A stretch of DNA of 64,000 bases from Nocardioides marmorisolisilvae (GTDB taxonomy: Bacteria > Actinomycetota > Actinomycetes > Propionibacteriales > Nocardioidaceae). Shown piece after piece: positions 1 to 64,000 of this stretch. The stretch lies in contig NZ_CP134227.1 in NCBI RefSeq assembly GCF_031656915.1, forward strand, positions 2,604,001 through 2,668,000. The letters are read 5' to 3'. The stretch's first letter is position 1. Each line of letters opens with the position of its first letter. Below the pieces are notes generated by a model that worked only from the letters and a program-made list of their open reading frames with translations, had not been told where the DNA came from and searched no databases. The position numbers and the translations under genes are program-made.

Positions 1-113
1 GCCTCCAGCTCCAGGTCGACCCGGTCGAAGCAGTCGTTACAGGACAGCCATGGATCCGTCGGTGCGAGCAGCCGCTCGGCAGCGTCCGCGGTGATCGGCA
101 CGTGGCGTCGCAT
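1..113 (-). CDS. Small CxxC protein next to sigma factor, N-terminal part only
   Basis: The gene reads leftward and leaves the window after 37 residues. It begins MRRHVPITADAAERLLAPTD and contains a CNDC (CxxC) motif followed by an acidic stretch, which is compatible with the start of a zinc-finger or anti-sigma-like protein. A good ribosome site (AGGAGGG) lies seven bases before the ATG. Its ATG overlaps the stop of the upstream sigma factor gene (TGATG), so the two are translationally coupled and it is likely the sigma factor's partner or regulator. No function can be shown because the rest of the protein is outside the window. Confidence 0.6.
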   Translation of the reverse strand, partial: MRRHVPITADAAERLLAPTDPWLSCNDCFDRVDLELE

Positions 114-784
114 CAGCTTCCCTCCTCTCGTCGGGCCACCTCGGACAGGTAGCCCTGCGCAGCGAGCTCCACCCGGAGTCGCTTCCGGGCGTCGTGCAAA
201 GTCTTGTAGAGAGCGTTCCGGTTGGTGCCCAGTCGATCCGCGAGCACGTCGATGGGGACGCCCTCGACAAGCAGGGCTACCGCCACCCGGCGCTGGTGCG
301 GGGTGAGCACCTCCGACATCGCTCGGGCCAGCGCCGCGGACAGGCTGCGGGCACCCACGTACTCCTCGGGCGACATGTCCCTTGCGACCGGCTCGGGCAC
401 CGACGACAGCGCCACGTCGCGCCCCCGCCACGCCGTACGACGGACCTCGACCGCGGCGTGCAGGATCCCGAACTTGTAGGCCCATGTGGTGAACCTGCTG
501 CGGCCCTCGAAGGTCGACAGCCGGGCCAGCACGGAGACCGTGGCCTCGTCGGCCGCCGCCTGGACGATGCCCTCGCACGTGACCGTCCCGAGGCGGCGGG
601 CCTCGGACATCCGGGAGACCTGATGGCGTGCAGCCCGGACCAACAGGGCGTGCAGGTGCCGGATCGCGTCGTCGCGGACCGGGCCGGAACCGCTCAGGCA
701 CCCCAGCCAATCCGCCGGCGCGGGCGGCCCGACGACGGCGCTGCGCACCGAGGCGACGGTCGCCACCTGCTCGGCCTCATCCAT
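113..784 (-). CDS. RNA polymerase sigma factor, sigma-70/ECF-like
   Basis: A 223-residue sigma-70 family protein. A region-2-like segment lies at about residues 42-110 and includes the aromatic stretch RSRFTTWAYKFG, typical of promoter-melting helices. A region-4 helix-turn-helix lies at about 155-205 (LTPHQRRVAVALLVEGVP followed by IDVLADRLGTNRNALYKTLH). There is no region 1.1 or 3, so it is an alternative factor of the ECF size class that would redirect RNA polymerase to a stress or envelope regulon. It sits in a three-gene set: the preceding small ORF overlaps it by 8 bases and the following CxxC protein overlaps its stop. The ECF subgroup cannot be assigned from sequence alone. Confidence 0.85.
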   Translation of the reverse strand: MDEAEQVATVASVRSAVVGPPAPADWLGCLSGSGPVRDDAIRHLHALLVRAARHQVSRMSEARRLGTVTCEGIVQAAADEATVSVLARLSTFEGRSRFTTWAYKFGILHAAVEVRRTAWRGRDVALSSVPEPVARDMSPEEYVGARSLSAALARAMSEVLTPHQRRVAVALLVEGVPIDVLADRLGTNRNALYKTLHDARKRLRVELAAQGYLSEVARREEGS

Positions 785-1016
785 GAGCGGGGTCCATGCC
801 AGTCATGATCCGCGCCGCGAGGTCCGGTGGGCAACCCCGGTCCACCAGGGTGAGCACCTCGTGCAGGTCCACGCCCGCCTGCACGGCCAGTCGCCGTGCC
901 GTCGCATGGTCGAAGCCGGCCTCGACCAGTCGTTCGGTGCGCCAGGCCAGCTCGCTGCCGGTGCACTGGGGCGAGGCATGTGCGGGGAGTCCCCGCCGTC
1001 CGTCATCCACGTCCAT
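777..1016 (-). CDS. Conserved small actinobacterial protein preceding a sigma factor
   Basis: A 79-residue protein of unknown function. The C-terminal half (LVEAGFDHATARRLAVQAGV, then DLHEVLTLVDRGCPPDLAAR) resembles a short helical conserved protein found before sigma factor genes in Nocardioides-type genomes. The GCPPxLAxRI motif is its most recognisable part. The gene overlaps the sigma factor start by eight bases, so it is the first gene of the operon and would be co-translated with it. It has no signal peptide, membrane segment or catalytic motif. It may help control the sigma factor, but that is inference from position only. Confidence 0.6.
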   Translation of the reverse strand: MDVDDGRRGLPAHASPQCTGSELAWRTERLVEAGFDHATARRLAVQAGVDLHEVLTLVDRGCPPDLAARIMTGMDPAHG

Positions 1017-1143
1017 GTGTGTTGGTGTCAGCGCGACGCCGAGTCTTACCGCCGTCCGAGGTAAGACCCGGGCGCCGCGCGGTCACTCACCTCCACCTGC
1101 TGACGTCGCGCCCGCGGCGACAGCCACCGAGGAAGGACCAGCT

Positions 1144-1830
1144 ATGACACCCATCAGGAGGCGCATCACTGCCGCCGCCCTGGCCGCGGCCGCCGCCGTG
1201 GCCGTCGGCACGACCCAGCTCGACGGCGCAGCCGCCAGCACGCACGCCACCCAGTCCGCTGCTGCGGTGTCGACTGCCGCCCACGCCCGCATCTCGGAGG
1301 ATGCGCTGCGCACTGCCATGCGCTCGTTGTGGGAGCAGCACATGGAGTGGACCTACGCCACGGTCGCCGCCTTCGCGGCCGAGTCCCCGGGCCTGCAGGC
1401 CACGATGAACCGGCTGCTGCGCAACCAGAACGACATCGGCCACGCCGTCAGGCCGTTCTACGGGAAGGCCGCAGCACACCGGCTGACCCACCTGCTGCGC
1501 ACCCACATCAAGGACGCGGTTCCTGTCCTGGAGGCCGCCAAGGACGGCGACCAGGACGCCCTCTCCACCGCGGTGGCGGCGTGGTACGCCAACGCCAAGC
1601 GGATCGCCGACTTCCTCGCGTCGGCCAACCCGTTCTGGCACCGGCATGCGATGCGGCGAATGATGAAGACCCACATCACGCAGACCATCGCGTACGCGGC
1701 CGACCAACTGCAGGGGAAGTACGCCCTGTCGATCCGGGACTACGGCAGGGCCGAGGCACACATGATGAACATGGCCGACATGCTCACCCATGGACTCGCC
1801 AAGCAGTTCCCGCACCGGTTCACCCGGTAA
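1144..1830 (+). CDS. Secreted all-helical protein of unknown function
   Basis: 228 residues, starting at an ATG preceded by GAGGAAGGA at good spacing. The N-terminus is an export signal: basic MTPIRRR, then an alanine-rich hydrophobic run to about residue 25. The mature part is helical with conserved-looking stretches (SLWEQHMEWTYATVAAFAAE, RLLRNQNDIGHAVRPFYG, LTHLLRTHIKDAVPVLEAAK, MADMLTHGL). These match a widespread family of four-helix-bundle-like proteins that databases often mislabel as acetylglutamate kinase or glycosyltransferase; no kinase or transferase motif is visible. It stands alone, divergent from the sigma factor operon, and has histidine/methionine-rich helices (WHRHAMRRMMKTH). 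A ligand- or metal-binding role outside the cell is possible but unproven. Confidence 0.75.
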   Translation: MTPIRRRITAAALAAAAAVAVGTTQLDGAAASTHATQSAAAVSTAAHARISEDALRTAMRSLWEQHMEWTYATVAAFAAESPGLQATMNRLLRNQNDIGHAVRPFYGKAAAHRLTHLLRTHIKDAVPVLEAAKDGDQDALSTAVAAWYANAKRIADFLASANPFWHRHAMRRMMKTHITQTIAYAADQLQGKYALSIRDYGRAEAHMMNMADMLTHGLAKQFPHRFTR

Positions 1831-1999
1831 CGGCCCGCGCGGATGCCCCTGCGGTCCGCTGCCGCCCACCCCGGTGGCGGCCCGCAGGGACCCCGTCTGC
1901 TCGCCCGAGGACCTCAGGGGTGCGCGTTGCCGCGTGTGATCGGGATGCACCGGGTACCCCTCCAGGACATCGGATGGCGCACCCGACATGGAGGTGGAC

Positions 2000-2533
2000 A
2001 TGAGCGACAACCCCACGATCGCGTTCCTGGTTGCGAGCGAGGGCATCGAGGAGGCCGAGCTGACCGGCCCCTGGCAGGCCGTCAAGGAGGCGGGCTGGGA
2101 GCCGCGGCTGCTAGCCCCCGAGACGGGCAAGGTCCAGGCCTACAACCACCTGGACAAGGCCGACACCTTCGAGGTCGACCAGGCCGTGTCCGACGCACAG
2201 GCTTCGTCGTACGACGCCTTGGTGCTGCCCGGCGGGGTCGCCAACGGCGACCAGCTGCGGATGCACTCGGACGCGGTCGGGTTCGTCCGCGAATTCATGG
2301 ACTCCGGCAAGCCGGTCGCGGCGATCTGCCATGCGATCTGGTCACTGGTCGAGGCGGACTGCGTGAAGGGCAAGCGGCTGACGTCGTGGCCGAGCCTGCA
2401 GACCGACGTACGCAATGCGGGCGGGGAGTGGGTCGACGAGGAGGTCGTCGTGGACGGCAACCTGGTCACGAGCCGCAAGCCCGACGACATCCCGGCGTTC
2501 AACCGCGAGCTCACCAGGCTCGTCGCGGGCTAG
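2000..2533 (+). CDS. DJ-1/PfpI family protein (type 1 glutamine amidotransferase-like)
   Basis: 177 residues with the class I amidotransferase-like fold of the PfpI/YfkM group. The nucleophile elbow is AAICHAIWSL with its cysteine near residue 107, and the acidic partner lies in the N-terminal EGIEEAEL stretch. Such proteins are reported as general-stress proteins, chaperone-like glyoxalases or deglycases acting in the cytoplasm. The ATG at 2000 was chosen because GGAGG at 1990-1994 gives proper ribosome spacing; an in-frame ATG at 1988 lacks one. It appears monocistronic and is followed 27 bases later by a small membrane protein gene. The exact substrate cannot be inferred. Confidence 0.85.
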   Translation: MSDNPTIAFLVASEGIEEAELTGPWQAVKEAGWEPRLLAPETGKVQAYNHLDKADTFEVDQAVSDAQASSYDALVLPGGVANGDQLRMHSDAVGFVREFMDSGKPVAAICHAIWSLVEADCVKGKRLTSWPSLQTDVRNAGGEWVDEEVVVDGNLVTSRKPDDIPAFNRELTRLVAG

Positions 2534-2560
2534 GTTCGGGGCGGCGCGTAGATTCGCCGC

Positions 2561-2779
2561 ATGAGCACTGCGAAGAAGCGCTGGTCCGACCTGAGCCCCA
2601 CCGCCCGCAAGGCGATCATCGCCGGCGGGGCGGCAGAGCTGGTCCTAACCTCGATGGCCCTGCGGGACCTCTCCCGTCGCGACGGCTCCAGCGTGCGCGG
2701 ACCGAAGCCGATCTGGGTGCTGTCGTTCGTGGTGCAGCCGTTCGGGCCGCTTGCCTACCTGGGATTCGGTCGCCGCTGA
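2561..2779 (+). CDS. Small PLDc_N-like membrane protein
   Basis: 72 residues. The ending GPKPIWVLSFVVQPFGPLAY then LGFGRR matches the phospholipase D N-terminal (PLDc_N) small-protein family, in which a short loop precedes a transmembrane helix ending in a positive patch. The N-terminal half contains a second possible membrane segment (AIIAGGAAELVLTSMAL). Proteins of this size are common in actinobacteria, usually alone and uncharacterised; the lipase catalytic HKD motifs are absent. It follows the DJ-1-like gene by 27 bases and may share its transcript. Confidence 0.75.
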   Translation: MSTAKKRWSDLSPTARKAIIAGGAAELVLTSMALRDLSRRDGSSVRGPKPIWVLSFVVQPFGPLAYLGFGRR

Positions 2780-2811
2780 GCCGGACGACAGCACGGTCTC
2801 GCCGGGCAGCA

Positions 2812-3516
2812 TCACTCCACGGAACGCCAGGCGTACTCGACCTCGGGACGACCGCTGCCGCCGTAACGCACGCTGCGCTCCACCAGCCCGGACTCGGCGA
2901 GGTGCTCGAGGTAGCGGCGCGCGGTGACCCTGGACGCACCCACGGCCTTGCCGATCTCGCTCGCCGACCTCGGCAACCCGGCTCCGCGCACGGCCCGCGT
3001 GACCAGCCGCAGGGTGTCCGCGCTCATGCCCTTCGGCAGCGGCGCCCCGCCGGGGGCGTTGCGGAGCATGCCGAGCAGCTGGTCGACCTCGTCCTGGACC
3101 ACCTCGGCATCGCTGGCGACCAGCTGGGCGCGGTAGGCGGCGTACTGCTCGAGCTTCGAGCGGAAGCCGCCGAACGTGAACGGCTTGAGCAGGTACTGCA
3201 CCACGCCCTGCGAGACCGCCGACCGCACCACCTCGAGGTCGCGCGCCGACGTCACCGCGATGACGTCGCACAGGTGGCCGGCGGCGCGCATGCTGCGGAG
3301 CAGGTCCAGCCCGTGGCCGTCGGGAAGGTGCATGTCGAGCAGCACCAGGTCGATGGCCGGGTCGTTGCCGAGCAGCCGCATCGCGTCGACACCGGAGCGG
3401 GCGACACCAGCAACAACGAAGCCCTCGATCCTCCCGAGGTAGGTCGCGTGCGCCTCGGCCGCGACCGCCTCATCCTCCACGACGAGCACCCTGATCTGTG
3501 CGCCCTGGGCAGTCAT
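2812..3516 (-). CDS. Response regulator, CitB/DcuR type
   Basis: 234 residues. The receiver domain (1-125) has the acidic pair VEDE, phosphoacceptor Asp61 in LVLLDMHLPDGHG, and the conserved lysine in QYLLKPF. The C-terminal winged helix-turn-helix (about 165-234) includes SEIGKAVGASRVTARRYLEH, typical of regulators paired with CitA/DcuS/DctB-type sensors. Its start overlaps the sensor kinase stop by four bases, so it is made from the same mRNA. It likely switches on the divergently transcribed dicarboxylate carrier at 5193 when its ligand is sensed outside. The genuine ligand is inferred from that neighbour. Confidence 0.9.
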   Translation of the reverse strand: MTAQGAQIRVLVVEDEAVAAEAHATYLGRIEGFVVAGVARSGVDAMRLLGNDPAIDLVLLDMHLPDGHGLDLLRSMRAAGHLCDVIAVTSARDLEVVRSAVSQGVVQYLLKPFTFGGFRSKLEQYAAYRAQLVASDAEVVQDEVDQLLGMLRNAPGGAPLPKGMSADTLRLVTRAVRGAGLPRSASEIGKAVGASRVTARRYLEHLAESGLVERSVRYGGSGRPEVEYAWRSVE

Positions 3517-5114
3517 CGGGCCGGGATCCTGACGGTGAACGACGCGCCGCCGAGGGCAGATCGGGAGACGTCGACGCTGCCGTGGTGGCGCCGTACGGTC
3601 CTCGCGACCAGGGCGAGGCCGAGCCCCCGACCCATCGCCGGATCGCCGCTCTTGGTGCTCCAGCCCCGCTCGAAGGCCCGGGCCACCGCGTCCTCGGCCA
3701 GGCCCGGCCCACTGTCCTCGACCCGGACGTCGAGCTGGGCGTCGGTCGCATGGAGCGCCACCTCGACCCGACGGGTGCTGCTCTCGGCTACCGCGTCGAG
3801 GGCGTTATCGACCAGGTTGCCGAGGAGGGTGACCAGCTCGCGCCCTTCGATCGGCAGGCCGCGCACCGAGGAGTCGGGGCCGAGCACGAGATCGACGCCA
3901 CGCTCGGCCGCCTGAGCGGTCTTGCCGAGAAGCAGCGCGGCCACCACCGGCTCCTGAACCGCACCGACCACGTGATCGGTGAGCAGCTGTGCGGTGCGCA
4001 GCTCGGCGGTGGCGAAGTCCAGCGCGTCCTCGGGCCGTCCCATCTCGATCAGCGACACCACCGTGTGCAATCGGTTGGCGGCCTCGTGGTTCTGCGACCG
4101 GAGGCTCTCGGCGAGGCCCTTGGCCGTGTCGAGCTCGCCCGAGACGGCCCGCAGCTCGGTGTGGTCGCGCAGCGTGACGACCGAGCCGAGACCGCGCCCG
4201 GCTGCGTCCGCCCGGGCCTGGTTGACGACCAGCACGAAGTCGCCCACCAGGTGGAGCTCGTCCGGGCCGGCGGTGCCCGCGAGCAGTGACGCACTGAGCC
4301 GGTCCGGCAGACCGAGCGCGTCGACGCGCAGGCCGGCCGCAGCGGCCGGAAGCGCCAGCAGCCGGACGGCCTCGTCATTGGCGAGGACCACCCGTCCTTC
4401 CTGGTCGAGCAGGAGCAGGCCCTCGCGGACCGCGTGCAGAACCGATTGGTAGTACTCGTACATCCGGGTGATCTCGGCGGCGCCGAGGCCATGGGTCTGT
4501 CGCCGCAGTCGTCGACCGATCAGCCAGGTGCCGCCAGCGCCCAGGCCGAGTACGACGAGTCCGGCCAAGCCGATGCCGATGACCTGCTCACGCAGGGCGC
4601 GGTCGACCTTCTTGAGCGTGATCCCCACCGAGACCAGCGCGACCACCCGTGACCGGTCGAAGACGGGCACCACCGCGCGCATCGACGGGCCCAGCGTGCC
4701 GGTGTGCTCCTCGGTGAACACCCGCCCTTGTGGTGCGCCGCCGAGATCGCCGATGAAGTGCTGCCCGATCCGCTTCGGGTCCGGATGGGAGTAGCGGGTC
4801 CGGTCCAGGGCCATCACCACCACGAAGTCCGTGCCGGTGTCGCGTCGTACCCGCTCGGCGTACGGCTGGATGGTGCGGGACGGGTCGGGCCGGCCGAGCG
4901 CACGGAGGACGGTGGGTGCGTCCGCGACCGACTCCGCCACGTCCACCGACCGCAGCCGCGCACTGTCCAGCTGCGAGCTGCGGGCTTCGACGAACGCCAG
5001 CACCACGGCCGCGACCACGACCACGAGGACGACGAGGGCCTGGAGCAGCAGCACCTGTCGGGCGATCGGACTCGAGCGTCGCGCCACGGCCGGCTCCCTT
5101 CCTCGCGAACTCAA
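3513..5114 (-). CDS. Sensor histidine kinase, CitA/DcuS type
   Basis: 533 residues with the classic layout. The first transmembrane helix is at about 17-43 (VLLLQALVVLVVVVAAVVLA). A periplasmic Cache/PDC-like sensor domain runs to about 175 and contains RRDTGTDFVVVMALDRTRYS and GTLGPSMRAVVPVFD. A second helix lies near 180-198. A cytoplasmic PAS domain follows, then the H-box SQNHEAANRLHTVVSLIEMG, and a HATPase with GNLVDNALDA (N box), VEDSGPGL and GRGLGLALV. Such kinases sense citrate or C4-dicarboxylates and often need the transporter itself as co-sensor. It overlaps the response regulator gene and is divergent from the DctA-like carrier. Confidence 0.9.
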   Translation of the reverse strand: MSSRGREPAVARRSSPIARQVLLLQALVVLVVVVAAVVLAFVEARSSQLDSARLRSVDVAESVADAPTVLRALGRPDPSRTIQPYAERVRRDTGTDFVVVMALDRTRYSHPDPKRIGQHFIGDLGGAPQGRVFTEEHTGTLGPSMRAVVPVFDRSRVVALVSVGITLKKVDRALREQVIGIGLAGLVVLGLGAGGTWLIGRRLRRQTHGLGAAEITRMYEYYQSVLHAVREGLLLLDQEGRVVLANDEAVRLLALPAAAAGLRVDALGLPDRLSASLLAGTAGPDELHLVGDFVLVVNQARADAAGRGLGSVVTLRDHTELRAVSGELDTAKGLAESLRSQNHEAANRLHTVVSLIEMGRPEDALDFATAELRTAQLLTDHVVGAVQEPVVAALLLGKTAQAAERGVDLVLGPDSSVRGLPIEGRELVTLLGNLVDNALDAVAESSTRRVEVALHATDAQLDVRVEDSGPGLAEDAVARAFERGWSTKSGDPAMGRGLGLALVARTVRRHHGSVDVSRSALGGASFTVRIPAR

Positions 5115-5123
5115 CGAACAGAA

Positions 5124-5141
5124 CAGTGACCTGCGTCACTG
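5124..5141. promoter_or_regulatory. Crp/GlxR-like palindrome in the dctA/sensor divergent promoter
   Basis: CAGTGACCTGCGTCACTG is a perfect 7-bp inverted repeat around a 4-bp centre. The core GTGA-N6-TCAC is the half-site arrangement of cAMP-receptor type regulators. It lies between the sensor kinase start (5114) and the carrier start (5193), where it could control both. Binding by the Crp homologue encoded at 47413 is inference; binding by the local response regulator is an alternative. Confidence 0.55.
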
Positions 5142-5192
5142 ATCCTCGCAGCATGGGCGGACCACCTGTTCCGAGTCCACCCGGAGGATCCC

Positions 5193-6590
5193 ATGACCAT
5201 CGGCCAGATCATCGACCAGAGCGGACAGCCGCTCCGCAAGCCGGCGCGGCCTCCACGCGACCGTTCGCACCACCTCTACCTGGCGGTCGTCGTCGCCGTG
5301 GTCCTCGGCGTCATCGTCGGGCTGGCCGCACCCGGCGTCGGCACCGCCCTCGCGCCGCTCGGCACCGCCTTCGTAGGCCTGATCAAGATGATGATCTCGC
5401 CGGTGATCTTCTGCACCATCGTGCTCGGTGTCGGGTCGGTCCGCAGCGCCGCCGCGGTCGGCAAGGTCGGCGGCCTCGCCCTCGGCTACTTTCTCGTCAT
5501 GTCGACCGGCGCCCTGGCCATCGGCCTGGTCGTCGGCAACGTCCTGCACCCGGGATCGGGCCTGCACCTGACCAGCGAGGTCGCCAAGGCCGGGGCCGCG
5601 CAGGCCGGTGACGCCGGCAGCACCACCGACTTCGTGCTCGGCATCGTGCCGACCAGCCTGTTCTCGGCGCTCACCGACGGCGAGGTGCTGCAGACCCTGC
5701 TGGTCGCCCTGTTGGCCGGCTTCGCCCTCCAAGCGATGGGACGTGCCGGCGAGCCGGTGCTGCGTGGCGTCGAGCACCTGCAACGACTGGTCTTCCGGAT
5801 CCTCGCGATGATCATGTGGGCGGCCCCCATCGGGGCGTTCGGCGCGATCGCCGCGGTGGTCGGCGAGACCGGCATCGACGCCCTGAAGAGCCTGGCGGTC
5901 GTCATGCTCGGCTTCTACATCACCTGCGCATTGTTCGTCTTCGGCGTCCTCGGCGCGGTGCTGCGGCTGACCACCGGGGTCAATGTGTTCCGACTGCTGC
6001 GCTACCTGGCTCGTGAGTTCCTGCTGATCTTGTCGACGTCGTCGTCGGAGTCGGCGCTGCCTCGGCTGATCGCCAAGATGGAGCACGCAGGTGTCGAGCG
6101 CACCACGGTCGGCGTCGTCGTACCGGCCGGCTACTCGTTCAACCTGGACGGCACCGCGATCTACCTGACGATGGCCTCGCTCTTCATCGCCACAGCGATG
6201 GGCACCCCGCTCAGCATCGGTGCGCAGATCTCGCTGCTGGTGTTCATGGTGATCGCCTCGAAGGGTGCCGCGGGCGTCACCGGCGCCGGCCTGGCGACCC
6301 TGGCTGGTGGCCTGGCGTCGCACGCTCCGAGCCTGCTCGGTGGAGTCGGGCTGATCGTCGGCATCGACCGCTTCATGTCGGAGGCGCGGGCGTTGACCAA
6401 CTTCGCCGGCAACGCGGTCGCCACCGTGGTGATCGGGTCCTGGACCGGCAGCCTCGACAAGGCCCGCCTGGACCTGGTGCTCAGTGGTGGTGATCCCTTC
6501 GACGAGGCGACCATGGCCCCCGACGACCACGTGGTCGCTCCGGCTCCGGCCCCCGCCTCTGCGCCGGTCCCGCAACCCGCGCTGGGCTGA
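5193..6590 (+). CDS. dctA: C4-dicarboxylate:cation symporter, DAACS family
   Basis: 465 residues with eight predicted membrane helices plus two re-entrant loops. The first re-entrant loop has the serine-rich signature STSSSESALPRLIAKMEHAG and the binding segment is SFNLDGTAIYLTMASLFIAT, both hallmarks of DctA/GltP carriers that import succinate, fumarate, malate or related acids with protons or sodium. The start ATG follows GGAGGATCCC. The C-terminus ends in an alanine-proline-rich cytoplasmic tail. It is divergent from the CitA/CitB-like pair that probably regulates it, and a hairpin just downstream ends the transcript. Glutamate or aspartate as substrate cannot be excluded. Confidence 0.88.
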   Translation: MTIGQIIDQSGQPLRKPARPPRDRSHHLYLAVVVAVVLGVIVGLAAPGVGTALAPLGTAFVGLIKMMISPVIFCTIVLGVGSVRSAAAVGKVGGLALGYFLVMSTGALAIGLVVGNVLHPGSGLHLTSEVAKAGAAQAGDAGSTTDFVLGIVPTSLFSALTDGEVLQTLLVALLAGFALQAMGRAGEPVLRGVEHLQRLVFRILAMIMWAAPIGAFGAIAAVVGETGIDALKSLAVVMLGFYITCALFVFGVLGAVLRLTTGVNVFRLLRYLAREFLLILSTSSSESALPRLIAKMEHAGVERTTVGVVVPAGYSFNLDGTAIYLTMASLFIATAMGTPLSIGAQISLLVFMVIASKGAAGVTGAGLATLAGGLASHAPSLLGGVGLIVGIDRFMSEARALTNFAGNAVATVVIGSWTGSLDKARLDLVLSGGDPFDEATMAPDDHVVAPAPAPASAPVPQPALG

Positions 6591-6601
6591 GTGGTCGGCA
6601 T

Positions 6602-6636
6602 GCGCGGGTCCGGCGCAGAGGGTGCCGGGCCCGCGC
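6602..6636 (+). terminator. Hairpin terminator after the dicarboxylate carrier
   Basis: A 13-bp stem (GCGCGGGTCCGGC pairing with GCCGGGCCCGCGC, one G-U) with a nine-base loop starts 12 bases after the carrier stop. There is no T-tract, as is usual in high-GC actinobacteria. It can also act on the opposite strand downstream of the tRNA-Thr. Confidence 0.7.
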
Positions 6637-6645
6637 AGCGGTGCA

Positions 6646-6718
6646 CCATCGCCGGACCCGCACCAGAGATTTCGATTGGAGCCGCCTGTCGGAATCGAAC
6701 CGACGATCTATTCATTAC
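6646..6718 (-). repeat. Duplicated 3' half of tRNA-Thr plus flank (tRNA fragment)
   Basis: This 73-bp segment is repeated at 6737-6809 with a single mismatch (position 6707 versus 6798). The copy contains the last 39 bases of the tRNA-Thr gene (T-arm, acceptor 3' strand, discriminator and part of the anticodon stem) and 34 bases of downstream flank. It lacks the D-arm and 5' acceptor strand, so it cannot fold as a tRNA. The two copies are offset by 91 bp. It could be the scar of an integrative element at the tRNA 3' end, or a simple tandem duplication. Confidence 0.85.
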
Positions 6719-6770
6719 CGACGGCACCGTGCGGTGCCATCGCCGGACCCGCACCAGAGATTTCGATTGG

Positions 6771-6843
6771 AGCCGCCTGTCGGAATCGAACCGACGACCT
6801 ATTCATTACGAGTGAATCGCTCTACCGACTGAGCTAAGGCGGC
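6771..6843 (-). tRNA. tRNA-Thr (anticodon CGT)
   Basis: A complete cloverleaf of 73 bases on the minus strand. The acceptor GCCGCCT pairs with AGGCGGC. The D-arm is GCTC/GAGC around AGTCGGTA. The anticodon arm ATTCA-CTCGTAA-TGAAT carries anticodon CGT (codon ACG). The T-arm GTCGG-TTCGATT-CCGAC carries the invariant TTCGA. CCA is not encoded. The 3' half is duplicated directly downstream (6646-6718). Confidence 0.97.
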
Positions 6844-7002
6844 GCTGTGCCCGACCTGGCAGCCGGGCACGCCGGACGAGTATAGGGCGATGCCGGGCGC
6901 CGGACCGAATCGGAGCACGCGACCTGAACCGACCGGACCCGCCGCCCTGCGATCCACAGGTTTCAGGAGTCGAGAACCTGCAGTTCGCAGGCTCGCTCCA
7001 GT

Positions 7003-8601
7003 TCAGCAGGCCTTGCCGTTCGGGGGCACCTTGTCGGAGATCAAGAAGTCCTCGACGGTGGAGTCGATGCACTGGTTCCCCTGGTGGTAGGCCGTGTGGC
7101 CGTCCCCATTGCGTGTGACCAGCACCCCGGAGTCGAGCTCGGAGGCGAGCCCCCTTGCCCACGCCAGCGGAGTGGCCGGGTCCCGGGTCGTGCCGACCAC
7201 CAGGATCGGTGGGGCACCCTTCGCGTGCAGGGCCACGGTGTGCTTGTGGGACTTGACCGGCCAGTCGGCGCAGGTGGACAGGCTGAAGGCGAAGGCCTTG
7301 CCGAAGGTGGGCGAGACCTTCTCGAAGCGCTTGAAGTACTGCGGCACCTGCGAGGTCGGGATGTAGTCGTCGTGGTCCAGGCAGTTGACGTCGTACAGCG
7401 CGTTCATCGAGTTGTCGGTGTAGCTGCGCGGCCCCCGGGACGCGTAGAGGTCGGCCATCTGGAGCAGCGTGGAGCCGCGGTGGTCGACGATGGCCTGCTT
7501 CAGCCCCACGGTGAGCTCGGGCCACCACGACTTGACGTAGAGCGGCATCCAGACGCCCATCATCGCCAGCCCCGCGGTCAAGGGGCGGCTGGTGCCAGTG
7601 GGCAGCGGGTGCGCCTCGATCTGGTCGAGAAGGGTCCGCACTCGGCGGGTGCCCTGGTCGACGGAGTTGCCGAGGATGCAGCCCCCCTGGTCGACGCAGC
7701 TCTTCACGTAGGCCCGCAGCGCAACCTCGAAGCCGTGTGCCTGGGCAAGGGAGAGCTGCAGGTTGGACAGCTTCGGGTCGATCGCGCCGTCCAGCACCAT
7801 CCGGCCGACATGGTGCGGGAACAGGTTGGCGTAGGTAGCGCCCAGGAACGTTCCGTAGGACAGCCCGAGGTAGTCGAGCTTCGGATCGCCCAGGGCAGCC
7901 CGAAGGATGTCGGTGTCCTTGGCCACCTCCACGGTGGACATGTGCCGGGCCAGGCCCGCGTCGTGGGCGAGGCACCCTTCGCCGAACCGGTGGATCAGCG
8001 CATCCATCCGGTTGCGCTCCTTCTCGGTATCCGGGTCGGGGTCCGAGGCAAGCATCTCGTCGAGGTCATGGGTACCGACGCACTCCAACGGGTCGCTCTG
8101 GCCGACCCCCCTCGGGTCCATCCCGACGATCGCGAACCGATCGAGCAGCCGGGCACCGAACTGGGTGGGCGCTGCCTGGGCGTAGTCCACCGGCGAACCA
8201 CCTGGGCCGCCGTTGTTGATCACCAAGTCGCCGACCTTCTGCGAGGGGACCCCGGCGGGGACGCGCAGGACCGCGAGCTCGAGGGTGCGACGCCCGGGGT
8301 GGGCGTAGTCGAGGGGCACCTTCAGCCGCGCGCACTGGTTGGCGCCGCAACTGCGCCAGTGCAGCCTCTGGTGGTAGAACGACGCCAACGATGGGTCGCT
8401 CGCGGGCATCGGACCGCGGTGCGGGCGGCCCTGGGCCGTCGGACTCGGCGCCAGCGTCGCGCTGTTGTCGCGGCCGTGGTTGCTCGCCTGCCAGGTGAGG
8501 ATCCCGCCGAGACCGACGACGAAGACCAGCGCGCCGACGACCACGCCAGTCAGGACTGCGCTGCGTGTGCCGCGCGGCGGCTGTGGGGAAGGCTGCGACA
8601 T
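7003..8601 (-). CDS. Exported alpha/beta-hydrolase, tripeptidyl aminopeptidase-like
   Basis: 532 residues. An N-terminal membrane or signal segment (about 15-36) is followed by a proline/serine-rich linker, placing the enzyme outside the membrane. The oxyanion segment is NNGGPGGSP (about 129-137), the nucleophile elbow GLSYG has Ser248, and the TAP-type C-terminal domain supplies Asp474 (GTTRDPATPL) and His502 (GDGHTAYH). This is the layout of Streptomyces/Nocardioides secreted tri- and tetrapeptidyl aminopeptidases and proline iminopeptidases. Several cysteines (for example CGANQC and the terminal KAC) may form disulfides. It is transcribed alone between the tRNA and the holB operon. The peptide specificity is not readable from sequence. 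Confidence 0.88.
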   Translation of the reverse strand: MSQPSPQPPRGTRSAVLTGVVVGALVFVVGLGGILTWQASNHGRDNSATLAPSPTAQGRPHRGPMPASDPSLASFYHQRLHWRSCGANQCARLKVPLDYAHPGRRTLELAVLRVPAGVPSQKVGDLVINNGGPGGSPVDYAQAAPTQFGARLLDRFAIVGMDPRGVGQSDPLECVGTHDLDEMLASDPDPDTEKERNRMDALIHRFGEGCLAHDAGLARHMSTVEVAKDTDILRAALGDPKLDYLGLSYGTFLGATYANLFPHHVGRMVLDGAIDPKLSNLQLSLAQAHGFEVALRAYVKSCVDQGGCILGNSVDQGTRRVRTLLDQIEAHPLPTGTSRPLTAGLAMMGVWMPLYVKSWWPELTVGLKQAIVDHRGSTLLQMADLYASRGPRSYTDNSMNALYDVNCLDHDDYIPTSQVPQYFKRFEKVSPTFGKAFAFSLSTCADWPVKSHKHTVALHAKGAPPILVVGTTRDPATPLAWARGLASELDSGVLVTRNGDGHTAYHQGNQCIDSTVEDFLISDKVPPNGKAC

Positions 8602-8650
8602 GCCGCCAGCCTAGGTGCCGCGGGCGAGTGAGCGGCGGCGGTCCACAGGC

Positions 8651-9820
8651 TCAGCCGCCGGATCGGCCGGTGAGTCGGAGCCCCACCATCATCGACTCCA
8701 AGGCCAGCAGCGGCGGCACGTTGAACTCGAGCATCTGCTCACGGGCCTCGAAGACCGCATCGATGCGACGCAGGTGCGCCTCCGGGCCCGAGTCCGCTGC
8801 GAGCGCGTCCAGGTCCGCGCGCTGCTCGGCGTTGACCAGCGCGCTGGGCGACCCGAGCTGGAGGGTGAGCACGTCGCGGTAGACCGACACCACGTCCATC
8901 AGGCTGCGGTCGACCACGTCGAGGACCCGGCGCTTGGCCCGGGTCTTCTGTCCCTTCTCGAGATCCCGCAGGGCGGGGGCGTACTCGCGCGGCCGACGTC
9001 CTCGCTCCACCACCCCGTAGGACCGGTCGAGGTCGACCCGCTCGCGCTCGTCGGCGGCCACCGTCAGCGCGCCTGCCTCCTGCTTGGCCAGCTCGTGCAG
9101 TCGATCGGCGGCGGCCATGCAGGCGCCCAGCGAGTCGAGTCGGGCAGGGATGGCCACCACCTCCTGCCGCCGCTGCCGGGTGTCGTCGTCCCGGGCCAGG
9201 GCCCGGGCACGGCCGATGTGCCCCTGACTGGCTCGCGCGGCGTACGACGCCTCCTCCGCGCCGACGCCCTCGACGCGGACCAGGAAGTCGGCAACGTCCT
9301 CGACCGAGGGCGTCGAGAGCACGACCAGCCTCGTGCGCGAGCGGATCGTGGGAAGCACGTCCTCGACCGTGGGGGCGCAGAGCAGCCACACGGTGCGGTC
9401 GTTGGGCTCCTCGATCGCCTTCAGCAGCGCGTTGGCGGCTTGGTCGGTGAGCCGGTCGGCGTCCTCGACGACCAGGATCTGCCAACGCCGGCCGACCGGG
9501 GTCAGCGCCGCGCTGCGGACGAGTTGGCGCACCTCGTCGACGCCGATCGAGAGCTTCTCGGTGCGGGTCACTCCGACGTCGGGATGCGCGCCGATCGCAA
9601 CCTGATGGCAGGAAGGGCAGTGTCCGCAGCCGCCCTGCTCGCACTGCAGCGCGGCCGCGAAGGCGAGCGCAGCGTTCGACCGTCCCGAGCCCGGTGGCCC
9701 GGTGAACAGCCAGGCGTGGGTCATGCCTGTCGCACGATCACCGGCGGCCGCCCGGAGTCGGGGTACGACGTGCTGCTGGCCGACGAGCTGGTCCCAGACC
9801 GATCCGGTGGCCGCGCTCAT
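8651..9820 (-). CDS. holB: DNA polymerase III subunit delta' (clamp-loader)
   Basis: 389 residues, the clamp-loader delta' subunit that positions the beta clamp for replication. The AAA+ fold is clear: P-loop-like GPPGSGRSNAA with arginine replacing the Walker lysine (common in delta', which need not hydrolyse ATP), a zinc-binding CEQGGCGHCPSC loop, the Walker B-like ILVVEDADRL, and the sensor region LLKAIEEPNDRTVWLL. The ATG at 9820 is preferred: upstream sequence in the same frame is low-complexity and lies inside tmk. The ATG overlaps the tmk stop (ATGA), so the two are translationally coupled. Rv3644c is the M. tuberculosis equivalent. Confidence 0.93.
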   Translation of the reverse strand: MSAATGSVWDQLVGQQHVVPRLRAAAGDRATGMTHAWLFTGPPGSGRSNAALAFAAALQCEQGGCGHCPSCHQVAIGAHPDVGVTRTEKLSIGVDEVRQLVRSAALTPVGRRWQILVVEDADRLTDQAANALLKAIEEPNDRTVWLLCAPTVEDVLPTIRSRTRLVVLSTPSVEDVADFLVRVEGVGAEEASYAARASQGHIGRARALARDDDTRQRRQEVVAIPARLDSLGACMAAADRLHELAKQEAGALTVAADERERVDLDRSYGVVERGRRPREYAPALRDLEKGQKTRAKRRVLDVVDRSLMDVVSVYRDVLTLQLGSPSALVNAEQRADLDALAADSGPEAHLRRIDAVFEAREQMLEFNVPPLLALESMMVGLRLTGRSGG

Positions 9821-10449
9821 CCGAGGAGCCCCTCGACGCGGGACCGCACCTGTGCGGCGATCTCGTCGGGGGCCAGTCGTGCGTCCACGACCAGGTGACG
9901 ATCGGGCGTGGCGAGGGCGAGGAAGCGCTCGCGCACCCGCCGGTGGAACGCCACGGACTCGCCCTCGATCCGGTCGCGCTCGGCGAAGCGGCCCAGCCCG
10001 GACTCGGGCTCGAGGTCGAGCAGCACGGTCAGATGCGGCCGCAAGTCTCCCGTCGCCCACCGGACCACGTCCTCGAGCTCGTCCTGCGGAAGGTCACGCC
10101 CGGCCCCCTGGTAGGCCAGCGTGGAGTCGACGTACCTGTCGGTCACGACGACGGCGCCGCGTCGCAGCGCCGGCCAGACGACCTTGTCGAGGTGCTCGGC
10201 CTTGTCCGCGGCGTAGAGCAACGCCTCGGCGCGGGGGGCCAGCGCTCCTGTCGCCGGGTCGAGCAGGATCTCGCGGACCTGTCGACCGACCGGGGTGTCC
10301 CCCGGCTCGTGGGTCAGCACCACGTCGTGACCGGTCTCGGAGAGCCATTGCCGGAGCAGCCCCGCCTGGGTCGACTTGCCGGCCCCCTCGCCGCCCTCGA
10401 GGCACAGGAACAGCCCGGTCTCGGCGTACACCCCGGGCCAGTCGCTCAC
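9817..10449 (-). CDS. tmk: Thymidylate kinase (dTMP kinase)
   Basis: About 210 residues. It phosphorylates dTMP to dTDP for DNA synthesis in the cytoplasm. Visible motifs are the P-loop EGGEGAGKSTQ, the DR(Y/H) motif in DRYVDSTLAYQG, and the LID region RFAERDRIEGES. The GTG at 10449 (VSDWPGVYAETG) puts a GAGG about eight bases upstream; another GTG at 10485 would add 12 residues and is possible. Four-base overlap with holB shows an operon. Pairing tmk with holB is common in bacteria. Confidence 0.92.
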   Translation of the reverse strand: MSDWPGVYAETGLFLCLEGGEGAGKSTQAGLLRQWLSETGHDVVLTHEPGDTPVGRQVREILLDPATGALAPRAEALLYAADKAEHLDKVVWPALRRGAVVVTDRYVDSTLAYQGAGRDLPQDELEDVVRWATGDLRPHLTVLLDLEPESGLGRFAERDRIEGESVAFHRRVRERFLALATPDRHLVVDARLAPDEIAAQVRSRVEGLLG

Positions 10450-10508
10450 GGGCCTCAGCCTAGGGGTGGGCTCCGACGGCTCCACGAGCCGCCCGGGTAG
10501 GGGCCGGG

Positions 10509-10527
10509 ACGTGACGGCGACACGTCA
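10509..10527 (-). terminator. Weak hairpin after topA
   Basis: GACGTG and CACGTC form a 6-bp stem with a seven-base loop, 35 bases beyond the topA stop and before tmk. It is too short to be sure and may only attenuate read-through from topA into tmk/holB. Confidence 0.35.
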
Positions 10528-10561
10528 GGCGCGGTCCTCCGTCATCGGCAGCCGCTCACGC

Positions 10562-13279
10562 CTACTTCGCCGTCTTCTTGGCCGCCGTCTTCTTGGCGGT
10601 CGTCTTCTTCGTCGTCTTCTTCGTCGTCCTCTTCGCGGTCTTCTTCGCGGTCTTCTTCACTGGGCCCTTGGCGCGTCGCTCAGCGAGCAGCTCGGCCGCG
10701 CGCTCGAGGGTGAGGGTGTCGATCGCGTCGTCCTTGCGCAGGGTGGCGTTGTACTCGCCGTCGGTGACGTACTCGCCGAACCGGCCGGCCTTGACCACCA
10801 CGGGCTTGCCCGAGACCGGATCGTCCCCGAGCTCCTTCAGCGGTGCGCTCGCAGCGGCACGGCCGCGGGCCTTCGGCTGGGCGTAGATCGCGAGCGCCTC
10901 CTCGAGAGTGATGTCGAAGATCTGCTCCTCGGTCTGCAGCGACCGCGAGTCGGTGCCCTTCTTCAGGTAGGGGCCGTAGCGGCCGTTCTGTGCGGTGATC
11001 TCCTCACCGCTCTCCGGATCGGTGCCCACCACCCGCGGCAACGACAGCAACTCGAGCGCCTGCTCCAGCGTCACGGTGTCCAGCGTCATCGACTTGAACA
11101 GCGACCCTGTGCGTGGCTTCGCCTTCTTCTTCGTCCCCTGCGCCGATCCTGTCGAGGCGTCCGGCAGCACCTCGGTCACATAGGGGCCGTAACGACCGTT
11201 CTTCGCCACGATCCGCAGACCCGACTCCGGGTCCGTGCCCAACTCGGTCTCGGCGCCGGCCGGGTTCGCCAGCAGCTCGCGGGCCTTCTCCAGCGTCAGC
11301 TCGTCGGGGGGCAGATCCTCGGGCACGTTCGCACGCGGCTTCGGATCGGCCTCCGAGGTGGTGTCTTCGATGTAGGGCCCGTAACGACCGACGCGCAGGT
11401 CGATCCCGCTGATCTCACCGTCGGGGCCGCGCACGGGAAAGGTGGCCAGCTCCTTGGCATCGATCTCGCCGAGCTCCGTGACCAGCTTCTTCAGGCCCTC
11501 GATCTCGTCGTCACCGAAGTAGAACGACGTGAGCTCGGTGTTGCGGTCCTTGTGGCCGGCCGCGATCTCGTCGAGCACGTCCTCCATGCTGGCGGTGAAC
11601 TCGTAGGACACCAGCCGGGCGAAGTGCTCCTCCAGCAGTCGCACCACCGAGAAGGCGAGCCATGCTGGCACCAACGCCTGGCCGACCTTGTAGACGTAGC
11701 CGCGGTTGAGGATCGTCCCGATGATCGACGCGTACGTCGATGGGCGGCCGATCTCTCGCTCCTCGAGCTCCTTGATCAGGGTCGCCTCGGTGTAGCGCGC
11801 CGGTGGCTTGGTCTGGTGGCCGCTGGCGTGCAGGGAGGCCGCGCTGACCGCGTCCCCCTCGGACACGTCGGGCAGCCTGGTCTCCTGATCGTCGGTGGTC
11901 GACCCGTCGTCGCGGCCCTCGACGTACGCCTTGAGGAAGCCGTGGAAGGTGATCACCCGGCCGCTGGCCGCGAAGACGACGTCCTCCCCCGTCGACGAGG
12001 CGCCGCCGAGCCGGATCGACACCGACCGCCCGACCGCGTCCTTCATCTGCGAGGCGATGGTGCGCATCCAGATCAGCTCGTAGAGCCGGAACTCGTCGCC
12101 GGTGAGGCCGGTCTGCGCCGGCGTACGGAACGACGAGCCGGCCGGCCGGATCGCCTCGTGCGCCTCCTGAGCGTTCTTCACCTTGGAGGTGTAGGTCCGC
12201 GGGGCGTCGGGGAGGTACTCGGCGCCGTACAGCTGTCGGGCCTGCTCGCGTGCCGCCGCCACCGCCGTCTCCGACAGCGTGGTGGAGTCGGTGCGCATGT
12301 AGGTGATGAAGCCGTTCTCGTACAGCCGCTGCGCCACCGACATGGTCCGGGACGCGGCGAACCCGAGCTTGCGGCTGGCCTCCTGCTGCATCGTGGTGGT
12401 GCGGAACGGGGCGTACGGCGAGCGACGGTAGGGCTTGGCCTCCACCGACCGGATCTCGAAGGTCGTGTCGCGCAGCGCGTCAACGAGCGTCTCGGCGCGG
12501 GCCTGCTCGAGGTGCACCACCTGCTTGGCGCCGGTGAGCCCGCCGTCGGCGCCGAAGTCCCGGCCGCTGGCGACCCTGGCACCGTCGACCGAGTGCAGCT
12601 TGGCCGGGAACATCCGCGGGCCGGAGTCGCCGGCGGCCGCACCGCCGTCGAAGGTGCCCTCGATGTCCCAGTACGACGCGGCACGGAACGCGATCCGCTC
12701 CCGCTCCCGGTCGACGACCAACCGGGTCGCGACCGACTGCACGCGCCCTGCGGAGAGGCCGGACATGACCTTCTTCCACAGCACCGGCGAGACCTCGTAG
12801 CCGTAGAGCCGGTCGAGGATCCGTCGGGTCTCCTGGGCGTTGACGAGGTCCATGTCGAGCTCGCGCGGCGTGTCGACCGCGGCCCGGATCGCTCCGGGGG
12901 TGATCTCGTGGAAGACCATCCGGCGGACCGGCACCTTCGGCTTCAGCTCGTCGAGGAGGTGCCAGGCGATCGCCTCTCCCTCGCGGTCCTCGTCGGTGGC
13001 GAGGAAGAGCTCGTCGGCGTCCTTGAGCAGGCTCTTGAGCTTCGTGATGTGCGACTTCTTGTCCCGTGCGACCACGTAGACCGGCTCGAAGCCGTTGTCG
13101 ACGTCCACGCCGAGCCGTGCCCACGACTCACCCTTGACGCGGGCGGGGATCTCGGCGGCGGTGTGCGGGAGGTCGCGGATGTGGCCGATGGACGACTCCA
13201 CGACGTACCCCCGGCCGAGGTAGCCCTCAATGGTGCGGGCCTTGGCCGGTGACTCCACGATCACGAGCTTGTGTGCCAC
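10562..13279 (-). CDS. topA: DNA topoisomerase I, actinobacterial type with lysine-rich tail
   Basis: 905 residues. It relaxes negative supercoils by a type IA strand-passage reaction. The TOPRIM domain opens with KLVIVESPAKARTIEGYLG and has TDEDREGEAIAWHL for metal binding; the catalytic tyrosine is in GFITYMRTDST. The C-terminal part holds four repeats of the NGRYGPYVxE type (topoisomerase C-terminal repeats) instead of zinc fingers, then a tail of repeated KKTA/KKTT units that aids processivity in mycobacterial and Streptomyces enzymes. The GTG at 13279 is chosen because homology begins there; the sequence upstream in frame is unlike protein. It is the Rv3646c counterpart and precedes tmk-holB. 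Confidence 0.96.
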   Translation of the reverse strand: MAHKLVIVESPAKARTIEGYLGRGYVVESSIGHIRDLPHTAAEIPARVKGESWARLGVDVDNGFEPVYVVARDKKSHITKLKSLLKDADELFLATDEDREGEAIAWHLLDELKPKVPVRRMVFHEITPGAIRAAVDTPRELDMDLVNAQETRRILDRLYGYEVSPVLWKKVMSGLSAGRVQSVATRLVVDRERERIAFRAASYWDIEGTFDGGAAAGDSGPRMFPAKLHSVDGARVASGRDFGADGGLTGAKQVVHLEQARAETLVDALRDTTFEIRSVEAKPYRRSPYAPFRTTTMQQEASRKLGFAASRTMSVAQRLYENGFITYMRTDSTTLSETAVAAAREQARQLYGAEYLPDAPRTYTSKVKNAQEAHEAIRPAGSSFRTPAQTGLTGDEFRLYELIWMRTIASQMKDAVGRSVSIRLGGASSTGEDVVFAASGRVITFHGFLKAYVEGRDDGSTTDDQETRLPDVSEGDAVSAASLHASGHQTKPPARYTEATLIKELEEREIGRPSTYASIIGTILNRGYVYKVGQALVPAWLAFSVVRLLEEHFARLVSYEFTASMEDVLDEIAAGHKDRNTELTSFYFGDDEIEGLKKLVTELGEIDAKELATFPVRGPDGEISGIDLRVGRYGPYIEDTTSEADPKPRANVPEDLPPDELTLEKARELLANPAGAETELGTDPESGLRIVAKNGRYGPYVTEVLPDASTGSAQGTKKKAKPRTGSLFKSMTLDTVTLEQALELLSLPRVVGTDPESGEEITAQNGRYGPYLKKGTDSRSLQTEEQIFDITLEEALAIYAQPKARGRAAASAPLKELGDDPVSGKPVVVKAGRFGEYVTDGEYNATLRKDDAIDTLTLERAAELLAERRAKGPVKKTAKKTAKRTTKKTTKKTTAKKTAAKKTAK
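10565..10665 (-). repeat. Lysine-rich KKTA/KKTT coding repeat at the TopA C-terminus
   Basis: Tandem AAG-AAG-AC(C/G)-GC(C/G)-like codon groups encode about 30 residues alternating KKTA, KRTT, KKTT and AAKK. This low-complexity tail binds DNA in related enzymes. The repeats make this the most slippage-prone coding stretch of the gene. Confidence 0.85.
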
Positions 13280-13475
13280 GTCTGCTGACGCTGTCCTTCC
13301 TTGCGGCTGTTGCGCCGATCTGGCGCGATGCCTGCCACCGAGGGCCGAGCGACCCCGGTGCTGCCGCATCAAGGTAGCGCGAGCCGTCAACCGGGACGTC
13401 GCGGGTCTGCTGCGGTGGACGATACGGCCCGCGGGGGAGCCGCGCCGGCGGCCCCTCCTTCCGGGGGCCTCGCAC

Positions 13476-13521
13476 TTCACCCAGGAGAGTCGCGGTTCAC
13501 ACACCGACTCTCCTAGGTGAA
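13476..13521 (-). terminator. Strong hairpin terminator after the methyltransferase
   Basis: Two 17-base arms (TTCACCTAGGAGAGTCG on the minus strand and its partner) enclose a 12-base loop, 17 bases beyond the methyltransferase stop. The one imperfect pair is G-U on the minus strand but C-A on the plus strand, so the hairpin is tuned to minus-strand RNA. It separates the methyltransferase from topA, whose promoter must lie in 13280-13475. Confidence 0.75.
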
Positions 13522-13537
13522 CAGGGAGTTCGGGTTC

Positions 13538-14995
13538 CTAACCTGGGAAAGTCAGGTACCCCTCCGCCACCAGCTCACGGACCGTGGCGACGGATACCGT
13601 GCCAGCGGTGAGCCCGGCGATCGCGTCCAGCAGGGAGCCGAGCGGGAGGTCGCCGTCGCAGGCCCCGACCAGGGCGGCCTCCGCCGTGTCGACCTGCCGC
13701 GCCCGGCGCAGGCCGGTCTGTTGGCGCAGCAGGATCTGGCCGGGGTCTGCCGCACCCGGCGCACCCAGCGTCTCCTGGCGTACGTCGGCACGTACGCGGA
13801 GCTTGGCCGCCAGAAGGGCCTCGTCGTCGACGGCACCCAGCGTGGCCGTCCGGGCGAAGTGGGCGGCCACCTCGTCGCCGAGCGGCTGGGCCACCTCCCA
13901 CGGCCACTCCTCCAACCGGCGGGACGGCCGCTGGGAGGTCTCCGGTCCGGCGCGCCGACGCAGGTTGATCCAGCCGAACCCGACGGCCTCGGCACCAGTG
14001 TGCTCGAGCCAGGCCAGCCACGCGTCGTACCGACGCAGGTAGTCGGTCCGTGACCCGCCCGTCGACGGATGGAGTCCGGCGTCCTTGAGCCACAGCTCGA
14101 CGTACGACGGAAGGTCGACGGACTCACGCTGCACTACCCACATGTCGCAGTCGTCCGGGACCCAGCCCGCCATCCGGTCCTGCCACCCGCCACCGGTCGG
14201 GACCAGCCAGTTGGCCAGGACCTGGCAGGTGCCGCCCTGCTTGAGATGGCCGGGAGCAGCGCGGACGATCTGCTCCACGACCGCGTCGCCCGGCAGCCCC
14301 GAGTCCCGGTAGACGAGCCGCTCACCGGTCCCCGGACCGATCACGAACGGCGGGTTGCTCACGATCAGGTCGACCTCCTCGCCGGTCACCGGCTCGAAGA
14401 GGCTGCCGTCGCGCACCTCGATCGCGACCTCGTTGAGCGAGGCGTTGAGCCGGGTCAGCCACAACGCTCGTGGGTTGACATCGGTGGCGACGACCCGCCC
14501 GCTGTGGCCGGCCAGGTGCAGGGCCTGAAGCCCACAGCCGGTGCCCAGGTCGAGGGCCGAGCCCACCCGGTCACGGACGGTGAGCTCGACCAGCGACCTC
14601 GCCGCGGGACTGAGACCGAGCACGTGGTCGGGCGACACCCGCGTGGGTGCGCCGTCGAGTCCCGGCGTCAGGTCGCTGGCGATCCAGAGGTGAGCGTCGT
14701 CGGCCGCATACGGCCGCAGGTCGAGACGTGCGGCCACCTCGCCCACCGAGCGCTCGAGGACGCCCACCGCACAGAGCGCGTCGACCAATCCCGGCAACGC
14801 GGCCTGGGCCGCTTCGACCGGGACCGTCGTCTGGAGCAACCAGAGCCTGGTCAGTGTCTCGAGTGGGCTGCCACCGATTGTCGCCCGCAGTCCCGGTGTG
14901 GTCTCGTTCCGCAACAGAGCGGCGTTTGCCTCGGACCCGAGGACGGTCGTGACCGCGTCGAAGGTGTACTCGGCCCTACGCAGTGCGTCCCGCAC
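13538..14995 (-). CDS. Class I SAM-dependent methyltransferase (N5-glutamine/RlmG-like)
   Basis: About 485 residues. After an N-terminal helical DUF7059-like domain, the Rossmann methyltransferase core begins near residue 150: motif I SALDLGTGCGLQALHLA, acidic end ATDVNPRAL, and the motif IV signature VSNPPFVIG, as in HemK/PrmC and RlmG enzymes that methylate amide or amino nitrogens. The C-terminal third is specific to actinobacteria. A GTG at 15061 overlapping the hppA stop (GTGA) would add 22 residues, but that stretch contains the hppA hairpin at 15011-15044 and homology begins at VRDALRRAEY, so the GTG at 14995 is preferred. The substrate is unknown. Confidence 0.8.
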   Translation of the reverse strand: MRDALRRAEYTFDAVTTVLGSEANAALLRNETTPGLRATIGGSPLETLTRLWLLQTTVPVEAAQAALPGLVDALCAVGVLERSVGEVAARLDLRPYAADDAHLWIASDLTPGLDGAPTRVSPDHVLGLSPAARSLVELTVRDRVGSALDLGTGCGLQALHLAGHSGRVVATDVNPRALWLTRLNASLNEVAIEVRDGSLFEPVTGEEVDLIVSNPPFVIGPGTGERLVYRDSGLPGDAVVEQIVRAAPGHLKQGGTCQVLANWLVPTGGGWQDRMAGWVPDDCDMWVVQRESVDLPSYVELWLKDAGLHPSTGGSRTDYLRRYDAWLAWLEHTGAEAVGFGWINLRRRAGPETSQRPSRRLEEWPWEVAQPLGDEVAAHFARTATLGAVDDEALLAAKLRVRADVRQETLGAPGAADPGQILLRQQTGLRRARQVDTAEAALVGACDGDLPLGSLLDAIAGLTAGTVSVATVRELVAEGYLTFPG

Positions 14996-15010
14996 CTGCG
15001 GGACGAACCC

Positions 15011-15044
15011 GAAAGGGGCCCCGAGTTTCCCCGGAGCCCCTTTC
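15011..15044 (-). terminator. Hairpin terminator of hppA
   Basis: A 12-bp stem (GAAAGGGGCTCC with GGGGCCCCTTTC on the minus strand, one G-U pair) and a ten-base loop begins 14 bases after the hppA stop. The G-U pair becomes a C-A mismatch on the other strand, so it acts on the hppA transcript. It separates hppA from the methyltransferase start at 14995, or attenuates read-through into it. Confidence 0.7.
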
Positions 15045-15057
15045 GATGGAGCCGCAC

Positions 15058-17481
15058 TCACGCGTCGAAGGCCCTCGTGGGCTCGTCGATCGGGCCCGTG
15101 CCCGGAGCCTCCTTGGTCAGCACCGGACCCGGGTGGGTGGTGGCCTCGACCGGCTCGGAGGGGTCGGCCGCAGGGGGTGGCGGCGGCGTTCCGCCACTGT
15201 CACCACCCAGTGAGACCTCGCGCTGCTTGGACACGTAGACCGCCGCGGCGATCACCAGCACCGCCACCACCGCGATGATGATCCGCAGTACGTCGTGCTG
15301 GTTCTTGCCCACACTCATCGAGACGACCGCACTGGCGATCAGCAACGAGACCAGGTTCATCACCTTGATCAGCGGGTTGATCGCCGGTCCGGCGGTGTCC
15401 TTGAACGGGTCACCGACGGTGTCACCGATGATGGTGGCCTCGTGGGCGAGCGATCCCTTGCCGCCGTGGTGGCCGTCCTCGACCAGCTTCTTGGCGTTGT
15501 CCCAGGCCCCACCCGAGTTGGCCAGGAAGACCGCCATCAGGGTGCCGGTGCCGATGGCGCCGGCCAGGAAGCCGGCCAGCGGGGCCACACCCAGGCCGAA
15601 GCCGACGGCGATCGGCGCCAGGACCGCGAGCAGGCCCGGTGTGACCAGCTCACGCAGTGAGTCCCTGGTGACGATGTCGACGACCTTGCCGTACTCCGGT
15701 CGACCGGTGCCCTCCATGATCCCGGGGATCTCCTTGAACTGGCGACGCACCTCGTAGACCACGGCGCCCGCCGCCCGGGCGACGGCGTTGATCGCCAGCC
15801 CGGAGAACAGGAACACCACCGCGGCACCCAGCAGCACGCCGACCAGTACTCCCGGGTTGAACACGAAGAAGTCGAGCAGGGAGTTTCCACCCGCCCGAAC
15901 CGTCTCGAGCTTGTCGAGCACCGAGGTCGCGTAGGAGCCGAACAGCGCGGTCGCCGCGAGCACGGCCGTGGCGATCGCGATGCCCTTGGTGATCGCCTTG
16001 GTCGTGTTGCCGACCGCGTCCAGCTCGGTCAGGATCTGGGCACCCTCGGGGCTGACGTCGCCCGACATCTCGGCGATTCCCTGGGCGTTGTCCGAGACCG
16101 GACCGAAGGTGTCCATCGCGACGATCACGCCGACCGTGGTGAGCAGGCCACATCCGGCCAGGGCGACCGCGAACAGCGACACCGTGAGCGATGCGCCCCC
16201 GAGGAGGAAGCCACCCCATACGGCGGCACCGATCACCAGCGTGGTGTAGACCGCCGACTCGAAGCCGACCGAGAGCCCCGAAAGGATGACCGTGGCCGCG
16301 CCGGTGAGGGAGGTCTTGCCGACGTCCTTCACGGGTCGGTACTCGGTGCCGGTGAAGTAACCGGTGAGGGCCAGGATCCCGGAGGCCATCACGATGCCGA
16401 TCACGACGGCCGCCGAGGCGATCCAGCGCGGGTCGCCCTCGGCGCCGCCACTGGAGATCTGGTCCAGGGCGCTTGCGGTGACTCCGTTGAAGCCGGCGAA
16501 CGACGACGGCAGGTAGATGAACGCCGCGATCACCGAGGCCACGCCGCCCACCGCTGCGGAGATGTAGAAGGCGCGGTTGATCGTCTTCAGACCGTTCTCA
16601 CCGGGCCGCGGCTGGCAGAGGTAGACACCGAGCACGGCGGTCAGGGCACCGATCGCCGGGACCATCAGGGGGAACACCAGACCCTTGTCGCCGAACGCCT
16701 GGCTGCCGAGGATCAGCGCGGCGACCAGCGTCACTGCATACGACTCGAAGAGGTCGGCTGCCATGCCGGCGCAGTCGCCGACGTTGTCCCCCACGTTGTC
16801 CGCGATCGTCGCCGCGTTGCGGGGGTCGTCCTCGGGGATGTTGTTCTCGACCTTGCCGACCAGGTCAGCGCCCACGTCGGCGGCCTTGGTGAAGATGCCG
16901 CCGCCGACCCGCATGAACATCGCGAGCAGGGCGGCGCCGAAGCCGAATCCCTCGAGCACGTGCGGTGCCTCGTCGCCGAAGGCGACCACGACGATCGAGG
17001 CGCCGAGCAGGCCGAGACCTACGGTCAGCATGCCGACGGTTGCCCCGGTGCGGAATCCGATCTTCATCGCCGGGTCACGACCGCTCTCGTTGGCGGCAGC
17101 GGCGACCCGCAGGTTCGCCTTCACCGCCAGCGACATGCCGAGGTAGCCCACGGAGGCCGAGAAGCCGGCGCCGACCAGGAAGAAGATCGAACGGAAGATC
17201 CGTACCCAGACGTCGTCAGCGGGCAGGGCGAGCAGCAGCAGGAAGGCGATGACAGCGAAGACGCCGAGCGTCCGGAACTGTCGGGCGAGGTAGGCGCTCG
17301 CTCCCTCCTGCACCGCCTGGGCGATGTTCTGCATGTTCTCGGTGCCCTCGCCAGCGGTCAGGACCTCGGCCCGGAACATCGCGGCCATGCCGAGCGCAGC
17401 GAGTGCGATCAGGGCGACGATGATGACGAGGACGAGGTTTCCGCCGGTGAGGTGCACGATGTCGGGGATGGGCCCGGTCAT
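15058..17481 (-). CDS. hppA: Membrane-bound proton-pumping pyrophosphatase, K+-independent type
   Basis: 807 residues with about sixteen membrane helices. It couples hydrolysis of PPi to proton export. Diagnostic motifs are DVGADLVGKVENN, DNVGDNVGDCAGMAADLF and, near the C-terminus, EATIIGDTVGDPFKDTAGPA, which bind Mg-PPi. The segment GNTTKAITKG has Lys and Thr at the positions that mark potassium-independent, proton-type enzymes; potassium-dependent members have Ala there. A roughly 40-residue proline/glycine tail (GGTPPPPPAADPSEP) follows the last helix. The STAS gene lies upstream in the same direction, and a Crp-like palindrome sits 52 bases before the start. Confidence 0.95.
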   Translation of the reverse strand: MTGPIPDIVHLTGGNLVLVIIVALIALAALGMAAMFRAEVLTAGEGTENMQNIAQAVQEGASAYLARQFRTLGVFAVIAFLLLLALPADDVWVRIFRSIFFLVGAGFSASVGYLGMSLAVKANLRVAAAANESGRDPAMKIGFRTGATVGMLTVGLGLLGASIVVVAFGDEAPHVLEGFGFGAALLAMFMRVGGGIFTKAADVGADLVGKVENNIPEDDPRNAATIADNVGDNVGDCAGMAADLFESYAVTLVAALILGSQAFGDKGLVFPLMVPAIGALTAVLGVYLCQPRPGENGLKTINRAFYISAAVGGVASVIAAFIYLPSSFAGFNGVTASALDQISSGGAEGDPRWIASAAVVIGIVMASGILALTGYFTGTEYRPVKDVGKTSLTGAATVILSGLSVGFESAVYTTLVIGAAVWGGFLLGGASLTVSLFAVALAGCGLLTTVGVIVAMDTFGPVSDNAQGIAEMSGDVSPEGAQILTELDAVGNTTKAITKGIAIATAVLAATALFGSYATSVLDKLETVRAGGNSLLDFFVFNPGVLVGVLLGAAVVFLFSGLAINAVARAAGAVVYEVRRQFKEIPGIMEGTGRPEYGKVVDIVTRDSLRELVTPGLLAVLAPIAVGFGLGVAPLAGFLAGAIGTGTLMAVFLANSGGAWDNAKKLVEDGHHGGKGSLAHEATIIGDTVGDPFKDTAGPAINPLIKVMNLVSLLIASAVVSMSVGKNQHDVLRIIIAVVAVLVIAAAVYVSKQREVSLGGDSGGTPPPPPAADPSEPVEATTHPGPVLTKEAPGTGPIDEPTRAFDA

Positions 17482-17532
17482 GATTCTCCTCGGTGTGATG
17501 TGGCATACAACCGCCGCGGAGTCTACGCAGGC

Positions 17533-17546
17533 GTGACCGGCATCAC
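17533..17546. promoter_or_regulatory. Crp/GlxR-like site upstream of hppA
   Basis: GTGACCGGCATCAC has the GTGA-N6-TCAC core, flanked by C and G (CGTGA..TCACG). It lies 52-65 bases upstream of the hppA start codon in the gap after the STAS gene. That position suits a catabolite-type regulator, but only the pattern supports it. Confidence 0.4.
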
Positions 17547-17599
17547 GTCGGCGGGGTGGGCGGCCACCAGGGGCACGACACGCCGCCGATCAGGGGCGC

Positions 17600-17938
17600 T
17601 CAGGACCCGAGGGCAGCCGTCTCGGACTCGTGGATGGTGAACACCTTGGCCAGCCCGGTGATCCGGAAGATCTTCAGCAGCCTGTCCTGGTTGCAGATGA
17701 GTTCCATCGAGCCGTCGTGCGCGCGCACCTTCTTCAGCCCGCCGACCAGGACGCCGAGCCCCGTGGAGTCGAGGAAGTCCACACCGGCCATGTCGACGAT
17801 CAGGTGGTAGTGACCGTCGGCCACCAGCTCCGAGATGCGCTCGCGCAGACGCGGCGCCGTGTAGACGTCGATCTCCCCTGCGACGGACACGATCGTGCGC
17901 CCGCTCGCCTCTCGTGATTCGAGGGAAAGGTCCACCAT
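17600..17938 (-). CDS. STAS-domain anti-sigma-factor antagonist, BldG/SpoIIAA-like
   Basis: 112 residues comprising a single STAS domain. The phosphorylatable serine is in [18 protein letters not shown] (Ser58), the partner-switch site: unphosphorylated protein captures an anti-sigma kinase and frees a sigma factor. The N-terminus ETREAS-like strand and [15 protein letters not shown] helix fit BldG. No cognate anti-sigma kinase is adjacent; downstream is hppA and divergent is the helicase, an order seen in other actinobacteria. The partner sigma factor cannot be named from this window. Confidence 0.88.
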
Positions 17939-18098
17939 GTCTCCCGTGGGCTGAACCGGATCGTCCTACCGCGTCGTGCCGGGCACCGCTGGCGCCCCTC
18001 GCCATTGAACCATGACAGGGCGATGTGCCGGGAATGTCATCGACCAGCGGACCGACTGCGCCGCCGGCGGCGTCGGTGCCGAGTGCGAGACTCGTGCG

Positions 18099-20414
18099 GT
18101 GCCGATTCCGCCCGTCGACATCCTTGTCAGCCGGCTCACCGCCCGTCCTGACCGTGCCGACGCGCTGGTCCACCTCGAGGAGATCCCGGCGCGCGCGGCC
18201 CAGGTCGTGGACTGGCCCGGGTGGCTCAGCACCGACGTCCGGGAGTCCTTCGTCGGGGCCGGCATCACCCAGCCCTGGCGTCACCAGGTGGACGCGGCCG
18301 CTCTCGCCCGCGAGGGTCACCACGTCGTCGTCGCCACCGGGACGGCCTCGGGCAAGTCACTGGCCTATCTGATGCCGGCGCTGTCCGCGATCACCGGCAG
18401 TCGCGGGGACAAGGGGCAGCGCGGAGCGACGGCGCTGTACCTGTCCCCCACCAAGGCGCTCGCGCACGACCAGGCCGATGCGCTCGGTCGGCTCGCCGTA
18501 CCGGGGCTGAGGATCTCGACCCATGACGGGGACTCGAGCAAGGAGCAGCGCCAGTGGACCCGTGACCACGCCGAGTACGTCCTGACCAACCCCGACATGC
18601 TGCATCACTCGCTGCTGCCCGGGCACGAGCGCTGGTCCGGGTTCTTCGCGGCGCTGCAGTACGTCGTCATCGACGAGGTGCACCACTACCGCGGCGTGTT
18701 CGGCTCCCACGTCGCCCAGGTCGTACGCCGACTCCGGAGGATCTGCGCGGCGCACGGATCTGACCCCACGTTCGTGCTCGCCTCGGCGACCGTCGCCGAA
18801 CCGGCCGAGTCCGCGCGACGGCTCACCGGGCTGGACGTCACCGCGGTCGATCACGACGGCTCGCCGCACGGACGCTCGACGCTGCTGCTCTGGGAGCCGC
18901 CCTTCGTCGCCGGCGTCGGCGAGAACGGTGCTCCGGTACGCCGGTCCGCGACGGCCGAGGTGGCCGACCTGCTCACCGACCTGGTCGTCGAGCGGGTCCG
19001 GACGCTGGCCTTCGTCGCCTCGCGACGCGGCACCGAGACCATCGCGCGGACCAGTCGCCGGCAGCTGGCCGAGGTCGACGCATCGCTGAGCGGCCAGGTG
19101 GCGGCGTACCGCGGTGGCTACCTGCCCGAGGAGCGCCGCGAGCTGGAGGAGGCACTCCGCGACGGACGGCTCACCGGCGTCGCCAGTACCTCCGCACTCG
19201 AGCTCGGCGTGGACATCAGCGGGCTCGACGCTGTCCTGATGGCCGGGTTCCCGGGCACCCGCGCGGGCCTCTGGCAGCAACTCGGCCGGGCGGGTCGGGG
19301 CGGCGAGGAGTCGCTCGGGGTCCTGGTTGCCCGCGACGACCCGCTGGACACCTATCTGGTCCATCACCCTGAGGCCCTGCTCGGTCAACCCGTCGAGGCG
19401 TTCGTCCTGGACCCGGACAACCCCTACGTGCTCGGCCCCCACCTCTGCGCGGCCGCCGCTGAGATCCCGCTGACCGAGGACGGCCCTGCCGACCTCGCGA
19501 TCTTCGGTCCGGGCGCCCGCGAGGCCGTGGACGCACTGACCGCGGCCGGTCTGCTGCGACGCCGGCCGCGGGGCTGGTTCTGGACCGACCGGAGCCGGGC
19601 CTCCGACCTCGCCGACATCCGCTCCTCGGGCGGGCCGCCGGTGCGGCTCGTCGAGGAGGCCACCGGGCGGGTGATCGGCACGGTCGACCACAGCGCCGCC
19701 CCGGGGACCGCCCACGAAGGGGCCGTCTATCTGCATCAGGGTGAGACGTGGCTCGTGACCGGCCTCGATCTCGACGAGTCGGTCGCGACGATCGTCGCTT
19801 CCGATCCGGGCCACACCACCTCGGCCCGCGAGATCACCGACATCACTGTGGTGGCCGAGCGGAGCGCGCTGGCCTGGTCGTCGGGCCGGCTGGCGTTCGG
19901 CGACGTGTGCGTCACCAGGCAGGTGGTCTCCTACCTGAAGCGCCGACAGCCGGGGAACGAGGTGATCGGAGAGGTCCCACTCGACTTGCCCGAGCAGGTG
20001 CTGCAGACCCGCGCGGTGTGGTGGACCGTCCCGCCCGACGTCTTGGAGCGGGCCGGACTGCAGGGCCGTGACCTGCCCGGCGCTGCGCACGCTGCCGAGC
20101 ACGCGTCCATCGGACTGCTGCCGCTGTTCGCCACCTGCGACCGCTGGGACATCGGCGGGGTGTCCACGGCCCTGCACCCGGACACCGGCGAGCTCACCGT
20201 CTTCGTGTACGACGGGCACCCGGGCGGTGCGGGTTTCGCCGAGCGCGGCTTCGGATCCGCCAGGCGATGGCTGGCCGCCACCCGGGATGCCATCGCGGAC
20301 TGCGGCTGCACGGACGGGTGCCCGTCGTGCGTCCAGTCGCCCAAGTGCGGCAACCAGAACAGCCCGCTGGACAAGGCTGGAGCGGTGCTTCTGCTCGACA
20401 CCCTGCTGGGCTGA
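18099..20414 (+). CDS. DEAD/DEAH-box helicase with C-terminal DUF1998 (YprA/MrfA-like)
   Basis: About 771 residues. Superfamily 2 motifs are visible: Q-like RHQVDAAALAREG, Walker A ATGTASGKSLAY, motif Ia YLSPTKALAHDQ, DEVH box VVIDEVHHYRG, motif III LASATV, motif VI QQLGRAGRGG. The C-terminal DUF1998 domain ends with a four-cysteine cluster (CGCTDGCPSCVQSPKCGNQN) like that of the Bacillus mitomycin-repair helicase MrfA. It probably unwinds or translocates on DNA during repair. The GTG at 18099 (VPIPPVDILVSRL) matches the start of recognisable sequence; earlier in-frame starts exist at 18012. Rv3649 is the M. tuberculosis equivalent, in the same position before the tad operon. Confidence 0.92.
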   Translation: MPIPPVDILVSRLTARPDRADALVHLEEIPARAAQVVDWPGWLSTDVRESFVGAGITQPWRHQVDAAALAREGHHVVVATGTASGKSLAYLMPALSAITGSRGDKGQRGATALYLSPTKALAHDQADALGRLAVPGLRISTHDGDSSKEQRQWTRDHAEYVLTNPDMLHHSLLPGHERWSGFFAALQYVVIDEVHHYRGVFGSHVAQVVRRLRRICAAHGSDPTFVLASATVAEPAESARRLTGLDVTAVDHDGSPHGRSTLLLWEPPFVAGVGENGAPVRRSATAEVADLLTDLVVERVRTLAFVASRRGTETIARTSRRQLAEVDASLSGQVAAYRGGYLPEERRELEEALRDGRLTGVASTSALELGVDISGLDAVLMAGFPGTRAGLWQQLGRAGRGGEESLGVLVARDDPLDTYLVHHPEALLGQPVEAFVLDPDNPYVLGPHLCAAAAEIPLTEDGPADLAIFGPGAREAVDALTAAGLLRRRPRGWFWTDRSRASDLADIRSSGGPPVRLVEEATGRVIGTVDHSAAPGTAHEGAVYLHQGETWLVTGLDLDESVATIVASDPGHTTSAREITDITVVAERSALAWSSGRLAFGDVCVTRQVVSYLKRRQPGNEVIGEVPLDLPEQVLQTRAVWWTVPPDVLERAGLQGRDLPGAAHAAEHASIGLLPLFATCDRWDIGGVSTALHPDTGELTVFVYDGHPGGAGFAERGFGSARRWLAATRDAIADCGCTDGCPSCVQSPKCGNQNSPLDKAGAVLLLDTLLG

Positions 20415-20446
20415 TGCCCCCTTGGCCTCGGACCTGTGCGGCCGGT

Positions 20447-20824
20447 TCAGCCGGCGCCGCGACCGGCGCGCGCCCTGGCCGGGAGGGTCAACCCGGCACC
20501 GAACAGCCTCGCGGCCGCCACTCGTACCGTGACCACGACGTCGAGGCCGTCGACCCGGCAGGTCTCGATGCGCGCTCCGTTCGCCGACGCGATCCTGGCT
20601 GCGTCCGTGCACCCGTCCGTCCCTTCTTGAAGCGCACGAGCAGCGGCCAGCGCCGCAAGATCCGCCGCGGACTCGGCGCGGCGGTGCCCCGAGACGACGC
20701 TGGCCACCACGCAGCATGCGACGGTGAAGCAGACCAGCAGACCGACCAGAGCGATCCCGAAGACGGCTGCTGCACCGCGCTCGTCGTACCGATGAGCTGC
20801 GCCGGGTCCACCACGGAACCTCAC
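20447..20824 (-). CDS. TadE/TadG-like pilus protein, Rv3654c family
   Basis: 125 residues. An N-terminal basic segment ending DERGAAAVFGIALVGLLVCF is the prepilin-like hydrophobic helix typical of TadE/TadG and Rv3654c proteins, followed by SGHRRAESAADLAALAAARA, the conserved helix of that family. The rest is a small extracytoplasmic domain with cysteines C70-ish and C87-ish that could form a disulfide. It overlaps the previous TadE gene by four bases and is the last gene of the tad operon. It is likely a minor pilin or assembly factor. Confidence 0.85.
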   Translation of the reverse strand: MRFRGGPGAAHRYDERGAAAVFGIALVGLLVCFTVACCVVASVVSGHRRAESAADLAALAAARALQEGTDGCTDAARIASANGARIETCRVDGLDVVVTVRVAAARLFGAGLTLPARARAGRGAG

Positions 20825-21189
20825 GAGGGGCCTCCTGAGGTCTCCCGCGCCGCCACCGACTGGGCATGGACGTCGAACTCGGGCAGGAACGCGAACACAC
20901 CGCGCGGTCCCCGGACCGGGGCTCGCACGGTCACCACCACGGTGCCGGTGCCGTTCTCCACCACCACCTTCGACCCGGTGGGTGCCACCCGGCGGGCGTA
21001 GCTGACGCCCGTGCTGGTGGTGTCGCCGCGCGCGATCACCCGAGCCGCCTCGCGGGCAGCGTCCTGCACCCGCACCTGCGCGACGCCGAGGCTGACCAGC
21101 CAGGCCATCCCGACGGTGAACACGGCGAGGATCGGCAGCACGACCGCCGTCTCGGCGGTGACTGCTCCGGACTCGCCCTTGGAAAACAT
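20821..21189 (-). CDS. TadE-family minor pilin
   Basis: About 122 residues. ESGAVTAETAVVLPILAVFT is a TadE signature: an EAxxxxP-like pre-helix motif (TAETAVVLP) leading into one membrane helix, with a soluble extracytoplasmic domain (VQDAAREAARVIARGD). The ATG at 21189 has GAGGAG at correct spacing; a GTG two codons upstream is too close to that site. It is the counterpart of Rv3655c in the tad operon, between the Flp-like pilin and the Rv3654c homologue. The protein probably joins the base or tip of the Flp pilus. Confidence 0.88.
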   Translation of the reverse strand: MFSKGESGAVTAETAVVLPILAVFTVGMAWLVSLGVAQVRVQDAAREAARVIARGDTTSTGVSYARRVAPTGSKVVVENGTGTVVVTVRAPVRGPRGVFAFLPEFDVHAQSVAARETSGGPS

Positions 21190-21339
21190 CCCCACTCCTC
21201 GCTGCTGTTCTGTGACCGGCGCTCTGGGCCGGCTCCTTGTTTGGCAGAGCTCTTCTTGGGTCAGCCGCCGACCGCTCCTGGCCTCGCCGGCCGTGTGGTG
21301 CCGGTGGGGAGCCCTGCCCCGGAGCTCCCCACCGACGTC

Positions 21340-21522
21340 TCAGAAGGGCAGCAGGCCCTTGATGCCGGTCCAGATCCCCTTGAGGAACTGCTGGCCGAAG
21401 TCACTGGTCAGCAGTCGGAAGAGCACGCCCGCGATCCCGACCCCGGCGCCGGTGCAGACGGCGTACTCCGCGGTGGTGGCACCCTTCTCGTTGCGGACCG
21501 CGGCGAGCGACTTGTTGGTCAT
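21340..21522 (-). CDS. Flp-type pilin, DUF4244 family
   Basis: 60 residues. NEKGATTAEYAVCTGAGVG contains the class IVb prepilin cleavage pattern G/xxxxEY (cut after Gly14, then ATTAEY) followed by a hydrophobic helix and the C-terminal FLKGIWTGIKGLLPF. It is the major-pilin candidate of the tad locus (Rv3656c equivalent). The ribosome site AAGGAG is close before the ATG. The prepilin peptidase (TadV/CpaA) that would process it is not encoded in this window. Confidence 0.9.
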   Translation of the reverse strand: MTNKSLAAVRNEKGATTAEYAVCTGAGVGIAGVLFRLLTSDFGQQFLKGIWTGIKGLLPF

Positions 21523-21672
21523 GGCTTCTCCTTGCGTCTTGGCCCCCGAGACCGTCCCGACGGCGATTTCTCCTTGCAGGGTTGAGGTTTCTCCGCGATC
21601 ACCGCGCTCGCCACCGCCTCCTCGGAAGCAGTGGACAACTCCGCTGCGGGCTCTGGTGTGGATGGCAGACGG

Positions 21673-22401
21673 TCACCCGAACAGCCGCAACGAGGAGAAG
21701 ATCCCCACCACCATCGGCACCACGCCGAGCAGGATGAACGCGGGCAGGAAGCACACGCCCAATGGAGCTGACGCCTTGACGTCGACACTGCGCGCTCGCT
21801 CCTCCACGGCGGCACGCCGTCGGGCGCGAAGCTCGTCTGCCAGGGCCTGGATGGAGCCGGCGACAGGGGTGCCGCTCTCCTGCGCACGCACCAGCGCACG
21901 GCCCAGCGGTCGGAGCTGATCGTGGTCACAGAGCTCGCGCCAGACCTGCACCGGGTCCTCACCGAGGGCCAGCCGATGATGCAGCAGACCGAACTCGTCG
22001 CCGAGCGGGCCGGGAATCGCGTCGGCCACCGTCCGCAGGGACGACGGGACCGCGGCGCCTGCGATCAGGCAGCTGCCAAGGAGCTGCACTCCCCAGGGCA
22101 GGTCGGCCTCGAGGCGCTCCCGCCGCCGACGACGGGTAGGACTCTCCGCCCTGCCCAGCACCCTCCACGAGACTCCGGCCGCCAGTGCGCCGACGGCCAT
22201 CCCGGGGAGTCCGCCGAGGAACGCCCACCCAGCGACGAAGGCCAGCGCGGACAGCGGGATCCGGAGCCGCAGCAACAGGGAGGCCTGCTCGCGTTCCGCC
22301 TGCGGCAGCGCCGTCGAGACCACGACTCGAAGCCGGGCACTCGGACTGCAGAGCCACCAGACCGCTGATCCGAGGAGGACCGCCGCGAACAGCTGCATCA
22401 T
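21673..22401 (-). CDS. tadC: Type II/IV secretion system F-like inner membrane protein, TadC
   Basis: 242 residues. It begins with a membrane helix (MMQLFAAVLLGSAVWWLCSP) and then has three more (SALAFVAGWAFLGG, AVGALAAGVSWRV, and the C-terminal APLGVCFLPAFILLGVVPMV). The cytoplasmic T2SSF domain between them holds LEADLPWGVQLLGSCLIAGA and ALVRAQESGTPVAGSIQALA, typical of TadB/TadC platform proteins. Six bases separate it from tadB. A 150-base gap follows before the pilin gene, so the pilin may also have its own signals. It anchors the TadA motor in the membrane. Confidence 0.9.
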   Translation of the reverse strand: MMQLFAAVLLGSAVWWLCSPSARLRVVVSTALPQAEREQASLLLRLRIPLSALAFVAGWAFLGGLPGMAVGALAAGVSWRVLGRAESPTRRRRRERLEADLPWGVQLLGSCLIAGAAVPSSLRTVADAIPGPLGDEFGLLHHRLALGEDPVQVWRELCDHDQLRPLGRALVRAQESGTPVAGSIQALADELRARRRAAVEERARSVDVKASAPLGVCFLPAFILLGVVPMVVGIFSSLRLFG

Positions 22402-22407
22402 CGTCGC

Positions 22408-23196
22408 TCACCTGCCCAGGACTGCGTCGGCGATGCGCTCGAGCCACACCATTCCCAGGAAGCTGAGCAACAGGCCAGCCGACAGACACCCGAGACCCGC
22501 CGCGGTGTGCAGCAGGAACCCGACAGGGTCTCCGCCGACCCCGACCCCGAGGAGCAGCACCATCACCGGCAGGAGCGCCATCAGTCGCGCGGTCGACCTC
22601 GCCGCGGCCAGCTCCGCGGCCACGGTGCGACGGGTCTGGCGCTCCTCCCTGAGCGCCACCGCGGCCTGGGCGAGTGCGTCGGCCAGACCGGAGCCGGAGC
22701 GGTGTGCCACCTGCCAGGCCGCGGCCACCGCGCGCAGCTGGCTCGCCCCCGGCAGCGCGGCCAGCTCCCGGAGGACGGCGGGTACGTCGGCATCGAGCTC
22801 ACCCGCGACCGCAACTGGTCCGAGCTCACGCCAGTCCTCGGCGGCCCGGCGAAGCGCGCTCAGTGCGGGCTGACCCCCCGCCAGCTCGGCCGCCATCGCT
22901 TCGCAGACGAGGAGCACCTGCTCCGCGCGCTCGTCGGCGGCACGCGCCTGCCGCCGACGCAGGACCAGCCGGACGGCCCCCCAGGCGAGGACCGCCGCGA
23001 TGGCGCCGAGGACCAGGTCGGTGCCGCCCAGCAGCCACCACGCGAGGCCCACCACCGCCCCCACCAGCCCTCCCCACGCGCCGGGGTGGACCCTTGCGGA
23101 CCGCCCGCGACCGGCGCTTCGCGCCGTCGCCCCGGCAGGAAAGGCCAACCAGACCGTGATCGCGGCCAATCCGGCGCCCGCCACCAGCGTGCTCAT
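22408..23196 (-). CDS. tadB: Type II/IV secretion system F-like inner membrane protein, TadB
   Basis: 262 residues. N-terminal helices (about 1-15 and 40-70) are followed by a cytoplasmic T2SSF domain: VCEAMAAELAGGQPALSALR and RAVAAAWQVAHRSGSGLADA are the paired helices of this fold. Two C-terminal helices (LMALLPVMVLLLGVGVGG and a final one to LSFLGMVWL) close the protein. Its ATG overlaps the TadA stop (ATGA) and it is followed by tadC after six bases, so the three are one translational unit. It is the Rv3658c counterpart. Confidence 0.9.
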   Translation of the reverse strand: MSTLVAGAGLAAITVWLAFPAGATARSAGRGRSARVHPGAWGGLVGAVVGLAWWLLGGTDLVLGAIAAVLAWGAVRLVLRRRQARAADERAEQVLLVCEAMAAELAGGQPALSALRRAAEDWRELGPVAVAGELDADVPAVLRELAALPGASQLRAVAAAWQVAHRSGSGLADALAQAAVALREERQTRRTVAAELAAARSTARLMALLPVMVLLLGVGVGGDPVGFLLHTAAGLGCLSAGLLLSFLGMVWLERIADAVLGR

Positions 23197-24356
23197 CGGA
23201 GCAGGACACCCAACCGATCGGCGCCGGCGCCTTCGTACTCGCGACCGGACGGATCGAACCTGACCGCCGACCGGACCTCGACCAGGCCATCGGCATCACG
23301 GGTCAGGACTCCCACCTCGGCGAGATAGCGGTGCCCGTGGTCGCGGCCCAGGTGGACGACGACGTCCACTGCCGATGCCAGCTGACTGTGGGCCGCCTCG
23401 CGGCCGAGGCCCGCCGCCAGCGCAAGGCCCTCGATCCGACTGGGTACGTCGGCGGCGGAGTTCGCGTGGACCGTGCCGCAGCCACCTTCGTGCCCGGTGT
23501 TCATGGCCGCCATCAGGTCCACCACCTCGCCGCCCCGCACCTCGCCCACCACGAGCCGGTCGGGGCGCATCCGCAGTGCCTGCCGGACCAGGACCTGCAA
23601 CGGCACGGCACCGGCGCCCTCCACGTTGGCAGGCCGTGCCTCCAGTGAGACCACGTGGGGATGGTCCGGGCGCAGCTCGCTGGCGTCCTCCACCACGACC
23701 AACCGTTCACCCGGGTCGACCAGGCTGAGCAATGCGTTGAGCAGCGTGGTCTTGCCCGAGCCGGTGCCACCCGTGACGAGGTAGGCGCACCGCCGCTCGA
23801 CGATCCTGCGCAACAGGGCCGCGCCCGTGTCCGAGAGCGCGCCAGCAGCGACCAGCTCGGCCAGGGTGAACACGCGGGCGCGCGGCACCCGCAGGCTGAG
23901 GGTCGTGCCCGGCCGGGCCAGGGGCGCCAGCACGGCATGGAACCGGGTGCCGTCGTCGAGCCGGAGGTCGACGAACGGGGACGCATCGTCGAGCCTGCGA
24001 CCGACCGAGGCGGCGAGTCGCTGTGCCAGCCGGCGTACCGCCTCGTCATCGGGGAAGGTGACCGCGCAGCGCTCCAGACCGGCCCCGCGGTCCATCCAGA
24101 CCTGGTCGGGACCGTTCACCAGGACGTCGGTGACTCCGGATGTCCGCAGCAGCGGCTCGAGGGGCCCGGCGCCGATCACCTCCCGGCGCAGCGCATCGTG
24201 CACGGCGAGCACGGCGCGGTCCCCGACCGGCCGACCCTGGTCACGCAGGGCGCGGGCGACGTACTCCGGGGTCAGCGCCATGCCGTCGCGGGCCAGGCGC
24301 GTGCGGACCTGTTCGAGGATGTGGCGGTCGACCTCTACGGCCGGTGTCCCGGTCAT
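23193..24356 (-). CDS. tadA: TadA/CpaF-family pilus assembly ATPase
   Basis: 387 residues, a hexameric secretion ATPase of the VirB11/CpaF class that powers Flp pilus assembly in the cytoplasm. Walker A is VTGGTGSGKTTLLNALLSLV, the Asp box ERLVVVEDASELRPDHPH, Walker B PDRLVVGEVRGGEVVDLMAA, and the His box GTVHANSAADVPSRI. The N-terminal domain holds ILEQVRTRLARDG and DVLVNGPDQVWMDRGAG, characteristic of CpaF. The ATG at 24356 overlaps the ssd stop (ATGA), and its own stop overlaps tadB. It is the Rv3659c equivalent. Confidence 0.94.
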   Translation of the reverse strand: MTGTPAVEVDRHILEQVRTRLARDGMALTPEYVARALRDQGRPVGDRAVLAVHDALRREVIGAGPLEPLLRTSGVTDVLVNGPDQVWMDRGAGLERCAVTFPDDEAVRRLAQRLAASVGRRLDDASPFVDLRLDDGTRFHAVLAPLARPGTTLSLRVPRARVFTLAELVAAGALSDTGAALLRRIVERRCAYLVTGGTGSGKTTLLNALLSLVDPGERLVVVEDASELRPDHPHVVSLEARPANVEGAGAVPLQVLVRQALRMRPDRLVVGEVRGGEVVDLMAAMNTGHEGGCGTVHANSAADVPSRIEGLALAAGLGREAAHSQLASAVDVVVHLGRDHGHRYLAEVGVLTRDADGLVEVRSAVRFDPSGREYEGAGADRLGVLLR

Positions 24357-25441
24357 GCTGCCGCCGCGTCCTCGAGCAGGACCGGCAGACACCGCCGCGC
24401 AGCACGTGCCAGCGTTCCGCGCCGTGACCGCAGCGGGCCGGCGCCCAGGTTGATGGCCTCGTCCAAGCCGCGCTGATCCGTCATCGCGTGCAGCAGAGGC
24501 ACGCCGAGCAGCCGGCTCACCTCGCTGGGCGCGAGGTTGCCGGCGCCCCCACGGGTCACCAGGCCGGTCGGCACGGTCTGCGGCAGTCGAGCCGCCACCC
24601 GGGACGCTGCCGTGACCGCCGGCAGGGTGAGCGTCGAGACCAGCACCAATCGGTCGCACCGGGCAAGGGCCTGCTCGATGGCCGCATCCCCGGACCGCGG
24701 GAGGTCGAGCACGACGCAGCCGAACCCGCGACGGGCGGCAGAGAGGATCTCCCGGACCGCGAACCCCGGCAGCGTCTCCGGCCGGCGGGTGGGGAAGGCG
24801 AGCACGGACAGGTCGTCCGCGCGCGGCAGCGCTTCGCGCAGCGAGCGTGCACTCAGCCGGCCGGTGGCGGCCATCATCGCGTCCCACCTGATGCCGGAGC
24901 TCGACTCGACGCCCAGCACCCGGTCGACGCCCGCGCCGAGGAGGTCGAGGTCGACGAGGAGCGTGGGCGTGACGGCCGCTGCGCACCGGGCCAGAGCCGT
25001 GGCGAACACGGTGGCACCGACCCCGCCGGCACCGCCGACGACGCCGATCACCACCCCCGGCGTCGAGAGTCCGTCCGCGGCGTCGGTCAGCAGCTCGACC
25101 AGCCACTCCTGCGAGCTCGGCAGCTCCGTCACCGACTCCGCGCCGATGTGGACGGCATGCCGGAAGGCGTCGTTGCCGATCGACCCATGGCCCACCACGT
25201 GCACCTGCTCGCGGCGAGCGGGCCGACCCGCCGCACACGCGCTAGCCAGGTCGACACCGACCAGCAGCACCGACGCGGTGGCCCAGGTCCTCGCCGCGGC
25301 CGCGAGGTCGGCGACCACCGTCACCGAGACACCGGCGGCGGCAGCCAGCCGACGGACCTCGGCGACGAGCAGCTCGTCGGTGGACAGCAGCACCGGGGCC
25401 GTCTGCCCGGTGGAGGTGAGGGGGGTGTCGGCGATCTCCAT
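24353..25441 (-). CDS. ssd: Septum-site determining/CpaE-like protein Ssd
   Basis: 362 residues. A receiver-like N-terminal domain (about 1-110) precedes a ParA/MinD-type ATPase fold: GVVGGAGGVGATVFATALAR replaces the deviant Walker A lysines, with alanine at the usual catalytic lysine, and the Walker B-like strand is GCVVLDLPRSGDAAIEQAL. Homologues (Rv3660c) are called Ssd for effects on septum placement, while CpaE proteins localise the pilus machine. The ATG at 25441 is where recognisable sequence starts; the upstream frame is unlikely protein. First gene of the tad operon, divergent from the HAD phosphatase. Confidence 0.88.
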   Translation of the reverse strand: MEIADTPLTSTGQTAPVLLSTDELLVAEVRRLAAAAGVSVTVVADLAAAARTWATASVLLVGVDLASACAAGRPARREQVHVVGHGSIGNDAFRHAVHIGAESVTELPSSQEWLVELLTDAADGLSTPGVVIGVVGGAGGVGATVFATALARCAAAVTPTLLVDLDLLGAGVDRVLGVESSSGIRWDAMMAATGRLSARSLREALPRADDLSVLAFPTRRPETLPGFAVREILSAARRGFGCVVLDLPRSGDAAIEQALARCDRLVLVSTLTLPAVTAASRVAARLPQTVPTGLVTRGGAGNLAPSEVSRLLGVPLLHAMTDQRGLDEAINLGAGPLRSRRGTLARAARRCLPVLLEDAAAA

Positions 25442-25572
25442 GCGGTCACGATCCGGGAGGCCGCCGTGGCCGTACGAGCACGAGGCGGCGTGCTGTGGAC
25501 AACCTGCGACCGGTGCAGGCTGTGGACCGGAAACGGCCGGTCGTGGGGATCCGCCCCGCATAGGCTGGCGAC

Positions 25573-26379
25573 ATGTCCCCCGTGGCCCGGCCGACGGCAG
25601 CGTTCTTCGACCTCGACAAGACGATCATCGCCAAGTCGAGCACGCTGGCGTTCAGCCGTGAGTTCCAGGCCGGCGGACTGATCACCCGGGGTGCCGTGCT
25701 GCGCAGCGCCTACGCCCAGTTCGTCTATCTCGTCGGCGGCGCCGACCACGACCAGATGGAGAAGATGCGGCAGTTCATGTCGCAGCTGTGCGCCGGATGG
25801 GATGTGCAGACGGTCCGTGAGATCGTCGCCGACACGTTGCACCACACGGTCGACCCCCTGGTGTACGACGAGGCCGTCAGCCTGATCGAGCAGCATCATG
25901 CAGCCGGCCGGGACGTGATCATCGTGTCGACGAGCGGCTCCGAGGTGGTCGAGCCCATCGGCGAGATGCTCGGCGCGGACCACGTCGTCGCGACCCGGAT
26001 GGCGGTCGAGGGCGGCAAGTACACCGGCGAGATCCGCTTCTACGCCTACGCGGAGAACAAGGCCAAGGCGATCACCGACCTGGCCCGCAAGCGCGGCTAC
26101 GACCTCGCCCGCAGCTACGCCTACAGCGACTCGATCACCGACGTGACGATGCTGGAGGCGGTCGGCCACCCGCACGCGGTCAACCCCGACAAGGACCTCC
26201 GCAAGATCGCGCGTGAGCGCGGCTGGCCGGTGCTCGTCTTCGAGAAGCCGGTGGCGCTGCGGTCCCGGATGCGGTTGCCACCGGCGAAGCCGACGTTGGC
26301 CGCCCTGGCGCTCGGCGGCCTGGCCGCGTTCGCCGCCACCGCCTGGGTTCGAGCTCGCCGGCTCCGGCACGCCGCCTGA
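25573..26379 (+). CDS. HAD-IB family phosphatase, SerB-like (Rv3661 counterpart)
   Basis: 268 residues. The nucleophile motif is FFDLDKTIIAKSS (DxD near residue 14), motif II is IIVSTSGSEVVEP, and motif III/IV is YAYSDSITDVTMLEAVGHP, giving an SerB-type phosphoserine-phosphatase-like fold with an all-helical cap. A single C-terminal hydrophobic segment (LAALALGGLAAFAATAWVRA) ends in RRLRHAA, a likely membrane anchor. This is the Rv3661 family, always next to ssd in actinobacteria, though its substrate is unknown. It is divergent from ssd and precedes the intergenic RNA candidate. Confidence 0.9.
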   Translation: MSPVARPTAAFFDLDKTIIAKSSTLAFSREFQAGGLITRGAVLRSAYAQFVYLVGGADHDQMEKMRQFMSQLCAGWDVQTVREIVADTLHHTVDPLVYDEAVSLIEQHHAAGRDVIIVSTSGSEVVEPIGEMLGADHVVATRMAVEGGKYTGEIRFYAYAENKAKAITDLARKRGYDLARSYAYSDSITDVTMLEAVGHPHAVNPDKDLRKIARERGWPVLVFEKPVALRSRMRLPPAKPTLAALALGGLAAFAATAWVRARRLRHAA

Positions 26380-26405
26380 TCCGCCCGAGGCCGCAATGTC
26401 AACCC

Positions 26406-26434
26406 TTGTAAGGCCACGGGGTGCGGCGTACAAA
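26406..26434 (+). promoter_or_regulatory. Candidate promoter of the intergenic RNA
   Basis: TTGTAA (26406-26411) and TACAAA (26429-26434) are separated by 17 bases, an ideal spacing for a vegetative sigma factor. Initiation would fall near 26441. This AT-rich pair stands out in a region of about 70% GC. The -10 lacks the final T, so the assignment is tentative. Confidence 0.5.
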
Positions 26435-26440
26435 GGAGAC

Positions 26441-26620
26441 AACAACTCCAGACCAGCACATGAACCGGGTACCCACGCGGCGATCTACCCTTCCTACAGG
26501 GCGTTTGCTCATCGGGACACTCCCGAGGCGACAGTTGGATTCGTGCACGCCTGGTAGCCGTCGGTTCGTGTGTGAGAGCGGCATCGACGCCAACCGGACG
26601 GGTTGACCTCGGTGCCGCTC
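26441..26620 (+). ncRNA. Candidate Ms1/MTS2823-like RNA (6S-like regulator)
   Basis: This gap contains no convincing gene but lies exactly between the homologues of Rv3661 and Rv3662c, where mycobacteria encode the abundant Ms1 (MTS2823) RNA that binds core RNA polymerase. The same strand and order are kept. The sequence can form a long interrupted hairpin: CCAG 26448-26451 with CTGG 26551-26554, GCAC 26456-26459 with GTGC 26543-26546, and GAA 26462-26464 with TTC 26540-26542, enclosing smaller stems such as CGGGA-CAC-TCCCG. A promoter-like pair lies upstream and a terminator hairpin at 26576-26620. The 5' and 3' ends are estimates; sequence identity to Ms1 is not claimed. Confidence 0.55.
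26576..26620 (+). terminator. Bidirectional hairpin after the RNA candidate and the Fic-like gene
   Basis: Arms GAGCGGCA (26576-26583) and TGCCGCTC (26613-26620) form an 8-bp stem, extended inside by CGA/TCG and CAACC/GGTTG pairs. It can end the plus-strand intergenic RNA and, on the other strand, the Fic-like gene whose stop is at 26643. Confidence 0.7.
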
Positions 26621-26642
26621 ATCTGTGCGGTCGAGGGCTGGC

Positions 26643-27365
26643 TCAGCCGTTCAGCGGGCTCGCCTCGGCACCTCGGGAGTAGGCCTCGGCGGCATAGAGG
26701 AGCCAGGAGTGCAGTCCGGCGCGACCGCCCCTGCTGTAGCCGCGTAGGTTCGACTCGTACGCCGCACGCAGCGCCAGGTGCCCGGCCTCCGGCACGGTCA
26801 GCGAGGCCTGGTCGACCCCTCGGGCGACCAGCAGCAGTCGCTCGATCGCGCGGGCGACCACACCGTTATGGGAGGCGAAGGGCGCCACCGTGACCAGTTC
26901 GGCGTGCACCAGGGCAGCCAGCATCAGGGCGGGCACCTCGGTGGTGAGGATGGTGCGGGACAGCGTGGCGAGCCGCGCGGCGGCCTCCGCGTCGACGGGT
27001 CGGCCGAGGGCGTCGTCACCGACCACGCCCTTGCCGGCGAGCGTGTGTACCCGCGCGAAGGCCTGCAGCGGAGAGGACGTGATCACCGGCACGAGCCCGA
27101 GCAGCTCGGTGCTGATCCGCACCGCCGCGGCCGCGGTCTCGTCCAGGTCGCCTGCGCGCACCGAGTCCAGCGACGACTCCGACCCCTCGAGGACCGCGCT
27201 CGCGTGAGCGCCACGAAGCAACGACTCGCCTGTCTGCTCGGGTCGGGTACGGCGCAGCCCGCGGTCGCGCAGCAGCACGTCGATCCCGTCCCGGCTGCCG
27301 GCGTACGCCGAGGGCACGCCCTCCAGGGAGGTCAACCAGGCAAGGGGATCCGACGTCGTGGGCAC
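26643..27365 (-). CDS. Degenerate Fic-like protein (Rv3662c counterpart)
   Basis: 240 residues, homologous in position and pattern to Rv3662c, whose family shares the Fic helical fold. The region corresponding to the Fic active loop reads VTVAPFASHNGVVARAIERL: the P-F-x-x-x-NG-R core remains, but the catalytic histidine of HPFxxGNGR is replaced by valine, so AMP-transferase activity is unlikely. An earlier conserved segment is ESLLRGAHASAVLEGSE. The function is unknown; some annotations call it oxidoreductase without evidence. It is convergent with the intergenic RNA candidate and divergent from a methyltransferase gene 43 bases away. Confidence 0.82.
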   Translation of the reverse strand: MPTTSDPLAWLTSLEGVPSAYAGSRDGIDVLLRDRGLRRTRPEQTGESLLRGAHASAVLEGSESSLDSVRAGDLDETAAAAVRISTELLGLVPVITSSPLQAFARVHTLAGKGVVGDDALGRPVDAEAAARLATLSRTILTTEVPALMLAALVHAELVTVAPFASHNGVVARAIERLLLVARGVDQASLTVPEAGHLALRAAYESNLRGYSRGGRAGLHSWLLYAAEAYSRGAEASPLNG

Positions 27366-27407
27366 GCCGCAAGGCTAACCGAGCCCTCGCGGGGTAGTTT
27401 CGTCGTG

Positions 27408-28274
27408 ATGAACGCCGAGACCCCCGACCACGCGCTCTCCTTCGGTGCCGTGGCGGACGCCTACGACCGTGCACGGCCGTCGTACCCGGCGGAGGCCGCT
27501 CGGTGGCTGACCGGCAACGGCAAACTCACCGTCCTCGAGCTCGGGGCCGGCACCGGCAAGCTGACCGAGGTGCTGGTCGGAGCCGGGCACAGGGTCATCG
27601 CGACCGACCCGCTGCCCGAGATGCTCACCCGGCTGCGGGCACGGGTGGTCCCGTTCGCGATCGGCGTCTCCGGCGCGGAGGCCATTCCGTCACCGAGCCG
27701 CTCAGTTGACGTGGTGGTCTGCGCCCAGTCGTTCCATTGGTTCGACCATGCTCGTGCGCTTCCGGAGATCGCGCGGGTGCTGCGCCCCGGTGGCGTCCTC
27801 GCCCTGGTGTGGAACCAGCGCGACGAGGGCATCCCGTGGGTCAAGAGGCTCGGCCGGATCATCGGCACCGAGGGACAGGACGAGGACCTGGTCAAGCCGA
27901 TCCGCGACTCGGCACTGTTCGGCTTCATCGAGGAGGCGAAGTTCCGGACCTGGCAGCGCCTCGACCGCGACAGCCTCCTCGACCTGGTCCGCTCGCGGTC
28001 CTACGTGGCCACGCTCGACGACGACGCCCGCCTCGCGGTGCTGGCCAAGGTCCTGGAGCTGTACGACGACTACGGCCGCGGCCATGACGGCATGCTGCTC
28101 CCCTACGTGACCCGCTGCTTCCGGGCCACCGTCCAGCACCCACCGGACCCGCCGCCGCGGCCGGAGCGCTCCACCGAGCACGCCTTCGAGGCCACCGGCG
28201 TCGAGGAGACCGAGCCGCCCGAGCCCCCGGAGCCGCCCGAGGATCCGGGCACGCTGCTGATCGACTTCCACTGA
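27408..28274 (+). CDS. Class I SAM-dependent methyltransferase
   Basis: 288 residues of the Methyltransf_11 group. Motif I is LTVLELGAGTGKLTEVLVGA, the acidic end of strand 2 is IATDPLPEML, and the post-II/III segment has AQSFHWFDHARALPEIARVL and RPGGVLALVWN. Catalytic range is small molecules or lipids; the substrate cannot be determined. The C-terminal 45 residues are low complexity (EPPEPPEPPEDPGTLLIDF) and unlike the rest. The ATG at 27408 is the start that puts homology first; there is no strong ribosome site, and the transcript may be nearly leaderless. It is convergent with the beta-glucosidase gene. Confidence 0.87.
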   Translation: MNAETPDHALSFGAVADAYDRARPSYPAEAARWLTGNGKLTVLELGAGTGKLTEVLVGAGHRVIATDPLPEMLTRLRARVVPFAIGVSGAEAIPSPSRSVDVVVCAQSFHWFDHARALPEIARVLRPGGVLALVWNQRDEGIPWVKRLGRIIGTEGQDEDLVKPIRDSALFGFIEEAKFRTWQRLDRDSLLDLVRSRSYVATLDDDARLAVLAKVLELYDDYGRGHDGMLLPYVTRCFRATVQHPPDPPPRPERSTEHAFEATGVEETEPPEPPEPPEDPGTLLIDFH

Positions 28275-28301
28275 TCGATCGACGGCGGCGGCACCTTCCT
28301 G

Positions 28302-29660
28302 TCAGGGCGGGGCGTTGCGGGCGATGACATCGGCGTACCAGCGAGCGGAGTCCTTGGGAGTGCGGGACAGGGTGTCGAAGTCGACGTGCACGATCCCAAA
28401 GCGCTTGTCGTAGCCCCACGCCCACTCGAAGTTGTCCAGCAGCGTCCAGAGGTAGTAGCCGCGGACGTCGGCACCGGCCTCGATCGCGTCCCGGACGGCG
28501 GTCAGGTGCTGGTGCAGGTAGTCGATCCGATCCAGGTCATGGACGACGCCCTGACCGTCGGGGAGGTCCGCGCAGGCGGTGCCGTTCTCGGTGACCATCA
28601 TCGGGATGCCGTGGTCACGCTGCACCCGGAGCAGCAGGTCGGTCAGCCCGGACGCCTGGATCGGCCAGCCCATCACCGTGTGCGGACCAGGGATGTCCAC
28701 GAAGCAGGCGCGGTCCGTCCCCGGGTAGGGCGCCAGCCCGGCGGCGGGGGCGCAGATCCGGACCGGGTTGTAGAAGTTCACCCCGAGGAAGTCCAGCGGC
28801 TGACAGATGACCTCGGCGTCCCCGTCGGCGACGAACGACCAGTCGGTGAGGTGCGCGGTCTGCTCCAGCAGCTCGAGCGGGTAGCCGCCACGCAGCATCG
28901 GGTCGAGGAAGATCCGGTTGGCCACGAGGTCGGCGTGCGCAGCGGCGGCGAGGTCCTCGGGCCGGTCGGAGGCGGCCTGCACCTGCTGCAGGTTCAGGGT
29001 CACCGACACCTCGGCACCGGCCGGGAGCGTCGAGCGCAGCGCGGCGGCGGCGCGTCCGTGTGCCAGGTTGAGGTGGTGCGCGGCGCGGTAGGCGAGCGGG
29101 CTGCTGGTGCGTCCCGGCGCGTGCTCGCCCTTCGCGTAGCCGAGGTACGCCGAGCACCACGGCTCGTTCAGGGTGGTGATGGCCGGCACCCGGTCGCCCA
29201 GCTGCTTGCCGACCACGACCGCGAAGTCGGCGAACCGGTCGGCGATGTCCCGATCGAGCCAGCCCCCGGCCTCGCCTACGTCGAGTGCCTGCGGCAGATC
29301 CCAGTGATAGAGCGTGAGCAGCGGGTCGATGCCGCGCTCCAGCATCCCGTCGACGAGCCGGTCGTAGAAGTCGAGCCCGGCCTGGTTGACCGTGCGGCCA
29401 TCCGGCATCACCCGTGGCCAGGCGACAGAGAACCGGTAGGCGGGGATGCCGAGGCTGCGGATCAGGTCGAGGTCCTCGGCCCAGCGGTGGTAGTGGTCGC
29501 AGGCCACGTCGCCGTCGTCGTCGCCATCGATGCGACCCGGCGTGTGGGAGAAGGTGTCCCAGATGCTGGGTCCCCGACCGTCGGCCGCCACCGCGCCCTC
29601 GATCTGGTACGACGCCGAGGCGACGCCCCATCGGAAGCCCTCTGGAAAGCTCGATGTCAT
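28302..29660 (-). CDS. Beta-glucosidase, glycoside hydrolase family 1
   Basis: 452 residues of an intracellular GH1 TIM barrel. The N-terminal signature FPEGFRWGVASASYQIEGAV and QP/Y substrate region are typical. The acid/base glutamate is in TTLNEPWCSAYLGYAKGEHA and the nucleophile glutamate in MMVTENGTA. There is no signal peptide, so it cleaves imported beta-linked disaccharides (cellobiose-like) in the cytoplasm. The ATG overlaps the stop of the upstream permease gene (ATGA), making it the last gene of the sugar-import operon, which explains its substrate supply. 6-phospho-glycosidase activity is less likely because no PTS is present. Confidence 0.94.
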   Translation of the reverse strand: MTSSFPEGFRWGVASASYQIEGAVAADGRGPSIWDTFSHTPGRIDGDDDGDVACDHYHRWAEDLDLIRSLGIPAYRFSVAWPRVMPDGRTVNQAGLDFYDRLVDGMLERGIDPLLTLYHWDLPQALDVGEAGGWLDRDIADRFADFAVVVGKQLGDRVPAITTLNEPWCSAYLGYAKGEHAPGRTSSPLAYRAAHHLNLAHGRAAAALRSTLPAGAEVSVTLNLQQVQAASDRPEDLAAAAHADLVANRIFLDPMLRGGYPLELLEQTAHLTDWSFVADGDAEVICQPLDFLGVNFYNPVRICAPAAGLAPYPGTDRACFVDIPGPHTVMGWPIQASGLTDLLLRVQRDHGIPMMVTENGTACADLPDGQGVVHDLDRIDYLHQHLTAVRDAIEAGADVRGYYLWTLLDNFEWAWGYDKRFGIVHVDFDTLSRTPKDSARWYADVIARNAPP

Positions 29661-30553
29661 CCCTTGACCGCTCCCTGCATGATTCCGCCGACGATCTGCC
29701 GGCCGAGAAGTGCGAAGACGACCAGCACCGGCACCGTCCCGTAGAGGGTGCCGGCCATGATGATCGACTGCTGGGGCGCATAGCCGGTGGCCAGGCTCTG
29801 GAACGAGACCTGCACGGTCGGGTTCTGCGAGCTCAGCACGATGATCGGCCAGAAGAAGTCGTTCCACGACATCAGGAACGTCAGCATCCCCAGCACGGCC
29901 ATCGCAGGCCGCACCGCCGGCACGACGATGGACCGGAAGATCCGGAAGGGTCCGGCGCCGTCCATGTAGCCGGCCTCGATGAGCTCGTCCGGAACCGCGC
30001 TGGCGACGTACTGCCTCATGAAGAACACCCCGAACGCGGTGACCAGGGTCGGCAGGATCACCGCGGAGAGGTGGCCCGCCATGCCGAGCTTGCTCATCAG
30101 CATGTAGAGCGGGATCACGCCCATCTGGGTAGGCACCATCATCGTCGCGATGCAGACCGCGAGCAGCACCTTCGACCCGCGGAAGCGCAGCTTGGCGAAC
30201 GCGAAGCCGGCCAGGGTGCACAGCGCCACCGTGCCGGCGGTGACGCAACCGGAGACGATCACCGAGTTGATGAGCCCCTGGTTCAGCGGCGCGAGGCTCA
30301 GCGCCAGCCTGATGTTGTGCCAGATCGAGCCGTTGGGCAGCCACGGCGGGTTGGCTGCCGCCATCTCGGCGTTGGTGTGCGAGGCCATCACGATCGTGTA
30401 GTAGAGCGGGAAGACCGAGACCACCGTGACGATGCCGACGAGCAGATAGGTGACCCAACCCGCCTTCAGCTGCTGTCCCGCAGCAGTACGGCGGCGACGT
30501 CGCGGCACCACCAGGGCCGTGGTCATCTCGGGGGTCACCCCTTGCGCGCTCAT
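29657..30553 (-). CDS. Carbohydrate ABC transporter permease, MalG type
   Basis: 298 residues with six membrane helices. The EAA loop that docks the ATPase reads ELIEAGYMDGAGPFRIFRSI, then VVPAVRPA, and an N-terminal arginine-rich cytoplasmic tail precedes helix 1 (VTYLLVGIVTVVSVFPLYYT). It forms the channel heterodimer with the MalF-like protein encoded 55 bases upstream. It overlaps the beta-glucosidase start. No ATP-binding subunit is encoded in this operon, so a shared MsmK/MsiK-type ATPase encoded elsewhere is expected. Confidence 0.93.
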   Translation of the reverse strand: MSAQGVTPEMTTALVVPRRRRRTAAGQQLKAGWVTYLLVGIVTVVSVFPLYYTIVMASHTNAEMAAANPPWLPNGSIWHNIRLALSLAPLNQGLINSVIVSGCVTAGTVALCTLAGFAFAKLRFRGSKVLLAVCIATMMVPTQMGVIPLYMLMSKLGMAGHLSAVILPTLVTAFGVFFMRQYVASAVPDELIEAGYMDGAGPFRIFRSIVVPAVRPAMAVLGMLTFLMSWNDFFWPIIVLSSQNPTVQVSFQSLATGYAPQQSIIMAGTLYGTVPVLVVFALLGRQIVGGIMQGAVKG

Positions 30554-30608
30554 CGGGGCCCCCGTCCTGTCGTGCGAACGGGCAGCCGGGAGGCCGTCGT
30601 GGCGGGTC

Positions 30609-31562
30609 TCATCGTCCGGCCCGCTCTCGTCGGCGGGCGAGGAACAGGTTGACCAGCACCGCGACCACGATGATCAGGAACATCGTCCAGGCTGTGGCCG
30701 AGGCAAGGCCGAGCCGATCGTTGGTCCAGCCCTGCTGGTACATCAGCAGGCCGAGCGTCTGGAACTGGTTCGACGTACCCCCGTCGGACTTCCCGTTGTG
30801 GTAGAGCAACGGCTCGCCGAAGAGCTGCGCCGCGCCGATGGTGGAGACCACGATCGTGAAGAGGATCGTGGGCCGCAGGCCGGGCAGGGTGACGTAGCGG
30901 AACTGGGCCCACTTGCCGGCACCGTCGACCGCGGCCGCGTCGTACAGCTCGTTGTCCACGGCCTGCAGGCCGGCGAGGTAGATCAGCGCGTTGTAGCCGG
31001 TCCAGCGCCAGGTCACGATCGCGGAGACCGCGATCTGCGAGGGCCACTTCGACCCCTGCCAGTCGACCTCGGGCAGGTGCGCGAGGTGCAACGCCCAGTT
31101 GACCAGGCCCAGCTTGGGGTCGAAGAGCTCGAGGAAGATCACCGTGGCCGCGGCCAGGCTGGTGGCGTACGGCATCAGGATCGCGACCCGGAAGAAGGTG
31201 CGGCCGCGCAGCCTGTAGTTGAGCAGGTGGGCGATGCCCAGGGCCATGCACAGCTGCGGGACGGTGGAGATGATGCCGATCGTGATCGTGTTGCGGAAGG
31301 CGTTCCAGAAGAACTGGTTGGTGAACAGGTCGCGGTAGTTGCCCAGCCCGATCCAGGTCATCTGGTCGTAGGTCGACAGGCGGACGTCGTGCAGCGACAC
31401 CCAGGCGGTGTCCAGCCATGGGTAGACGCTGAACGCGGCGAAGACGGCGAAGAACGGCAGCACGTACAGATAGGCGATCCGGCTGCCCGGCCGCCGTCGG
31501 CCAGGCGAGCTGCGCCGGCGGGCGGCCCGGGAGGCCGGTCCCGCCGGCGCAGCGACCGACAT
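30609..31562 (-). CDS. Carbohydrate ABC transporter permease, MalF type
   Basis: 317 residues, six helices. The conserved EAA loop is ELYDAAAVDGAGKWAQFRYV, then TLPGLRPT, and the first helix is AYLYVLPFFAVFAAFSVYPW after an arginine-rich tail. It partners the MalG-like permease. Its ATG overlaps the stop of the binding-protein gene (TGATG), so expression is coupled to it. The substrate is most likely a beta-glucoside, judging by the beta-glucosidase in the operon. Confidence 0.93.
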   Translation of the reverse strand: MSVAAPAGPASRAARRRSSPGRRRPGSRIAYLYVLPFFAVFAAFSVYPWLDTAWVSLHDVRLSTYDQMTWIGLGNYRDLFTNQFFWNAFRNTITIGIISTVPQLCMALGIAHLLNYRLRGRTFFRVAILMPYATSLAAATVIFLELFDPKLGLVNWALHLAHLPEVDWQGSKWPSQIAVSAIVTWRWTGYNALIYLAGLQAVDNELYDAAAVDGAGKWAQFRYVTLPGLRPTILFTIVVSTIGAAQLFGEPLLYHNGKSDGGTSNQFQTLGLLMYQQGWTNDRLGLASATAWTMFLIIVVAVLVNLFLARRRERAGR

Positions 31563-32914
31563 CAGCCGGTGACCTGCTTGATCGCCGCCAGTGCGTCGCC
31601 GAAGGCCTTCGTCGGAGCCGTGCCCTTGGTCTCGACGTTGGTCAGCTGGGTGGTGAGCGCCTGCTGGATCTGCGTGTCGTAGAGCCCGATCGGCGGGATC
31701 GACATCTTCGAGGCGATGTCACCGAAGATCTTGCCCACGGGCGCGTTGCTGAAGTAGGCGCTCTTGGCCGTCGCCACCGCCGGGTCGGCCGCCGCGTCGG
31801 AGTTCGACGGGAAGTGACCGCCCTGCTTCCACATGGTGACCTGCTGGTCCTTGGCCGAGAGCCACTCGACGAGAGCGATCGCCGCGGCCTTGTGCTGCGC
31901 CTTGTCCGGCACGCCGAGCCAGGACCCGCCCCAGTTGGTGGCCCCGCCGGGGAGCACCGGAGCGATGTTCCACTTGCCGGCGTACGACGGTCCCGCCTGG
32001 CCCTGGATGTAGCCCATCATCCACGTCGGGCAGGCCAGGGTGGCGAATGCGCCGTTGGAGAAGGCCTTGTTCCAGGTCGGGGAGAACTGCTCGAGGCCGG
32101 CGGTGATCTTGGACTGCGCCGCCTCGGTGGCGTAGTTCCAGGCGCTCTGCACGCCGTCGCTGTTCTTCACGTCCGGCTGGCCGGCGGCGTTGTCGTACGC
32201 CTCCTTGCCCTGGTAGACAGCGGTCGAGAAGACGCTCGCCGCGCTGTCCACGAAGTGCGAGCCCGCCTGCTTGGTCGTGGACGCTTCGTACTGCTTGCCG
32301 AAGTTGATGAAGTCGTTCCAGGTCGACCACTTCTTCGCCAGCGTGGCCGGGTCGGAGGGCAGGCCCGCCTTCTTCAGCAGGTCGCTGCGGTAGCAGATCG
32401 CCTCGGGCCCGATGTCGGTGCCGAGGCCGACCGTGTCGCTGCCGTCGGTGCTGCTGGCCAGCTGCCACTTCCACGGGAAGAACTCGGCCTTGTCGGCGGC
32501 GGCATGGGGGACCTTGTTCCAGTTCACGAACTGGTCGGCGTGGTTCTGCACCACGTCGGCGACGAAGCCGATCTCGATGCCTTGGACGTCGTCGAGACCG
32601 CTGCCGGAGGCGAGCCGGGTCTTCAGCCGGGTCCAGTAGTCGGCCGACTGTTCGACGTCGTCCTCCTTCACCGTGATGTTGGGGCAACGCTTGTGGTAGG
32701 CGTCCCAAAGGCCGGCCTCCTTGAAGCCAAAGGTGCCGAAGAGCCCGACCGTGACGGTCGTCTTGGCGGTGGTCCCGCAGGGCCCGGAGCCGGCTCCTTG
32801 GCCGGCGGCGTCGTTGTTGCCGCTGCTGGAGCCGCAACCGGCGAGCAGCAGGGCGCCGGCGGTCGCGGCAGCGAGTACGGCTGCGGTCCGGCGAGGGTGG
32901 GAACTTCGGCCCAT
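31562..32914 (-). CDS. Sugar-binding lipoprotein of the ABC importer
   Basis: 450 residues of the extracellular solute-binding protein family 1. The signal peptide ends in the lipobox [14 protein letters not shown], so Cys is lipidated and anchors the protein outside the membrane. The binding fold contains TVTVGLFGTFGFKEAGLWDA and WMMGYIQGQAGPSYAGKW, typical of disaccharide-binding proteins. The ATG at 32914 is preceded by an excellent AGGAGG, and the LacI operator palindrome lies immediately upstream. First gene of the operon binding protein - MalF - MalG - beta-glucosidase. Confidence 0.94.
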   Translation of the reverse strand: MGRSSHPRRTAAVLAAATAGALLLAGCGSSSGNNDAAGQGAGSGPCGTTAKTTVTVGLFGTFGFKEAGLWDAYHKRCPNITVKEDDVEQSADYWTRLKTRLASGSGLDDVQGIEIGFVADVVQNHADQFVNWNKVPHAAADKAEFFPWKWQLASSTDGSDTVGLGTDIGPEAICYRSDLLKKAGLPSDPATLAKKWSTWNDFINFGKQYEASTTKQAGSHFVDSAASVFSTAVYQGKEAYDNAAGQPDVKNSDGVQSAWNYATEAAQSKITAGLEQFSPTWNKAFSNGAFATLACPTWMMGYIQGQAGPSYAGKWNIAPVLPGGATNWGGSWLGVPDKAQHKAAAIALVEWLSAKDQQVTMWKQGGHFPSNSDAAADPAVATAKSAYFSNAPVGKIFGDIASKMSIPPIGLYDTQIQQALTTQLTNVETKGTAPTKAFGDALAAIKQVTG

Positions 32915-32930
32915 GGGTGTCCTCCTGGTT

Positions 32931-32946
32931 GTGAGAGCGCTCTCAC
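32931..32946. promoter_or_regulatory. LacI-family operator upstream of the sugar operon
   Basis: GTGAGAGCGCTCTCAC is a perfect 16-bp palindrome centred on the GC step typical of LacI-family sites (TGxxAGCGCTxxCA). It lies 17 bases before the binding-protein start and would overlap the promoter or early transcript. The LacI-type regulator encoded just upstream at 33031-34041 is the obvious repressor. Confidence 0.85.
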
Positions 32947-33030
32947 GCTGGCTCGAGGATGGCTGTGACGGCCACCACATGTCAAGCACCCGAACAAATT
33001 CGACGTCCGATTCGTGACCTGAGGCAACGC

Positions 33031-34041
33031 TCATCCCGTCCCGCGCACCACCAGCTCGACGGGCAGCACCACGTTGGGGTCCGGTACGGCGCCGGTGACC
33101 CTGGCCAGCAGCATCCTGGTCATCGCGCTGCCCAGCGCGCCGACCGGCTGGCGCACGGTGCTCAGCGGCGGCTGGTGCTCGGCCGCGTCACGGATGTCGT
33201 CGAACCCGACCACCGCCACGTCGTCCGGGACCCTGCGCCCGGCGGCGTGCAGCGCCCGGATCGCCCCGAAGGCGGCCAAGTCCGAGCCGGCGAAGATCGC
33301 GTCGACGTCCGGCCGCCGGGCGAGCAGCCGCTCGGTGGCGGCGTACCCCTCGGCGGTGGTGAATCCAGCCGGCTCCACCAGCGACTCGTCCAGGGTCGCC
33401 CCGGACGCGGTGACCGCCTGACGGTAGCCGGTCAGCCGGTCCTGCCCGGCACACATGTCCAGCGCACCGGTCACGGTAGCCACCACCCGTCGCCCTGAGT
33501 CGACCAGGTGCGCGGTCGCGATCCGACCGCCTCCGACGTTGTCGGCGTCGACGTAGAAGAGGCCTCGGGCGTCGTCGAACGGGCGGCCGCTCAGCACCGT
33601 CGGCACGCCCTCGGCCTCCAGGCGGTGCGGTAGGTCGTCGGTGCCGTGCAGGGAGAGCAGCAGCACGCCGTCGACGTGGCCGCCGGCGGCGTACGCGACG
33701 AACCGCTCGCGGTCCTCGGCCCGGGAGACGACCGTGAACACCAGCTGGAGCCCGGCGGCCGCCGTCGCCACCTGCACGGACCGGAGCATGCCCAGGAAGA
33801 ACGGGTCGGCGAACATCCGCTCCTCGGTCTCGTCCACCATGAAGGCGATCGAGTCGCTGCGGCCGGTGACCAGCGACCTGGCGGCGCGGTTCGGCGAGTA
33901 GGACACCTCGTGCGCTGCCGCGTGCACGGCCGCCCGTGCCGCCTCGCTCACGTTCGTCGCACCCCGCAGCACCCGGCTCGCCGTGGCCCGGGAGACGCCT
34001 GCCCGGGCGGCGACCTCCTCGAGCGTCGCGCGCTGGGTCAC
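33031..34041 (-). CDS. LacI-family sugar-responsive repressor
   Basis: 336 residues. The N-terminal helix-turn-helix is ATLEEVAARAGVSRATASRV with hinge LRGATNVSEAARAAVHAAA, and the C-terminal periplasmic-binding-protein-like effector domain runs from about 60 (SDSIAFMVDETEERMFADPF, then FDDIRDAAEHQPPLSTVRQP near the end). It should bind the palindrome at 32931 and release it when its sugar, probably a beta-glucoside or cellobiose, is present. The GTG at 34041 matches the usual start of the helix-turn-helix; the in-frame extension upstream is the repeat array at 34089-34241 and is not protein-like. It is transcribed toward the operon it controls. Confidence 0.92.
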   Translation of the reverse strand: MTQRATLEEVAARAGVSRATASRVLRGATNVSEAARAAVHAAAHEVSYSPNRAARSLVTGRSDSIAFMVDETEERMFADPFFLGMLRSVQVATAAAGLQLVFTVVSRAEDRERFVAYAAGGHVDGVLLLSLHGTDDLPHRLEAEGVPTVLSGRPFDDARGLFYVDADNVGGGRIATAHLVDSGRRVVATVTGALDMCAGQDRLTGYRQAVTASGATLDESLVEPAGFTTAEGYAATERLLARRPDVDAIFAGSDLAAFGAIRALHAAGRRVPDDVAVVGFDDIRDAAEHQPPLSTVRQPVGALGSAMTRMLLARVTGAVPDPNVVLPVELVVRGTG

Positions 34042-34088
34042 GCCCGGAAGTGTGCCACGCCCCTCCCCTGCCCTCCCCCCACATCCGC

Positions 34089-34241
34089 GAGTGGTCCCAA
34101 ATTGTCCGCGAGTGGTCCCAAATCGCGCGGCGAGTGGTCCCACATCGCGCGCCGACTGGTCCGAAGCGGATGCCGCGCGACCGCCACTTGTGACCACTCG
34201 GATGCCCTTTGGGACCATTCGCGCGTCATAGGGGACGTCTC
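34089..34241. repeat. Head-to-head 21-22 bp repeat array between divergent genes
   Basis: Four units with core GAGTGGTCCCA start at 34089, 34110, 34132 and, degenerate, 34154. Three units in the opposite orientation (TGTGACCACTC, TGGGACCATTC, GGGGACGTCTC) start at 34189, 34210 and 34231. Spacing is 21 or 22 bp throughout, two helical turns, and the two groups face each other around 34165-34188. A C-rich tract (34060-34080) flanks one side. The array lies between the LacI gene and the LytS kinase start, so it may bind a protein or affect both promoters. Related copies occur at 49.2, 51.7 and 61.8 kb. Confidence 0.8.
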
Positions 34242-34259
34242 GGCGACTACGGTGCCGTC

Positions 34260-35387
34260 ATGGCGAGGCGACGGACCGGCGGCCTGCTGCGCCGGCACCT
34301 GGGGACAGAGGCGGACCGGGCCACGTTCCACACACTGCACACGGCGTCCCTGATGACCGGTGCGCTGCGCACCGGCCTGACCGCCGAGTCCGCCGAGCGG
34401 TCGGTGCGACATCTGCGGTCGCTGCTCGCCGCGCCCGCGGTGGCGCTGACCGACACCGAGAGGCTGCTCGCCTGGGACGGCCACCATGCGGCGCACGCCG
34501 TCCACGCCGGAGAGCTCGCCCGGCGCGCCGTCGACGACGGGGCGACCACCGTCCTCGACCATGCGGTCTTCCCTTGCGAGGACCCGTACTGCCCCCTGCG
34601 CAAGGCGATCCTGAGCCCGCTGGTGGTCGACGACCGGGTCATCGGCACCCTGCAGGTGTTCGGCGGTCTCGCCTCCGCGGCCCTGGTCCGAGCGACCGAG
34701 GAGGTGGCCGGCTGGGTCTCCGGCCAGCTGGAGCTCGCCGAGCTCGACGCCTCCCGGACCCGGTTGATGGAGGCCGAGGTGCGGGCTCTGCGAGCGCAGA
34801 TCTCACCGCACTTCATCTACAACGCGCTCAACGCCATCGCGTCCTTCGTGCGCACCGACCCCGACCGGGCACGGCAGCTGCTGCTCGACTTCGCGGACTT
34901 CACCCGCTACTCCTTCCAGCGGCACGGCGAGTACACGACGCTCGAGGAGGAGCTCCGCTCCATCGAGCGTTACCTCGTGCTCGAGCAGGCCCGCTTCGGC
35001 GAGCGGCTGCAGGTCACTCTGCGGATCGCGCCGGAGGTGCTCCCGGTCACCGTCCCGGTGCTCTCCGTGCAACCGCTGGTCGAGAACGCGGTTCGCCACG
35101 GGTTGGCACAGAAGGCGGGGACCGGAAGGATCACGATCCTGGCCGAGGACCATGACCGTGAGGCGGTGATCTCCGTGGAGGATGACGGCGTCGGCGAGGA
35201 CCCCGAGCGGGTACGGCGGGCGCTGGCCGGCGACGAGTCCCTCGACAGCGTCGGGCTCGGCAACGTCGACGAGCGGCTGCGCTCAGCGTACGGCGACGAC
35301 TACGGCCTGGTCGTCGAGACCGCCCCCGGTGCGGGCACCAAGGTCACCATGCGGGTGCCGAAGTACGCCGCAGGGGTCCGCCCGTGA
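34260..35387 (+). CDS. Sensor histidine kinase, LytS type
   Basis: 375 residues. No membrane helix is evident. A GAF-like N-terminal domain (about 20-175) is followed by the LytS histidine box RAQISPHFIYNALNAIASFV, then the ATPase with LSVQPLVENAVRHGLAQ (N box), ISVEDDGVG and GLGNVDERLRSAYG. Cytosolic LytS kinases of this kind sense metabolites rather than cell-wall signals. The ATG at 34260 is used because the in-frame upstream sequence is the repeat array. Its stop overlaps the start of the LytTR regulator (GTGA), and the acetate transport genes follow, so it probably senses acetate or a related signal. Confidence 0.9.
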   Translation: MARRRTGGLLRRHLGTEADRATFHTLHTASLMTGALRTGLTAESAERSVRHLRSLLAAPAVALTDTERLLAWDGHHAAHAVHAGELARRAVDDGATTVLDHAVFPCEDPYCPLRKAILSPLVVDDRVIGTLQVFGGLASAALVRATEEVAGWVSGQLELAELDASRTRLMEAEVRALRAQISPHFIYNALNAIASFVRTDPDRARQLLLDFADFTRYSFQRHGEYTTLEEELRSIERYLVLEQARFGERLQVTLRIAPEVLPVTVPVLSVQPLVENAVRHGLAQKAGTGRITILAEDHDREAVISVEDDGVGEDPERVRRALAGDESLDSVGLGNVDERLRSAYGDDYGLVVETAPGAGTKVTMRVPKYAAGVRP

Positions 35388-36145
35388 CCGCACCGGGCAG
35401 CACACCCGCCACCGGCTTGCGAGTGCTGGTCGTCGACGACGAGCGGCCCGCGCTCGACGAGCTCAGCTGGCTGCTCGGCCGCGACGACCGAGTGAGCGCC
35501 GTGTCCGCCTGCGACTCCGCCACAGCGGCGCTGCGGGTGCTCCGGGAGGACCCGGTCGATGCGGTCTTCCTCGACATCGAGATGCCGGGCCTCACCGGCC
35601 TCGAGCTCGCCGACGTGCTGACCCGTTTCAAGGAGCCGCCCGCGATCGTCTTCGTGACCGCGCACGCCGAGCACGCCGTTGACGCCTTCGATCTCCGCGC
35701 GGTCGACTACCTGCTCAAGCCGGTCCGCGAGGAGCGGCTGCGCGAGGCGGTCCGGCGCGTCCTCGACGCAGGCGCGCCCACGCCCGCCGACGACACCATC
35801 CCGGTGGAGCTCGGCGGGGTGACCCGGCTGCTCGCCCGCTCGGAGATCCAGTACGTCGAGGCACAGGGCGACTACAGCCGTCTGCACACCGCCGGGGGCA
35901 GCCACCTGGTCCGGCTGCCGATCTCTGCGCTGGAGGAGCGTTGGGGCCAGACCGGGTTCGTCCGGATCCACCGCTCGTTGCTGGTCTCCCTCAACCATGT
36001 CGACGAGGTGCGCGTCGACGGCGGTCGGTGCTCGGTGATGATCGCCGGCCGGGAGCTGCACGTCAGCCGCCGGCACACGCCGCTCTTGCGCGACCTGCTG
36101 CGCCGCTACCGTCAGGGCGCCGTGGCCGGGACGGTCGACCCGTGA
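35384..36145 (+). CDS. LytTR-family response regulator
   Basis: 253 residues. The receiver domain has VVDDERPALDEL, phosphoacceptor Asp in VDAVFLDIEMPGLTGLELAD and lysine in VDYLLKPV. The C-terminal LytTR DNA-binding domain runs from about 150: IQYVEAQGDYSRLHTAGGSH and FVRIHRSLLVSLNHVDEVRV. It overlaps the kinase by four bases and the next gene by four bases (GTGA). It most likely activates the downstream acetate transport genes, where TAACCC direct repeats at 38248 and 38259 are possible contact points. Confidence 0.9.
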   Translation: MTAPGSTPATGLRVLVVDDERPALDELSWLLGRDDRVSAVSACDSATAALRVLREDPVDAVFLDIEMPGLTGLELADVLTRFKEPPAIVFVTAHAEHAVDAFDLRAVDYLLKPVREERLREAVRRVLDAGAPTPADDTIPVELGGVTRLLARSEIQYVEAQGDYSRLHTAGGSHLVRLPISALEERWGQTGFVRIHRSLLVSLNHVDEVRVDGGRCSVMIAGRELHVSRRHTPLLRDLLRRYRQGAVAGTVDP

Positions 36146-36525
36146 CCGAGTCGCCGCTGCCACGGGTCCGGATCACCAGCCCGCGGACCGGCCGCCCCCG
36201 CCGTACGACGGTCGCCTCGGAGATCGACGCTCAGACCGAGGTCGGTGAGGTCTACATGCGCTCGCTGATGCGCACCCAGCTTCGGCTGGCACTGGGCACG
36301 GTACTGCTCCTCGTCCTGACCGTAGGGGCGTGGCCGGTGGTGTTCGAGGTCTTCCCGGCCGTCCGGCGGGCGCACCTGGCCGGGCTGCCGCTGCCGTGGC
36401 TGTTGCTCGGGTTGCTGGTCTACCCGGTGCTGCTGCTGCTCGCCTGGTCCTACGTACGCCGGGCCGAGCGCAACGAGCAGTCGTTCCACGACCTGGTGGG
36501 GCCAGGAGCCGGGGACGAGCCGTGA
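36142..36525 (+). CDS. DUF485-like small membrane protein
   Basis: 127 residues: a basic N-terminus (RPRRTTVASEIDAQ) then two membrane helices (LALGTVLLLVLTVGAWPVVF and LLLGLLVYPVLLLLAWSYVR) separated by a short loop, ending in an acidic tail. This two-helix pattern fits the DUF485 proteins that are almost always encoded next to sodium:acetate symporters and help assemble or regulate them. Its GTG overlaps the response-regulator stop and it is followed by the ActP-like symporter, so position supports the family call more than sequence does. Confidence 0.7.
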   Translation: MTESPLPRVRITSPRTGRPRRTTVASEIDAQTEVGEVYMRSLMRTQLRLALGTVLLLVLTVGAWPVVFEVFPAVRRAHLAGLPLPWLLLGLLVYPVLLLLAWSYVRRAERNEQSFHDLVGPGAGDEP

Positions 36526-36637
36526 ATCCCCCCACGACATTGCACCCCACGCAGACGCGCTTCGGTCTCCTTTGCCCGGGGACCCCGCGATCCTGCTCAC
36601 CAGCGATGCTCCTGCGCACAATCCCGCGGGGGCCCCG

Positions 36638-38185
36638 GTGAGCGACTGGTTCGCCATCGCCGCGGTGCTCGCGGTGTCGGTGGCCACGCTCGCCGTCGGT
36701 GCGGTGGGACTGCGCATCTCGCGCACGACCAGTGACTTCTACGTGGCGTCGCGCACCGTCGGCTCGGTCGTCAACGCATCGGCGATCAGCGGCGAGTACC
36801 TCTCCGCGGCCTCCTTCCTCGGAGTCGCCGGCCTGGTCCTGCTGCGCGGCGTCGACATGCTCTGGTACCCGGTCGGCTGGACCGCGGGCTACCTGCTCCT
36901 GCTGGTCTTCGTGGCCGCGCCGCTGCGCCGCTCACGTGCGTACACGCTGCCGGACTTCGCCGAGTTCAGGCTCGAGTCGATCGTCACCCGCCGGCTGTCC
37001 AGCGCCCTGGTCGTGCTCATCGGGCTGCTCTACCTGGTTCCACAGTTCCAGGGCGCCGGGCTCACCCTGCGCGCACTCACCGACGCGCCGACCTGGACCG
37101 GCGAGCTCGTGGTCGCGGTGGTGGTGCTCGCCAACGTCGCCGCCGGCGGGATGCGCAGCATCACCATCGCGCAGGCGTTCCAGTACTGGCTGAAGCTGTG
37201 GGCGCTGCTCCTCCCGCTGGCACTCCTGTTGCTGCACTGGCGCGGCGACGGCTCCCCAGGACCGCGGCTCGACGCCTCCGACTGGGTGGAGCCGATGCAG
37301 GGCCACTACGCGACGTACCTGACCTACTCGCTCATTCTCGCCACGTTCCTCGGCACGATGGGTCTGCCCCACGTCGTGGTCCGCTTCTACACCAACCGCG
37401 ACGGCCGCGCCGCCCGCCGTACGACGTTGTCGGTGCTCACGATGCTCAGCGCGTTCTACCTGCTGCCCACCTTGTACGGCGTGCTGGGGCGCATCTACAC
37501 CCCCGATCTGATCGCCTCCGGGCACACCGACTCGGTCGTCCTCGAGCTGCCCGGCCGGCTCCTCGGGGGTGTCGGGGGCGACCTGCTCACCGCGCTGCTG
37601 GGAGCCGGCGCGTTCGCGGCCTTCCTGTCCACCTCCTCGGGCCTGGTCGTCTCGGTGGGCGGGGTGATCGGCCAGGATCTGCTCGGCCGACGCCTTGACG
37701 GGGTGACGGCGTTCCGGGTTGCGGCCACCGGTGCCGCGCTGGCGGCGCTCGTCCTGACCGTGCTGACCTCGGGCCTGGCCGTCGCGCACGCGGTGGAACT
37801 CGCGTTCGCGGTCGCCGCGTCGACCTTCTGCCCGCTGCTGCTGCTCGGGATCTGGTGGCGTGGACTGACCGCTCCCGGGGCGATCGCCGGGCTCCTCGTC
37901 GGCGGGATCAGCTCCTCGACCGCGGTGCTGGCGGTGATGCTGGGCGCCGCGCCGACCGGTCTGTTCGGTGCGGTGGTCAGCCAGCCGGCGCTCTGCACGG
38001 TGCCGGTGGCCTTCGCCACCATGGTCGTCGGATCGCTGCTCACCAAGGGCCACCTGCCGGCGCACCTGGGCCGGACGATGGTGCGGCTGCACACCCCCGA
38101 GGAGATCGTCCTCGACCGCGGCAGCTACCACCCGGAGCGGCGCAGCGGTGACACCAGCGGGACCACGGTCGCCCGTTCGTCGTAG
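36638..38185 (+). CDS. actP: Cation:acetate symporter, SSS family (ActP/MctC-like)
   Basis: 515 residues with about thirteen helices of the sodium/solute symporter family. Signature stretches are SRTTSDFYVASRTVGSVVNA, ISGEYLSAASFLGVAGLVLL, MGLPHVVVRFYTNRDGRAAR, and FAAFLSTSSGLVVSVGGVIG, matching acetate/propionate carriers. The GTG at 36638 (VSDWFAIAAVLAVSVATL) starts directly before helix 1; a TTG at 36572 would add 22 residues. With the DUF485-like protein it forms the high-affinity acetate uptake pair, and acetyl-CoA synthetase follows two genes later. Confidence 0.92.
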   Translation: MSDWFAIAAVLAVSVATLAVGAVGLRISRTTSDFYVASRTVGSVVNASAISGEYLSAASFLGVAGLVLLRGVDMLWYPVGWTAGYLLLLVFVAAPLRRSRAYTLPDFAEFRLESIVTRRLSSALVVLIGLLYLVPQFQGAGLTLRALTDAPTWTGELVVAVVVLANVAAGGMRSITIAQAFQYWLKLWALLLPLALLLLHWRGDGSPGPRLDASDWVEPMQGHYATYLTYSLILATFLGTMGLPHVVVRFYTNRDGRAARRTTLSVLTMLSAFYLLPTLYGVLGRIYTPDLIASGHTDSVVLELPGRLLGGVGGDLLTALLGAGAFAAFLSTSSGLVVSVGGVIGQDLLGRRLDGVTAFRVAATGAALAALVLTVLTSGLAVAHAVELAFAVAASTFCPLLLLGIWWRGLTAPGAIAGLLVGGISSSTAVLAVMLGAAPTGLFGAVVSQPALCTVPVAFATMVVGSLLTKGHLPAHLGRTMVRLHTPEEIVLDRGSYHPERRSGDTSGTTVARSS

Positions 38186-38206
38186 CGATCCGACCGCTCG
38201 TCGCGG

Positions 38207-38222
38207 TGTGACCGCGCACACA
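38207..38222. promoter_or_regulatory. Crp/GlxR-like site upstream of the acetate channel gene
   Basis: TGTGACCGCGCACACA has TGTGA and ACACA half-sites around six bases, nine of ten positions matching TGTGA-N6-TCACA. It lies 110 bases before the SatP start, a usual activator distance. Nearby, TAACCC occurs twice 11 bases apart (38248, 38259), a possible regulator-binding repeat. Binding is inferred from pattern alone. Confidence 0.5.
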
Positions 38223-38331
38223 TCGACGCTTCACTCGCGTTGGGCGATAACCCACCGGTAACCCCTCCCGGGCTCGCCGCCGCCTTCCTAGCCTTCGAGC
38301 AGGCACACCCCCACCCCGTGAGGAGAAGGTC

Positions 38332-38952
38332 ATGTCCCACACCTCGGAGGTCGCCGACTCCGGCGTCCTGCCCCGCGCCCTACCTGGCGCTCACATCGCC
38401 GACCCGGCACCCCTGGGTCTGGCAGCCTTTGCCCTGACCACGTTCGTGCTCAGCTTCGTCAACACCGGCCTGTTCAAGGTCGAGCCCGTCGTCTTCGGGC
38501 TGGCCCTCGCCTACGGCGGCCTCGCCCAGCTGTGCGCCGGCATGTGGGAGTTCGCCAAGGGCAACACCTTCGGCGCGACCGCGTTCGCGTCGTACGGCGG
38601 CTTCTGGATCTCGTTCTGGTGGCTCACCGGGCACTCCGGCCTGGACAAGGTGACCAACGCGAACGACCTGGGCAACAGCCTGGGCCTCTACCTGATCGCC
38701 TGGGCGATCTTCACCGGCTACATGACGATCGCGGCCACCCGGGTCAGCGGCGCGGTGCTGGCTGTGTTCGTGCTGCTGACCATCACGTACATCCTCCTGG
38801 GCATCGGCGAGTTCGCGATGAGCGACACCCTGGGCAAGATCGGCGGTTGGGTCGGCGTGGCCACCGCCCTCGCGGCCTGGTACGCCTCCTTCGGTGGCGT
38901 CACCGCCTTCACCCACAAGAGGGCACTGGTCCCCACCGGCCCCCGGGAGTGA
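38332..38952 (+). CDS. Acetate/succinate uptake transporter, SatP/YaaH family
   Basis: 206 residues with six helices. The family hallmark, normally NPxPLGL at the N-terminus, appears as DPAPLGLAAFALTTFVLSFV; other conserved segments are GGLAQLCAGMWEFAKGNTFG and FASYGGFWISFWW. These small channels let acetate (and succinate) cross at high concentration. A GAGGAGAAGG ribosome site precedes the ATG. With the symporter before it and acetyl-CoA synthetase after it, the operon covers low- and high-affinity acetate entry. A very strong terminator follows. Confidence 0.92.
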   Translation: MSHTSEVADSGVLPRALPGAHIADPAPLGLAAFALTTFVLSFVNTGLFKVEPVVFGLALAYGGLAQLCAGMWEFAKGNTFGATAFASYGGFWISFWWLTGHSGLDKVTNANDLGNSLGLYLIAWAIFTGYMTIAATRVSGAVLAVFVLLTITYILLGIGEFAMSDTLGKIGGWVGVATALAAWYASFGGVTAFTHKRALVPTGPRE

Positions 38953-38969
38953 CGGACCGCTAGTCACCG

Positions 38970-39011
38970 CCAGCACCACGACCCCTTGCCCGTGCGGGGT
39001 CGTGGTGCTGG
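38970..39011 (+). terminator. Perfect 16-bp hairpin terminator after the acetate channel gene
   Basis: CCAGCACCACGACCCC and GGGGTCGTGGTGCTGG are exact complements around a ten-base loop, 18 bases after the SatP stop. It is one of the strongest hairpins in the window and separates satP from acs, which then needs its own promoter at about 39012-39070. Confidence 0.9.
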
Positions 39012-39083
39012 AGTGGTTGGCAACCGATCCAGCGTCCGCACGAGCCCACGACGAGCAGGCAGAACCTAAGGAGACGAGAAACC

Positions 39084-41051
<1,968 letters not shown>

Positions 41052-41071
41052 GCCGGGGGTTGACTGGGACG

Positions 41072-41106
41072 GACCCGGTGAGGGGCGCATGCCTCCCACC
41101 GGGCCC
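41072..41106. terminator. Convergent terminator between acs and terC
   Basis: CCCGGTG (41074-41080) pairs with CACCGGG (41097-41103), with further outer and inner pairs broken by mismatches. It sits in the 75-base gap between two genes reading toward each other, so one hairpin can serve both. Confidence 0.6.
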
Positions 41107-41126
41107 TACCTTTGCGGCGCCTGTGC

Positions 41127-42113
41127 TCAGACGCGCTCAGCACGCTGCTGCCGGCCCGAGGAGAGCAGGCTGAGCACGGTGGTGACGCCGAGGATCACGA
41201 CGATCGCCACCAGGGACAGCCACACCGGGATGTCCGGCGCCCAGCCGATCGACCGTCCGCCGTTGAGGAACAGCAGCTCGTTCTCGTGCATCGCGTGCAG
41301 CACGAGCTTCACCCCGATGAAGCCGAGGAGCACAGCCAGCCCGTAGGACAGGTAGACGAGCCGCTCGAGCAGCCCGCCGATCAGGAAGTAGAGCTGTCGC
41401 AGGCCCATCAGCGCGAAGATGTTCGCGGTGAGCACGAGGAACGGCTCCTTGGTGAGCCCGTAGATGGCCGGGATCGAGTCGAGGGCGAACAGCAGGTCCG
41501 TCGTACCCAGGGCGACGACGACCACGAACATCGGCGTGATCAGGCGACGGCCGCCCTCGCGGACGAGGACCCGCGCGCCGTGCCACTTCGTGGTGGTCCC
41601 AGGCCGCCCGCTGACCCAGCGCACCAGCGCGCTCTCGTGGTAGTCCTCGTCATCGTTGGTCCCGCCACTCGCCAGCTTCACGGCCGTGTAGACCAGGAAC
41701 GCGCCGAAGATGTAGAAGACCCAGCTGAACTCGTTGATCGCCGCCGCGCCGAGGGCGATGAAGACCCCGCGCATCACGAGGGCGAGCACGATGCCGACCA
41801 GCAGCGCAGACTGCTGCAGCTCCCGAGGTACGCCGAAGCGGCTCATGATGATCAGGAAAATGAACAGGTTGTCGATCGACAGCGAGTACTCGGTCAGCCA
41901 GCCGGCGAAGAACTCAGTGCCGTAGGTCGACCCCGACACCACCCACACCCCGACACCGAAGAGCACGGCCAGACCGACGTAGGCAGCGAGGGCGACGGTC
42001 ACCTCCCGCCGAGACGGCTCGTGCGGGCGGCGGCCGATCACGACCACGTCGAAGAGCAGCACCGCCAGGGTGCCGCCGATGGTCAACCACCAGGCGAGCG
42101 CGGTCACGTGCAC
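41127..42113 (-). CDS. TerC/Alx-family integral membrane protein (manganese exporter-like)
   Basis: 328 residues with about seven to nine helices. TerC-family landmarks are visible: LTEYSLSIDNLFIFLIIMSR with its charged pair, LGTTDLLFALDSIPAIYGLT, LVLTANIFALMGLRQLYFLI, and the conserved Asp residues in the membrane that bind manganese in Alx/MeeF-type exporters. The GTG at 42113 is favoured because CGGAGG is seven bases upstream; a GTG two codons later is possible. The long leader carries a yybP-ykoY-like manganese riboswitch, which fits a role in manganese efflux or loading of exported enzymes rather than tellurite resistance. It is divergent from nhaA. Confidence 0.9.
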   Translation of the reverse strand: MHVTALAWWLTIGGTLAVLLFDVVVIGRRPHEPSRREVTVALAAYVGLAVLFGVGVWVVSGSTYGTEFFAGWLTEYSLSIDNLFIFLIIMSRFGVPRELQQSALLVGIVLALVMRGVFIALGAAAINEFSWVFYIFGAFLVYTAVKLASGGTNDDEDYHESALVRWVSGRPGTTTKWHGARVLVREGGRRLITPMFVVVVALGTTDLLFALDSIPAIYGLTKEPFLVLTANIFALMGLRQLYFLIGGLLERLVYLSYGLAVLLGFIGVKLVLHAMHENELLFLNGGRSIGWAPDIPVWLSLVAIVVILGVTTVLSLLSSGRQQRAERV

Positions 42114-42119
42114 GTCGTA

Positions 42120-42255
42120 CCTCCGGACATCGGGCCCCTGGGGGCGTCGTTCATGGTCCGGAGGTCTCTTCCATCCGCCGAGCGGACCACCGGCCCGGGC
42201 CCGTTCCGGGCCGTGATGACGAGACGGTGCGGGGGAATACTCCCCTCCAACGCAC
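42120..42255 (-). promoter_or_regulatory. Candidate manganese (yybP-ykoY) riboswitch of terC
   Basis: On the minus strand GGAGG (42248-42244) opens stem P1 and is followed by GGAGTA, the conserved L1; the 3' side has AGAGACC and the closing P1 strand CCTCC (42164-42160), the usual L3/P1 pattern. Between them CACCG/CGGTG and GGCCCG-GAA-CGGGCC form inner stems. The P1 strand CCTCCGGAC (42164-42156) is also exactly complementary to GTCCGGAGG (42128-42120), which contains the terC ribosome site. Ligand-bound P1 would thus free the ribosome site and turn terC on. The class is inferred from these motifs, not from a covariance search. Confidence 0.75.
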
Positions 42256-42297
42256 CCAGTCTCGCACGGGCGACGACCCCGCGGCCAATCGTGGCCT

Positions 42298-42362
42298 AGG
42301 CTGGTCACCGGTGCGCCGGGAAGTCTGGTCGGCAGTTCGCCCCGCCTACCCCGAAGGGCCTG
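42298..42362 (+). promoter_or_regulatory. Structured leader of nhaA, possible ion riboswitch
   Basis: Directly upstream of nhaA the RNA contains GCGCCGGGAAGTCTGGTCGG with CCGG/CTGG and GCC/GGC pairing, followed by a short CCC-CGAA-GGG hairpin whose 3' GGG (42356-42358) is the ribosome site for the ATG at 42363. Sequestering that site could switch translation. nhaA-I/II leaders upstream of nhaA genes elsewhere are known lithium/sodium riboswitches, but I cannot confirm membership here. It shares the intergenic space with the terC leader on the other strand. Confidence 0.45.
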
Positions 42363-43541
42363 ATGAGCCGCCACCGCCGCCTCCTTCCCCGCCCCGACCT
42401 GGGCGAGTCGCTCTTCCTCGTCGACTTCCTCCGCTCGGAGACCGTCGGGGGCGCACTGGCCCTGGTGGCCGCCGGCGTGGCGCTGCTGTGGGCGAACCTC
42501 GCGCCGGGCAGCTACACCGCCGTCCGGCATCACCAGCTCGGCCCGCTGGACGTGGAGCAGTGGGCCGCCGACGGTGCGCTGAGCGTCTTCTTCTTCATCG
42601 CCGGCCTCGAGCTCAAGCGCGAGTTCCTGGTCGGCTCGCTGCGCCGCCTGTCCGACGCCGCGGTCCCGGTCACTGCCGCCTGCTGCGGAGTCGCCGTGCC
42701 CGCCGCCATCTTCGTCGCGGTCAACCACGGCACCGCCAACCTGGTGGGCTGGGCGATCCCGGCTGCCACGGACATCGCCTTCGCCCTCGCCGTGCTCGCG
42801 GTGGTCGGCTCGTCGCTCCCGACCCAGCTGCGTGCCTTCCTGCTCACCCTCGCGGTCACCGACGACCTGATCGTCATCTTGATCATCGCGATCTTCTACA
42901 GCTCCACGCTGTCGTGGTGGTGGCTGCTGGCCGCCGCGCTGCTGTGCCTCGTGTACGCCGGCCTGCAGCGCGCCCGTGTCCGCACCCGGCTGGTCTACCT
43001 GCCGGTCGTGCTGGCGACCTGGTGGAGCGTGCACGAGAGCGGGATCCACGCGACCATCGCCGGGGTGGCACTCGGCGTGCTCACCCGGGTGCTTCCTGAC
43101 GAGGGCGAGGCGCGGTCGCCGGCCGAGCGGTTGGAGAACCGGATCGGCCCGCTCAGTGCCGGCGTGGCCGTGCCCTTCTTCGCGCTGATGAGCGCCGGCG
43201 TCGTGCTCTCCAGCGGTGAGCGGCTCCTGCACGACCCGGTCGTCTGGGGCGTGGTCCTCGGCCTGCTGGTCGGCAAGCCGGTGGGTGTGCTGGCCGGGAC
43301 CTGGGTGGTCACCCGGTTCACCCGTGCCGAGCTCGACGACAACGTGGCGTGGCGCGACATGATCGGGCTGGCGATGCTGGCCGGAGTCGGGTTCACGGTG
43401 TCGCTGCTGGTCTCCGACCTGTCGTTCACCGACGCGCGACGGTCGGAGGCCAAGGTGGCGGTGCTTCTCGGCTCGGTGGCTTCGGCCGTGCTCTCGTCGC
43501 TGGTGCTCGCCAGGCGGAACCGGACGCATCGGGCGAGTTGA
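42363..43541 (+). CDS. nhaA: Na+/H+ antiporter NhaA
   Basis: 392 residues with about twelve helices. NhaA hallmarks: LELKREFLVGSLRRLSDAAV near the N-terminus, and the paired aspartates in the ion-binding core in LAVTDDLIVILIIAIFY (helix V), plus the conserved assembly-helix segment RLENRIGPLSAGVAVPFFAL. It extrudes sodium or lithium in exchange for protons under alkaline or salt stress. A short leader with internal structure and a GGG ribosome site precede the ATG. It is divergent from terC, giving a two-gene ion-homeostasis patch. Confidence 0.95.
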   Translation: MSRHRRLLPRPDLGESLFLVDFLRSETVGGALALVAAGVALLWANLAPGSYTAVRHHQLGPLDVEQWAADGALSVFFFIAGLELKREFLVGSLRRLSDAAVPVTAACCGVAVPAAIFVAVNHGTANLVGWAIPAATDIAFALAVLAVVGSSLPTQLRAFLLTLAVTDDLIVILIIAIFYSSTLSWWWLLAAALLCLVYAGLQRARVRTRLVYLPVVLATWWSVHESGIHATIAGVALGVLTRVLPDEGEARSPAERLENRIGPLSAGVAVPFFALMSAGVVLSSGERLLHDPVVWGVVLGLLVGKPVGVLAGTWVVTRFTRAELDDNVAWRDMIGLAMLAGVGFTVSLLVSDLSFTDARRSEAKVAVLLGSVASAVLSSLVLARRNRTHRAS

Positions 43542-43614
43542 GCCGCAGATCGTGGGTACCGCCCGTGACGATAGGGTCGCCACGTAGGCGAACACCCGCT
43601 CGGAAGGATCTCCC

Positions 43615-44013
43615 ATGGCACATCGCGAGCCCGCGGTCGCGGAGGAGCCGACGATCGGCAAGCTGGTGGTCGACGCCAGCCGCGACATCTCCACCCTGGT
43701 CCAGAGCGAGATCCAGCTCGCCAAGTCCGAGCTGAAGGTCAGCGTCAAGACCGGTGGCATCAGCATCGCTCTGTTCGCGATGGCCGGGTTCCTGGCGCTC
43801 CTCGCAGTGATCATGGTGTCGGTGGCCATCGCCTACTTCATCCACATGGCAGGCCTCGACCTGGCCTGGTGCTTCCTGATCGTCTTCGGTGCCTACCTGC
43901 TGCTGGCCGGGCTGCTCGGCTTCGTCGGCTTCCTGAAGATCCGGAAGGTGCGCGCCCCCGAGCGTGCGATCGCCCAGGCCAAGCAGGTGCCCTCGGCGTT
44001 CAAGAAGAGCTGA
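43615..44013 (+). CDS. Actinobacterial Holin-X / phage-holin-like membrane protein
   Basis: 132 residues. The N-terminal half is soluble and helical (EEPTIGKLVVDASRDISTLV and QSEIQLAKSELKVSVKTG), then two membrane helices (ISIALFAMAGFLALLAVIMV and AWCFLIVFGAYLLLAGLLGF). This matches PF07332-type putative holins found next to the MarP/nth block in many actinobacteria, where they are chromosomal housekeeping genes rather than phage genes. The start ATG follows AAGGAT. Convergent with marP, with only seven bases between the genes. Confidence 0.88.
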   Translation: MAHREPAVAEEPTIGKLVVDASRDISTLVQSEIQLAKSELKVSVKTGGISIALFAMAGFLALLAVIMVSVAIAYFIHMAGLDLAWCFLIVFGAYLLLAGLLGFVGFLKIRKVRAPERAIAQAKQVPSAFKKS

Positions 44014-44020
44014 GCGCCGG

Positions 44021-45196
44021 TCAGGCGCAGCCGCCGGTCCCCACCGGCGCGTTGGCGTGCAGACCCTGGTCGGCCGCGCCGGAAACCTGGCTGGCGGTGA
44101 GTGCATAGCCGGTGTCACCGTTGCTCACCGACGCCGCGAACACCACGCCGAGGACCTTCCCTGCGGTGGACACGAGTGGACCACCGGAGTTCCCCGGCCG
44201 GACGATGCCACGCACCGAGAAGACGTCACGGGTGACGGTGCCGTTGCCGTAGATGTCCGGTGAGCGCAGCCGCTGCTGGATCCGGATCCGTGCGGGCTGC
44301 GCGCTGAACGGACCGTCCTGCGGGTAGCCGAGCACCGCGGCGGCCTCCTTGGCGTGGCCGCTCTGGTCGAAGGTGAGGTAGGGGCTGGTCAACGACGGCA
44401 CCTTCAGCACCGCGATGTCCACGTCGGGGTTGTAGTAGACGACCTGTGCCGCCACGTCGTGGGTGCCGACCAACACCTGCGGGTCGCTCACTCCGGCGAC
44501 CACGTGCGCGTTGGTCATCAATCGGCCGGGCGAGTAGAGGAAGCCGCTGCCCTCGACACCCTGGCCGCACTTGTTGTTGCCGCGGATCTTGAACACCGCC
44601 GGCTCGGCACGCTGGATGTCCGGGTCGCGGACGACGCGGCCCGGAGCCGGAGCCACCCCGACGATGTGCTCGGGGGCGAATGGCTCCAGATAGCGCGGGA
44701 ACACGCTCGAGCCGACCACGTTGTCGAAGCTGCGCAGGGTCGACTGTGCCGACCGGGGCATCACCTGGTTGACCGCGATCAGCACCTGGGAGTTGCGCAC
44801 CAGTGGGCTGAGGCCGGGGATCCGGGACCCGCTCACCGCGACGCCGAGCATCCAGGCCACGACCAGCACGGCCACCACCGACAGGGCGGAGCCGCCGATC
44901 GCGTCCAGCGCACGCACCGGCTGCCACCGGATCCGGTTGCGGACGCGGGTGCCGGCGTACTGGAAGAGCGCCTGGCCGAAGGACGCCGCGACCAGCACCA
45001 CGAACAGCGCGCCGAGCGAGATCCACACCGACGGTGAGGCGGAGCCGAGCAGCTGCGGGGCGATCCAGATGCCGAGGATGCCGCCGACGACGAGCCCGAC
45101 GGTGGCGAAGGCGCCGGCGATGAAGCCCTGCCAGTAGCCGGAGAGGGCATAGAGGACCACGAGGACGATCAGGCACCAGTCGAGGACGTTCACCAC
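44021..45196 (-). CDS. marP: Membrane serine protease MarP (acid resistance)
   Basis: 391 residues. Four N-terminal helices of the CvpA type (about 1-130) precede an extracytoplasmic trypsin-like domain: catalytic His in MTNAHVVAGVSDPQVLVG, Asp in NPDVDIAVLKVPS, and Ser in RPGNSGGPLVSTAGKVLGVV. NNKCGQGVEGS and the very C-terminal GGC supply the cysteine pair that closes the activating disulfide in M. tuberculosis MarP (Rv3671c). It defends periplasmic pH and processes cell-wall hydrolases. Convergent with the holin-like gene; the Nudix gene lies 72 bases upstream in the same direction. Confidence 0.93.
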   Translation of the reverse strand: MVNVLDWCLIVLVVLYALSGYWQGFIAGAFATVGLVVGGILGIWIAPQLLGSASPSVWISLGALFVVLVAASFGQALFQYAGTRVRNRIRWQPVRALDAIGGSALSVVAVLVVAWMLGVAVSGSRIPGLSPLVRNSQVLIAVNQVMPRSAQSTLRSFDNVVGSSVFPRYLEPFAPEHIVGVAPAPGRVVRDPDIQRAEPAVFKIRGNNKCGQGVEGSGFLYSPGRLMTNAHVVAGVSDPQVLVGTHDVAAQVVYYNPDVDIAVLKVPSLTSPYLTFDQSGHAKEAAAVLGYPQDGPFSAQPARIRIQQRLRSPDIYGNGTVTRDVFSVRGIVRPGNSGGPLVSTAGKVLGVVFAASVSNGDTGYALTASQVSGAADQGLHANAPVGTGGCA

Positions 45197-45268
45197 ACCC
45201 CCTGCGGCATCGTGGGCGGAGCAGCGCAGCGGAGGAGCGCGGCACGTCGTGGGGTGGTGTTCATCGGA

Positions 45269-45952
45269 TCAATCCTCGCGCACGCCGAGCATGTAGGACG
45301 GCAGCGTCCGCCGTACCGACGTGTCCCAGGGCCGAGTGAGCCCGACGTGCTCGAAGAGCTGGTTGACCAGGCCCGCGGTGAACCCCCACAGGATCAGGTC
45401 CTTGTCCGGCCCGATCAGGAAGCCCGGGCTCGAGTAGCCGCCCGGGTGGGTGACCGTCACCCGATGGGCGGGGTCGAGAAGCTCCTCCAACGGGACCCGA
45501 AGCACCGCATGCACCTCCGCGGGGTCGACGACGCCGACCCGACACTCCTCACGCCACCAGCCGAGGACCGGTGTGACCGCGAAGTTGCTGGGCGGCAGCC
45601 ACAGCTGCGGGAGGCTGGCCAGCACCTCGACGCCGGCCGGGTCCAGGCCGGTCTCCTCCTGCGCCTCGCGCAGCGCGGCCGCGACCGGGCTCTCGTCACC
45701 GGCGTCGATGCTGCCGCCCGGGAACGAGATCTGGCCCGGGTGGGAGCGCATGTCGTGAGCCCGCTCGGTGAACAGCAGGTCCGGTCCCGCAGGCCCCTCG
45801 CCGAAGAGCATCAGCACCGCGCCGGGCCGGGCGTCGGATCCCGGCGGCGGCAGGAACCGACTCAGCTCCTCTCCCCTGATGGTGCGCGCGCCGTCCCGGA
45901 TCGGCACCAGCCAGTCGGGGAGGTCGCTCACCGCAGACCCGTTCTCCGGCAT
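45269..45952 (-). CDS. Nudix hydrolase, CoA pyrophosphatase-like (Rv3672c counterpart)
   Basis: 227 residues. The Nudix box FPGGSIDAGDESPVAAALRE then AQEETGLDPAGVEV matches CoA diphosphohydrolases (NudL/YeaB), as does the downstream segment LPQLWLPPSNFAVTPVLGWW. It cleaves CoA or other nucleoside-diphosphate compounds in the cytoplasm. The ATG at 45952 has a weak ribosome site; a GTG three codons in (VSDLPDW) is the alternative. It follows the TlpA gene by two bases and precedes marP, the standard order of this actinobacterial block. Confidence 0.9.
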   Translation of the reverse strand: MPENGSAVSDLPDWLVPIRDGARTIRGEELSRFLPPPGSDARPGAVLMLFGEGPAGPDLLFTERAHDMRSHPGQISFPGGSIDAGDESPVAAALREAQEETGLDPAGVEVLASLPQLWLPPSNFAVTPVLGWWREECRVGVVDPAEVHAVLRVPLEELLDPAHRVTVTHPGGYSSPGFLIGPDKDLILWGFTAGLVNQLFEHVGLTRPWDTSVRRTLPSYMLGVRED

Positions 45953-45954
45953 CC

Positions 45955-46566
45955 TCAGGACACTCCGAGGTGCTGCTGGACCAGACCCTCGAGCTGAGCG
46001 ACCGACCTGATGATCATCGCGCGCTCGAAGACGATGTCGCCGTGGGCGTCGACGAGGATCGTGGTGGGCAGGGCACCGGTGCGCAGGTGCGGCACCGTGT
46101 CGGCGACCAGCGGGTACGTCGTCCCCGCCTTGCGGGCCAGCTGCAGGGCGAGCTCGGGTCGGTAGTCCGACCAGTCCACGCCGAGCACCGCGACCTTGCC
46201 GGCGTACTTCTGCGCGAATGCCTGGAGCCGGGGCATCTCCTCGCGGCAGGGAGCGCACGACTGCGCCCACAGGTTGACGACCATCGGGCCGCGCAGCCGC
46301 GCCGGGTTCACGCTGCGCCCCCCGCCGAGGCAGGGCAGCTCGACGTCGGAAAGCCCGTGCGCCGCCGGTGGCGCCGTCGTCGCTGGGCAGTCTTGGATGT
46401 GGGCACGGTGCTTGAGCGCCCGCAGCGCCGGGGTGTCGACCTTGACCTGCGGACTGCCCAGGCCCCCGCCCAGTCCACCGCCGCCGGATCCGCCACAGCC
46501 GGCGAGCAGCAGAGCAGCCATCGCCAGCGCGACCGCACCGACGAGCCGACCTGCGCGCGTCCTCAT
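45955..46566 (-). CDS. TlpA/ResA-type thiol-disulfide oxidoreductase lipoprotein
   Basis: 203 residues. A lipoprotein signal with lipobox LLAGC exports and anchors it. The thioredoxin fold carries the redox active site [20 protein letters not shown] (CxxC), and the conserved cis-proline region is [20 protein letters not shown]. It reduces disulfides outside the membrane, serving cytochrome c maturation or exported enzymes; Rv3673c is the equivalent. It overlaps the endonuclease III stop by four bases and precedes the Nudix gene by two, so the three are one operon. Confidence 0.9.
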
Positions 46567-47291
46567 GCCGGCCCCTGGGTCTTCACCAGCTTCGCGGCCT
46601 CCTCAGGGTCCGTGGGGCCTTCGCCGTACGACGGGCACCAGCGCGCGATCGTGCATGCACCGCATGCGGGCTTCTTGGCATGGCACACCCGTCGCCCATG
46701 CCAGATCACGTGGTGGCTGAGCATCGTCCAGTCGCGGGCGGGGAACATCGCGCCGATCGCGTGCTCGGCCTTGACCGGGTCGGTCTCGGTCGTCCAGCCG
46801 AAGCGCCGGACCAGCCGACCGAAGTGGGTGTCGACGGTGATCCCGGGGATGCCGAACGCGTTGCCCAGCACCACGTTGGCCGTCTTGCGACCGACTCCGG
46901 GCAGGGTGACGAGGTCGTCGAGTCGCGGCGGCACCTGGCCGTCGTACCGCTCGACGAGGGCGGCGCTGAGCTTGAGCAGGGCGTCGGTCTTGGCTCGGAA
47001 GAAGCCGAGCGGCCCGACGATCTGCTCGAGGTCCTCACGCCGTGCGGCCGCCATCGCCGGGGCGTCGGGGTAGGCCGCGAACAGGGTCGGACGGACGGCG
47101 TTGACCCGGCGGTCGGTGGTCTGCGCGCTGAGCACGGTGACGACGAGAAGCTGGAACGGGTCGTCGAAGTCGAGCTCGCACTTCGCGTCAGGATAGGTTT
47201 CGGCCAGGACCCGGTCCATCTTGCGGGCCCGGCGCACGAGGGTCGTGTCAGGCTTCGGGACCGGAAGGGTCGCCTGTTTGCTGGGCGGCAC
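46563..47291 (-). CDS. nth: Endonuclease III
   Basis: 242 residues, a DNA glycosylase and AP lyase for oxidised pyrimidines. The helix-hairpin-helix is [19 protein letters not shown] with the catalytic lysine in it, the catalytic aspartate is in [14 protein letters not shown], and the four cysteines of the [4Fe-4S] cluster are spaced C-x6-C-x2-C-x5-C in [18 protein letters not shown]. The start gives a slightly longer N-terminus than usual; a downstream start is possible but no better ribosome site is seen. It leads the nth-tlpA-Nudix operon and lies next to crp, as in M. tuberculosis (Rv3674c/Rv3676). Confidence 0.95.
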
Positions 47292-47354
47292 GCCGCAAGA
47301 CTACGCGGGCGCGATTGACCATCCCGCGGCGTGGGCAGTAGGCATGGGTCAGAC

Positions 47355-47370
47355 TGTGACCTGCAACACT
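47355..47370. promoter_or_regulatory. Possible Crp autoregulatory site
   Basis: TGTGACCTGCAACACT has a good left half-site (TGTGA) and a poor right one (ACACT) around six bases. It lies 43 bases before the crp start and shares GTGACCTGC with the palindrome upstream of dctA. Crp genes of this family often control themselves; only the pattern supports this one. Confidence 0.3.
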
Positions 47371-47412
47371 GGACCGAGCGGGACGATTGGGCCCGGAGCG
47401 AAGGGAACATCG

Positions 47413-48090
47413 GTGGACAACGACGTACTCCGCCAGGCGCCGCTCTTCAGCGCGCTCGATGACGAGGCCGCCGCAGCGCTGCGGTCCTCGATGGGCGAGA
47501 CCAAGCTTCGGCGCGGCGAGGTGCTCTTCCGCGAGGGCGACTCGGGCGACAAGCTCTACATCGTCGTCGACGGCAAGGTGAAGCTCGGCCGGACCTCGTC
47601 CGACGGTCGGGAGAACCTCCTCGCGATTCTGGGCCCTGGCCAGATGTTCGGCGAGCTCTCGCTCTTCGACCCGGGCCCGCGCTCGGCGACCGTGACAGCC
47701 GTGACCGAGGCGCAGTTCCTCTCGCTCTCCCACGAAGACCTGATGCGCTGGCTGGCCGGGAGGCCCGCCGTGGCGCTGGGGCTGCTGTCCCAGATCGCCA
47801 GCCGGTTGCGCAAGTCCAACGACGTGGTGGCCGACCTGGTGTTCTCCGACGTGCCCGGCCGGGTCGCCAAGGCGCTGCTCGACCTCGCGGACCGGTTCGG
47901 CCGGACCGCCGACGACGGTGTGCACGTGCATCACGACCTCACCCAGGAGGAGCTGGCCCAGCTCGTGGGCGCCTCCCGGGAGACCGTCAACAAGGCGCTG
48001 GCCGACTTCGCCTCTCGCGGCTGGCTCCGCCTCGAGCCCCGCTCCGTGGTGATCATGGACGTCGAGCGGATGAAGCGCCGCGCTCGTTGA
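47413..48090 (+). CDS. crp: Crp/Fnr-family global regulator (GlxR/Rv3676-like)
   Basis: 225 residues. The cyclic-nucleotide-binding domain has LRRGEVLFREGDSGDKLYIV, the cAMP contact region GQMFGELSLFDPGPRSATVT with glutamate and arginine, then a long dimer helix and a winged helix-turn-helix in LTQEELAQLVGASRETVNKA. This is the cAMP-responsive Crp of mycobacteria and corynebacteria (Rv3676/GlxR) that balances carbon metabolism. The GTG at 47413 gives the usual family length. Candidate binding sites occur in this window upstream of dctA, hppA and satP, so this gene may control its own neighbourhood. Confidence 0.94.
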   Translation: MDNDVLRQAPLFSALDDEAAAALRSSMGETKLRRGEVLFREGDSGDKLYIVVDGKVKLGRTSSDGRENLLAILGPGQMFGELSLFDPGPRSATVTAVTEAQFLSLSHEDLMRWLAGRPAVALGLLSQIASRLRKSNDVVADLVFSDVPGRVAKALLDLADRFGRTADDGVHVHHDLTQEELAQLVGASRETVNKALADFASRGWLRLEPRSVVIMDVERMKRRAR

Positions 48091-48131
48091 GTGGGGCGTT
48101 CTGGTCCGTCGAATGCTGACTTGTTGCCCGG

Positions 48132-49076
48132 TCAATCGGGGATTCGGGTCCAACGCAGCCGCCTGGTCCGTGGCCGGAGCGCCGCCCGAAGCTCGCTGAG
48201 CCACGCGTCCGGGTCCGGCCCGCTGACCCCGTCCTTGTCGACCACGATCACGGTCCAGCCGTGCTCGCGGAGCCACTTTCTCCGCGTGCGATCCCGCGCC
48301 TTCTGCTCCTCGGTACGGCGATGGAACTCCTCCCCGTCGTACTCCACCGCGACACGATGCTTCGGGTAGGCGAGGTCGAGGCGGTACGTCGGCACCCCGT
48401 CTATCTCGATCCAGTACTGGAGCTCCGGGACCGGCAGCCCGGCGTCATGGATGTCCAGCCGGATCCACGACTCACGCATCGACTCCGACCGACCGTCGGC
48501 AAGCGCGACCAAGCCACGGAGTTGGACCACTCCGCGCCGGCGGAAGTAGCGCGGCAGCTGTCGCTCCATCTGCTCACGGGTGATCCCGTGGACACGGACG
48601 AACCCGTCCAGGGCGCCCAGGGCGCGGTGCCGGCCCAGGGCGCAGCCGAGGTCCAATGCGGTGCGCAGCGGCGTCGTGACCCAGACACCCAGGATCTGCG
48701 CCAGGTCCTCCGACCGCAGATCGCGGGTTCGACCATCCACGCCTGACCGGTTCGAGGGCGCATGACCGCGGAGCACGCAGGTCTCCACCGGAGGCAGGAC
48801 CGCCGTGTCGGCGTACCCGAAGACGTTGACGTCGTGGAGCCAGGCTGCGGTGCGGTCGCAGACGACGGACTGTGGACTGACCACCAGCGCGGCCGCGCGC
48901 ACCCGGAGCTCGACCGTGTCGGTTGCGTCGGCAGCGACGTACACGCCGCGCAGCACCCGCCGCACGAGGCCGTTGCGGACCGCGTCTCGCAGCCGGCGGT
49001 CGGTGATGCCGAGGCGGCGCGCTTCGGCCAGGGTGAAGGGCGTGTAGGGAACATCGGAGTGCATCTTGAGGACCAT
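48132..49076 (-). CDS. AbiEi-type winged-helix protein with C-terminal DUF559 nuclease fold
   Basis: 314 residues. The N-terminal 60 residues (TLAEARRLGITDRRLRDAVR and NGLVRRVLRGVYVAAD) are the AbiEi antitoxin-like winged helix. The C-terminal part has EYDGEEFHRRTEEQKARDR, WLREHGWTVIVVDKDGVSGP and the PD-(D/E)xK-like core of DUF559 proteins, a Vsr-related endonuclease fold. No AbiEii toxin gene is adjacent, so it is an orphan; related proteins of this size are abundant in Nocardioides and may be innate nucleases or regulators. An internal ATG four codons downstream is an alternative start. GC and codon use look native. Confidence 0.8.
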   Translation of the reverse strand: MVLKMHSDVPYTPFTLAEARRLGITDRRLRDAVRNGLVRRVLRGVYVAADATDTVELRVRAAALVVSPQSVVCDRTAAWLHDVNVFGYADTAVLPPVETCVLRGHAPSNRSGVDGRTRDLRSEDLAQILGVWVTTPLRTALDLGCALGRHRALGALDGFVRVHGITREQMERQLPRYFRRRGVVQLRGLVALADGRSESMRESWIRLDIHDAGLPVPELQYWIEIDGVPTYRLDLAYPKHRVAVEYDGEEFHRRTEEQKARDRTRRKWLREHGWTVIVVDKDGVSGPDPDAWLSELRAALRPRTRRLRWTRIPD

Positions 49077-49200
49077 GCACGCCGGACCGACGTCCAGCCC
49101 TCGGATCGGCCCGGGCCTGTGGAAGACGGCTGGGGTTCACCATCTGTGGGCGTGGAACGGCCGCTCGACCGCGGTGCCCGTCAACAGGGCTCGCCTGTCG

Positions 49201-49266
49201 CGAACCCCCAACTCAATGGACGGCAATCCACCACTCACCGGACACGAACCCCCAACTCAACGCGTG
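49201..49266. repeat. Three 22-bp repeat units between the MBL and AbiEi genes
   Basis: TTGAGTTGGGGGTTCG (minus strand) occurs at 49201-49216 and 49245-49260, exactly 44 bp apart, with a diverged unit of 22 bp between them (GAGTGGTGGATTG on the minus strand). The second copy overlaps the MBL gene stop codon. The intervening unit and the GTCC motif link it to the GAG..GTCCCA family at 34.1, 51.7 and 61.8 kb. No promoter or hairpin is apparent here. Confidence 0.6.
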
Positions 49267-50063
49267 CGGAGGAACTCCAGCTGGGCGCGCACGGAGAGTT
49301 CGGCGGCGGGCCAGAGGACGGGGTCGACGTCGGTGTAGACGATCTCGACGACCCTGCGGGGGAGCTCGTCCGCGGCGATGCCCTCGGGAAGCGGTTCGCG
49401 GCGGAGCTGGTCCAACGCGTCGCGCACCTGCTCCAGACGCTCGTGTCGGTGGGCGATGTAGTGGTCGAGCGCCGGCAGGGCCTGCTCGATCACGGGGCCG
49501 TGACCGGGCCAGATCGTCGCGACCTCGTTCGCCTCCGCCAGCGCGTGCAGCCGATCGAGCGAGTCCAGATAGGCACCGAGCTGCCCGTCCGGGTGGGCGA
49601 CCACGGTCGTGCCCCGACCGAGCACGGTGTCCCCGGTGAGGACGGCGCCGTCGGCCGGCACCAGGAACGACAGCGAGTCGGCGGTGTGTCCGGGGGTGCC
49701 GACCACGCGGATCTCGAGACCGTCGACCTCGACCACGTCGCCGTCCCCGAGGCCCTCCTCACCCAGTCGGTACGCCGGGTCCAGCGCCCGCACTCCGCAT
49801 CCCATCCGCTCGGCGAACCCACGGGCGGCCTCGGAGTGGTCGAGGTGGTGGTGGGTCAGCAACACCGCCGCCACGTCGCCCGCGACCGCGGCGACCGCGT
49901 CGAGGTGGCCGGGGTCGGGTGGACCGGGGTCGATCACCACCGATCGGCGGCCACCCGGCTCGCGCAGCACCCAGGTGTTGGTGCCGTCGAGCGTCATGAT
50001 GTTGGCGTTGGGGGCGAGCACACACTGCGCACGCTCCCCGAACGGCCCGCCCGACCAGGTCAT
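49257..50063 (-). CDS. Metallo-beta-lactamase fold hydrolase (Rv3677c counterpart)
   Basis: 268 residues. Metal ligands are the HxHxDH motif in AVLLTHHHLDHSEAARG, the His in VGTPGHTADSLSFLVPADGA, and Asp in LTGDTVLGRGTTVVAHPDG, giving a di-zinc hydrolase of the glyoxalase-II/LACTB2-like group. A winged-helix-like C-terminus follows. The substrate is not identifiable. Its ATG overlaps the stop of the second Nudix gene (ATGA), and a 22-bp repeat cluster overlaps its own stop. M. tuberculosis keeps the same order with Rv3678c upstream. Confidence 0.88.
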   Translation of the reverse strand: MTWSGGPFGERAQCVLAPNANIMTLDGTNTWVLREPGGRRSVVIDPGPPDPGHLDAVAAVAGDVAAVLLTHHHLDHSEAARGFAERMGCGVRALDPAYRLGEEGLGDGDVVEVDGLEIRVVGTPGHTADSLSFLVPADGAVLTGDTVLGRGTTVVAHPDGQLGAYLDSLDRLHALAEANEVATIWPGHGPVIEQALPALDHYIAHRHERLEQVRDALDQLRREPLPEGIAADELPRRVVEIVYTDVDPVLWPAAELSVRAQLEFLRTR

Positions 50064-50911
50064 CGCGGTCTTTCCGCCAGCAGCGGGTCGACCCGCGCGG
50101 GTCGGGAGAGCAGGAACTCCTCACCTGACGAGATCACCTCGGGCATGAACATCTCGACGCGGTGATCGGCCGCGGCTGCGACGACCGCCGCAGGGTCGGC
50201 GTACGGCGTCAGCTCCAGGCAGGTGAGGTACGTCGGCGGCAGCATCATCAGCGCCGAGGCCTCCACCTGCTCGACCGCCTCGATCGCGGGGAGCCACTCC
50301 ACCGACGACGACTCGGTCGACACGTCCCGGGTGCGCTGCCCCTCCGGCAGCTGAGCGACGAAGAACCAGGTCCGGTAGCGCCGCGGCTCGAAGATCGGCG
50401 TCAACCACCCCGACCATGCGCCGAGCAGGTCGGTGCGAAGCACCAGCCGACGCCTGTCCAGGAACTCGGTCAATGCGAGCTCGCGCTTCTCCAGTGCCTG
50501 CCGGTCGGCCTCCCAGTCCGCGCCCGTGGTGTCGGCGACGACCGACTCGGCCGACTCCCCGGCGAGCAGAACTCCGGACTCCTCGAAGGTCTCCCGGACC
50601 GCGGCACAGACCAACGCACGTGCGGTCGCGTCATCGACCCCCAGCCGCTCCGCCCACTCCGCCGGGGAGGGGCCGCCCCAGGCCACGGTGTGGTCGAAGT
50701 CACGCTTGTCGACGCCACCGCCGGGGAACACGCACATCCCGCCGGCGAAGGCCATCGAGGTCTGCCGCCGGAGCAGATAGACCTCAGGCCCCCGCTCGCC
50801 GGCGCGCATGAGTACGACGGTGGCGGCGTTGCGCGGCTCCGCGGGCGTCATCTCGCCACTCTCGAACGCGCGAGCCTGGTCGACCAGGCGCTGCGGGATC
50901 GGGAGCTTCAC
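50060..50911 (-). CDS. Nudix family hydrolase
   Basis: 283 residues. The Nudix box is split by an insertion: MAFAGGMCVFPGGGVDKRDF is followed 20 residues later by ALVCAAVRETFEESGVLLAG. Large Nudix proteins of this shape act on nucleotide sugars or related diphosphates. The C-terminal domain (SGWLTPIFEPRRYRTWFFVA and ALMMLPPTYLTCLEL) is specific to this subfamily. The GTG at 50911 overlaps the RidA stop (GTGA); starting further upstream would run through another gene. It is the third gene of the DUF4177-RidA-Nudix-MBL operon. Confidence 0.85.
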   Translation of the reverse strand: MKLPIPQRLVDQARAFESGEMTPAEPRNAATVVLMRAGERGPEVYLLRRQTSMAFAGGMCVFPGGGVDKRDFDHTVAWGGPSPAEWAERLGVDDATARALVCAAVRETFEESGVLLAGESAESVVADTTGADWEADRQALEKRELALTEFLDRRRLVLRTDLLGAWSGWLTPIFEPRRYRTWFFVAQLPEGQRTRDVSTESSSVEWLPAIEAVEQVEASALMMLPPTYLTCLELTPYADPAAVVAAAADHRVEMFMPEVISSGEEFLLSRPARVDPLLAERPR

Positions 50912-51363
50912 ACCTCGACCAACAGCTCGACCTCGACGGGCGCGTCGAGCGGGAGCACCGGGACACCCACCGCGGAGCGTGCATGGAGGCCTGCGTCGCC
51001 GAATACCTTCCCGAGCAGCTCGGACACGCCGTTGGCGACCTGCGGCTGGCCGGTGAAGTCGGGGGTGGACGCGACGAACGCCACCACCTTGACCACCCGC
51101 TTGACGCGGGCGAGCTCGCCGATCTCGGCCCGGATCGCGGCCAGGGCGTTCAACCCGCACTGCCGGGCGCACTCCTGGGCCTGCTCGGGGGTGACCGCCC
51201 CGCCGACCTTGCCGGTGGCCAGCAGCTGACCGTCGCGCATGGGCAGCTGACCGGAGGTGAAGACGTGGCTGCCGCTGCGCACTGCTGGGACGTACGCCGC
51301 CACCGGCGCCGCCACCTGCGGGATCTCGAGGCCGAGCTCCGCCAGCCGCTCCTCGGGAGTCAT
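50908..51363 (-). CDS. RidA-family protein (Rv3678c counterpart)
   Basis: 151 residues of the YjgF/RidA fold. Characteristic stretches are VFTSGQLPMRDGQLLATGKV, QCGLNALAAIRAEIGELARV and VVKVVAFVASTPDFTGQPQV, with ARSAVGVPVLPLDAPVEVEL near the end containing the conserved arginine (R in ARSAVG) of imine deaminases. It likely removes reactive enamine intermediates. Its ATG overlaps the DUF4177 gene stop (TGATG) and it overlaps the Nudix start. Longer than classic RidA, as in the mycobacterial homologue. Confidence 0.88.
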   Translation of the reverse strand: MTPEERLAELGLEIPQVAAPVAAYVPAVRSGSHVFTSGQLPMRDGQLLATGKVGGAVTPEQAQECARQCGLNALAAIRAEIGELARVKRVVKVVAFVASTPDFTGQPQVANGVSELLGKVFGDAGLHARSAVGVPVLPLDAPVEVELLVEV

Positions 51364-51536
51364 CAGCCCTGCACCGGACGCTTGAAGTATGCGACCAGGT
51401 TCTCCGGATTCATCCCCGGGACGACCTGGATCAGTTCCCAGCCGTCCGACCCGAAGTTGTCGAGGATCGCCTTGGTGTTGTGGACCAGTACGGGCGCCGT
51501 CAGGTATTCCCAGCGTGTGATCGGGCTCTGCGTCAT
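51363..51536 (-). CDS. DUF4177 small protein (Rv3678A-like)
   Basis: 57 residues: MTQSPITRWEYLTAPVLVHN, then NFGSDGWELIQVVPGMNPEN, ending VAYFKRPVQG. The WEY...GSDGWEL pattern is the DUF4177/RNHCP-type small domain that in actinobacteria always precedes this RidA gene (Rv3678A in M. tuberculosis). The function is unknown. It opens the operon; a gap of 59 bases separates it from the divergent alpha/beta hydrolase, so both promoters share that gap. The short size would make it easy to miss. Confidence 0.85.
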   Translation of the reverse strand: MTQSPITRWEYLTAPVLVHNTKAILDNFGSDGWELIQVVPGMNPENLVAYFKRPVQG

Positions 51537-51595
51537 GCTCGTCACCCTAGTCCCGCGTGGGTCCGCCTCCCCCGACCACCCGCTACGGTGCCGGC

Positions 51596-52417
51596 GTGAC
51601 CGATCCGCGGCTGCCCGACCACGTGCTGCGGTACGCCGACCACGCGGACGGGGTGCTCGACGTACACCTCCCTCGGGCGACCACCACTCGTGACGTCTCG
51701 GCGCACCAGATGGGACGCCTCGGCGCGCCAGATGGGACGTCTCGGCGGCGGGACAAGGTGGTGATGCTGCTGCACGGGGGGTTCTGGAAGCAGGAGTGGG
51801 ACCGCACCCACACCCGAAACCTCGCGCGGGCCCTGGCCGACGAGGGCCACGTGGTCGCGACCCCGGAGTACCGGCGGGTGGGCGGGGGCGGCGGCTGGCC
51901 CACGACCTGCGAGGACGTGGGTGACGCCCTGGCGGCGCTGCCCGACCTGCTGGGCACCCTCGGGGTGCAGCTCGGCCCGGTGGACGTGGTCGGGCACTCT
52001 GCCGGCGGACACCTGGCACTGTGGCTCGCGAGCGAGCCGGTTCACGCTGGACATGCGCCGCCCCGCCCGCACCCACGGATCGGCCACGTCGTGGCTCTCG
52101 CACCCGTCAGCGACCTCCGGGCGGCAGCCGCACGGCACCTCGGCGACGACGCGACCCAGCGGTTCATGGGCGGCCCTCCCGACGAGGTGGACTACGACCC
52201 CGCCGACCCGATGATCCGGCTGGCACGGCGACCGGACTGCGCGGTCACGGTGATCCACGGCAGCCTCGACGACGCGGTCCCGCTCGGGCTGAGCCGAGAC
52301 CTGGTCACCGCCCACCCCTGGATCCGGCTCGTCCAGCCCCAGGTGGGCCACTACGAGCTGATCGACCCCGCAGGTGCGACGTACCCCACACTGCTGGAGG
52401 GACTCAAAGGTAGTTGA
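51596..52417 (+). CDS. Alpha/beta hydrolase with repeat-derived insertion near the N-terminus
   Basis: 273 residues. The oxyanion motif is MLLHGGFWKQEWDRTHTRNL, the nucleophile elbow VVGHSAGGHLALWLA, acid VIHGSLDDAVPLGLSRDL, and the final His in VQPQVGHYELIDP, resembling kynurenine formamidase-like or BD-FAE esterases. Residues about 27-52 (TTTRDVSAHQMGRLGAPDGT, then SRRRDK) are encoded by the 22-bp repeat array at 51689-51743 and sit just before the catalytic core, where homologues are shorter. The GTG at 51596 is taken as start; one at 51557 would add 13 residues. Substrate unknown. Confidence 0.8.
   Translation: MTDPRLPDHVLRYADHADGVLDVHLPRATTTRDVSAHQMGRLGAPDGTSRRRDKVVMLLHGGFWKQEWDRTHTRNLARALADEGHVVATPEYRRVGGGGGWPTTCEDVGDALAALPDLLGTLGVQLGPVDVVGHSAGGHLALWLASEPVHAGHAPPRPHPRIGHVVALAPVSDLRAAAARHLGDDATQRFMGGPPDEVDYDPADPMIRLARRPDCAVTVIHGSLDDAVPLGLSRDLVTAHPWIRLVQPQVGHYELIDPAGATYPTLLEGLKGS
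51689..51743. repeat. 22-bp repeat array inside the alpha/beta hydrolase gene
   Basis: Units at 51689, 51711 and 51733 are 22 bp apart: CGTGACGTCTC, TGGGACGCCTC and TGGGACGTCTC, with GGCGC-CAGA between. In the opposite orientation they read GAGACGTCCCATCTGGCGCG, GAGGCGTCCCATCTGGTGCG and GAGACGTCACGAGTGGTGGT. The last of these matches the terminal unit of the 34-kb array (GAGTGGTCACAAGTGGCGGT) except for a few bases. The array is in frame (each unit is 22 bp, so the frame shifts per unit, yet no stop arises). Confidence 0.8.
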
Positions 52418-52457
52418 ACAGGGAACAACTTCAGCAGTCGAGCAGTTGGAGAACACC

Positions 52458-53027
52458 ATGAGTCGCCTTGCCGTGATCGTTGCCAGCACCCGCCCGGGCC
52501 GGGTGGCCCTCCCGGTCGCGGAGTGGTTCGTCGTCGCCGCCGAGGAGCACGGCGGATTCGAGGTCGACCTGGTCGACCTGGCAGAGGTCGACCTGCCGTT
52601 CCTCGACGAGCCCCACCACCCGCGGCTGCGGCAGTACACCCACCAGCACACCAAGGACTGGAGCGACCGCATCGCCGCCGCCGACGCCTTCGTCTTCGTC
52701 ACCCCCGAGTACAACTTCGGGACCCCGGCGGTACTGAAGAACGCGCTGGACTACCTCTCGCACGAGTGGGCCCACAAGCCGGCCGCCTTCGTCTCGTACG
52801 GCGGCGTCTCGGCGGGCACGCGCGGCGTGCAGATGACCAAGCAGGTGGTCACCACCCTGAAGATGCCCGCGCTGGTCGAGGCCGTGGCCATCCCGTTCGT
52901 CGCCCAATTCATCGACGACGAGGGTCGGCTCCAGCCGAACGACACGATGACCGGCGCCGCGAAGGTGATGCTGGACGAGCTGGTCCGCCAGGAGCGCGCC
53001 CTCCGGCCGCTGCGCGAGACCGCATAG
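52458..53027 (+). CDS. NAD(P)H-dependent FMN reductase
   Basis: 189 residues of a flavodoxin-like fold. The phosphate-binding loop is IVASTRPGRVALPVAEWF and the second FMN segment is VTPEYNFGTPAVLKNALDYL, with SYGGVSAGTRGVQMTK close to the flavin. Such enzymes reduce quinones, chromate or azo dyes, or supply reduced FMN. A TTGGAGAA ribosome site precedes the ATG. It stands 40 bases after the hydrolase gene and may be cotranscribed. A weak hairpin follows its stop. Confidence 0.88.
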   Translation: MSRLAVIVASTRPGRVALPVAEWFVVAAEEHGGFEVDLVDLAEVDLPFLDEPHHPRLRQYTHQHTKDWSDRIAAADAFVFVTPEYNFGTPAVLKNALDYLSHEWAHKPAAFVSYGGVSAGTRGVQMTKQVVTTLKMPALVEAVAIPFVAQFIDDEGRLQPNDTMTGAAKVMLDELVRQERALRPLRETA

Positions 53028-53051
53028 CGCCGCCCGGCGGGCGATCGCGGA

Positions 53052-53070
53052 CGCGCCGTCGGCCGGCGCG
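53052..53070 (+). terminator. Short hairpin after the FMN reductase gene
   Basis: CGCGCCG and CGGCGCG form a 7-bp stem with a five-base loop, 24 bases after the stop codon and 24 bases before the next gene start. Moderate strength; it may also sit in the acetoacetyl-CoA synthetase promoter. Confidence 0.4.
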
Positions 53071-53093
53071 ACAGTGCTTGTAACTTGTCGGTC

Positions 53094-55079
53094 ATGGTCC
53101 CCGATGTCCTCTGGCGCCCCCCTGCCGACCAGCACTGCCGGCTGACGAGCTTCCAAGACTGGCTCGCCGACAACGGGGGTCCGCGCTTCGACGACTACGA
53201 GGCGCTGTGGCGCTGGTCGACGACCGACCTCGACGCGTTCTGGCTCGCGGTATGGCGCTGGTTCGACCTTCCCGCCGACGGCGACCCCGCCCCGGCGCTG
53301 GCCGACGACTCGATGCCGGGCGCGGTCTGGTTCCCCGGGCTCCGGCTCAACTACGCCGAGGCGATGCTGCGGATGCCGGGCCGGGCCGAGGACGACCTCG
53401 TCGTGGTGGCGCGTTCCCAGGGACGTGACGAGGTCCGCCTCACGGCCGCTGCGCTGCGCGACCTGGTGGGCCGGGTGCGAGCCGGGCTCCTCCGAGCCGG
53501 CGTGGGCGAGGGCGACCGCGTCGCGGCGTACACGCCGAACATCCCCGAGACGCTGGCGCTGCTGCTCGCCACGGCCAGCCTCGGCGCGGTGTTCAGTTCC
53601 TGCGCCCCCGAGTTCGGCACCCAGAGCGTCACCGACCGCTGGCAGCAGATCGAGCCGAAGGTCGTCGTCGCCGTCGACGGATACCAGTACGGCGCCAAGC
53701 CGATCGACCGGCGCTCGGAGGTCGACATGCTGCGTCGGTCGCTGCCCAGCGTCGAGACGCTGGTCTGGCTGCCCTACCTGGACCCCGATGCCGCCGCCCC
53801 CGACGGCGCGATCACCTGGGCGGACCTCACCGCCGAGCGCGGACCGCTGGAGTTCGCGCGGGTGCCGTTCGCCCACCCGCTCTACGTCCTCTTCTCCTCC
53901 GGCACCACAGGACTCCCCAAGCCGATCGTGCACGGCCACGGGGGGATCACCGTCGAGCACCTGAAGTCACTGGCGCTGCAGACCGATCTCGGCCCGGAGG
54001 ACACGTTCTTCTGGTTCTCCACCACCGGCTGGATGATGTGGAACTACCTCGTCTCCGGCCTCGGGGTCGGCGCCACGATCGTCCTGTTCGACGGCAACCC
54101 GGCCTGGTCCGCGAAGCACGGCGCCGACACCGGGATGCTGTGGCGCATGGCCGCCGAGACCGGTGTGACCTACTTCGGCACCAGCGCACCGTTCCTGCTG
54201 CAGTGCCGCAAGGACGGGATCGTGCCGCGCGAGATCGCCGACCTGTCGCGCCTTCGCGGCATCGGCTCGACCGGGGCCCCTCTGCCCGCGGAGGGCTTCC
54301 GCTGGGTCTACGACACGGTCGCCGGACCCGGCGACACCGCCCTGCAGCTCGGTTCGCTGTCCGGCGGCACCGACGTGTGCTCCGGATTCGTCGGGTCGGC
54401 GAGAACCCTTCCGGTGTGGTCCGGCGAGATCGCCTGCCGCTGCCTGGGCGCGGCCGTCGCGGCGTACGACGAGCAGAGGCAATCCGTGGTGGGCCGACTC
54501 GGTGAGCTGGTGATCGAGCGGCCGATGCCGTCGATGCCCGTGGGCTTCTGGGGCGACGCGGACGGGTCGCGCTACCGGGCGGCGTACTTCGAGGCCATCC
54601 CCGGCGTGTGGCGGCACGGCGACTGGATCACCATCACCGACCGCGGCAGCTGCACGATCACCGGGCGCAGCGACGCGACCCTCAACCGCGGCGGTGTCCG
54701 ACTCGGCACCGCGGAGTTCTACACGGTCGTCGAGGCGCTGCCCGAGGTCGTCGACAGCCTGGTGGTCCACCTGGAGGACGACGAGGGCGGCGCCGGCACC
54801 CTGGTGCTGTTCGTCCAACTCGCCCCGGGCGTCGATCTGGACGACGGCCTGCGCCGAACCATCGCGACCGAGCTGCGCACCCGGTTGTCCCCGCGGCACG
54901 TGCCCGACCTCGTCCACGCTGTGTCCGTGCTGCCGCACACCCTCTCGGGCAAGCGCATCGAGGTGCCCGCCAAGCGGATCCTCCAGGGGACGCCGACCGA
55001 CGAGGCCGTCGCCCGGGGCGCGCTCACCAGCCCCGAGGGTCTGGCGGAGCTTGAGGGGTTCCGGTCCCGGCTGGGTTGA
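53094..55079 (+). CDS. Acetoacetyl-CoA synthetase (acetoacetate-CoA ligase)
   Basis: 661 residues of the AMP-forming ligase family, longer than acetyl-CoA synthetases. An N-terminal domain typical of acetoacetate ligases (LTSFQDWLADNGGPRFDDYE) precedes the adenylation core: YVLFSSGTTGLPKPIVHGHG, TGWMMWNYLVSGLGVGATIV, WRHGDWITITDRGSCTITGR, and the catalytic lysine region LPHTLSGKRIEVPAKRIL. It activates acetoacetate for ketone-body or leucine-related metabolism. The ATG at 53094 is used; a TTG three codons upstream is possible. No acyl carrier or racemase gene is nearby. Confidence 0.9.
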   Translation: MVPDVLWRPPADQHCRLTSFQDWLADNGGPRFDDYEALWRWSTTDLDAFWLAVWRWFDLPADGDPAPALADDSMPGAVWFPGLRLNYAEAMLRMPGRAEDDLVVVARSQGRDEVRLTAAALRDLVGRVRAGLLRAGVGEGDRVAAYTPNIPETLALLLATASLGAVFSSCAPEFGTQSVTDRWQQIEPKVVVAVDGYQYGAKPIDRRSEVDMLRRSLPSVETLVWLPYLDPDAAAPDGAITWADLTAERGPLEFARVPFAHPLYVLFSSGTTGLPKPIVHGHGGITVEHLKSLALQTDLGPEDTFFWFSTTGWMMWNYLVSGLGVGATIVLFDGNPAWSAKHGADTGMLWRMAAETGVTYFGTSAPFLLQCRKDGIVPREIADLSRLRGIGSTGAPLPAEGFRWVYDTVAGPGDTALQLGSLSGGTDVCSGFVGSARTLPVWSGEIACRCLGAAVAAYDEQRQSVVGRLGELVIERPMPSMPVGFWGDADGSRYRAAYFEAIPGVWRHGDWITITDRGSCTITGRSDATLNRGGVRLGTAEFYTVVEALPEVVDSLVVHLEDDEGGAGTLVLFVQLAPGVDLDDGLRRTIATELRTRLSPRHVPDLVHAVSVLPHTLSGKRIEVPAKRILQGTPTDEAVARGALTSPEGLAELEGFRSRLG

Positions 55080-55153
55080 CCCGACTCGCCTGCCGTCCCG
55101 CTGTCGAGAAGTGACCCGGGTTGACCAGCGCCGGCGTCGATAGGCTTCCGCCC

Positions 55154-56143
55154 ATGGCTGACTTCCCGGACGTGCTGCTGCACGTCGTCACCGGCAAGGG
55201 CGGCACCGGCAAGACCACGGTGGCGGCCAGCCTCGCGCTGGCGTTGGCCTCGCGTGGCCGGACGGTGCTGTTGTGCGAGGTGGAGGGCCGGCAGGGCATC
55301 GCCCAGCTGTTCGACGTGCCGCCGCTGCCCTACGAGGAGCGGTTGGTCGCTCGCGCCAGCGAGCACGGGCACGGTGACGTGTACGCGCTCGCGATCGACC
55401 CCGAGTCCGCGCTGCTGGAGTACCTCGCGATGTACTACCGCCTCGGGCGGGCCGGGAGGGCTCTCGACCGCTTCGGGGTCATCGAGTTCGCCACCACGAT
55501 TGCGCCGGGGGTCCGCGACGTGCTGCTGACCGGGAAGGTCTACGAGGCGGCGCGCCGCAACTCGCGCAACAAGGGTGCGCGGTCGTACGACGCCATCGTG
55601 CTCGATGCCCCGCCCACCGGCCGGATCGCGCAGTTCCTCAACGTCAACAACGAGCTCGCCGGGCTGGCCAGGATGGGGCCGATCAAGTCCCAGGCCGACA
55701 CCGTCACCACGCTGCTGCGCAGCAAGCAGACCGCGGTGCACCTGGTCACCGTGCTCGAGGAGATGCCGGTGCAGGAGACCGTGGACGGCATCGCCGAGCT
55801 GCGCGCGGCGAACCTCCCCGTCGGAGGTGTGGTGGTGAACATGATCCGGCCCCAGGACCTCGACGAGGAGGCGCGCAAGTCCCTGGTGGCCGGCACCGTC
55901 GACGGCGACACATTGACCAGCATCCTGCGCGGCGTGGGCGTGGACGCCGACACGGCGCTGGTGGGGACGCTTCTCGACGAGGGTCGCGCCCACGCCGAGC
56001 GGCGCGAGCTCGAGGACAGCCAGCGCGCTCTGATCGATGCACTCGACGTGCCGACCTACGAGCTGCCACGGCTGCCGGGCGGCGCCGACCTGGCCGGGCT
56101 CTACGACCTCGCCGCCGGCCTCTGCGAAGGCGGACTGGCGTGA
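55154..56143 (+). CDS. ArsA-like ATPase, first of a pair (Rv3679/BagA-like)
   Basis: 329 residues of the ArsA/GET3 fold without arsenite-binding cysteines. Walker A is VVTGKGGTGKTTVAASLALA with the deviant lysine pair, Walker B-like is DAIVLDAPPTGRIAQFL, and the C-terminal half keeps the ArsA helices. Its M. tuberculosis homologue Rv3679 works as a complex with Rv3680 and protects against host-derived acid and nitric-oxide stress. Its stop overlaps the second gene's GTG by four bases, so the subunits are made together. The real cargo is unknown. Confidence 0.88.
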   Translation: MADFPDVLLHVVTGKGGTGKTTVAASLALALASRGRTVLLCEVEGRQGIAQLFDVPPLPYEERLVARASEHGHGDVYALAIDPESALLEYLAMYYRLGRAGRALDRFGVIEFATTIAPGVRDVLLTGKVYEAARRNSRNKGARSYDAIVLDAPPTGRIAQFLNVNNELAGLARMGPIKSQADTVTTLLRSKQTAVHLVTVLEEMPVQETVDGIAELRAANLPVGGVVVNMIRPQDLDEEARKSLVAGTVDGDTLTSILRGVGVDADTALVGTLLDEGRAHAERRELEDSQRALIDALDVPTYELPRLPGGADLAGLYDLAAGLCEGGLA

Positions 56144-57360
56144 GCGCGGCGCAGCGGTCCAGCAGCCGCAGTGGCGCCCGGGTCGGCCCGATGGTCAGCA
56201 CCGGCGTCACCGCCGCACCGCTGGACCTCGACGCTCTCATCGACGACCCCGAACGACGGATCATCGTGTGCTGCGGAGCCGGCGGGGTCGGCAAGACCAC
56301 CACGTCTGCGGCGATCGCGCTGCGGGCGGCCGAGCGTGGCCGCAAGGTCGTCGTACTCACCATCGACCCGGCCCGGCGGCTGGCGCAGTCGATGGGCATC
56401 GAGGCGCTGGACAACACCCCGCGGCCGGTGCCGGGCGTCTCGGACGACGGGGAGGGCGGCTCGCTCGACGCGATGATGCTCGACATGAAGCGCACCTTCG
56501 ATGAGGTGGTCGAGAGCCAGGCCAGCCCGGAGAAGGCCCGGCAGATCCTCGAGAACCCCTTCTACGTCGCGGTCTCCAGCTCGTTCGCGGGCACCCAGGA
56601 GTACATGGCGATGGAGAAGCTCGGCCAGCTGCACAAGGACGCCCAGAGGTCCGGCCGCTGGGACCTGATCGTGGTCGACACCCCTCCGTCCCGGAACGCA
56701 CTGGACTTCCTGGACGCCCCCGAGCGGCTGTCGAGCTTCCTGGACGGCCGGTTCATGCGCCTGCTGCTGGCGCCGGCGAAGGGCCCCGCCAAGCTGATGA
56801 CCGCTGGCTTCGGGCTGGTCACCCGCGCGATCACGACGATCATCGGCGCACAGGTCCTCGGTGACATGCAGGCGTTCGTCTCGGCCTTCGACACCCTCTT
56901 CGGCGGGTTCCGGCAACGCGCACAGGCCACCTTCGAGCTGCTCCAGGCCAAGGGCACGGCGTTCCTGGTGGTGGCTGCACCCGAGCCGGACGCGCTGCGC
57001 GAGGCGGCCTACTTCATCGAGCGACTCAGCGCGGAGGACATGCCACTGGCCGGCCTGGTGCTCAACCGCGCCTCCACCGATCCGGGACCCGAGCTGTCCG
57101 AGGCGGCGGCCGAGGCCGCGGCGGAGCGGCTGCGGTCGGGAGCAGGCGACGCCGACGACGAGGACCGATCGCTGGCCGCGGGCCTGCTCCGGCTGCACGC
57201 CGACCGCAAGGTGATGGTTGCCCGGGAGCACCGGCTGCGTGAGCGCTTCGCCACCTCGCACCCCGACGTCGCGACCGCTGTCGTGCCGGCACTGTCCACC
57301 GACGTGCACGACCTGCACGGTCTGCGGGTCATCGGCGGACTGCTGTCCGGGACCGACTAA
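56140..57360 (+). CDS. ArsA-like ATPase, second of a pair (Rv3680/BagB-like)
   Basis: 406 residues, larger than its partner. Walker A is CCGAGGVGKTTTSAAIALRA, the switch region holds DPARRLAQSMGIEALDNTPR, and Walker B-like is WDLIVVDTPPSRNALDFLDA. The GTG overlaps the previous stop; an internal ATG (MVSTGVTAAP) would shorten it by about ten residues. Together with Rv3679-like ATPase it should form a heterodimeric membrane-protein-targeting or anion-handling ATPase. It ends immediately before the convergent whiB4 gene, with nine bases between. Confidence 0.9.
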   Translation: MSAAQRSSSRSGARVGPMVSTGVTAAPLDLDALIDDPERRIIVCCGAGGVGKTTTSAAIALRAAERGRKVVVLTIDPARRLAQSMGIEALDNTPRPVPGVSDDGEGGSLDAMMLDMKRTFDEVVESQASPEKARQILENPFYVAVSSSFAGTQEYMAMEKLGQLHKDAQRSGRWDLIVVDTPPSRNALDFLDAPERLSSFLDGRFMRLLLAPAKGPAKLMTAGFGLVTRAITTIIGAQVLGDMQAFVSAFDTLFGGFRQRAQATFELLQAKGTAFLVVAAPEPDALREAAYFIERLSAEDMPLAGLVLNRASTDPGPELSEAAAEAAAERLRSGAGDADDEDRSLAAGLLRLHADRKVMVAREHRLRERFATSHPDVATAVVPALSTDVHDLHGLRVIGGLLSGTD

Positions 57361-57369
57361 GGGGCGAGG

Positions 57370-57681
57370 TCAGGCGGGGACGGCTTCGCTACCGGACCCG
57401 GTAGCGCGCTCGTGCTCCTCCTTGGCGGTGCGCAGCAGCGCGGACCAGGAGGTCACCTGAGGACGCTTGCGCAGCACGGCGCGACGCTCCCGCTCGGTCA
57501 GGCCGCCCCAGACGCCCCACTCGATGCGGTTGTCCAGCGCCTCGGCGAGGCATTCTCCGCGCACCGGGCAGGCCGCGCAGACGACCTTGGCCTTGTGCTG
57601 CTCCGCGCCCCGGACGAACAGCTCGTCGGGCACCGACTTCTGGCACAACGCCGCGCTTGCCCAGTCCTCGTTCCAGCTCAT
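57370..57681 (-). CDS. whiB4: WhiB4-type iron-sulfur regulator
   Basis: 103 residues. Four cysteines hold the [4Fe-4S] cluster: C13 (ALCQKS), the CAACP pair at about 35-38, and C44 (GEC). The GVWGGLTERERRAVLRKR segment is the WhiB signature just before a basic DNA-binding tail. WhiB4 (Rv3681c) senses oxygen and redox state and binds DNA when its cluster is lost. The start follows the usual WhiB length. It is divergent from the ponA2-like gene, with a strong palindrome between them, and convergent with the ATPase pair. Confidence 0.93.
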   Translation of the reverse strand: MSWNEDWASAALCQKSVPDELFVRGAEQHKAKVVCAACPVRGECLAEALDNRIEWGVWGGLTERERRAVLRKRPQVTSWSALLRTAKEEHERATGSGSEAVPA

Positions 57682-57799
57682 GCGTGTGGACCTCCACGTC
57701 CCCCATATCGCCTCCGGACCCCTCACTGGTCCGGCGACCAACCCGATGAGAAACCTATGCGAGATGGCCGGTTCCGAAACAGACACAGCCGGGTGGTCC

Positions 57800-57825
57800 C
57801 GGAGTAGTCCTTTCGGACTACTCCG
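57800..57825. promoter_or_regulatory. Palindrome between whiB4 and ponA2
   Basis: CGGAGTAGTCC and GGACTACTCCG are perfect 11-bp arms around a four-base loop TTTC. Because both flanking genes point away from it, it is not their terminator. It lies 119 bases before the whiB4 start and 44 bases before the ponA2 start, so an operator or an RNA attenuator is more likely. No known regulator consensus is recognised. Confidence 0.55.
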
Positions 57826-57868
57826 CCGTGCTCCGAAGGCGTCGCCGGGCCCGCCTAGACTGTCCGCC

Positions 57869-60253
57869 ATGGCAGCCCGACGACCACCGCTCACGTTCGG
57901 CACGGTGGCCTCCCACCTGGGTGTGCTGATCGCCGTGTCGGCGGTGATGGGGGTGCTGGCCGCGGGCCTGGCCGTGCCGCTGGTCTCGGCGCTCGGGTAC
58001 GGCGCGCACCAGATCGACACGTCCCTGCGCAACCTGCCCGAGGACCTCAAGGCCGAGCCGCTGGCCCAGCGCACCCGCGTGCTGGGCTCGAACGGCGGGC
58101 TGATCGCGACCTTCTACGACCAGAACAGGGTGAACGTCCCGCTGGACCAGGTCTCCAAGATCATGCAGCGCAGCATCGTCGGGGTGGAGGACTACCGCTT
58201 CTACCAGCACGGCGCGCTGGACCTCAAGGGCACCCTGCGGGCGTTCCTGAACAACCAGACCGGAGACGGCAGCACGCAGGGCGGTTCGTCGATCACCCAG
58301 CAGATGGCGAAGATGACCGCCCTCAATCAGGCGCAGACCCCCGCCGAGCGCCGGGCCGCGGTCGCGGACACCTACAAGCGCAAGATCCTCGAGCTGCGGC
58401 ACGCCATCGCCTTCGAGCAGAACTACTCCAAGGACTGGATCCTCGACCGCTACCTCAACATCGCCTACTTCGGTGACGGCGCCTACGGCATCCAGGCCGC
58501 GGCCCGGCACTACTTCAGCGTGGATGCCAAGGACCTCAACGCCAAGCAGTCCGCGCTGCTGGCCGGGCTGGTGAAGAACCCCAGTGGGTACGCCCCGACC
58601 GAGTACCCGGCCCGGGCGAAGGCGCGCCGCCACGTCGTCCTGGATCGGCTCGCCCAACTCAAGATCATCTCGCAGCAGAAGGCCGACAAGATCGATGCCG
58701 GCGGCTTGGGGCTCAAGGTCAGCCCGACCCCGAACGGCTGTGTGAGCTCGAAGGCCCCCTTCTTCTGCGACTACGTGCGCCGGTACCTCCTCGACGACCC
58801 GTCGTTGGGCAAGACCGTCGACGACCGCAAGGAACTGCTCAACAGCGGCGGACTGACGATCAAGACCACGCTCCGGCTTCCTTTCGAGCGGGCCGCGCTG
58901 CGGGCCACCCACGACGCGGTCCGACCCACCGACCATGCCGTCGGTGCGCTGGCGATGGTGCAACCGGGCTCCGGCGACGTCCTGGCCATCTCGCAGTCCA
59001 AGCCGATGGGCCGGAGCAAGGCCAAGGGCGAGACCTTCCTCAACCACGTCGTGGACCAGAAGTACGGCGATGCCGCCGGCTTCCAGCCCGGCTCGACGTT
59101 CAAGCTCTTCGTGCTGTCGGCCGCCCTGACCCAGGGACTCGCCCCGCACGCCACGAGGTTCTTCGCGCCGGACCAGGCCCACATCCCGCAGAACGAGTTC
59201 CGCACCTGCAAGGGGCCCTACCCCAACGTCGCCACCTGGGACCCGCACAACTCGACACTGAGCCACACCACGATGGACATGTACGTCGGGATGCAGCAGT
59301 CGGTGAACACCTACTTCGCCCAGCTGGAGCGGCAGACCGGACTGTGCATGCCGGTGAAGCTGGCCAAGGCGATGGGGGTCCAGCTGCCGTCCAACGCCCA
59401 GGTGCCCTCGTTCACGCTCGGTGTCGCCGACGCGAACCCGCTGGAGATGGCGGCGGCGTACGCAACGATGCCCGCCCGCGGGAAGTACTGCTCGCCCCGG
59501 CCGGTCACCGAGATCCTCAACAGCTCCGGCCAGGTGTTCAAGAAGTATCCGACGCACTGCAAGCAGGTCGTCTCGCGTGAGGTCGCCGACCGGATCAACG
59601 ACATCCTGCGCGGCGTGATGCTGCCCGGCGGCTTCGGTGTCGGCCTGGCGCTGGACAAGCCCTCGGCAGGCAAGACCGGTACGTCCCAGGACAACAAGGC
59701 GGTGTGGTTCAACGGCTACACCCCCGAGGTGTCGGCCTCATCCGTGGTCGCCGGCGTGAACGGCCAGGGCTTCCCAAGCACGCTCAACGGTGTCTCGCTC
59801 AACGGTCTGGTGCGTAGCACGGCCCACGGTTCCACGGTCGCCGGACCGATGTGGGCCGAGGCGATGCGGGCGATCCAGGATCGGATCCCGTACAAGAACT
59901 TCGAGCGGCCCAGCAACCCACCGCCGACGACCGGGCTGCCGCAGGTGCTCGGCTCGTCGGTGGCCTCGGCAGAGTCGACGATCCGGGCTGACGGCTTCCA
60001 CCCGCAGCTGGCCGGCGAGCTCGACTCGCACTACCCGGCCGGTTCGGTGGCATTCATCAGCCGTGGCGTCGACGGCCGCACGGTCTACCTCTACACCTCG
60101 ACGGGCCACGGCGGCCCCGCGCCGCCACCGCCGCCCACACCACACCACCATGCGCCGGCTCCGCATCCTGGTGGAGGCGGAGGCGGCGCAGCCCCCGCTG
60201 GCGGCGGTGGGCCCGGCCACGGTCATGGCCGTGGCCACGGTCACGGCCACTGA
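57869..60253 (+). CDS. Bifunctional penicillin-binding protein PonA2-type with PASTA domain
   Basis: 794 residues. One N-terminal helix (about 10-45) leads to the transglycosylase domain with EDYRFYQHGALDLKGTLRAF (catalytic Glu) and GGSSITQQMAK, and the transpeptidase with the SxxK motif in PGSTFKLFVL, SxN in QSVNTYF, and KTG in GKTGTSQ. A single PASTA-like domain (TTGLPQVLGSSVASAESTIR) near the end is followed by a histidine/glycine/proline-rich tail (GHGHGRGHGHGH). It builds and cross-links peptidoglycan outside the membrane. It is the Rv3682 equivalent, divergent from whiB4. Confidence 0.93.
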   Translation: MAARRPPLTFGTVASHLGVLIAVSAVMGVLAAGLAVPLVSALGYGAHQIDTSLRNLPEDLKAEPLAQRTRVLGSNGGLIATFYDQNRVNVPLDQVSKIMQRSIVGVEDYRFYQHGALDLKGTLRAFLNNQTGDGSTQGGSSITQQMAKMTALNQAQTPAERRAAVADTYKRKILELRHAIAFEQNYSKDWILDRYLNIAYFGDGAYGIQAAARHYFSVDAKDLNAKQSALLAGLVKNPSGYAPTEYPARAKARRHVVLDRLAQLKIISQQKADKIDAGGLGLKVSPTPNGCVSSKAPFFCDYVRRYLLDDPSLGKTVDDRKELLNSGGLTIKTTLRLPFERAALRATHDAVRPTDHAVGALAMVQPGSGDVLAISQSKPMGRSKAKGETFLNHVVDQKYGDAAGFQPGSTFKLFVLSAALTQGLAPHATRFFAPDQAHIPQNEFRTCKGPYPNVATWDPHNSTLSHTTMDMYVGMQQSVNTYFAQLERQTGLCMPVKLAKAMGVQLPSNAQVPSFTLGVADANPLEMAAAYATMPARGKYCSPRPVTEILNSSGQVFKKYPTHCKQVVSREVADRINDILRGVMLPGGFGVGLALDKPSAGKTGTSQDNKAVWFNGYTPEVSASSVVAGVNGQGFPSTLNGVSLNGLVRSTAHGSTVAGPMWAEAMRAIQDRIPYKNFERPSNPPPTTGLPQVLGSSVASAESTIRADGFHPQLAGELDSHYPAGSVAFISRGVDGRTVYLYTSTGHGGPAPPPPPTPHHHAPAPHPGGGGGGAAPAGGGGPGHGHGRGHGHGH

Positions 60254-60304
60254 CCGCTGCGGTCCGGTGTCCCTGCGCCCGGCGCGCGCCCGGCAGCTGT
60301 CGAG

Positions 60305-60775
60305 CTACTGCCCGAGCTGGCGTCGTACCTCGGCAGCGACCGCGCCCCCGTCGGCACGGCCCCTGACCTTGGGCTGCAGCGCGCCCATCACCCGGCCCAT
60401 CGCCTTCATCCCGTCGTCGGCGACCCCGAGGTCGGCGATCGTCTCGGTGACAAGCGTGGCGACCTGGTCGGAATCGAGCTGCTCGGGGAGGTACTCGGTG
60501 ATCACCGCGAGCTCCGCGCGCTCCTTGTCGGCCATCTCGGCACGACCACCCTCGTCGAAGGCCGTCGCGGCCTCACGGCGCTTCTTGGCCTCGGAGGTGA
60601 GCACGCCCAGGACGGCGTCATCGTCGAGCACGACGGCCTGCTTTCCGGCGACCTCGGCGTTGGTGATCGCCGACAGCACCATCCGCAACGTCCCCGACCG
60701 TACCTGGTCGCGGGCCTTCATCGCGGTGGTCAGATCTGCCCGCAGCTTGTCCTTGATCTCGCTCACCTGACCCAT
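60305..60775 (-). CDS. GatB/YqeY domain protein
   Basis: 156 residues. The helical YqeY fold is evident: KDKLRADLTTAMKARDQVRS, TLRMVLSAITNAEVAG, AITEYLPEQL-like ELAVITEYLPEQLDSDQVAT, and the C-terminal small domain DDGMKAMGRVMGALQPKVRG. The family binds tRNA-aminoacylating complexes or acts in amidotransfer; its job here is unproven. A lone gene, convergent with ponA2 and divergent by 17 bases from the metallophosphoesterase gene, so both of those share a tiny promoter gap. Confidence 0.88.
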   Translation of the reverse strand: MGQVSEIKDKLRADLTTAMKARDQVRSGTLRMVLSAITNAEVAGKQAVVLDDDAVLGVLTSEAKKRREAATAFDEGGRAEMADKERAELAVITEYLPEQLDSDQVATLVTETIADLGVADDGMKAMGRVMGALQPKVRGRADGGAVAAEVRRQLGQ

Positions 60776-60792
60776 TGTGGCAGCCTTGGGGG

Positions 60793-61725
60793 ATGCGGCC
60801 CTCCCGGTTTTTCCAGCGCACCGTCGCGATCGGGGCGCTGGGCGGCGCCGCGGCCCTAGCCTGGTCGGCCGGCTACGAGGTGCGTGCGTTCGCGCTGCGC
60901 CGGGTCGACGTCCCGGTGCTGCCCCCCGGCCAGCGTCCGCTGAAGGTCCTGCACGTCAGCGACCTGCACATGACCCCCGGTCAGGAGCGCAAGCAGCGCT
61001 GGCTGCGGTCGCTGGCCGCGCTCGAGCCGGACCTCGTCGTCGACACGGGTGACAACCTCGCCCACCCGCGGGTGATCCCCCGGCTGCTGTCCGCCTTCGG
61101 ACCGCTGCTGGAGACACCGGGTGTCTTCGTGTTGGGGTCGAACGACTACTTTGCGCCGAGCCTGCGCAACCCGGTCCGCTACCTGCTGCCCGACGACGGT
61201 CACCGCAACACCGCCTCACCGCGCCTCCCGGTCGGCACCCTCCGCTCGGCGTTCACCCGAGCCGGCTGGCTGGACCTGAGCAACACCCGGGGGCGTCTGA
61301 CGGTCGGCGACACCACGATCGCGTTCGCGGGCGTCGACGACCCCCATCTGGGTTACGACGACCTCGGCGCGGTCGCCGGACCGTCACCCGGCGACGTCGA
61401 TCTGCGGATCGGGGTCACGCACGCGCCGTACCTGCGGGTGCTGGACCAGTTCGCCGCCGACGGCTACGACCTGACGCTCGCCGGGCACACCCACGGCGGC
61501 CAGGTCTGCCTGCCGATCAAGGGGGCGCTGGTCACCAACTGCGACCTCGACACCGCCCGCGCCAAGGGGCTGCATCGGCACCCGGCCGACTCACAGCCCG
61601 ATGACGCGGGCAGCAACTGGCTGCACGTGTCCGCCGGAGCGGGGACCTCGCCGTATGCCCCGGTGCGCCTCTGCTGCCGCCCCGAGGCCACCCTGCTCAC
61701 CCTCCTCCCCCGCCTTTCCCGCTGA
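60793..61725 (+). CDS. Metallophosphoesterase (Rv3683 counterpart)
   Basis: 310 residues. An N-terminal hydrophobic stretch (VAIGALGGAAALAWSAGYEV) may anchor it. The di-metal motifs are HVSDLHMTPGQERKQRW, VVDTGDNLAHP, VLGSNDYFAPS and LAGHTHGGQVCL, the standard calcineurin-like order. Rv3683-type proteins lie between ponA2 and this point in mycobacteria; the substrate is unknown. The ATG at 60793 follows GGGGG. After its stop, at 61726-61780, comes a pyrimidine-rich tract that leads into a 22-bp repeat array and tRNA-Pro. Confidence 0.88.
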   Translation: MRPSRFFQRTVAIGALGGAAALAWSAGYEVRAFALRRVDVPVLPPGQRPLKVLHVSDLHMTPGQERKQRWLRSLAALEPDLVVDTGDNLAHPRVIPRLLSAFGPLLETPGVFVLGSNDYFAPSLRNPVRYLLPDDGHRNTASPRLPVGTLRSAFTRAGWLDLSNTRGRLTVGDTTIAFAGVDDPHLGYDDLGAVAGPSPGDVDLRIGVTHAPYLRVLDQFAADGYDLTLAGHTHGGQVCLPIKGALVTNCDLDTARAKGLHRHPADSQPDDAGSNWLHVSAGAGTSPYAPVRLCCRPEATLLTLLPRLSR

Positions 61726-61781
61726 CCTCCCCACCCCGCTCGCCCTCCCCCTCCCCCTCCCCACCCCCCGTCCGTCCCCGC

Positions 61782-61825
61782 GAGTGGTCCCAAATTGCGC
61801 GCCGAGTGGTCGCCCATGCGGGGCG
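61782..61825. repeat. Two 22-bp repeat units after a C-rich tract
   Basis: GAGTGGTCCCAAATTGCGCG begins at 61782 and GAGTGGTCGCCCATGCGGGG at 61804, spaced 22 bp, matching the units of the 34-kb array. A C-rich, purine-poor tract (about 61743-61779) precedes them, as it does at 34.05-34.08 kb. The stretch between the metallophosphoesterase stop and tRNA-Pro holds no gene. Confidence 0.7.
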
Positions 61826-61902
61826 CGACCGGGCGGACCGGCTGCGGGCCGACGGCCCGATTCGGCGCACCGCATCGGCTCCGGTAGCATCTGACTCGCC
61901 TT

Positions 61903-61979
<77 letters not shown>

Positions 61980-62003
61980 TGTGATGTCTCAGGACATCGG
62001 AGA

Positions 62004-62035
62004 CACCCGGACCCACGGAGACGTGGGTCCGGGTG
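62004..62035 (+). terminator. Perfect 14-bp hairpin terminator after tRNA-Pro
   Basis: CACCCGGACCCACG and CGTGGGTCCGGGTG are exact complements with a GAGA tetraloop, 25 bases beyond the tRNA. A smaller hairpin (GATGTC-TCAG-GACATC, 61983-61998) sits directly before it. Together they end the tRNA transcript before the proline-rich membrane gene. The remaining bases to 62179 hold no feature I can support. Confidence 0.88.
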
Positions 62036-62179
62036 CATCTCGTTCCGGCCGGCAGAGCACACGACGCCGGTCCGAGCGTGGGCGACGAGCGGCCCGCGTG
62101 CAGCCGCGAGCTGATCACCGGTGTCGGCACCCGCGGGTGGACCCGCGGCTGGGTCCCACCGTCGTGGCAGACTTCCGCC

Positions 62180-63370
62180 ATGGCCGACGCAACCGGGAAC
62201 GAGGGACCCGAGAAGTCCGGGGACGAGCCGAACCTCGAGTTGCCGTCCCTGAGCCTCGGGTTGCGGCGCAGGAAGAAGAGGGACAAGGCCGCTCAGGACG
62301 CATCCGCAGAGGCTTCGGCGCCTTCGACGGCGCCGTCACCAGGGGCGCCGGCCCACCAGGCAACCACCGAGGAAGCACGGACGGTGCCCGCACCACCCAC
62401 GGCGCGGCCCGCCCCTGCGCCGCCCTCGCCGGCCCGAAGTGCGGCACCCCCGCCGCCACCGGCCGCGAAGGTCTCCGTTCCGCCCGCGGCCAACGCGGAC
62501 ACACCCGCAGCCAAGGAAGGGGCACCCCCTCCGCCACCCGCGCTGAGGACCGCAGCTTCCCACGAGAGTGCACCGGCCGCTCCGCCCCCGCCTCCGCCCG
62601 CGAAGAAGGCAGCGCCTGCGCCGCAGAAGGCGACTGCCGCGCCCCCGCCTCCGCCTGTCAAGAAGGCCGCCTCGCCCCCGCGGCGGCGCCAAGCGGTGCC
62701 CGCGCCTGAGCCGACACCCCCCGCCGCGTCCCCGGTCCCCGACCCCGAGGCCCCGGCGCCGCCCACCGAGGCAGCAGCCCCCATCCCGGTCGAGATCGCT
62801 CGACCGACCGGGGCCGCACCCGCCCAGGTGCCGGATGCAGCCGTGCCCGGCGGATCCGCGAAGCCCGGCACGGCGCCCAAGCCACCCAAGGCAGCCAAAC
62901 CGCCCAAGGCAGCAAAGACACCCAAACCCCCCAAGACAGCAAAGGCACCGAAGCCACCCCGGGAGCCCCGGGAGCCGATCGTGCTGCCAGCGCTGTCAGG
63001 CCGCATCGCCGCCCCCATTACCGGGGTCATCTGCGGACTCCTGACGGTGCTGCTGGCCTGGCTCGCCGCCCAGGGCTGCGAGGCGGTTCGCGGTGTCGGT
63101 ACCTGCGGCGGCTTCGGCCTGTTCGCCCTGATCGCCATCCTCGGCATCGAGGTGCTGGTCGGCGCGTTCCTGCTGCGCGGGTGGCAGATCGAGGAGCCGC
63201 TGAGCACCAGCTTCCTCGGCGTTGGCGTCGTCGCCGTGATCGCGATGCTGTTCTTCCTCGACAGCATCGGCTCGGTCTGGATGGTGCTGGTGATCCCGTT
63301 GCTGACCGCTGCCGCGTTCCTACTGTCCTGGTGGGTCACTGCCACCTTCGTCGAGGAGTCCGACGGCTGA
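62180..63370 (+). CDS. Proline/lysine-rich four-helix membrane protein of unknown function
   Basis: 396 residues. The first roughly 260 are disordered: acidic and basic start (SLGLRRRKKRDKAAQD), long poly-proline runs (APPPPPAAK, PAAPPPPPPAKKA), then PAKP-like repeats (KPPKAAKPPKAAKTPKPPKT). The C-terminal 130 residues form about four membrane helices: ITGVICGLLTVLLAWLAAQG, CGGFGLFALIAILGIEVLVG, FLGVGVVAVIAMLFFLDSIG and VLVIPLLTAAAFLLSWWVTA. This looks like a cytoplasmic tail tethered to a small membrane domain. No catalytic motif or familiar family was recognised. It follows tRNA-Pro and is convergent with asd. Confidence 0.8.
   Translation: MADATGNEGPEKSGDEPNLELPSLSLGLRRRKKRDKAAQDASAEASAPSTAPSPGAPAHQATTEEARTVPAPPTARPAPAPPSPARSAAPPPPPAAKVSVPPAANADTPAAKEGAPPPPPALRTAASHESAPAAPPPPPPAKKAAPAPQKATAAPPPPPVKKAASPPRRRQAVPAPEPTPPAASPVPDPEAPAPPTEAAAPIPVEIARPTGAAPAQVPDAAVPGGSAKPGTAPKPPKAAKPPKAAKTPKPPKTAKAPKPPREPREPIVLPALSGRIAAPITGVICGLLTVLLAWLAAQGCEAVRGVGTCGGFGLFALIAILGIEVLVGAFLLRGWQIEEPLSTSFLGVGVVAVIAMLFFLDSIGSVWMVLVIPLLTAAAFLLSWWVTATFVEESDG
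62870..62960 (+). repeat. KPPKAAK coding repeat
   Basis: Tandem 12-15 bp units of the form CCCAAG-CCACCC-AAGGCAGCC encode repeating (A/T)KPPKxAK. The base sequence varies more than the amino acids, so selection seems to keep a basic, proline-spaced spacer before the membrane domain. Confidence 0.75.
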
Positions 63371-63379
63371 GCCGGCGAG

Positions 63380-64000
<621 letters not shown>

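Follow-up and report, generated by a model that had tools for sequence, protein, structure and literature searches.

A head-to-head repeat array and its copies in the genome

An array of short repeats occupies positions 34085-34245 of the window, by which we mean the whole analysed stretch of 64,000 nucleotides (2604001-2668000 of the 4.23 Mb, one-contig genome G000). It lies between a LacI-family repressor gene and a LytS-like sensor kinase gene (Table 1). Three forward units, at 34089, 34110 and 34132, match GAGTGGTCCCA exactly, and they are followed by GACTGGTCCGA at 34154 and by the inverted units GAGTGGTCACA (34189), GAATGGTCCCA (34210) and GAGACGTCCCC (34231). Spacing is 21, 22 and 22 bp in the forward group and 21 and 21 bp in the inverted group, which stands apart. 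The original prediction of four units facing three at 21-22 bp distance is hereby confirmed, with the corrections that the fourth unit has two mismatches and that the inverted units are degenerate. In a comparison with shuffled sequence, GAGNNGTCCCA was found seven times in the window versus 1.02 +/- 1.08 times in 100 dinucleotide shuffles, none of which reaches seven.

Table 1. Coordinates of arrays, genes and motifs (window positions unless stated otherwise)
Feature	Position	Strand	Details
LacI-family repressor gene	33031..34041	-	Pfam LacI, Peripla_BP_3; start codon inferred; operon gene nearest lytS
Solo array, forward arm	34085..34171	+	four units; CGAG starts 34088, 34109, 34131, fourth CGAC at 34153
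Approximate centre between the arms	34172..34181	.	nuclease gene at the corresponding place in full elements
Solo array, inverted arm	34182..34245	-	three degenerate units; GACCACTCG-type cores 34192-34200, 34213-34221, 34234-34242
LytS-like sensor kinase gene	34260..35387	+	Pfam His_kinase PF06580
LytTR gene	35384-36145		adjoins lytS
Left arm, full element	48085..48128	+	two degenerate 22-bp units; crp stop codon (48088-48090) within the first
AbiEi-like/DUF559 (Vsr, I-Bth0305I-like) nuclease gene	48132..49064	-	alternative start 49076
TCCACAGG, DnaA-box-like motif	49116..49123	-	~59 bp upstream of the nuclease start codon
Right arm, full element	49197..49262	-	three 22-bp units; MBL-fold stop codon within the outermost
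MBL-fold gene	49257-50063	-	Pfam Lactamase_B
One-sided solo array	51692..51744	-	units 22 bp apart; in frame within alpha/beta-hydrolase ORF 51611-52417
One-sided solo array, two units	61781..61817	+	56 bp past the stop codon at 61725
Eight head-to-head arrays, G000	465.7, 1753.7, 2103.8, 2638.1 (the lacI/lytS array), 2909.7, 3501.4, 3814.9, 4013.0 kb
Seven one-sided arrays, G000	1796.4, 2488.5, 2493.8, 2655.7, 2665.8, 2709.1, 3133.0 kb
In-frame solo arrays, G000	L072:9973-10030; L075:3042-3094; window 51692-51744		menD; hutF-like; alpha/beta-hydrolase
Nuclease paralogue L207, G000	G000:C1:48487-49320	+	inward-facing 32-bp (three-turn) repeats, core CGAGGCGGC, by eye; 31/32-bp clade

Searching the genome for the motif at this spacing, as had been proposed, gave 14+13 pairs of GAGTGGTC-N12..14-GAGTGGTC on the two strands, while the reversed-pattern control gave 0. 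Single matches of the short pattern carry little weight, because the control yields 29+27 of them versus 54+28. In total the genome has 15 array loci of CGAGTGGTC-like units with a period of 21 (sometimes 22) bp, eight of them head-to-head and seven one-sided, a count made from a mismatch search and the extracted sequences. Two of the three further loci expected within the window are indeed arrays (51692-51744 and 61781-61817), whereas the third, at 19969, is a lone match. The predicted locus-specific core bases could be confirmed, and cores are also species-specific: related Nocardioidaceae have similar arrays, each with its own cores. The outer units of the G000 arrays often start with CCGC; by eye there is no other common outer end, and no target duplication was seen in the outer flanks.

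Folding into an RNA structure or a cruciform had also been suggested. It is possible in view of the predicted RNA folds of the two arrays that were folded (z -4.02 for the lacI/lytS array and z -9.89 for another array), but any inverted or head-to-head array would fold well for this reason alone, and the seven one-sided arrays stay unexplained.

Genes beside the arrays

The arrays favour the ends of genes. With gene calls based on codon-position GC, and counting an array side when it lies at most 60 bp from the stop codon of a gene heading towards the array, 15 of 30 sides in G000 and 73 of 138 sides in eight other genomes are stop-adjacent, where some of the 69 arrays counted in the other genomes are arms of elements that carry a gene. 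Random placement of these 84 arrays gives about 5.6 such sides, with a maximum of 13 in 300 draws. Stop codons on both sides occur at 25 of the 84 arrays versus 0.37 expected (maximum 3). At least one side is stop-adjacent in 11 of the 15 G000 arrays; the lacI/lytS array is an exception and lies between two start codons.

Three of the G000 arrays are in frame within open reading frames, encoding MenD, a HutF-like amidohydrolase and an alpha/beta-hydrolase. The repeat-coded stretch of MenD is left unaligned in comparison with its PDB relatives, and the HutF alignment starts inside the corresponding stretch. Judged from the frame alone, the arrays in MenD and HutF are likely in-frame insertions. 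Two in-frame arrays with 22-bp spacing encode similar peptides (HRMGPLGAPDGT and HQMGRLGAPDGT).

The divergent promoter between lacI and lytS, regarded in the original prediction as a meaningful setting, is not supported as such. At E<=0.001 LytS was found in 19 of 24 genomes of the genus, one of which, G005, gave a weak match, and the regions upstream of lytS were compared in 16 relatives, leaving out G022, whose match begins at a contig end. In 15 of these 16 relatives lytS follows a methyltransferase gene at a distance of up to about 80 bp (another gene is upstream in L097), and no array was seen upstream of lytS in any of the 16. In G000 the methyltransferase gene ends at 28274 and is separated from lytS by a beta-glucosidase/ABC sugar transporter/LacI operon (28302-34041), with the array at the lytS-side end of this operon. 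Together with the preference for stop codons this makes the lacI/lytS setting of the array incidental. Downstream, the region 34260-41051 encodes in a row a LytS-like kinase, a LytTR regulator, a sodium:solute symporter, a GPR1/FUN34/YaaH transporter and an acetyl-CoA synthetase, which is possibly an acetate-sensing cluster.

The same comparison bears on an operator function for the neighbouring lytS/lytTR pair, which would bind 9-bp direct repeats 21 bp apart and regulate itself as well as a regulon. This reading was attractive for the 21-bp period: LytTR sites consist of 9-bp repeats 12-13 bp apart, the motif of BtsR is ACC(G/A)CT(C/T)A, both geometry and motif resemble GACCACTCG, and a LytTR gene adjoins lytS. 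However, no array was seen upstream of the lytS orthologues in the 16 relatives compared, most G000 arrays adjoin stop codons, and similar arrays flank nuclease genes instead. We therefore dropped the LytTR operator as highly improbable.

A nuclease gene between inward-facing arrays

The window harbours a full element (48085-49262) with crp on one side and an MBL-fold gene on the other; in it a forward array is followed by a gene and then by an inverted array. This gene matches the Pfam families AbiEi_4 and DUF559 above the cut-off and MTES_1575 below it. An AbiEi-like fold spans residues 1-190 of its product, and the C-terminal domain has the Vsr/PD-(D/E)XK catalytic fold as in 3r3p. E198, D230, E241, H248 and D258 are invariant in 52 proteins and may correspond to the EDxHD motif.

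While crp was found in all 24 genus genomes (24/24), the nuclease gene follows it in nine according to tblastn (G000, G003, G007, G011, G012, G013, G016, G017 and G020), and in these nine genomes array units were also seen beside crp by eye. The crp site of G005 shows, by eye, array-like units without the nuclease gene. In the remaining 14 genus genomes tblastn found no nuclease gene at this site, and no array was seen in the 13 of them whose sequence was read; the two convergent genes of G019 abut. The crp-site proteins cluster strongly on the protein tree (2 changes versus 9.8), and much of the distribution therefore looks like vertical inheritance with losses.

To survey the relatives we used R1, a model of two tandem units built from 36 sequences and from sequence only. 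R1 favours GAGTGGTC cores, which biases the genome survey, the layout survey and the comparison of solo arrays with gene arms given below. It matches 85 of 335 family genomes, 29 of them with six or more matches, and finds none in 13 of the 24 genus genomes. Because of the preference for GAGTGGTC cores, a genome that R1 fails to match may still have arrays: in G007, G016 and G020 the model has zero matches, yet full elements are found at the crp site. The 60 loci taken from eight genomes show the same array layout, mostly with a 22-bp period and some one-sided. Eight loci with widely spaced arms were inspected, and three of them (L161, L191 and L198) enclose one AbiEi-like/DUF559 gene of about 1 kb, the gene of L198 being assigned by its C-terminus and a homologue search. 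The other five are pairs with different genes enclosed, or separate arrays; in L187, L177, L200, L166 and L172 widely spaced arrays surround genes other than AbiEi-DUF559, such as a kinase-like gene in L187.

AbiEi-DUF559 homologues at E<=1e-60 occur in 101 of the 335 family genomes, no more than six candidates having been scored in each genome. They are present in 22 of the 29 genomes with at least six R1 matches versus 79 of the 306 others, a comparison which assumes the same genome draw and ignores phylogeny. The seven genomes with at least six R1 matches in which no homologue at this threshold was found are G001, G338, G092, G087, G140, G065 and G297.

The flanks of the nuclease gene are periodic. 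In a set of 31 loci the best period is 21 or 22 bp with a score of at least 28 in 50 of 62 gene flanks; the controls reach this in 1 of 30 flanks at lytS loci and in 0 of 60 segments from G000. The period is equal on the left and on the right in 23 of 23 loci with both sides clear. A second set, which comprises the 80 best of 300 relatives and partly overlaps the first, has 157 flanks of sufficient length. Of these, 126 are periodic at z>=5.5 versus 1 of 152 control segments located 1.0-1.4 kb away. The best periods of all 157 flanks, weak ones included, are 22 (84), 21 (32), 32 (14), 44 (6), 31 (4) and 42 (4), and others in 13; the main ones, 21/22 and 31/32 bp, represent two or three helical turns. 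In the coding controls the commonest best period is 21, a multiple of three (25/152), though a single control passes. Both flanks are available for 77 loci: 58 pass on both sides, 51 of these with an identical best period, and 10, among them L300, L311 and L316, reach z>=5.5 on neither side. The seven loci that pass with differing periods differ by doubling or by one base in six cases and by 33 versus 22 in one. In L299 twelve similar 22-bp units lie in the right flank of a single nuclease gene.

Period and protein phylogeny are linked. With labels that come from the noisier first arm detection, the 11 rows assigned 31/32 bp require a single change on the protein tree versus 9.0 in shuffles. 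The 31/32-bp clade of 14 (100/99) also includes L300, L311 and L316, in which the rounded values show no clear array or turn-like period on either side. The proposal of a protein on one helical face is supported indirectly, as the periods cluster at 21/22 and 31/32 bp; binding itself is predicted.

Upstream of the AbiEi-DUF559 genes the motif TCCACAG, which we take to be similar to a DnaA box, occurs within 160 bp in 52 of 77 loci (L239-L318), with preferred distances of about 58 and about 85 bp from the gene start.

Matching cores and the origin of the arrays

The general unit is YGAG-N2-G-N-C with the rest variable, where YGAG and the G at +6 are partly built into the consensus by the phasing, which favours them. 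Left and right arms of the same locus share their core: over the 65 loci (of 77 proteins) that could be phased with confidence, mean identity is 0.564 versus 0.343 +/- 0.011 after permutation (maximum 0.391 of 5000). An earlier, noisier arm detection gave 0.425 versus 0.319 (78 loci). Solo arrays also resemble the gene arms of their own genome. For eight genomes, with arrays found by R1, gene-arm units copied by eye and solo units of G000 taken from 6 of the 15 arrays there, the true pairing ranks first among 40320, and the own genome fits best for six of the eight. Arm covariation and the match of solo arrays to their own arms indirectly support the idea that each array was homogenised separately. 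The two mismatching genomes are G286, whose gene arms fit the solo arrays of other genomes better than its own, and G000. In the latter the gene arms (GAGTTGGGG, 22 bp) differ from the solo arrays (GAGTGGTCCC, mostly 21 bp) with a core match of 0.44. A profile search of G000 yielded three good and two weak nuclease homologues, and none of the others has arms like the solo arrays. The association between array and gene is therefore strong in the relatives and weaker in G000 itself. Because no cognate gene is recognisable in G000 today, its solo arrays may be relics or may be used in trans.

Our preferred explanation, to which we assign a probability of about 0.6, is that the lacI/lytS array represents the repeat arms of the nuclease element in a solo copy that lacks the gene, and that the element may spread in a homing-like manner. 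Fold and geometry suggest how this could work: the AbiEi-like protein would bind successive units cooperatively on one DNA face, and the Vsr-like nuclease would break the DNA in arrays or close to them. Recombination between arrays during repair could then spread them to sites after stop codons, keep units and arms alike and, homing-like, carry the gene into array centres. Solo arrays would be empty sites or deletion derivatives.

A serious rival is that the arrays are operators to which the AbiEi-like protein binds in the service of the host, where genes converge, so as to silence, border or end transcription, rather than parts of a selfish element; the nuclease would act elsewhere, for example on invading DNA, and the arrays would be sinks or mark the DNA as self. 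Cooperative binding to inverted operator repeats is a property of AbiEi antitoxins, and the helical phasing of the units, the excess of arrays with stop codons on both sides and the strong RNA folds would all fit such a role. We nevertheless consider it rather unlikely, since GAGTGGTC-type arrays were undetected in 13 of the 24 genus genomes by R1, which misses other cores, the crp site is without the gene in 15 of 24, and three of the arrays are found within open reading frames. Miniature elements or REP-like palindromes moved by a transposase, with the DUF559 gene as a passenger, would also produce solo copies that have inverted arms and are scattered over the genome, copies read in frame within coding genes, and forms with and without a gene. 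But the RAYT family PF01797 was found in 0 of 24 genus genomes compared to 5 of 14 control genomes, target duplication was not seen by eye and one and the same nuclease family recurs between the arms, so that this explanation appears improbable. A classical transposon was rejected from the same inspection of the outer flanks. Viral origin was rejected as well after a scan of viral contigs, in which 62 pattern matches included one weak relative (29% over residues 227-277).

Several known systems resemble the element in part. The C-terminal domain shares its fold with I-Bth0305I and the EDxHD Vsr-like homing endonucleases (3r3p), and as there the gene lies amid its presumed recognition region. 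In contrast to I-Bth0305I the window copy is free-standing, without intron or intein, its protein has the N-terminal AbiEi-like half, and the presumed recognition region would be a repeat array with solo copies. With the AbiE type IV toxin-antitoxin system (AbiEi, 6y8q) the protein has the AbiEi-like fold and the AbiEi_4 match in common, but here this domain is fused to a nuclease, and no AbiEii nucleotidyltransferase gene is found beside the window copy, whose neighbours are crp and the MBL-fold gene. BOX, BIME/REP and Rickettsia palindromic elements are dispersed intergenic, partly in-frame palindromic repeats of variable unit number, as are the arrays, which differ from them by the helical period, the nuclease gene between the arms and the genus genomes without RAYT. 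The ends of Tn7 and Mu carry repeated 22-bp transposase sites, and the arrays likewise have several sites of about 22 bp facing inward at both ends; unlike there, the arms of solo arrays are only tens of bp apart, and defined termini were not seen by eye.

Tentatively, at somewhat less than even odds, these elements could represent a new class of bacterial element: an AbiEi-nuclease gene within inward-facing, helically phased arrays, the units of which change in concert across arms and solo arrays, with the nuclease causing the arrays that it binds to spread and to become alike. If true, this would be an example, in bacteria, of binding sites that are self-matching and evolve fast. It would supply a mechanism for dispersed intergenic repeats of actinobacteria and tie a multi-copy family of nucleases about which little is known (DUF559 plus an AbiEi-like domain) to a visible DNA target. 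The many natural pairs of protein and array would also allow changes of specificity to be traced over evolution.

As to the part of the protein that reads the core, the winged helix (residues 1-48) as sole reader is not supported by a Mantel test (r 0.065, p 0.046; with the middle part controlled for, partial r -0.027, p 0.735). Core similarity correlates with the middle part (r 0.275) and with the nuclease part (r 0.271).
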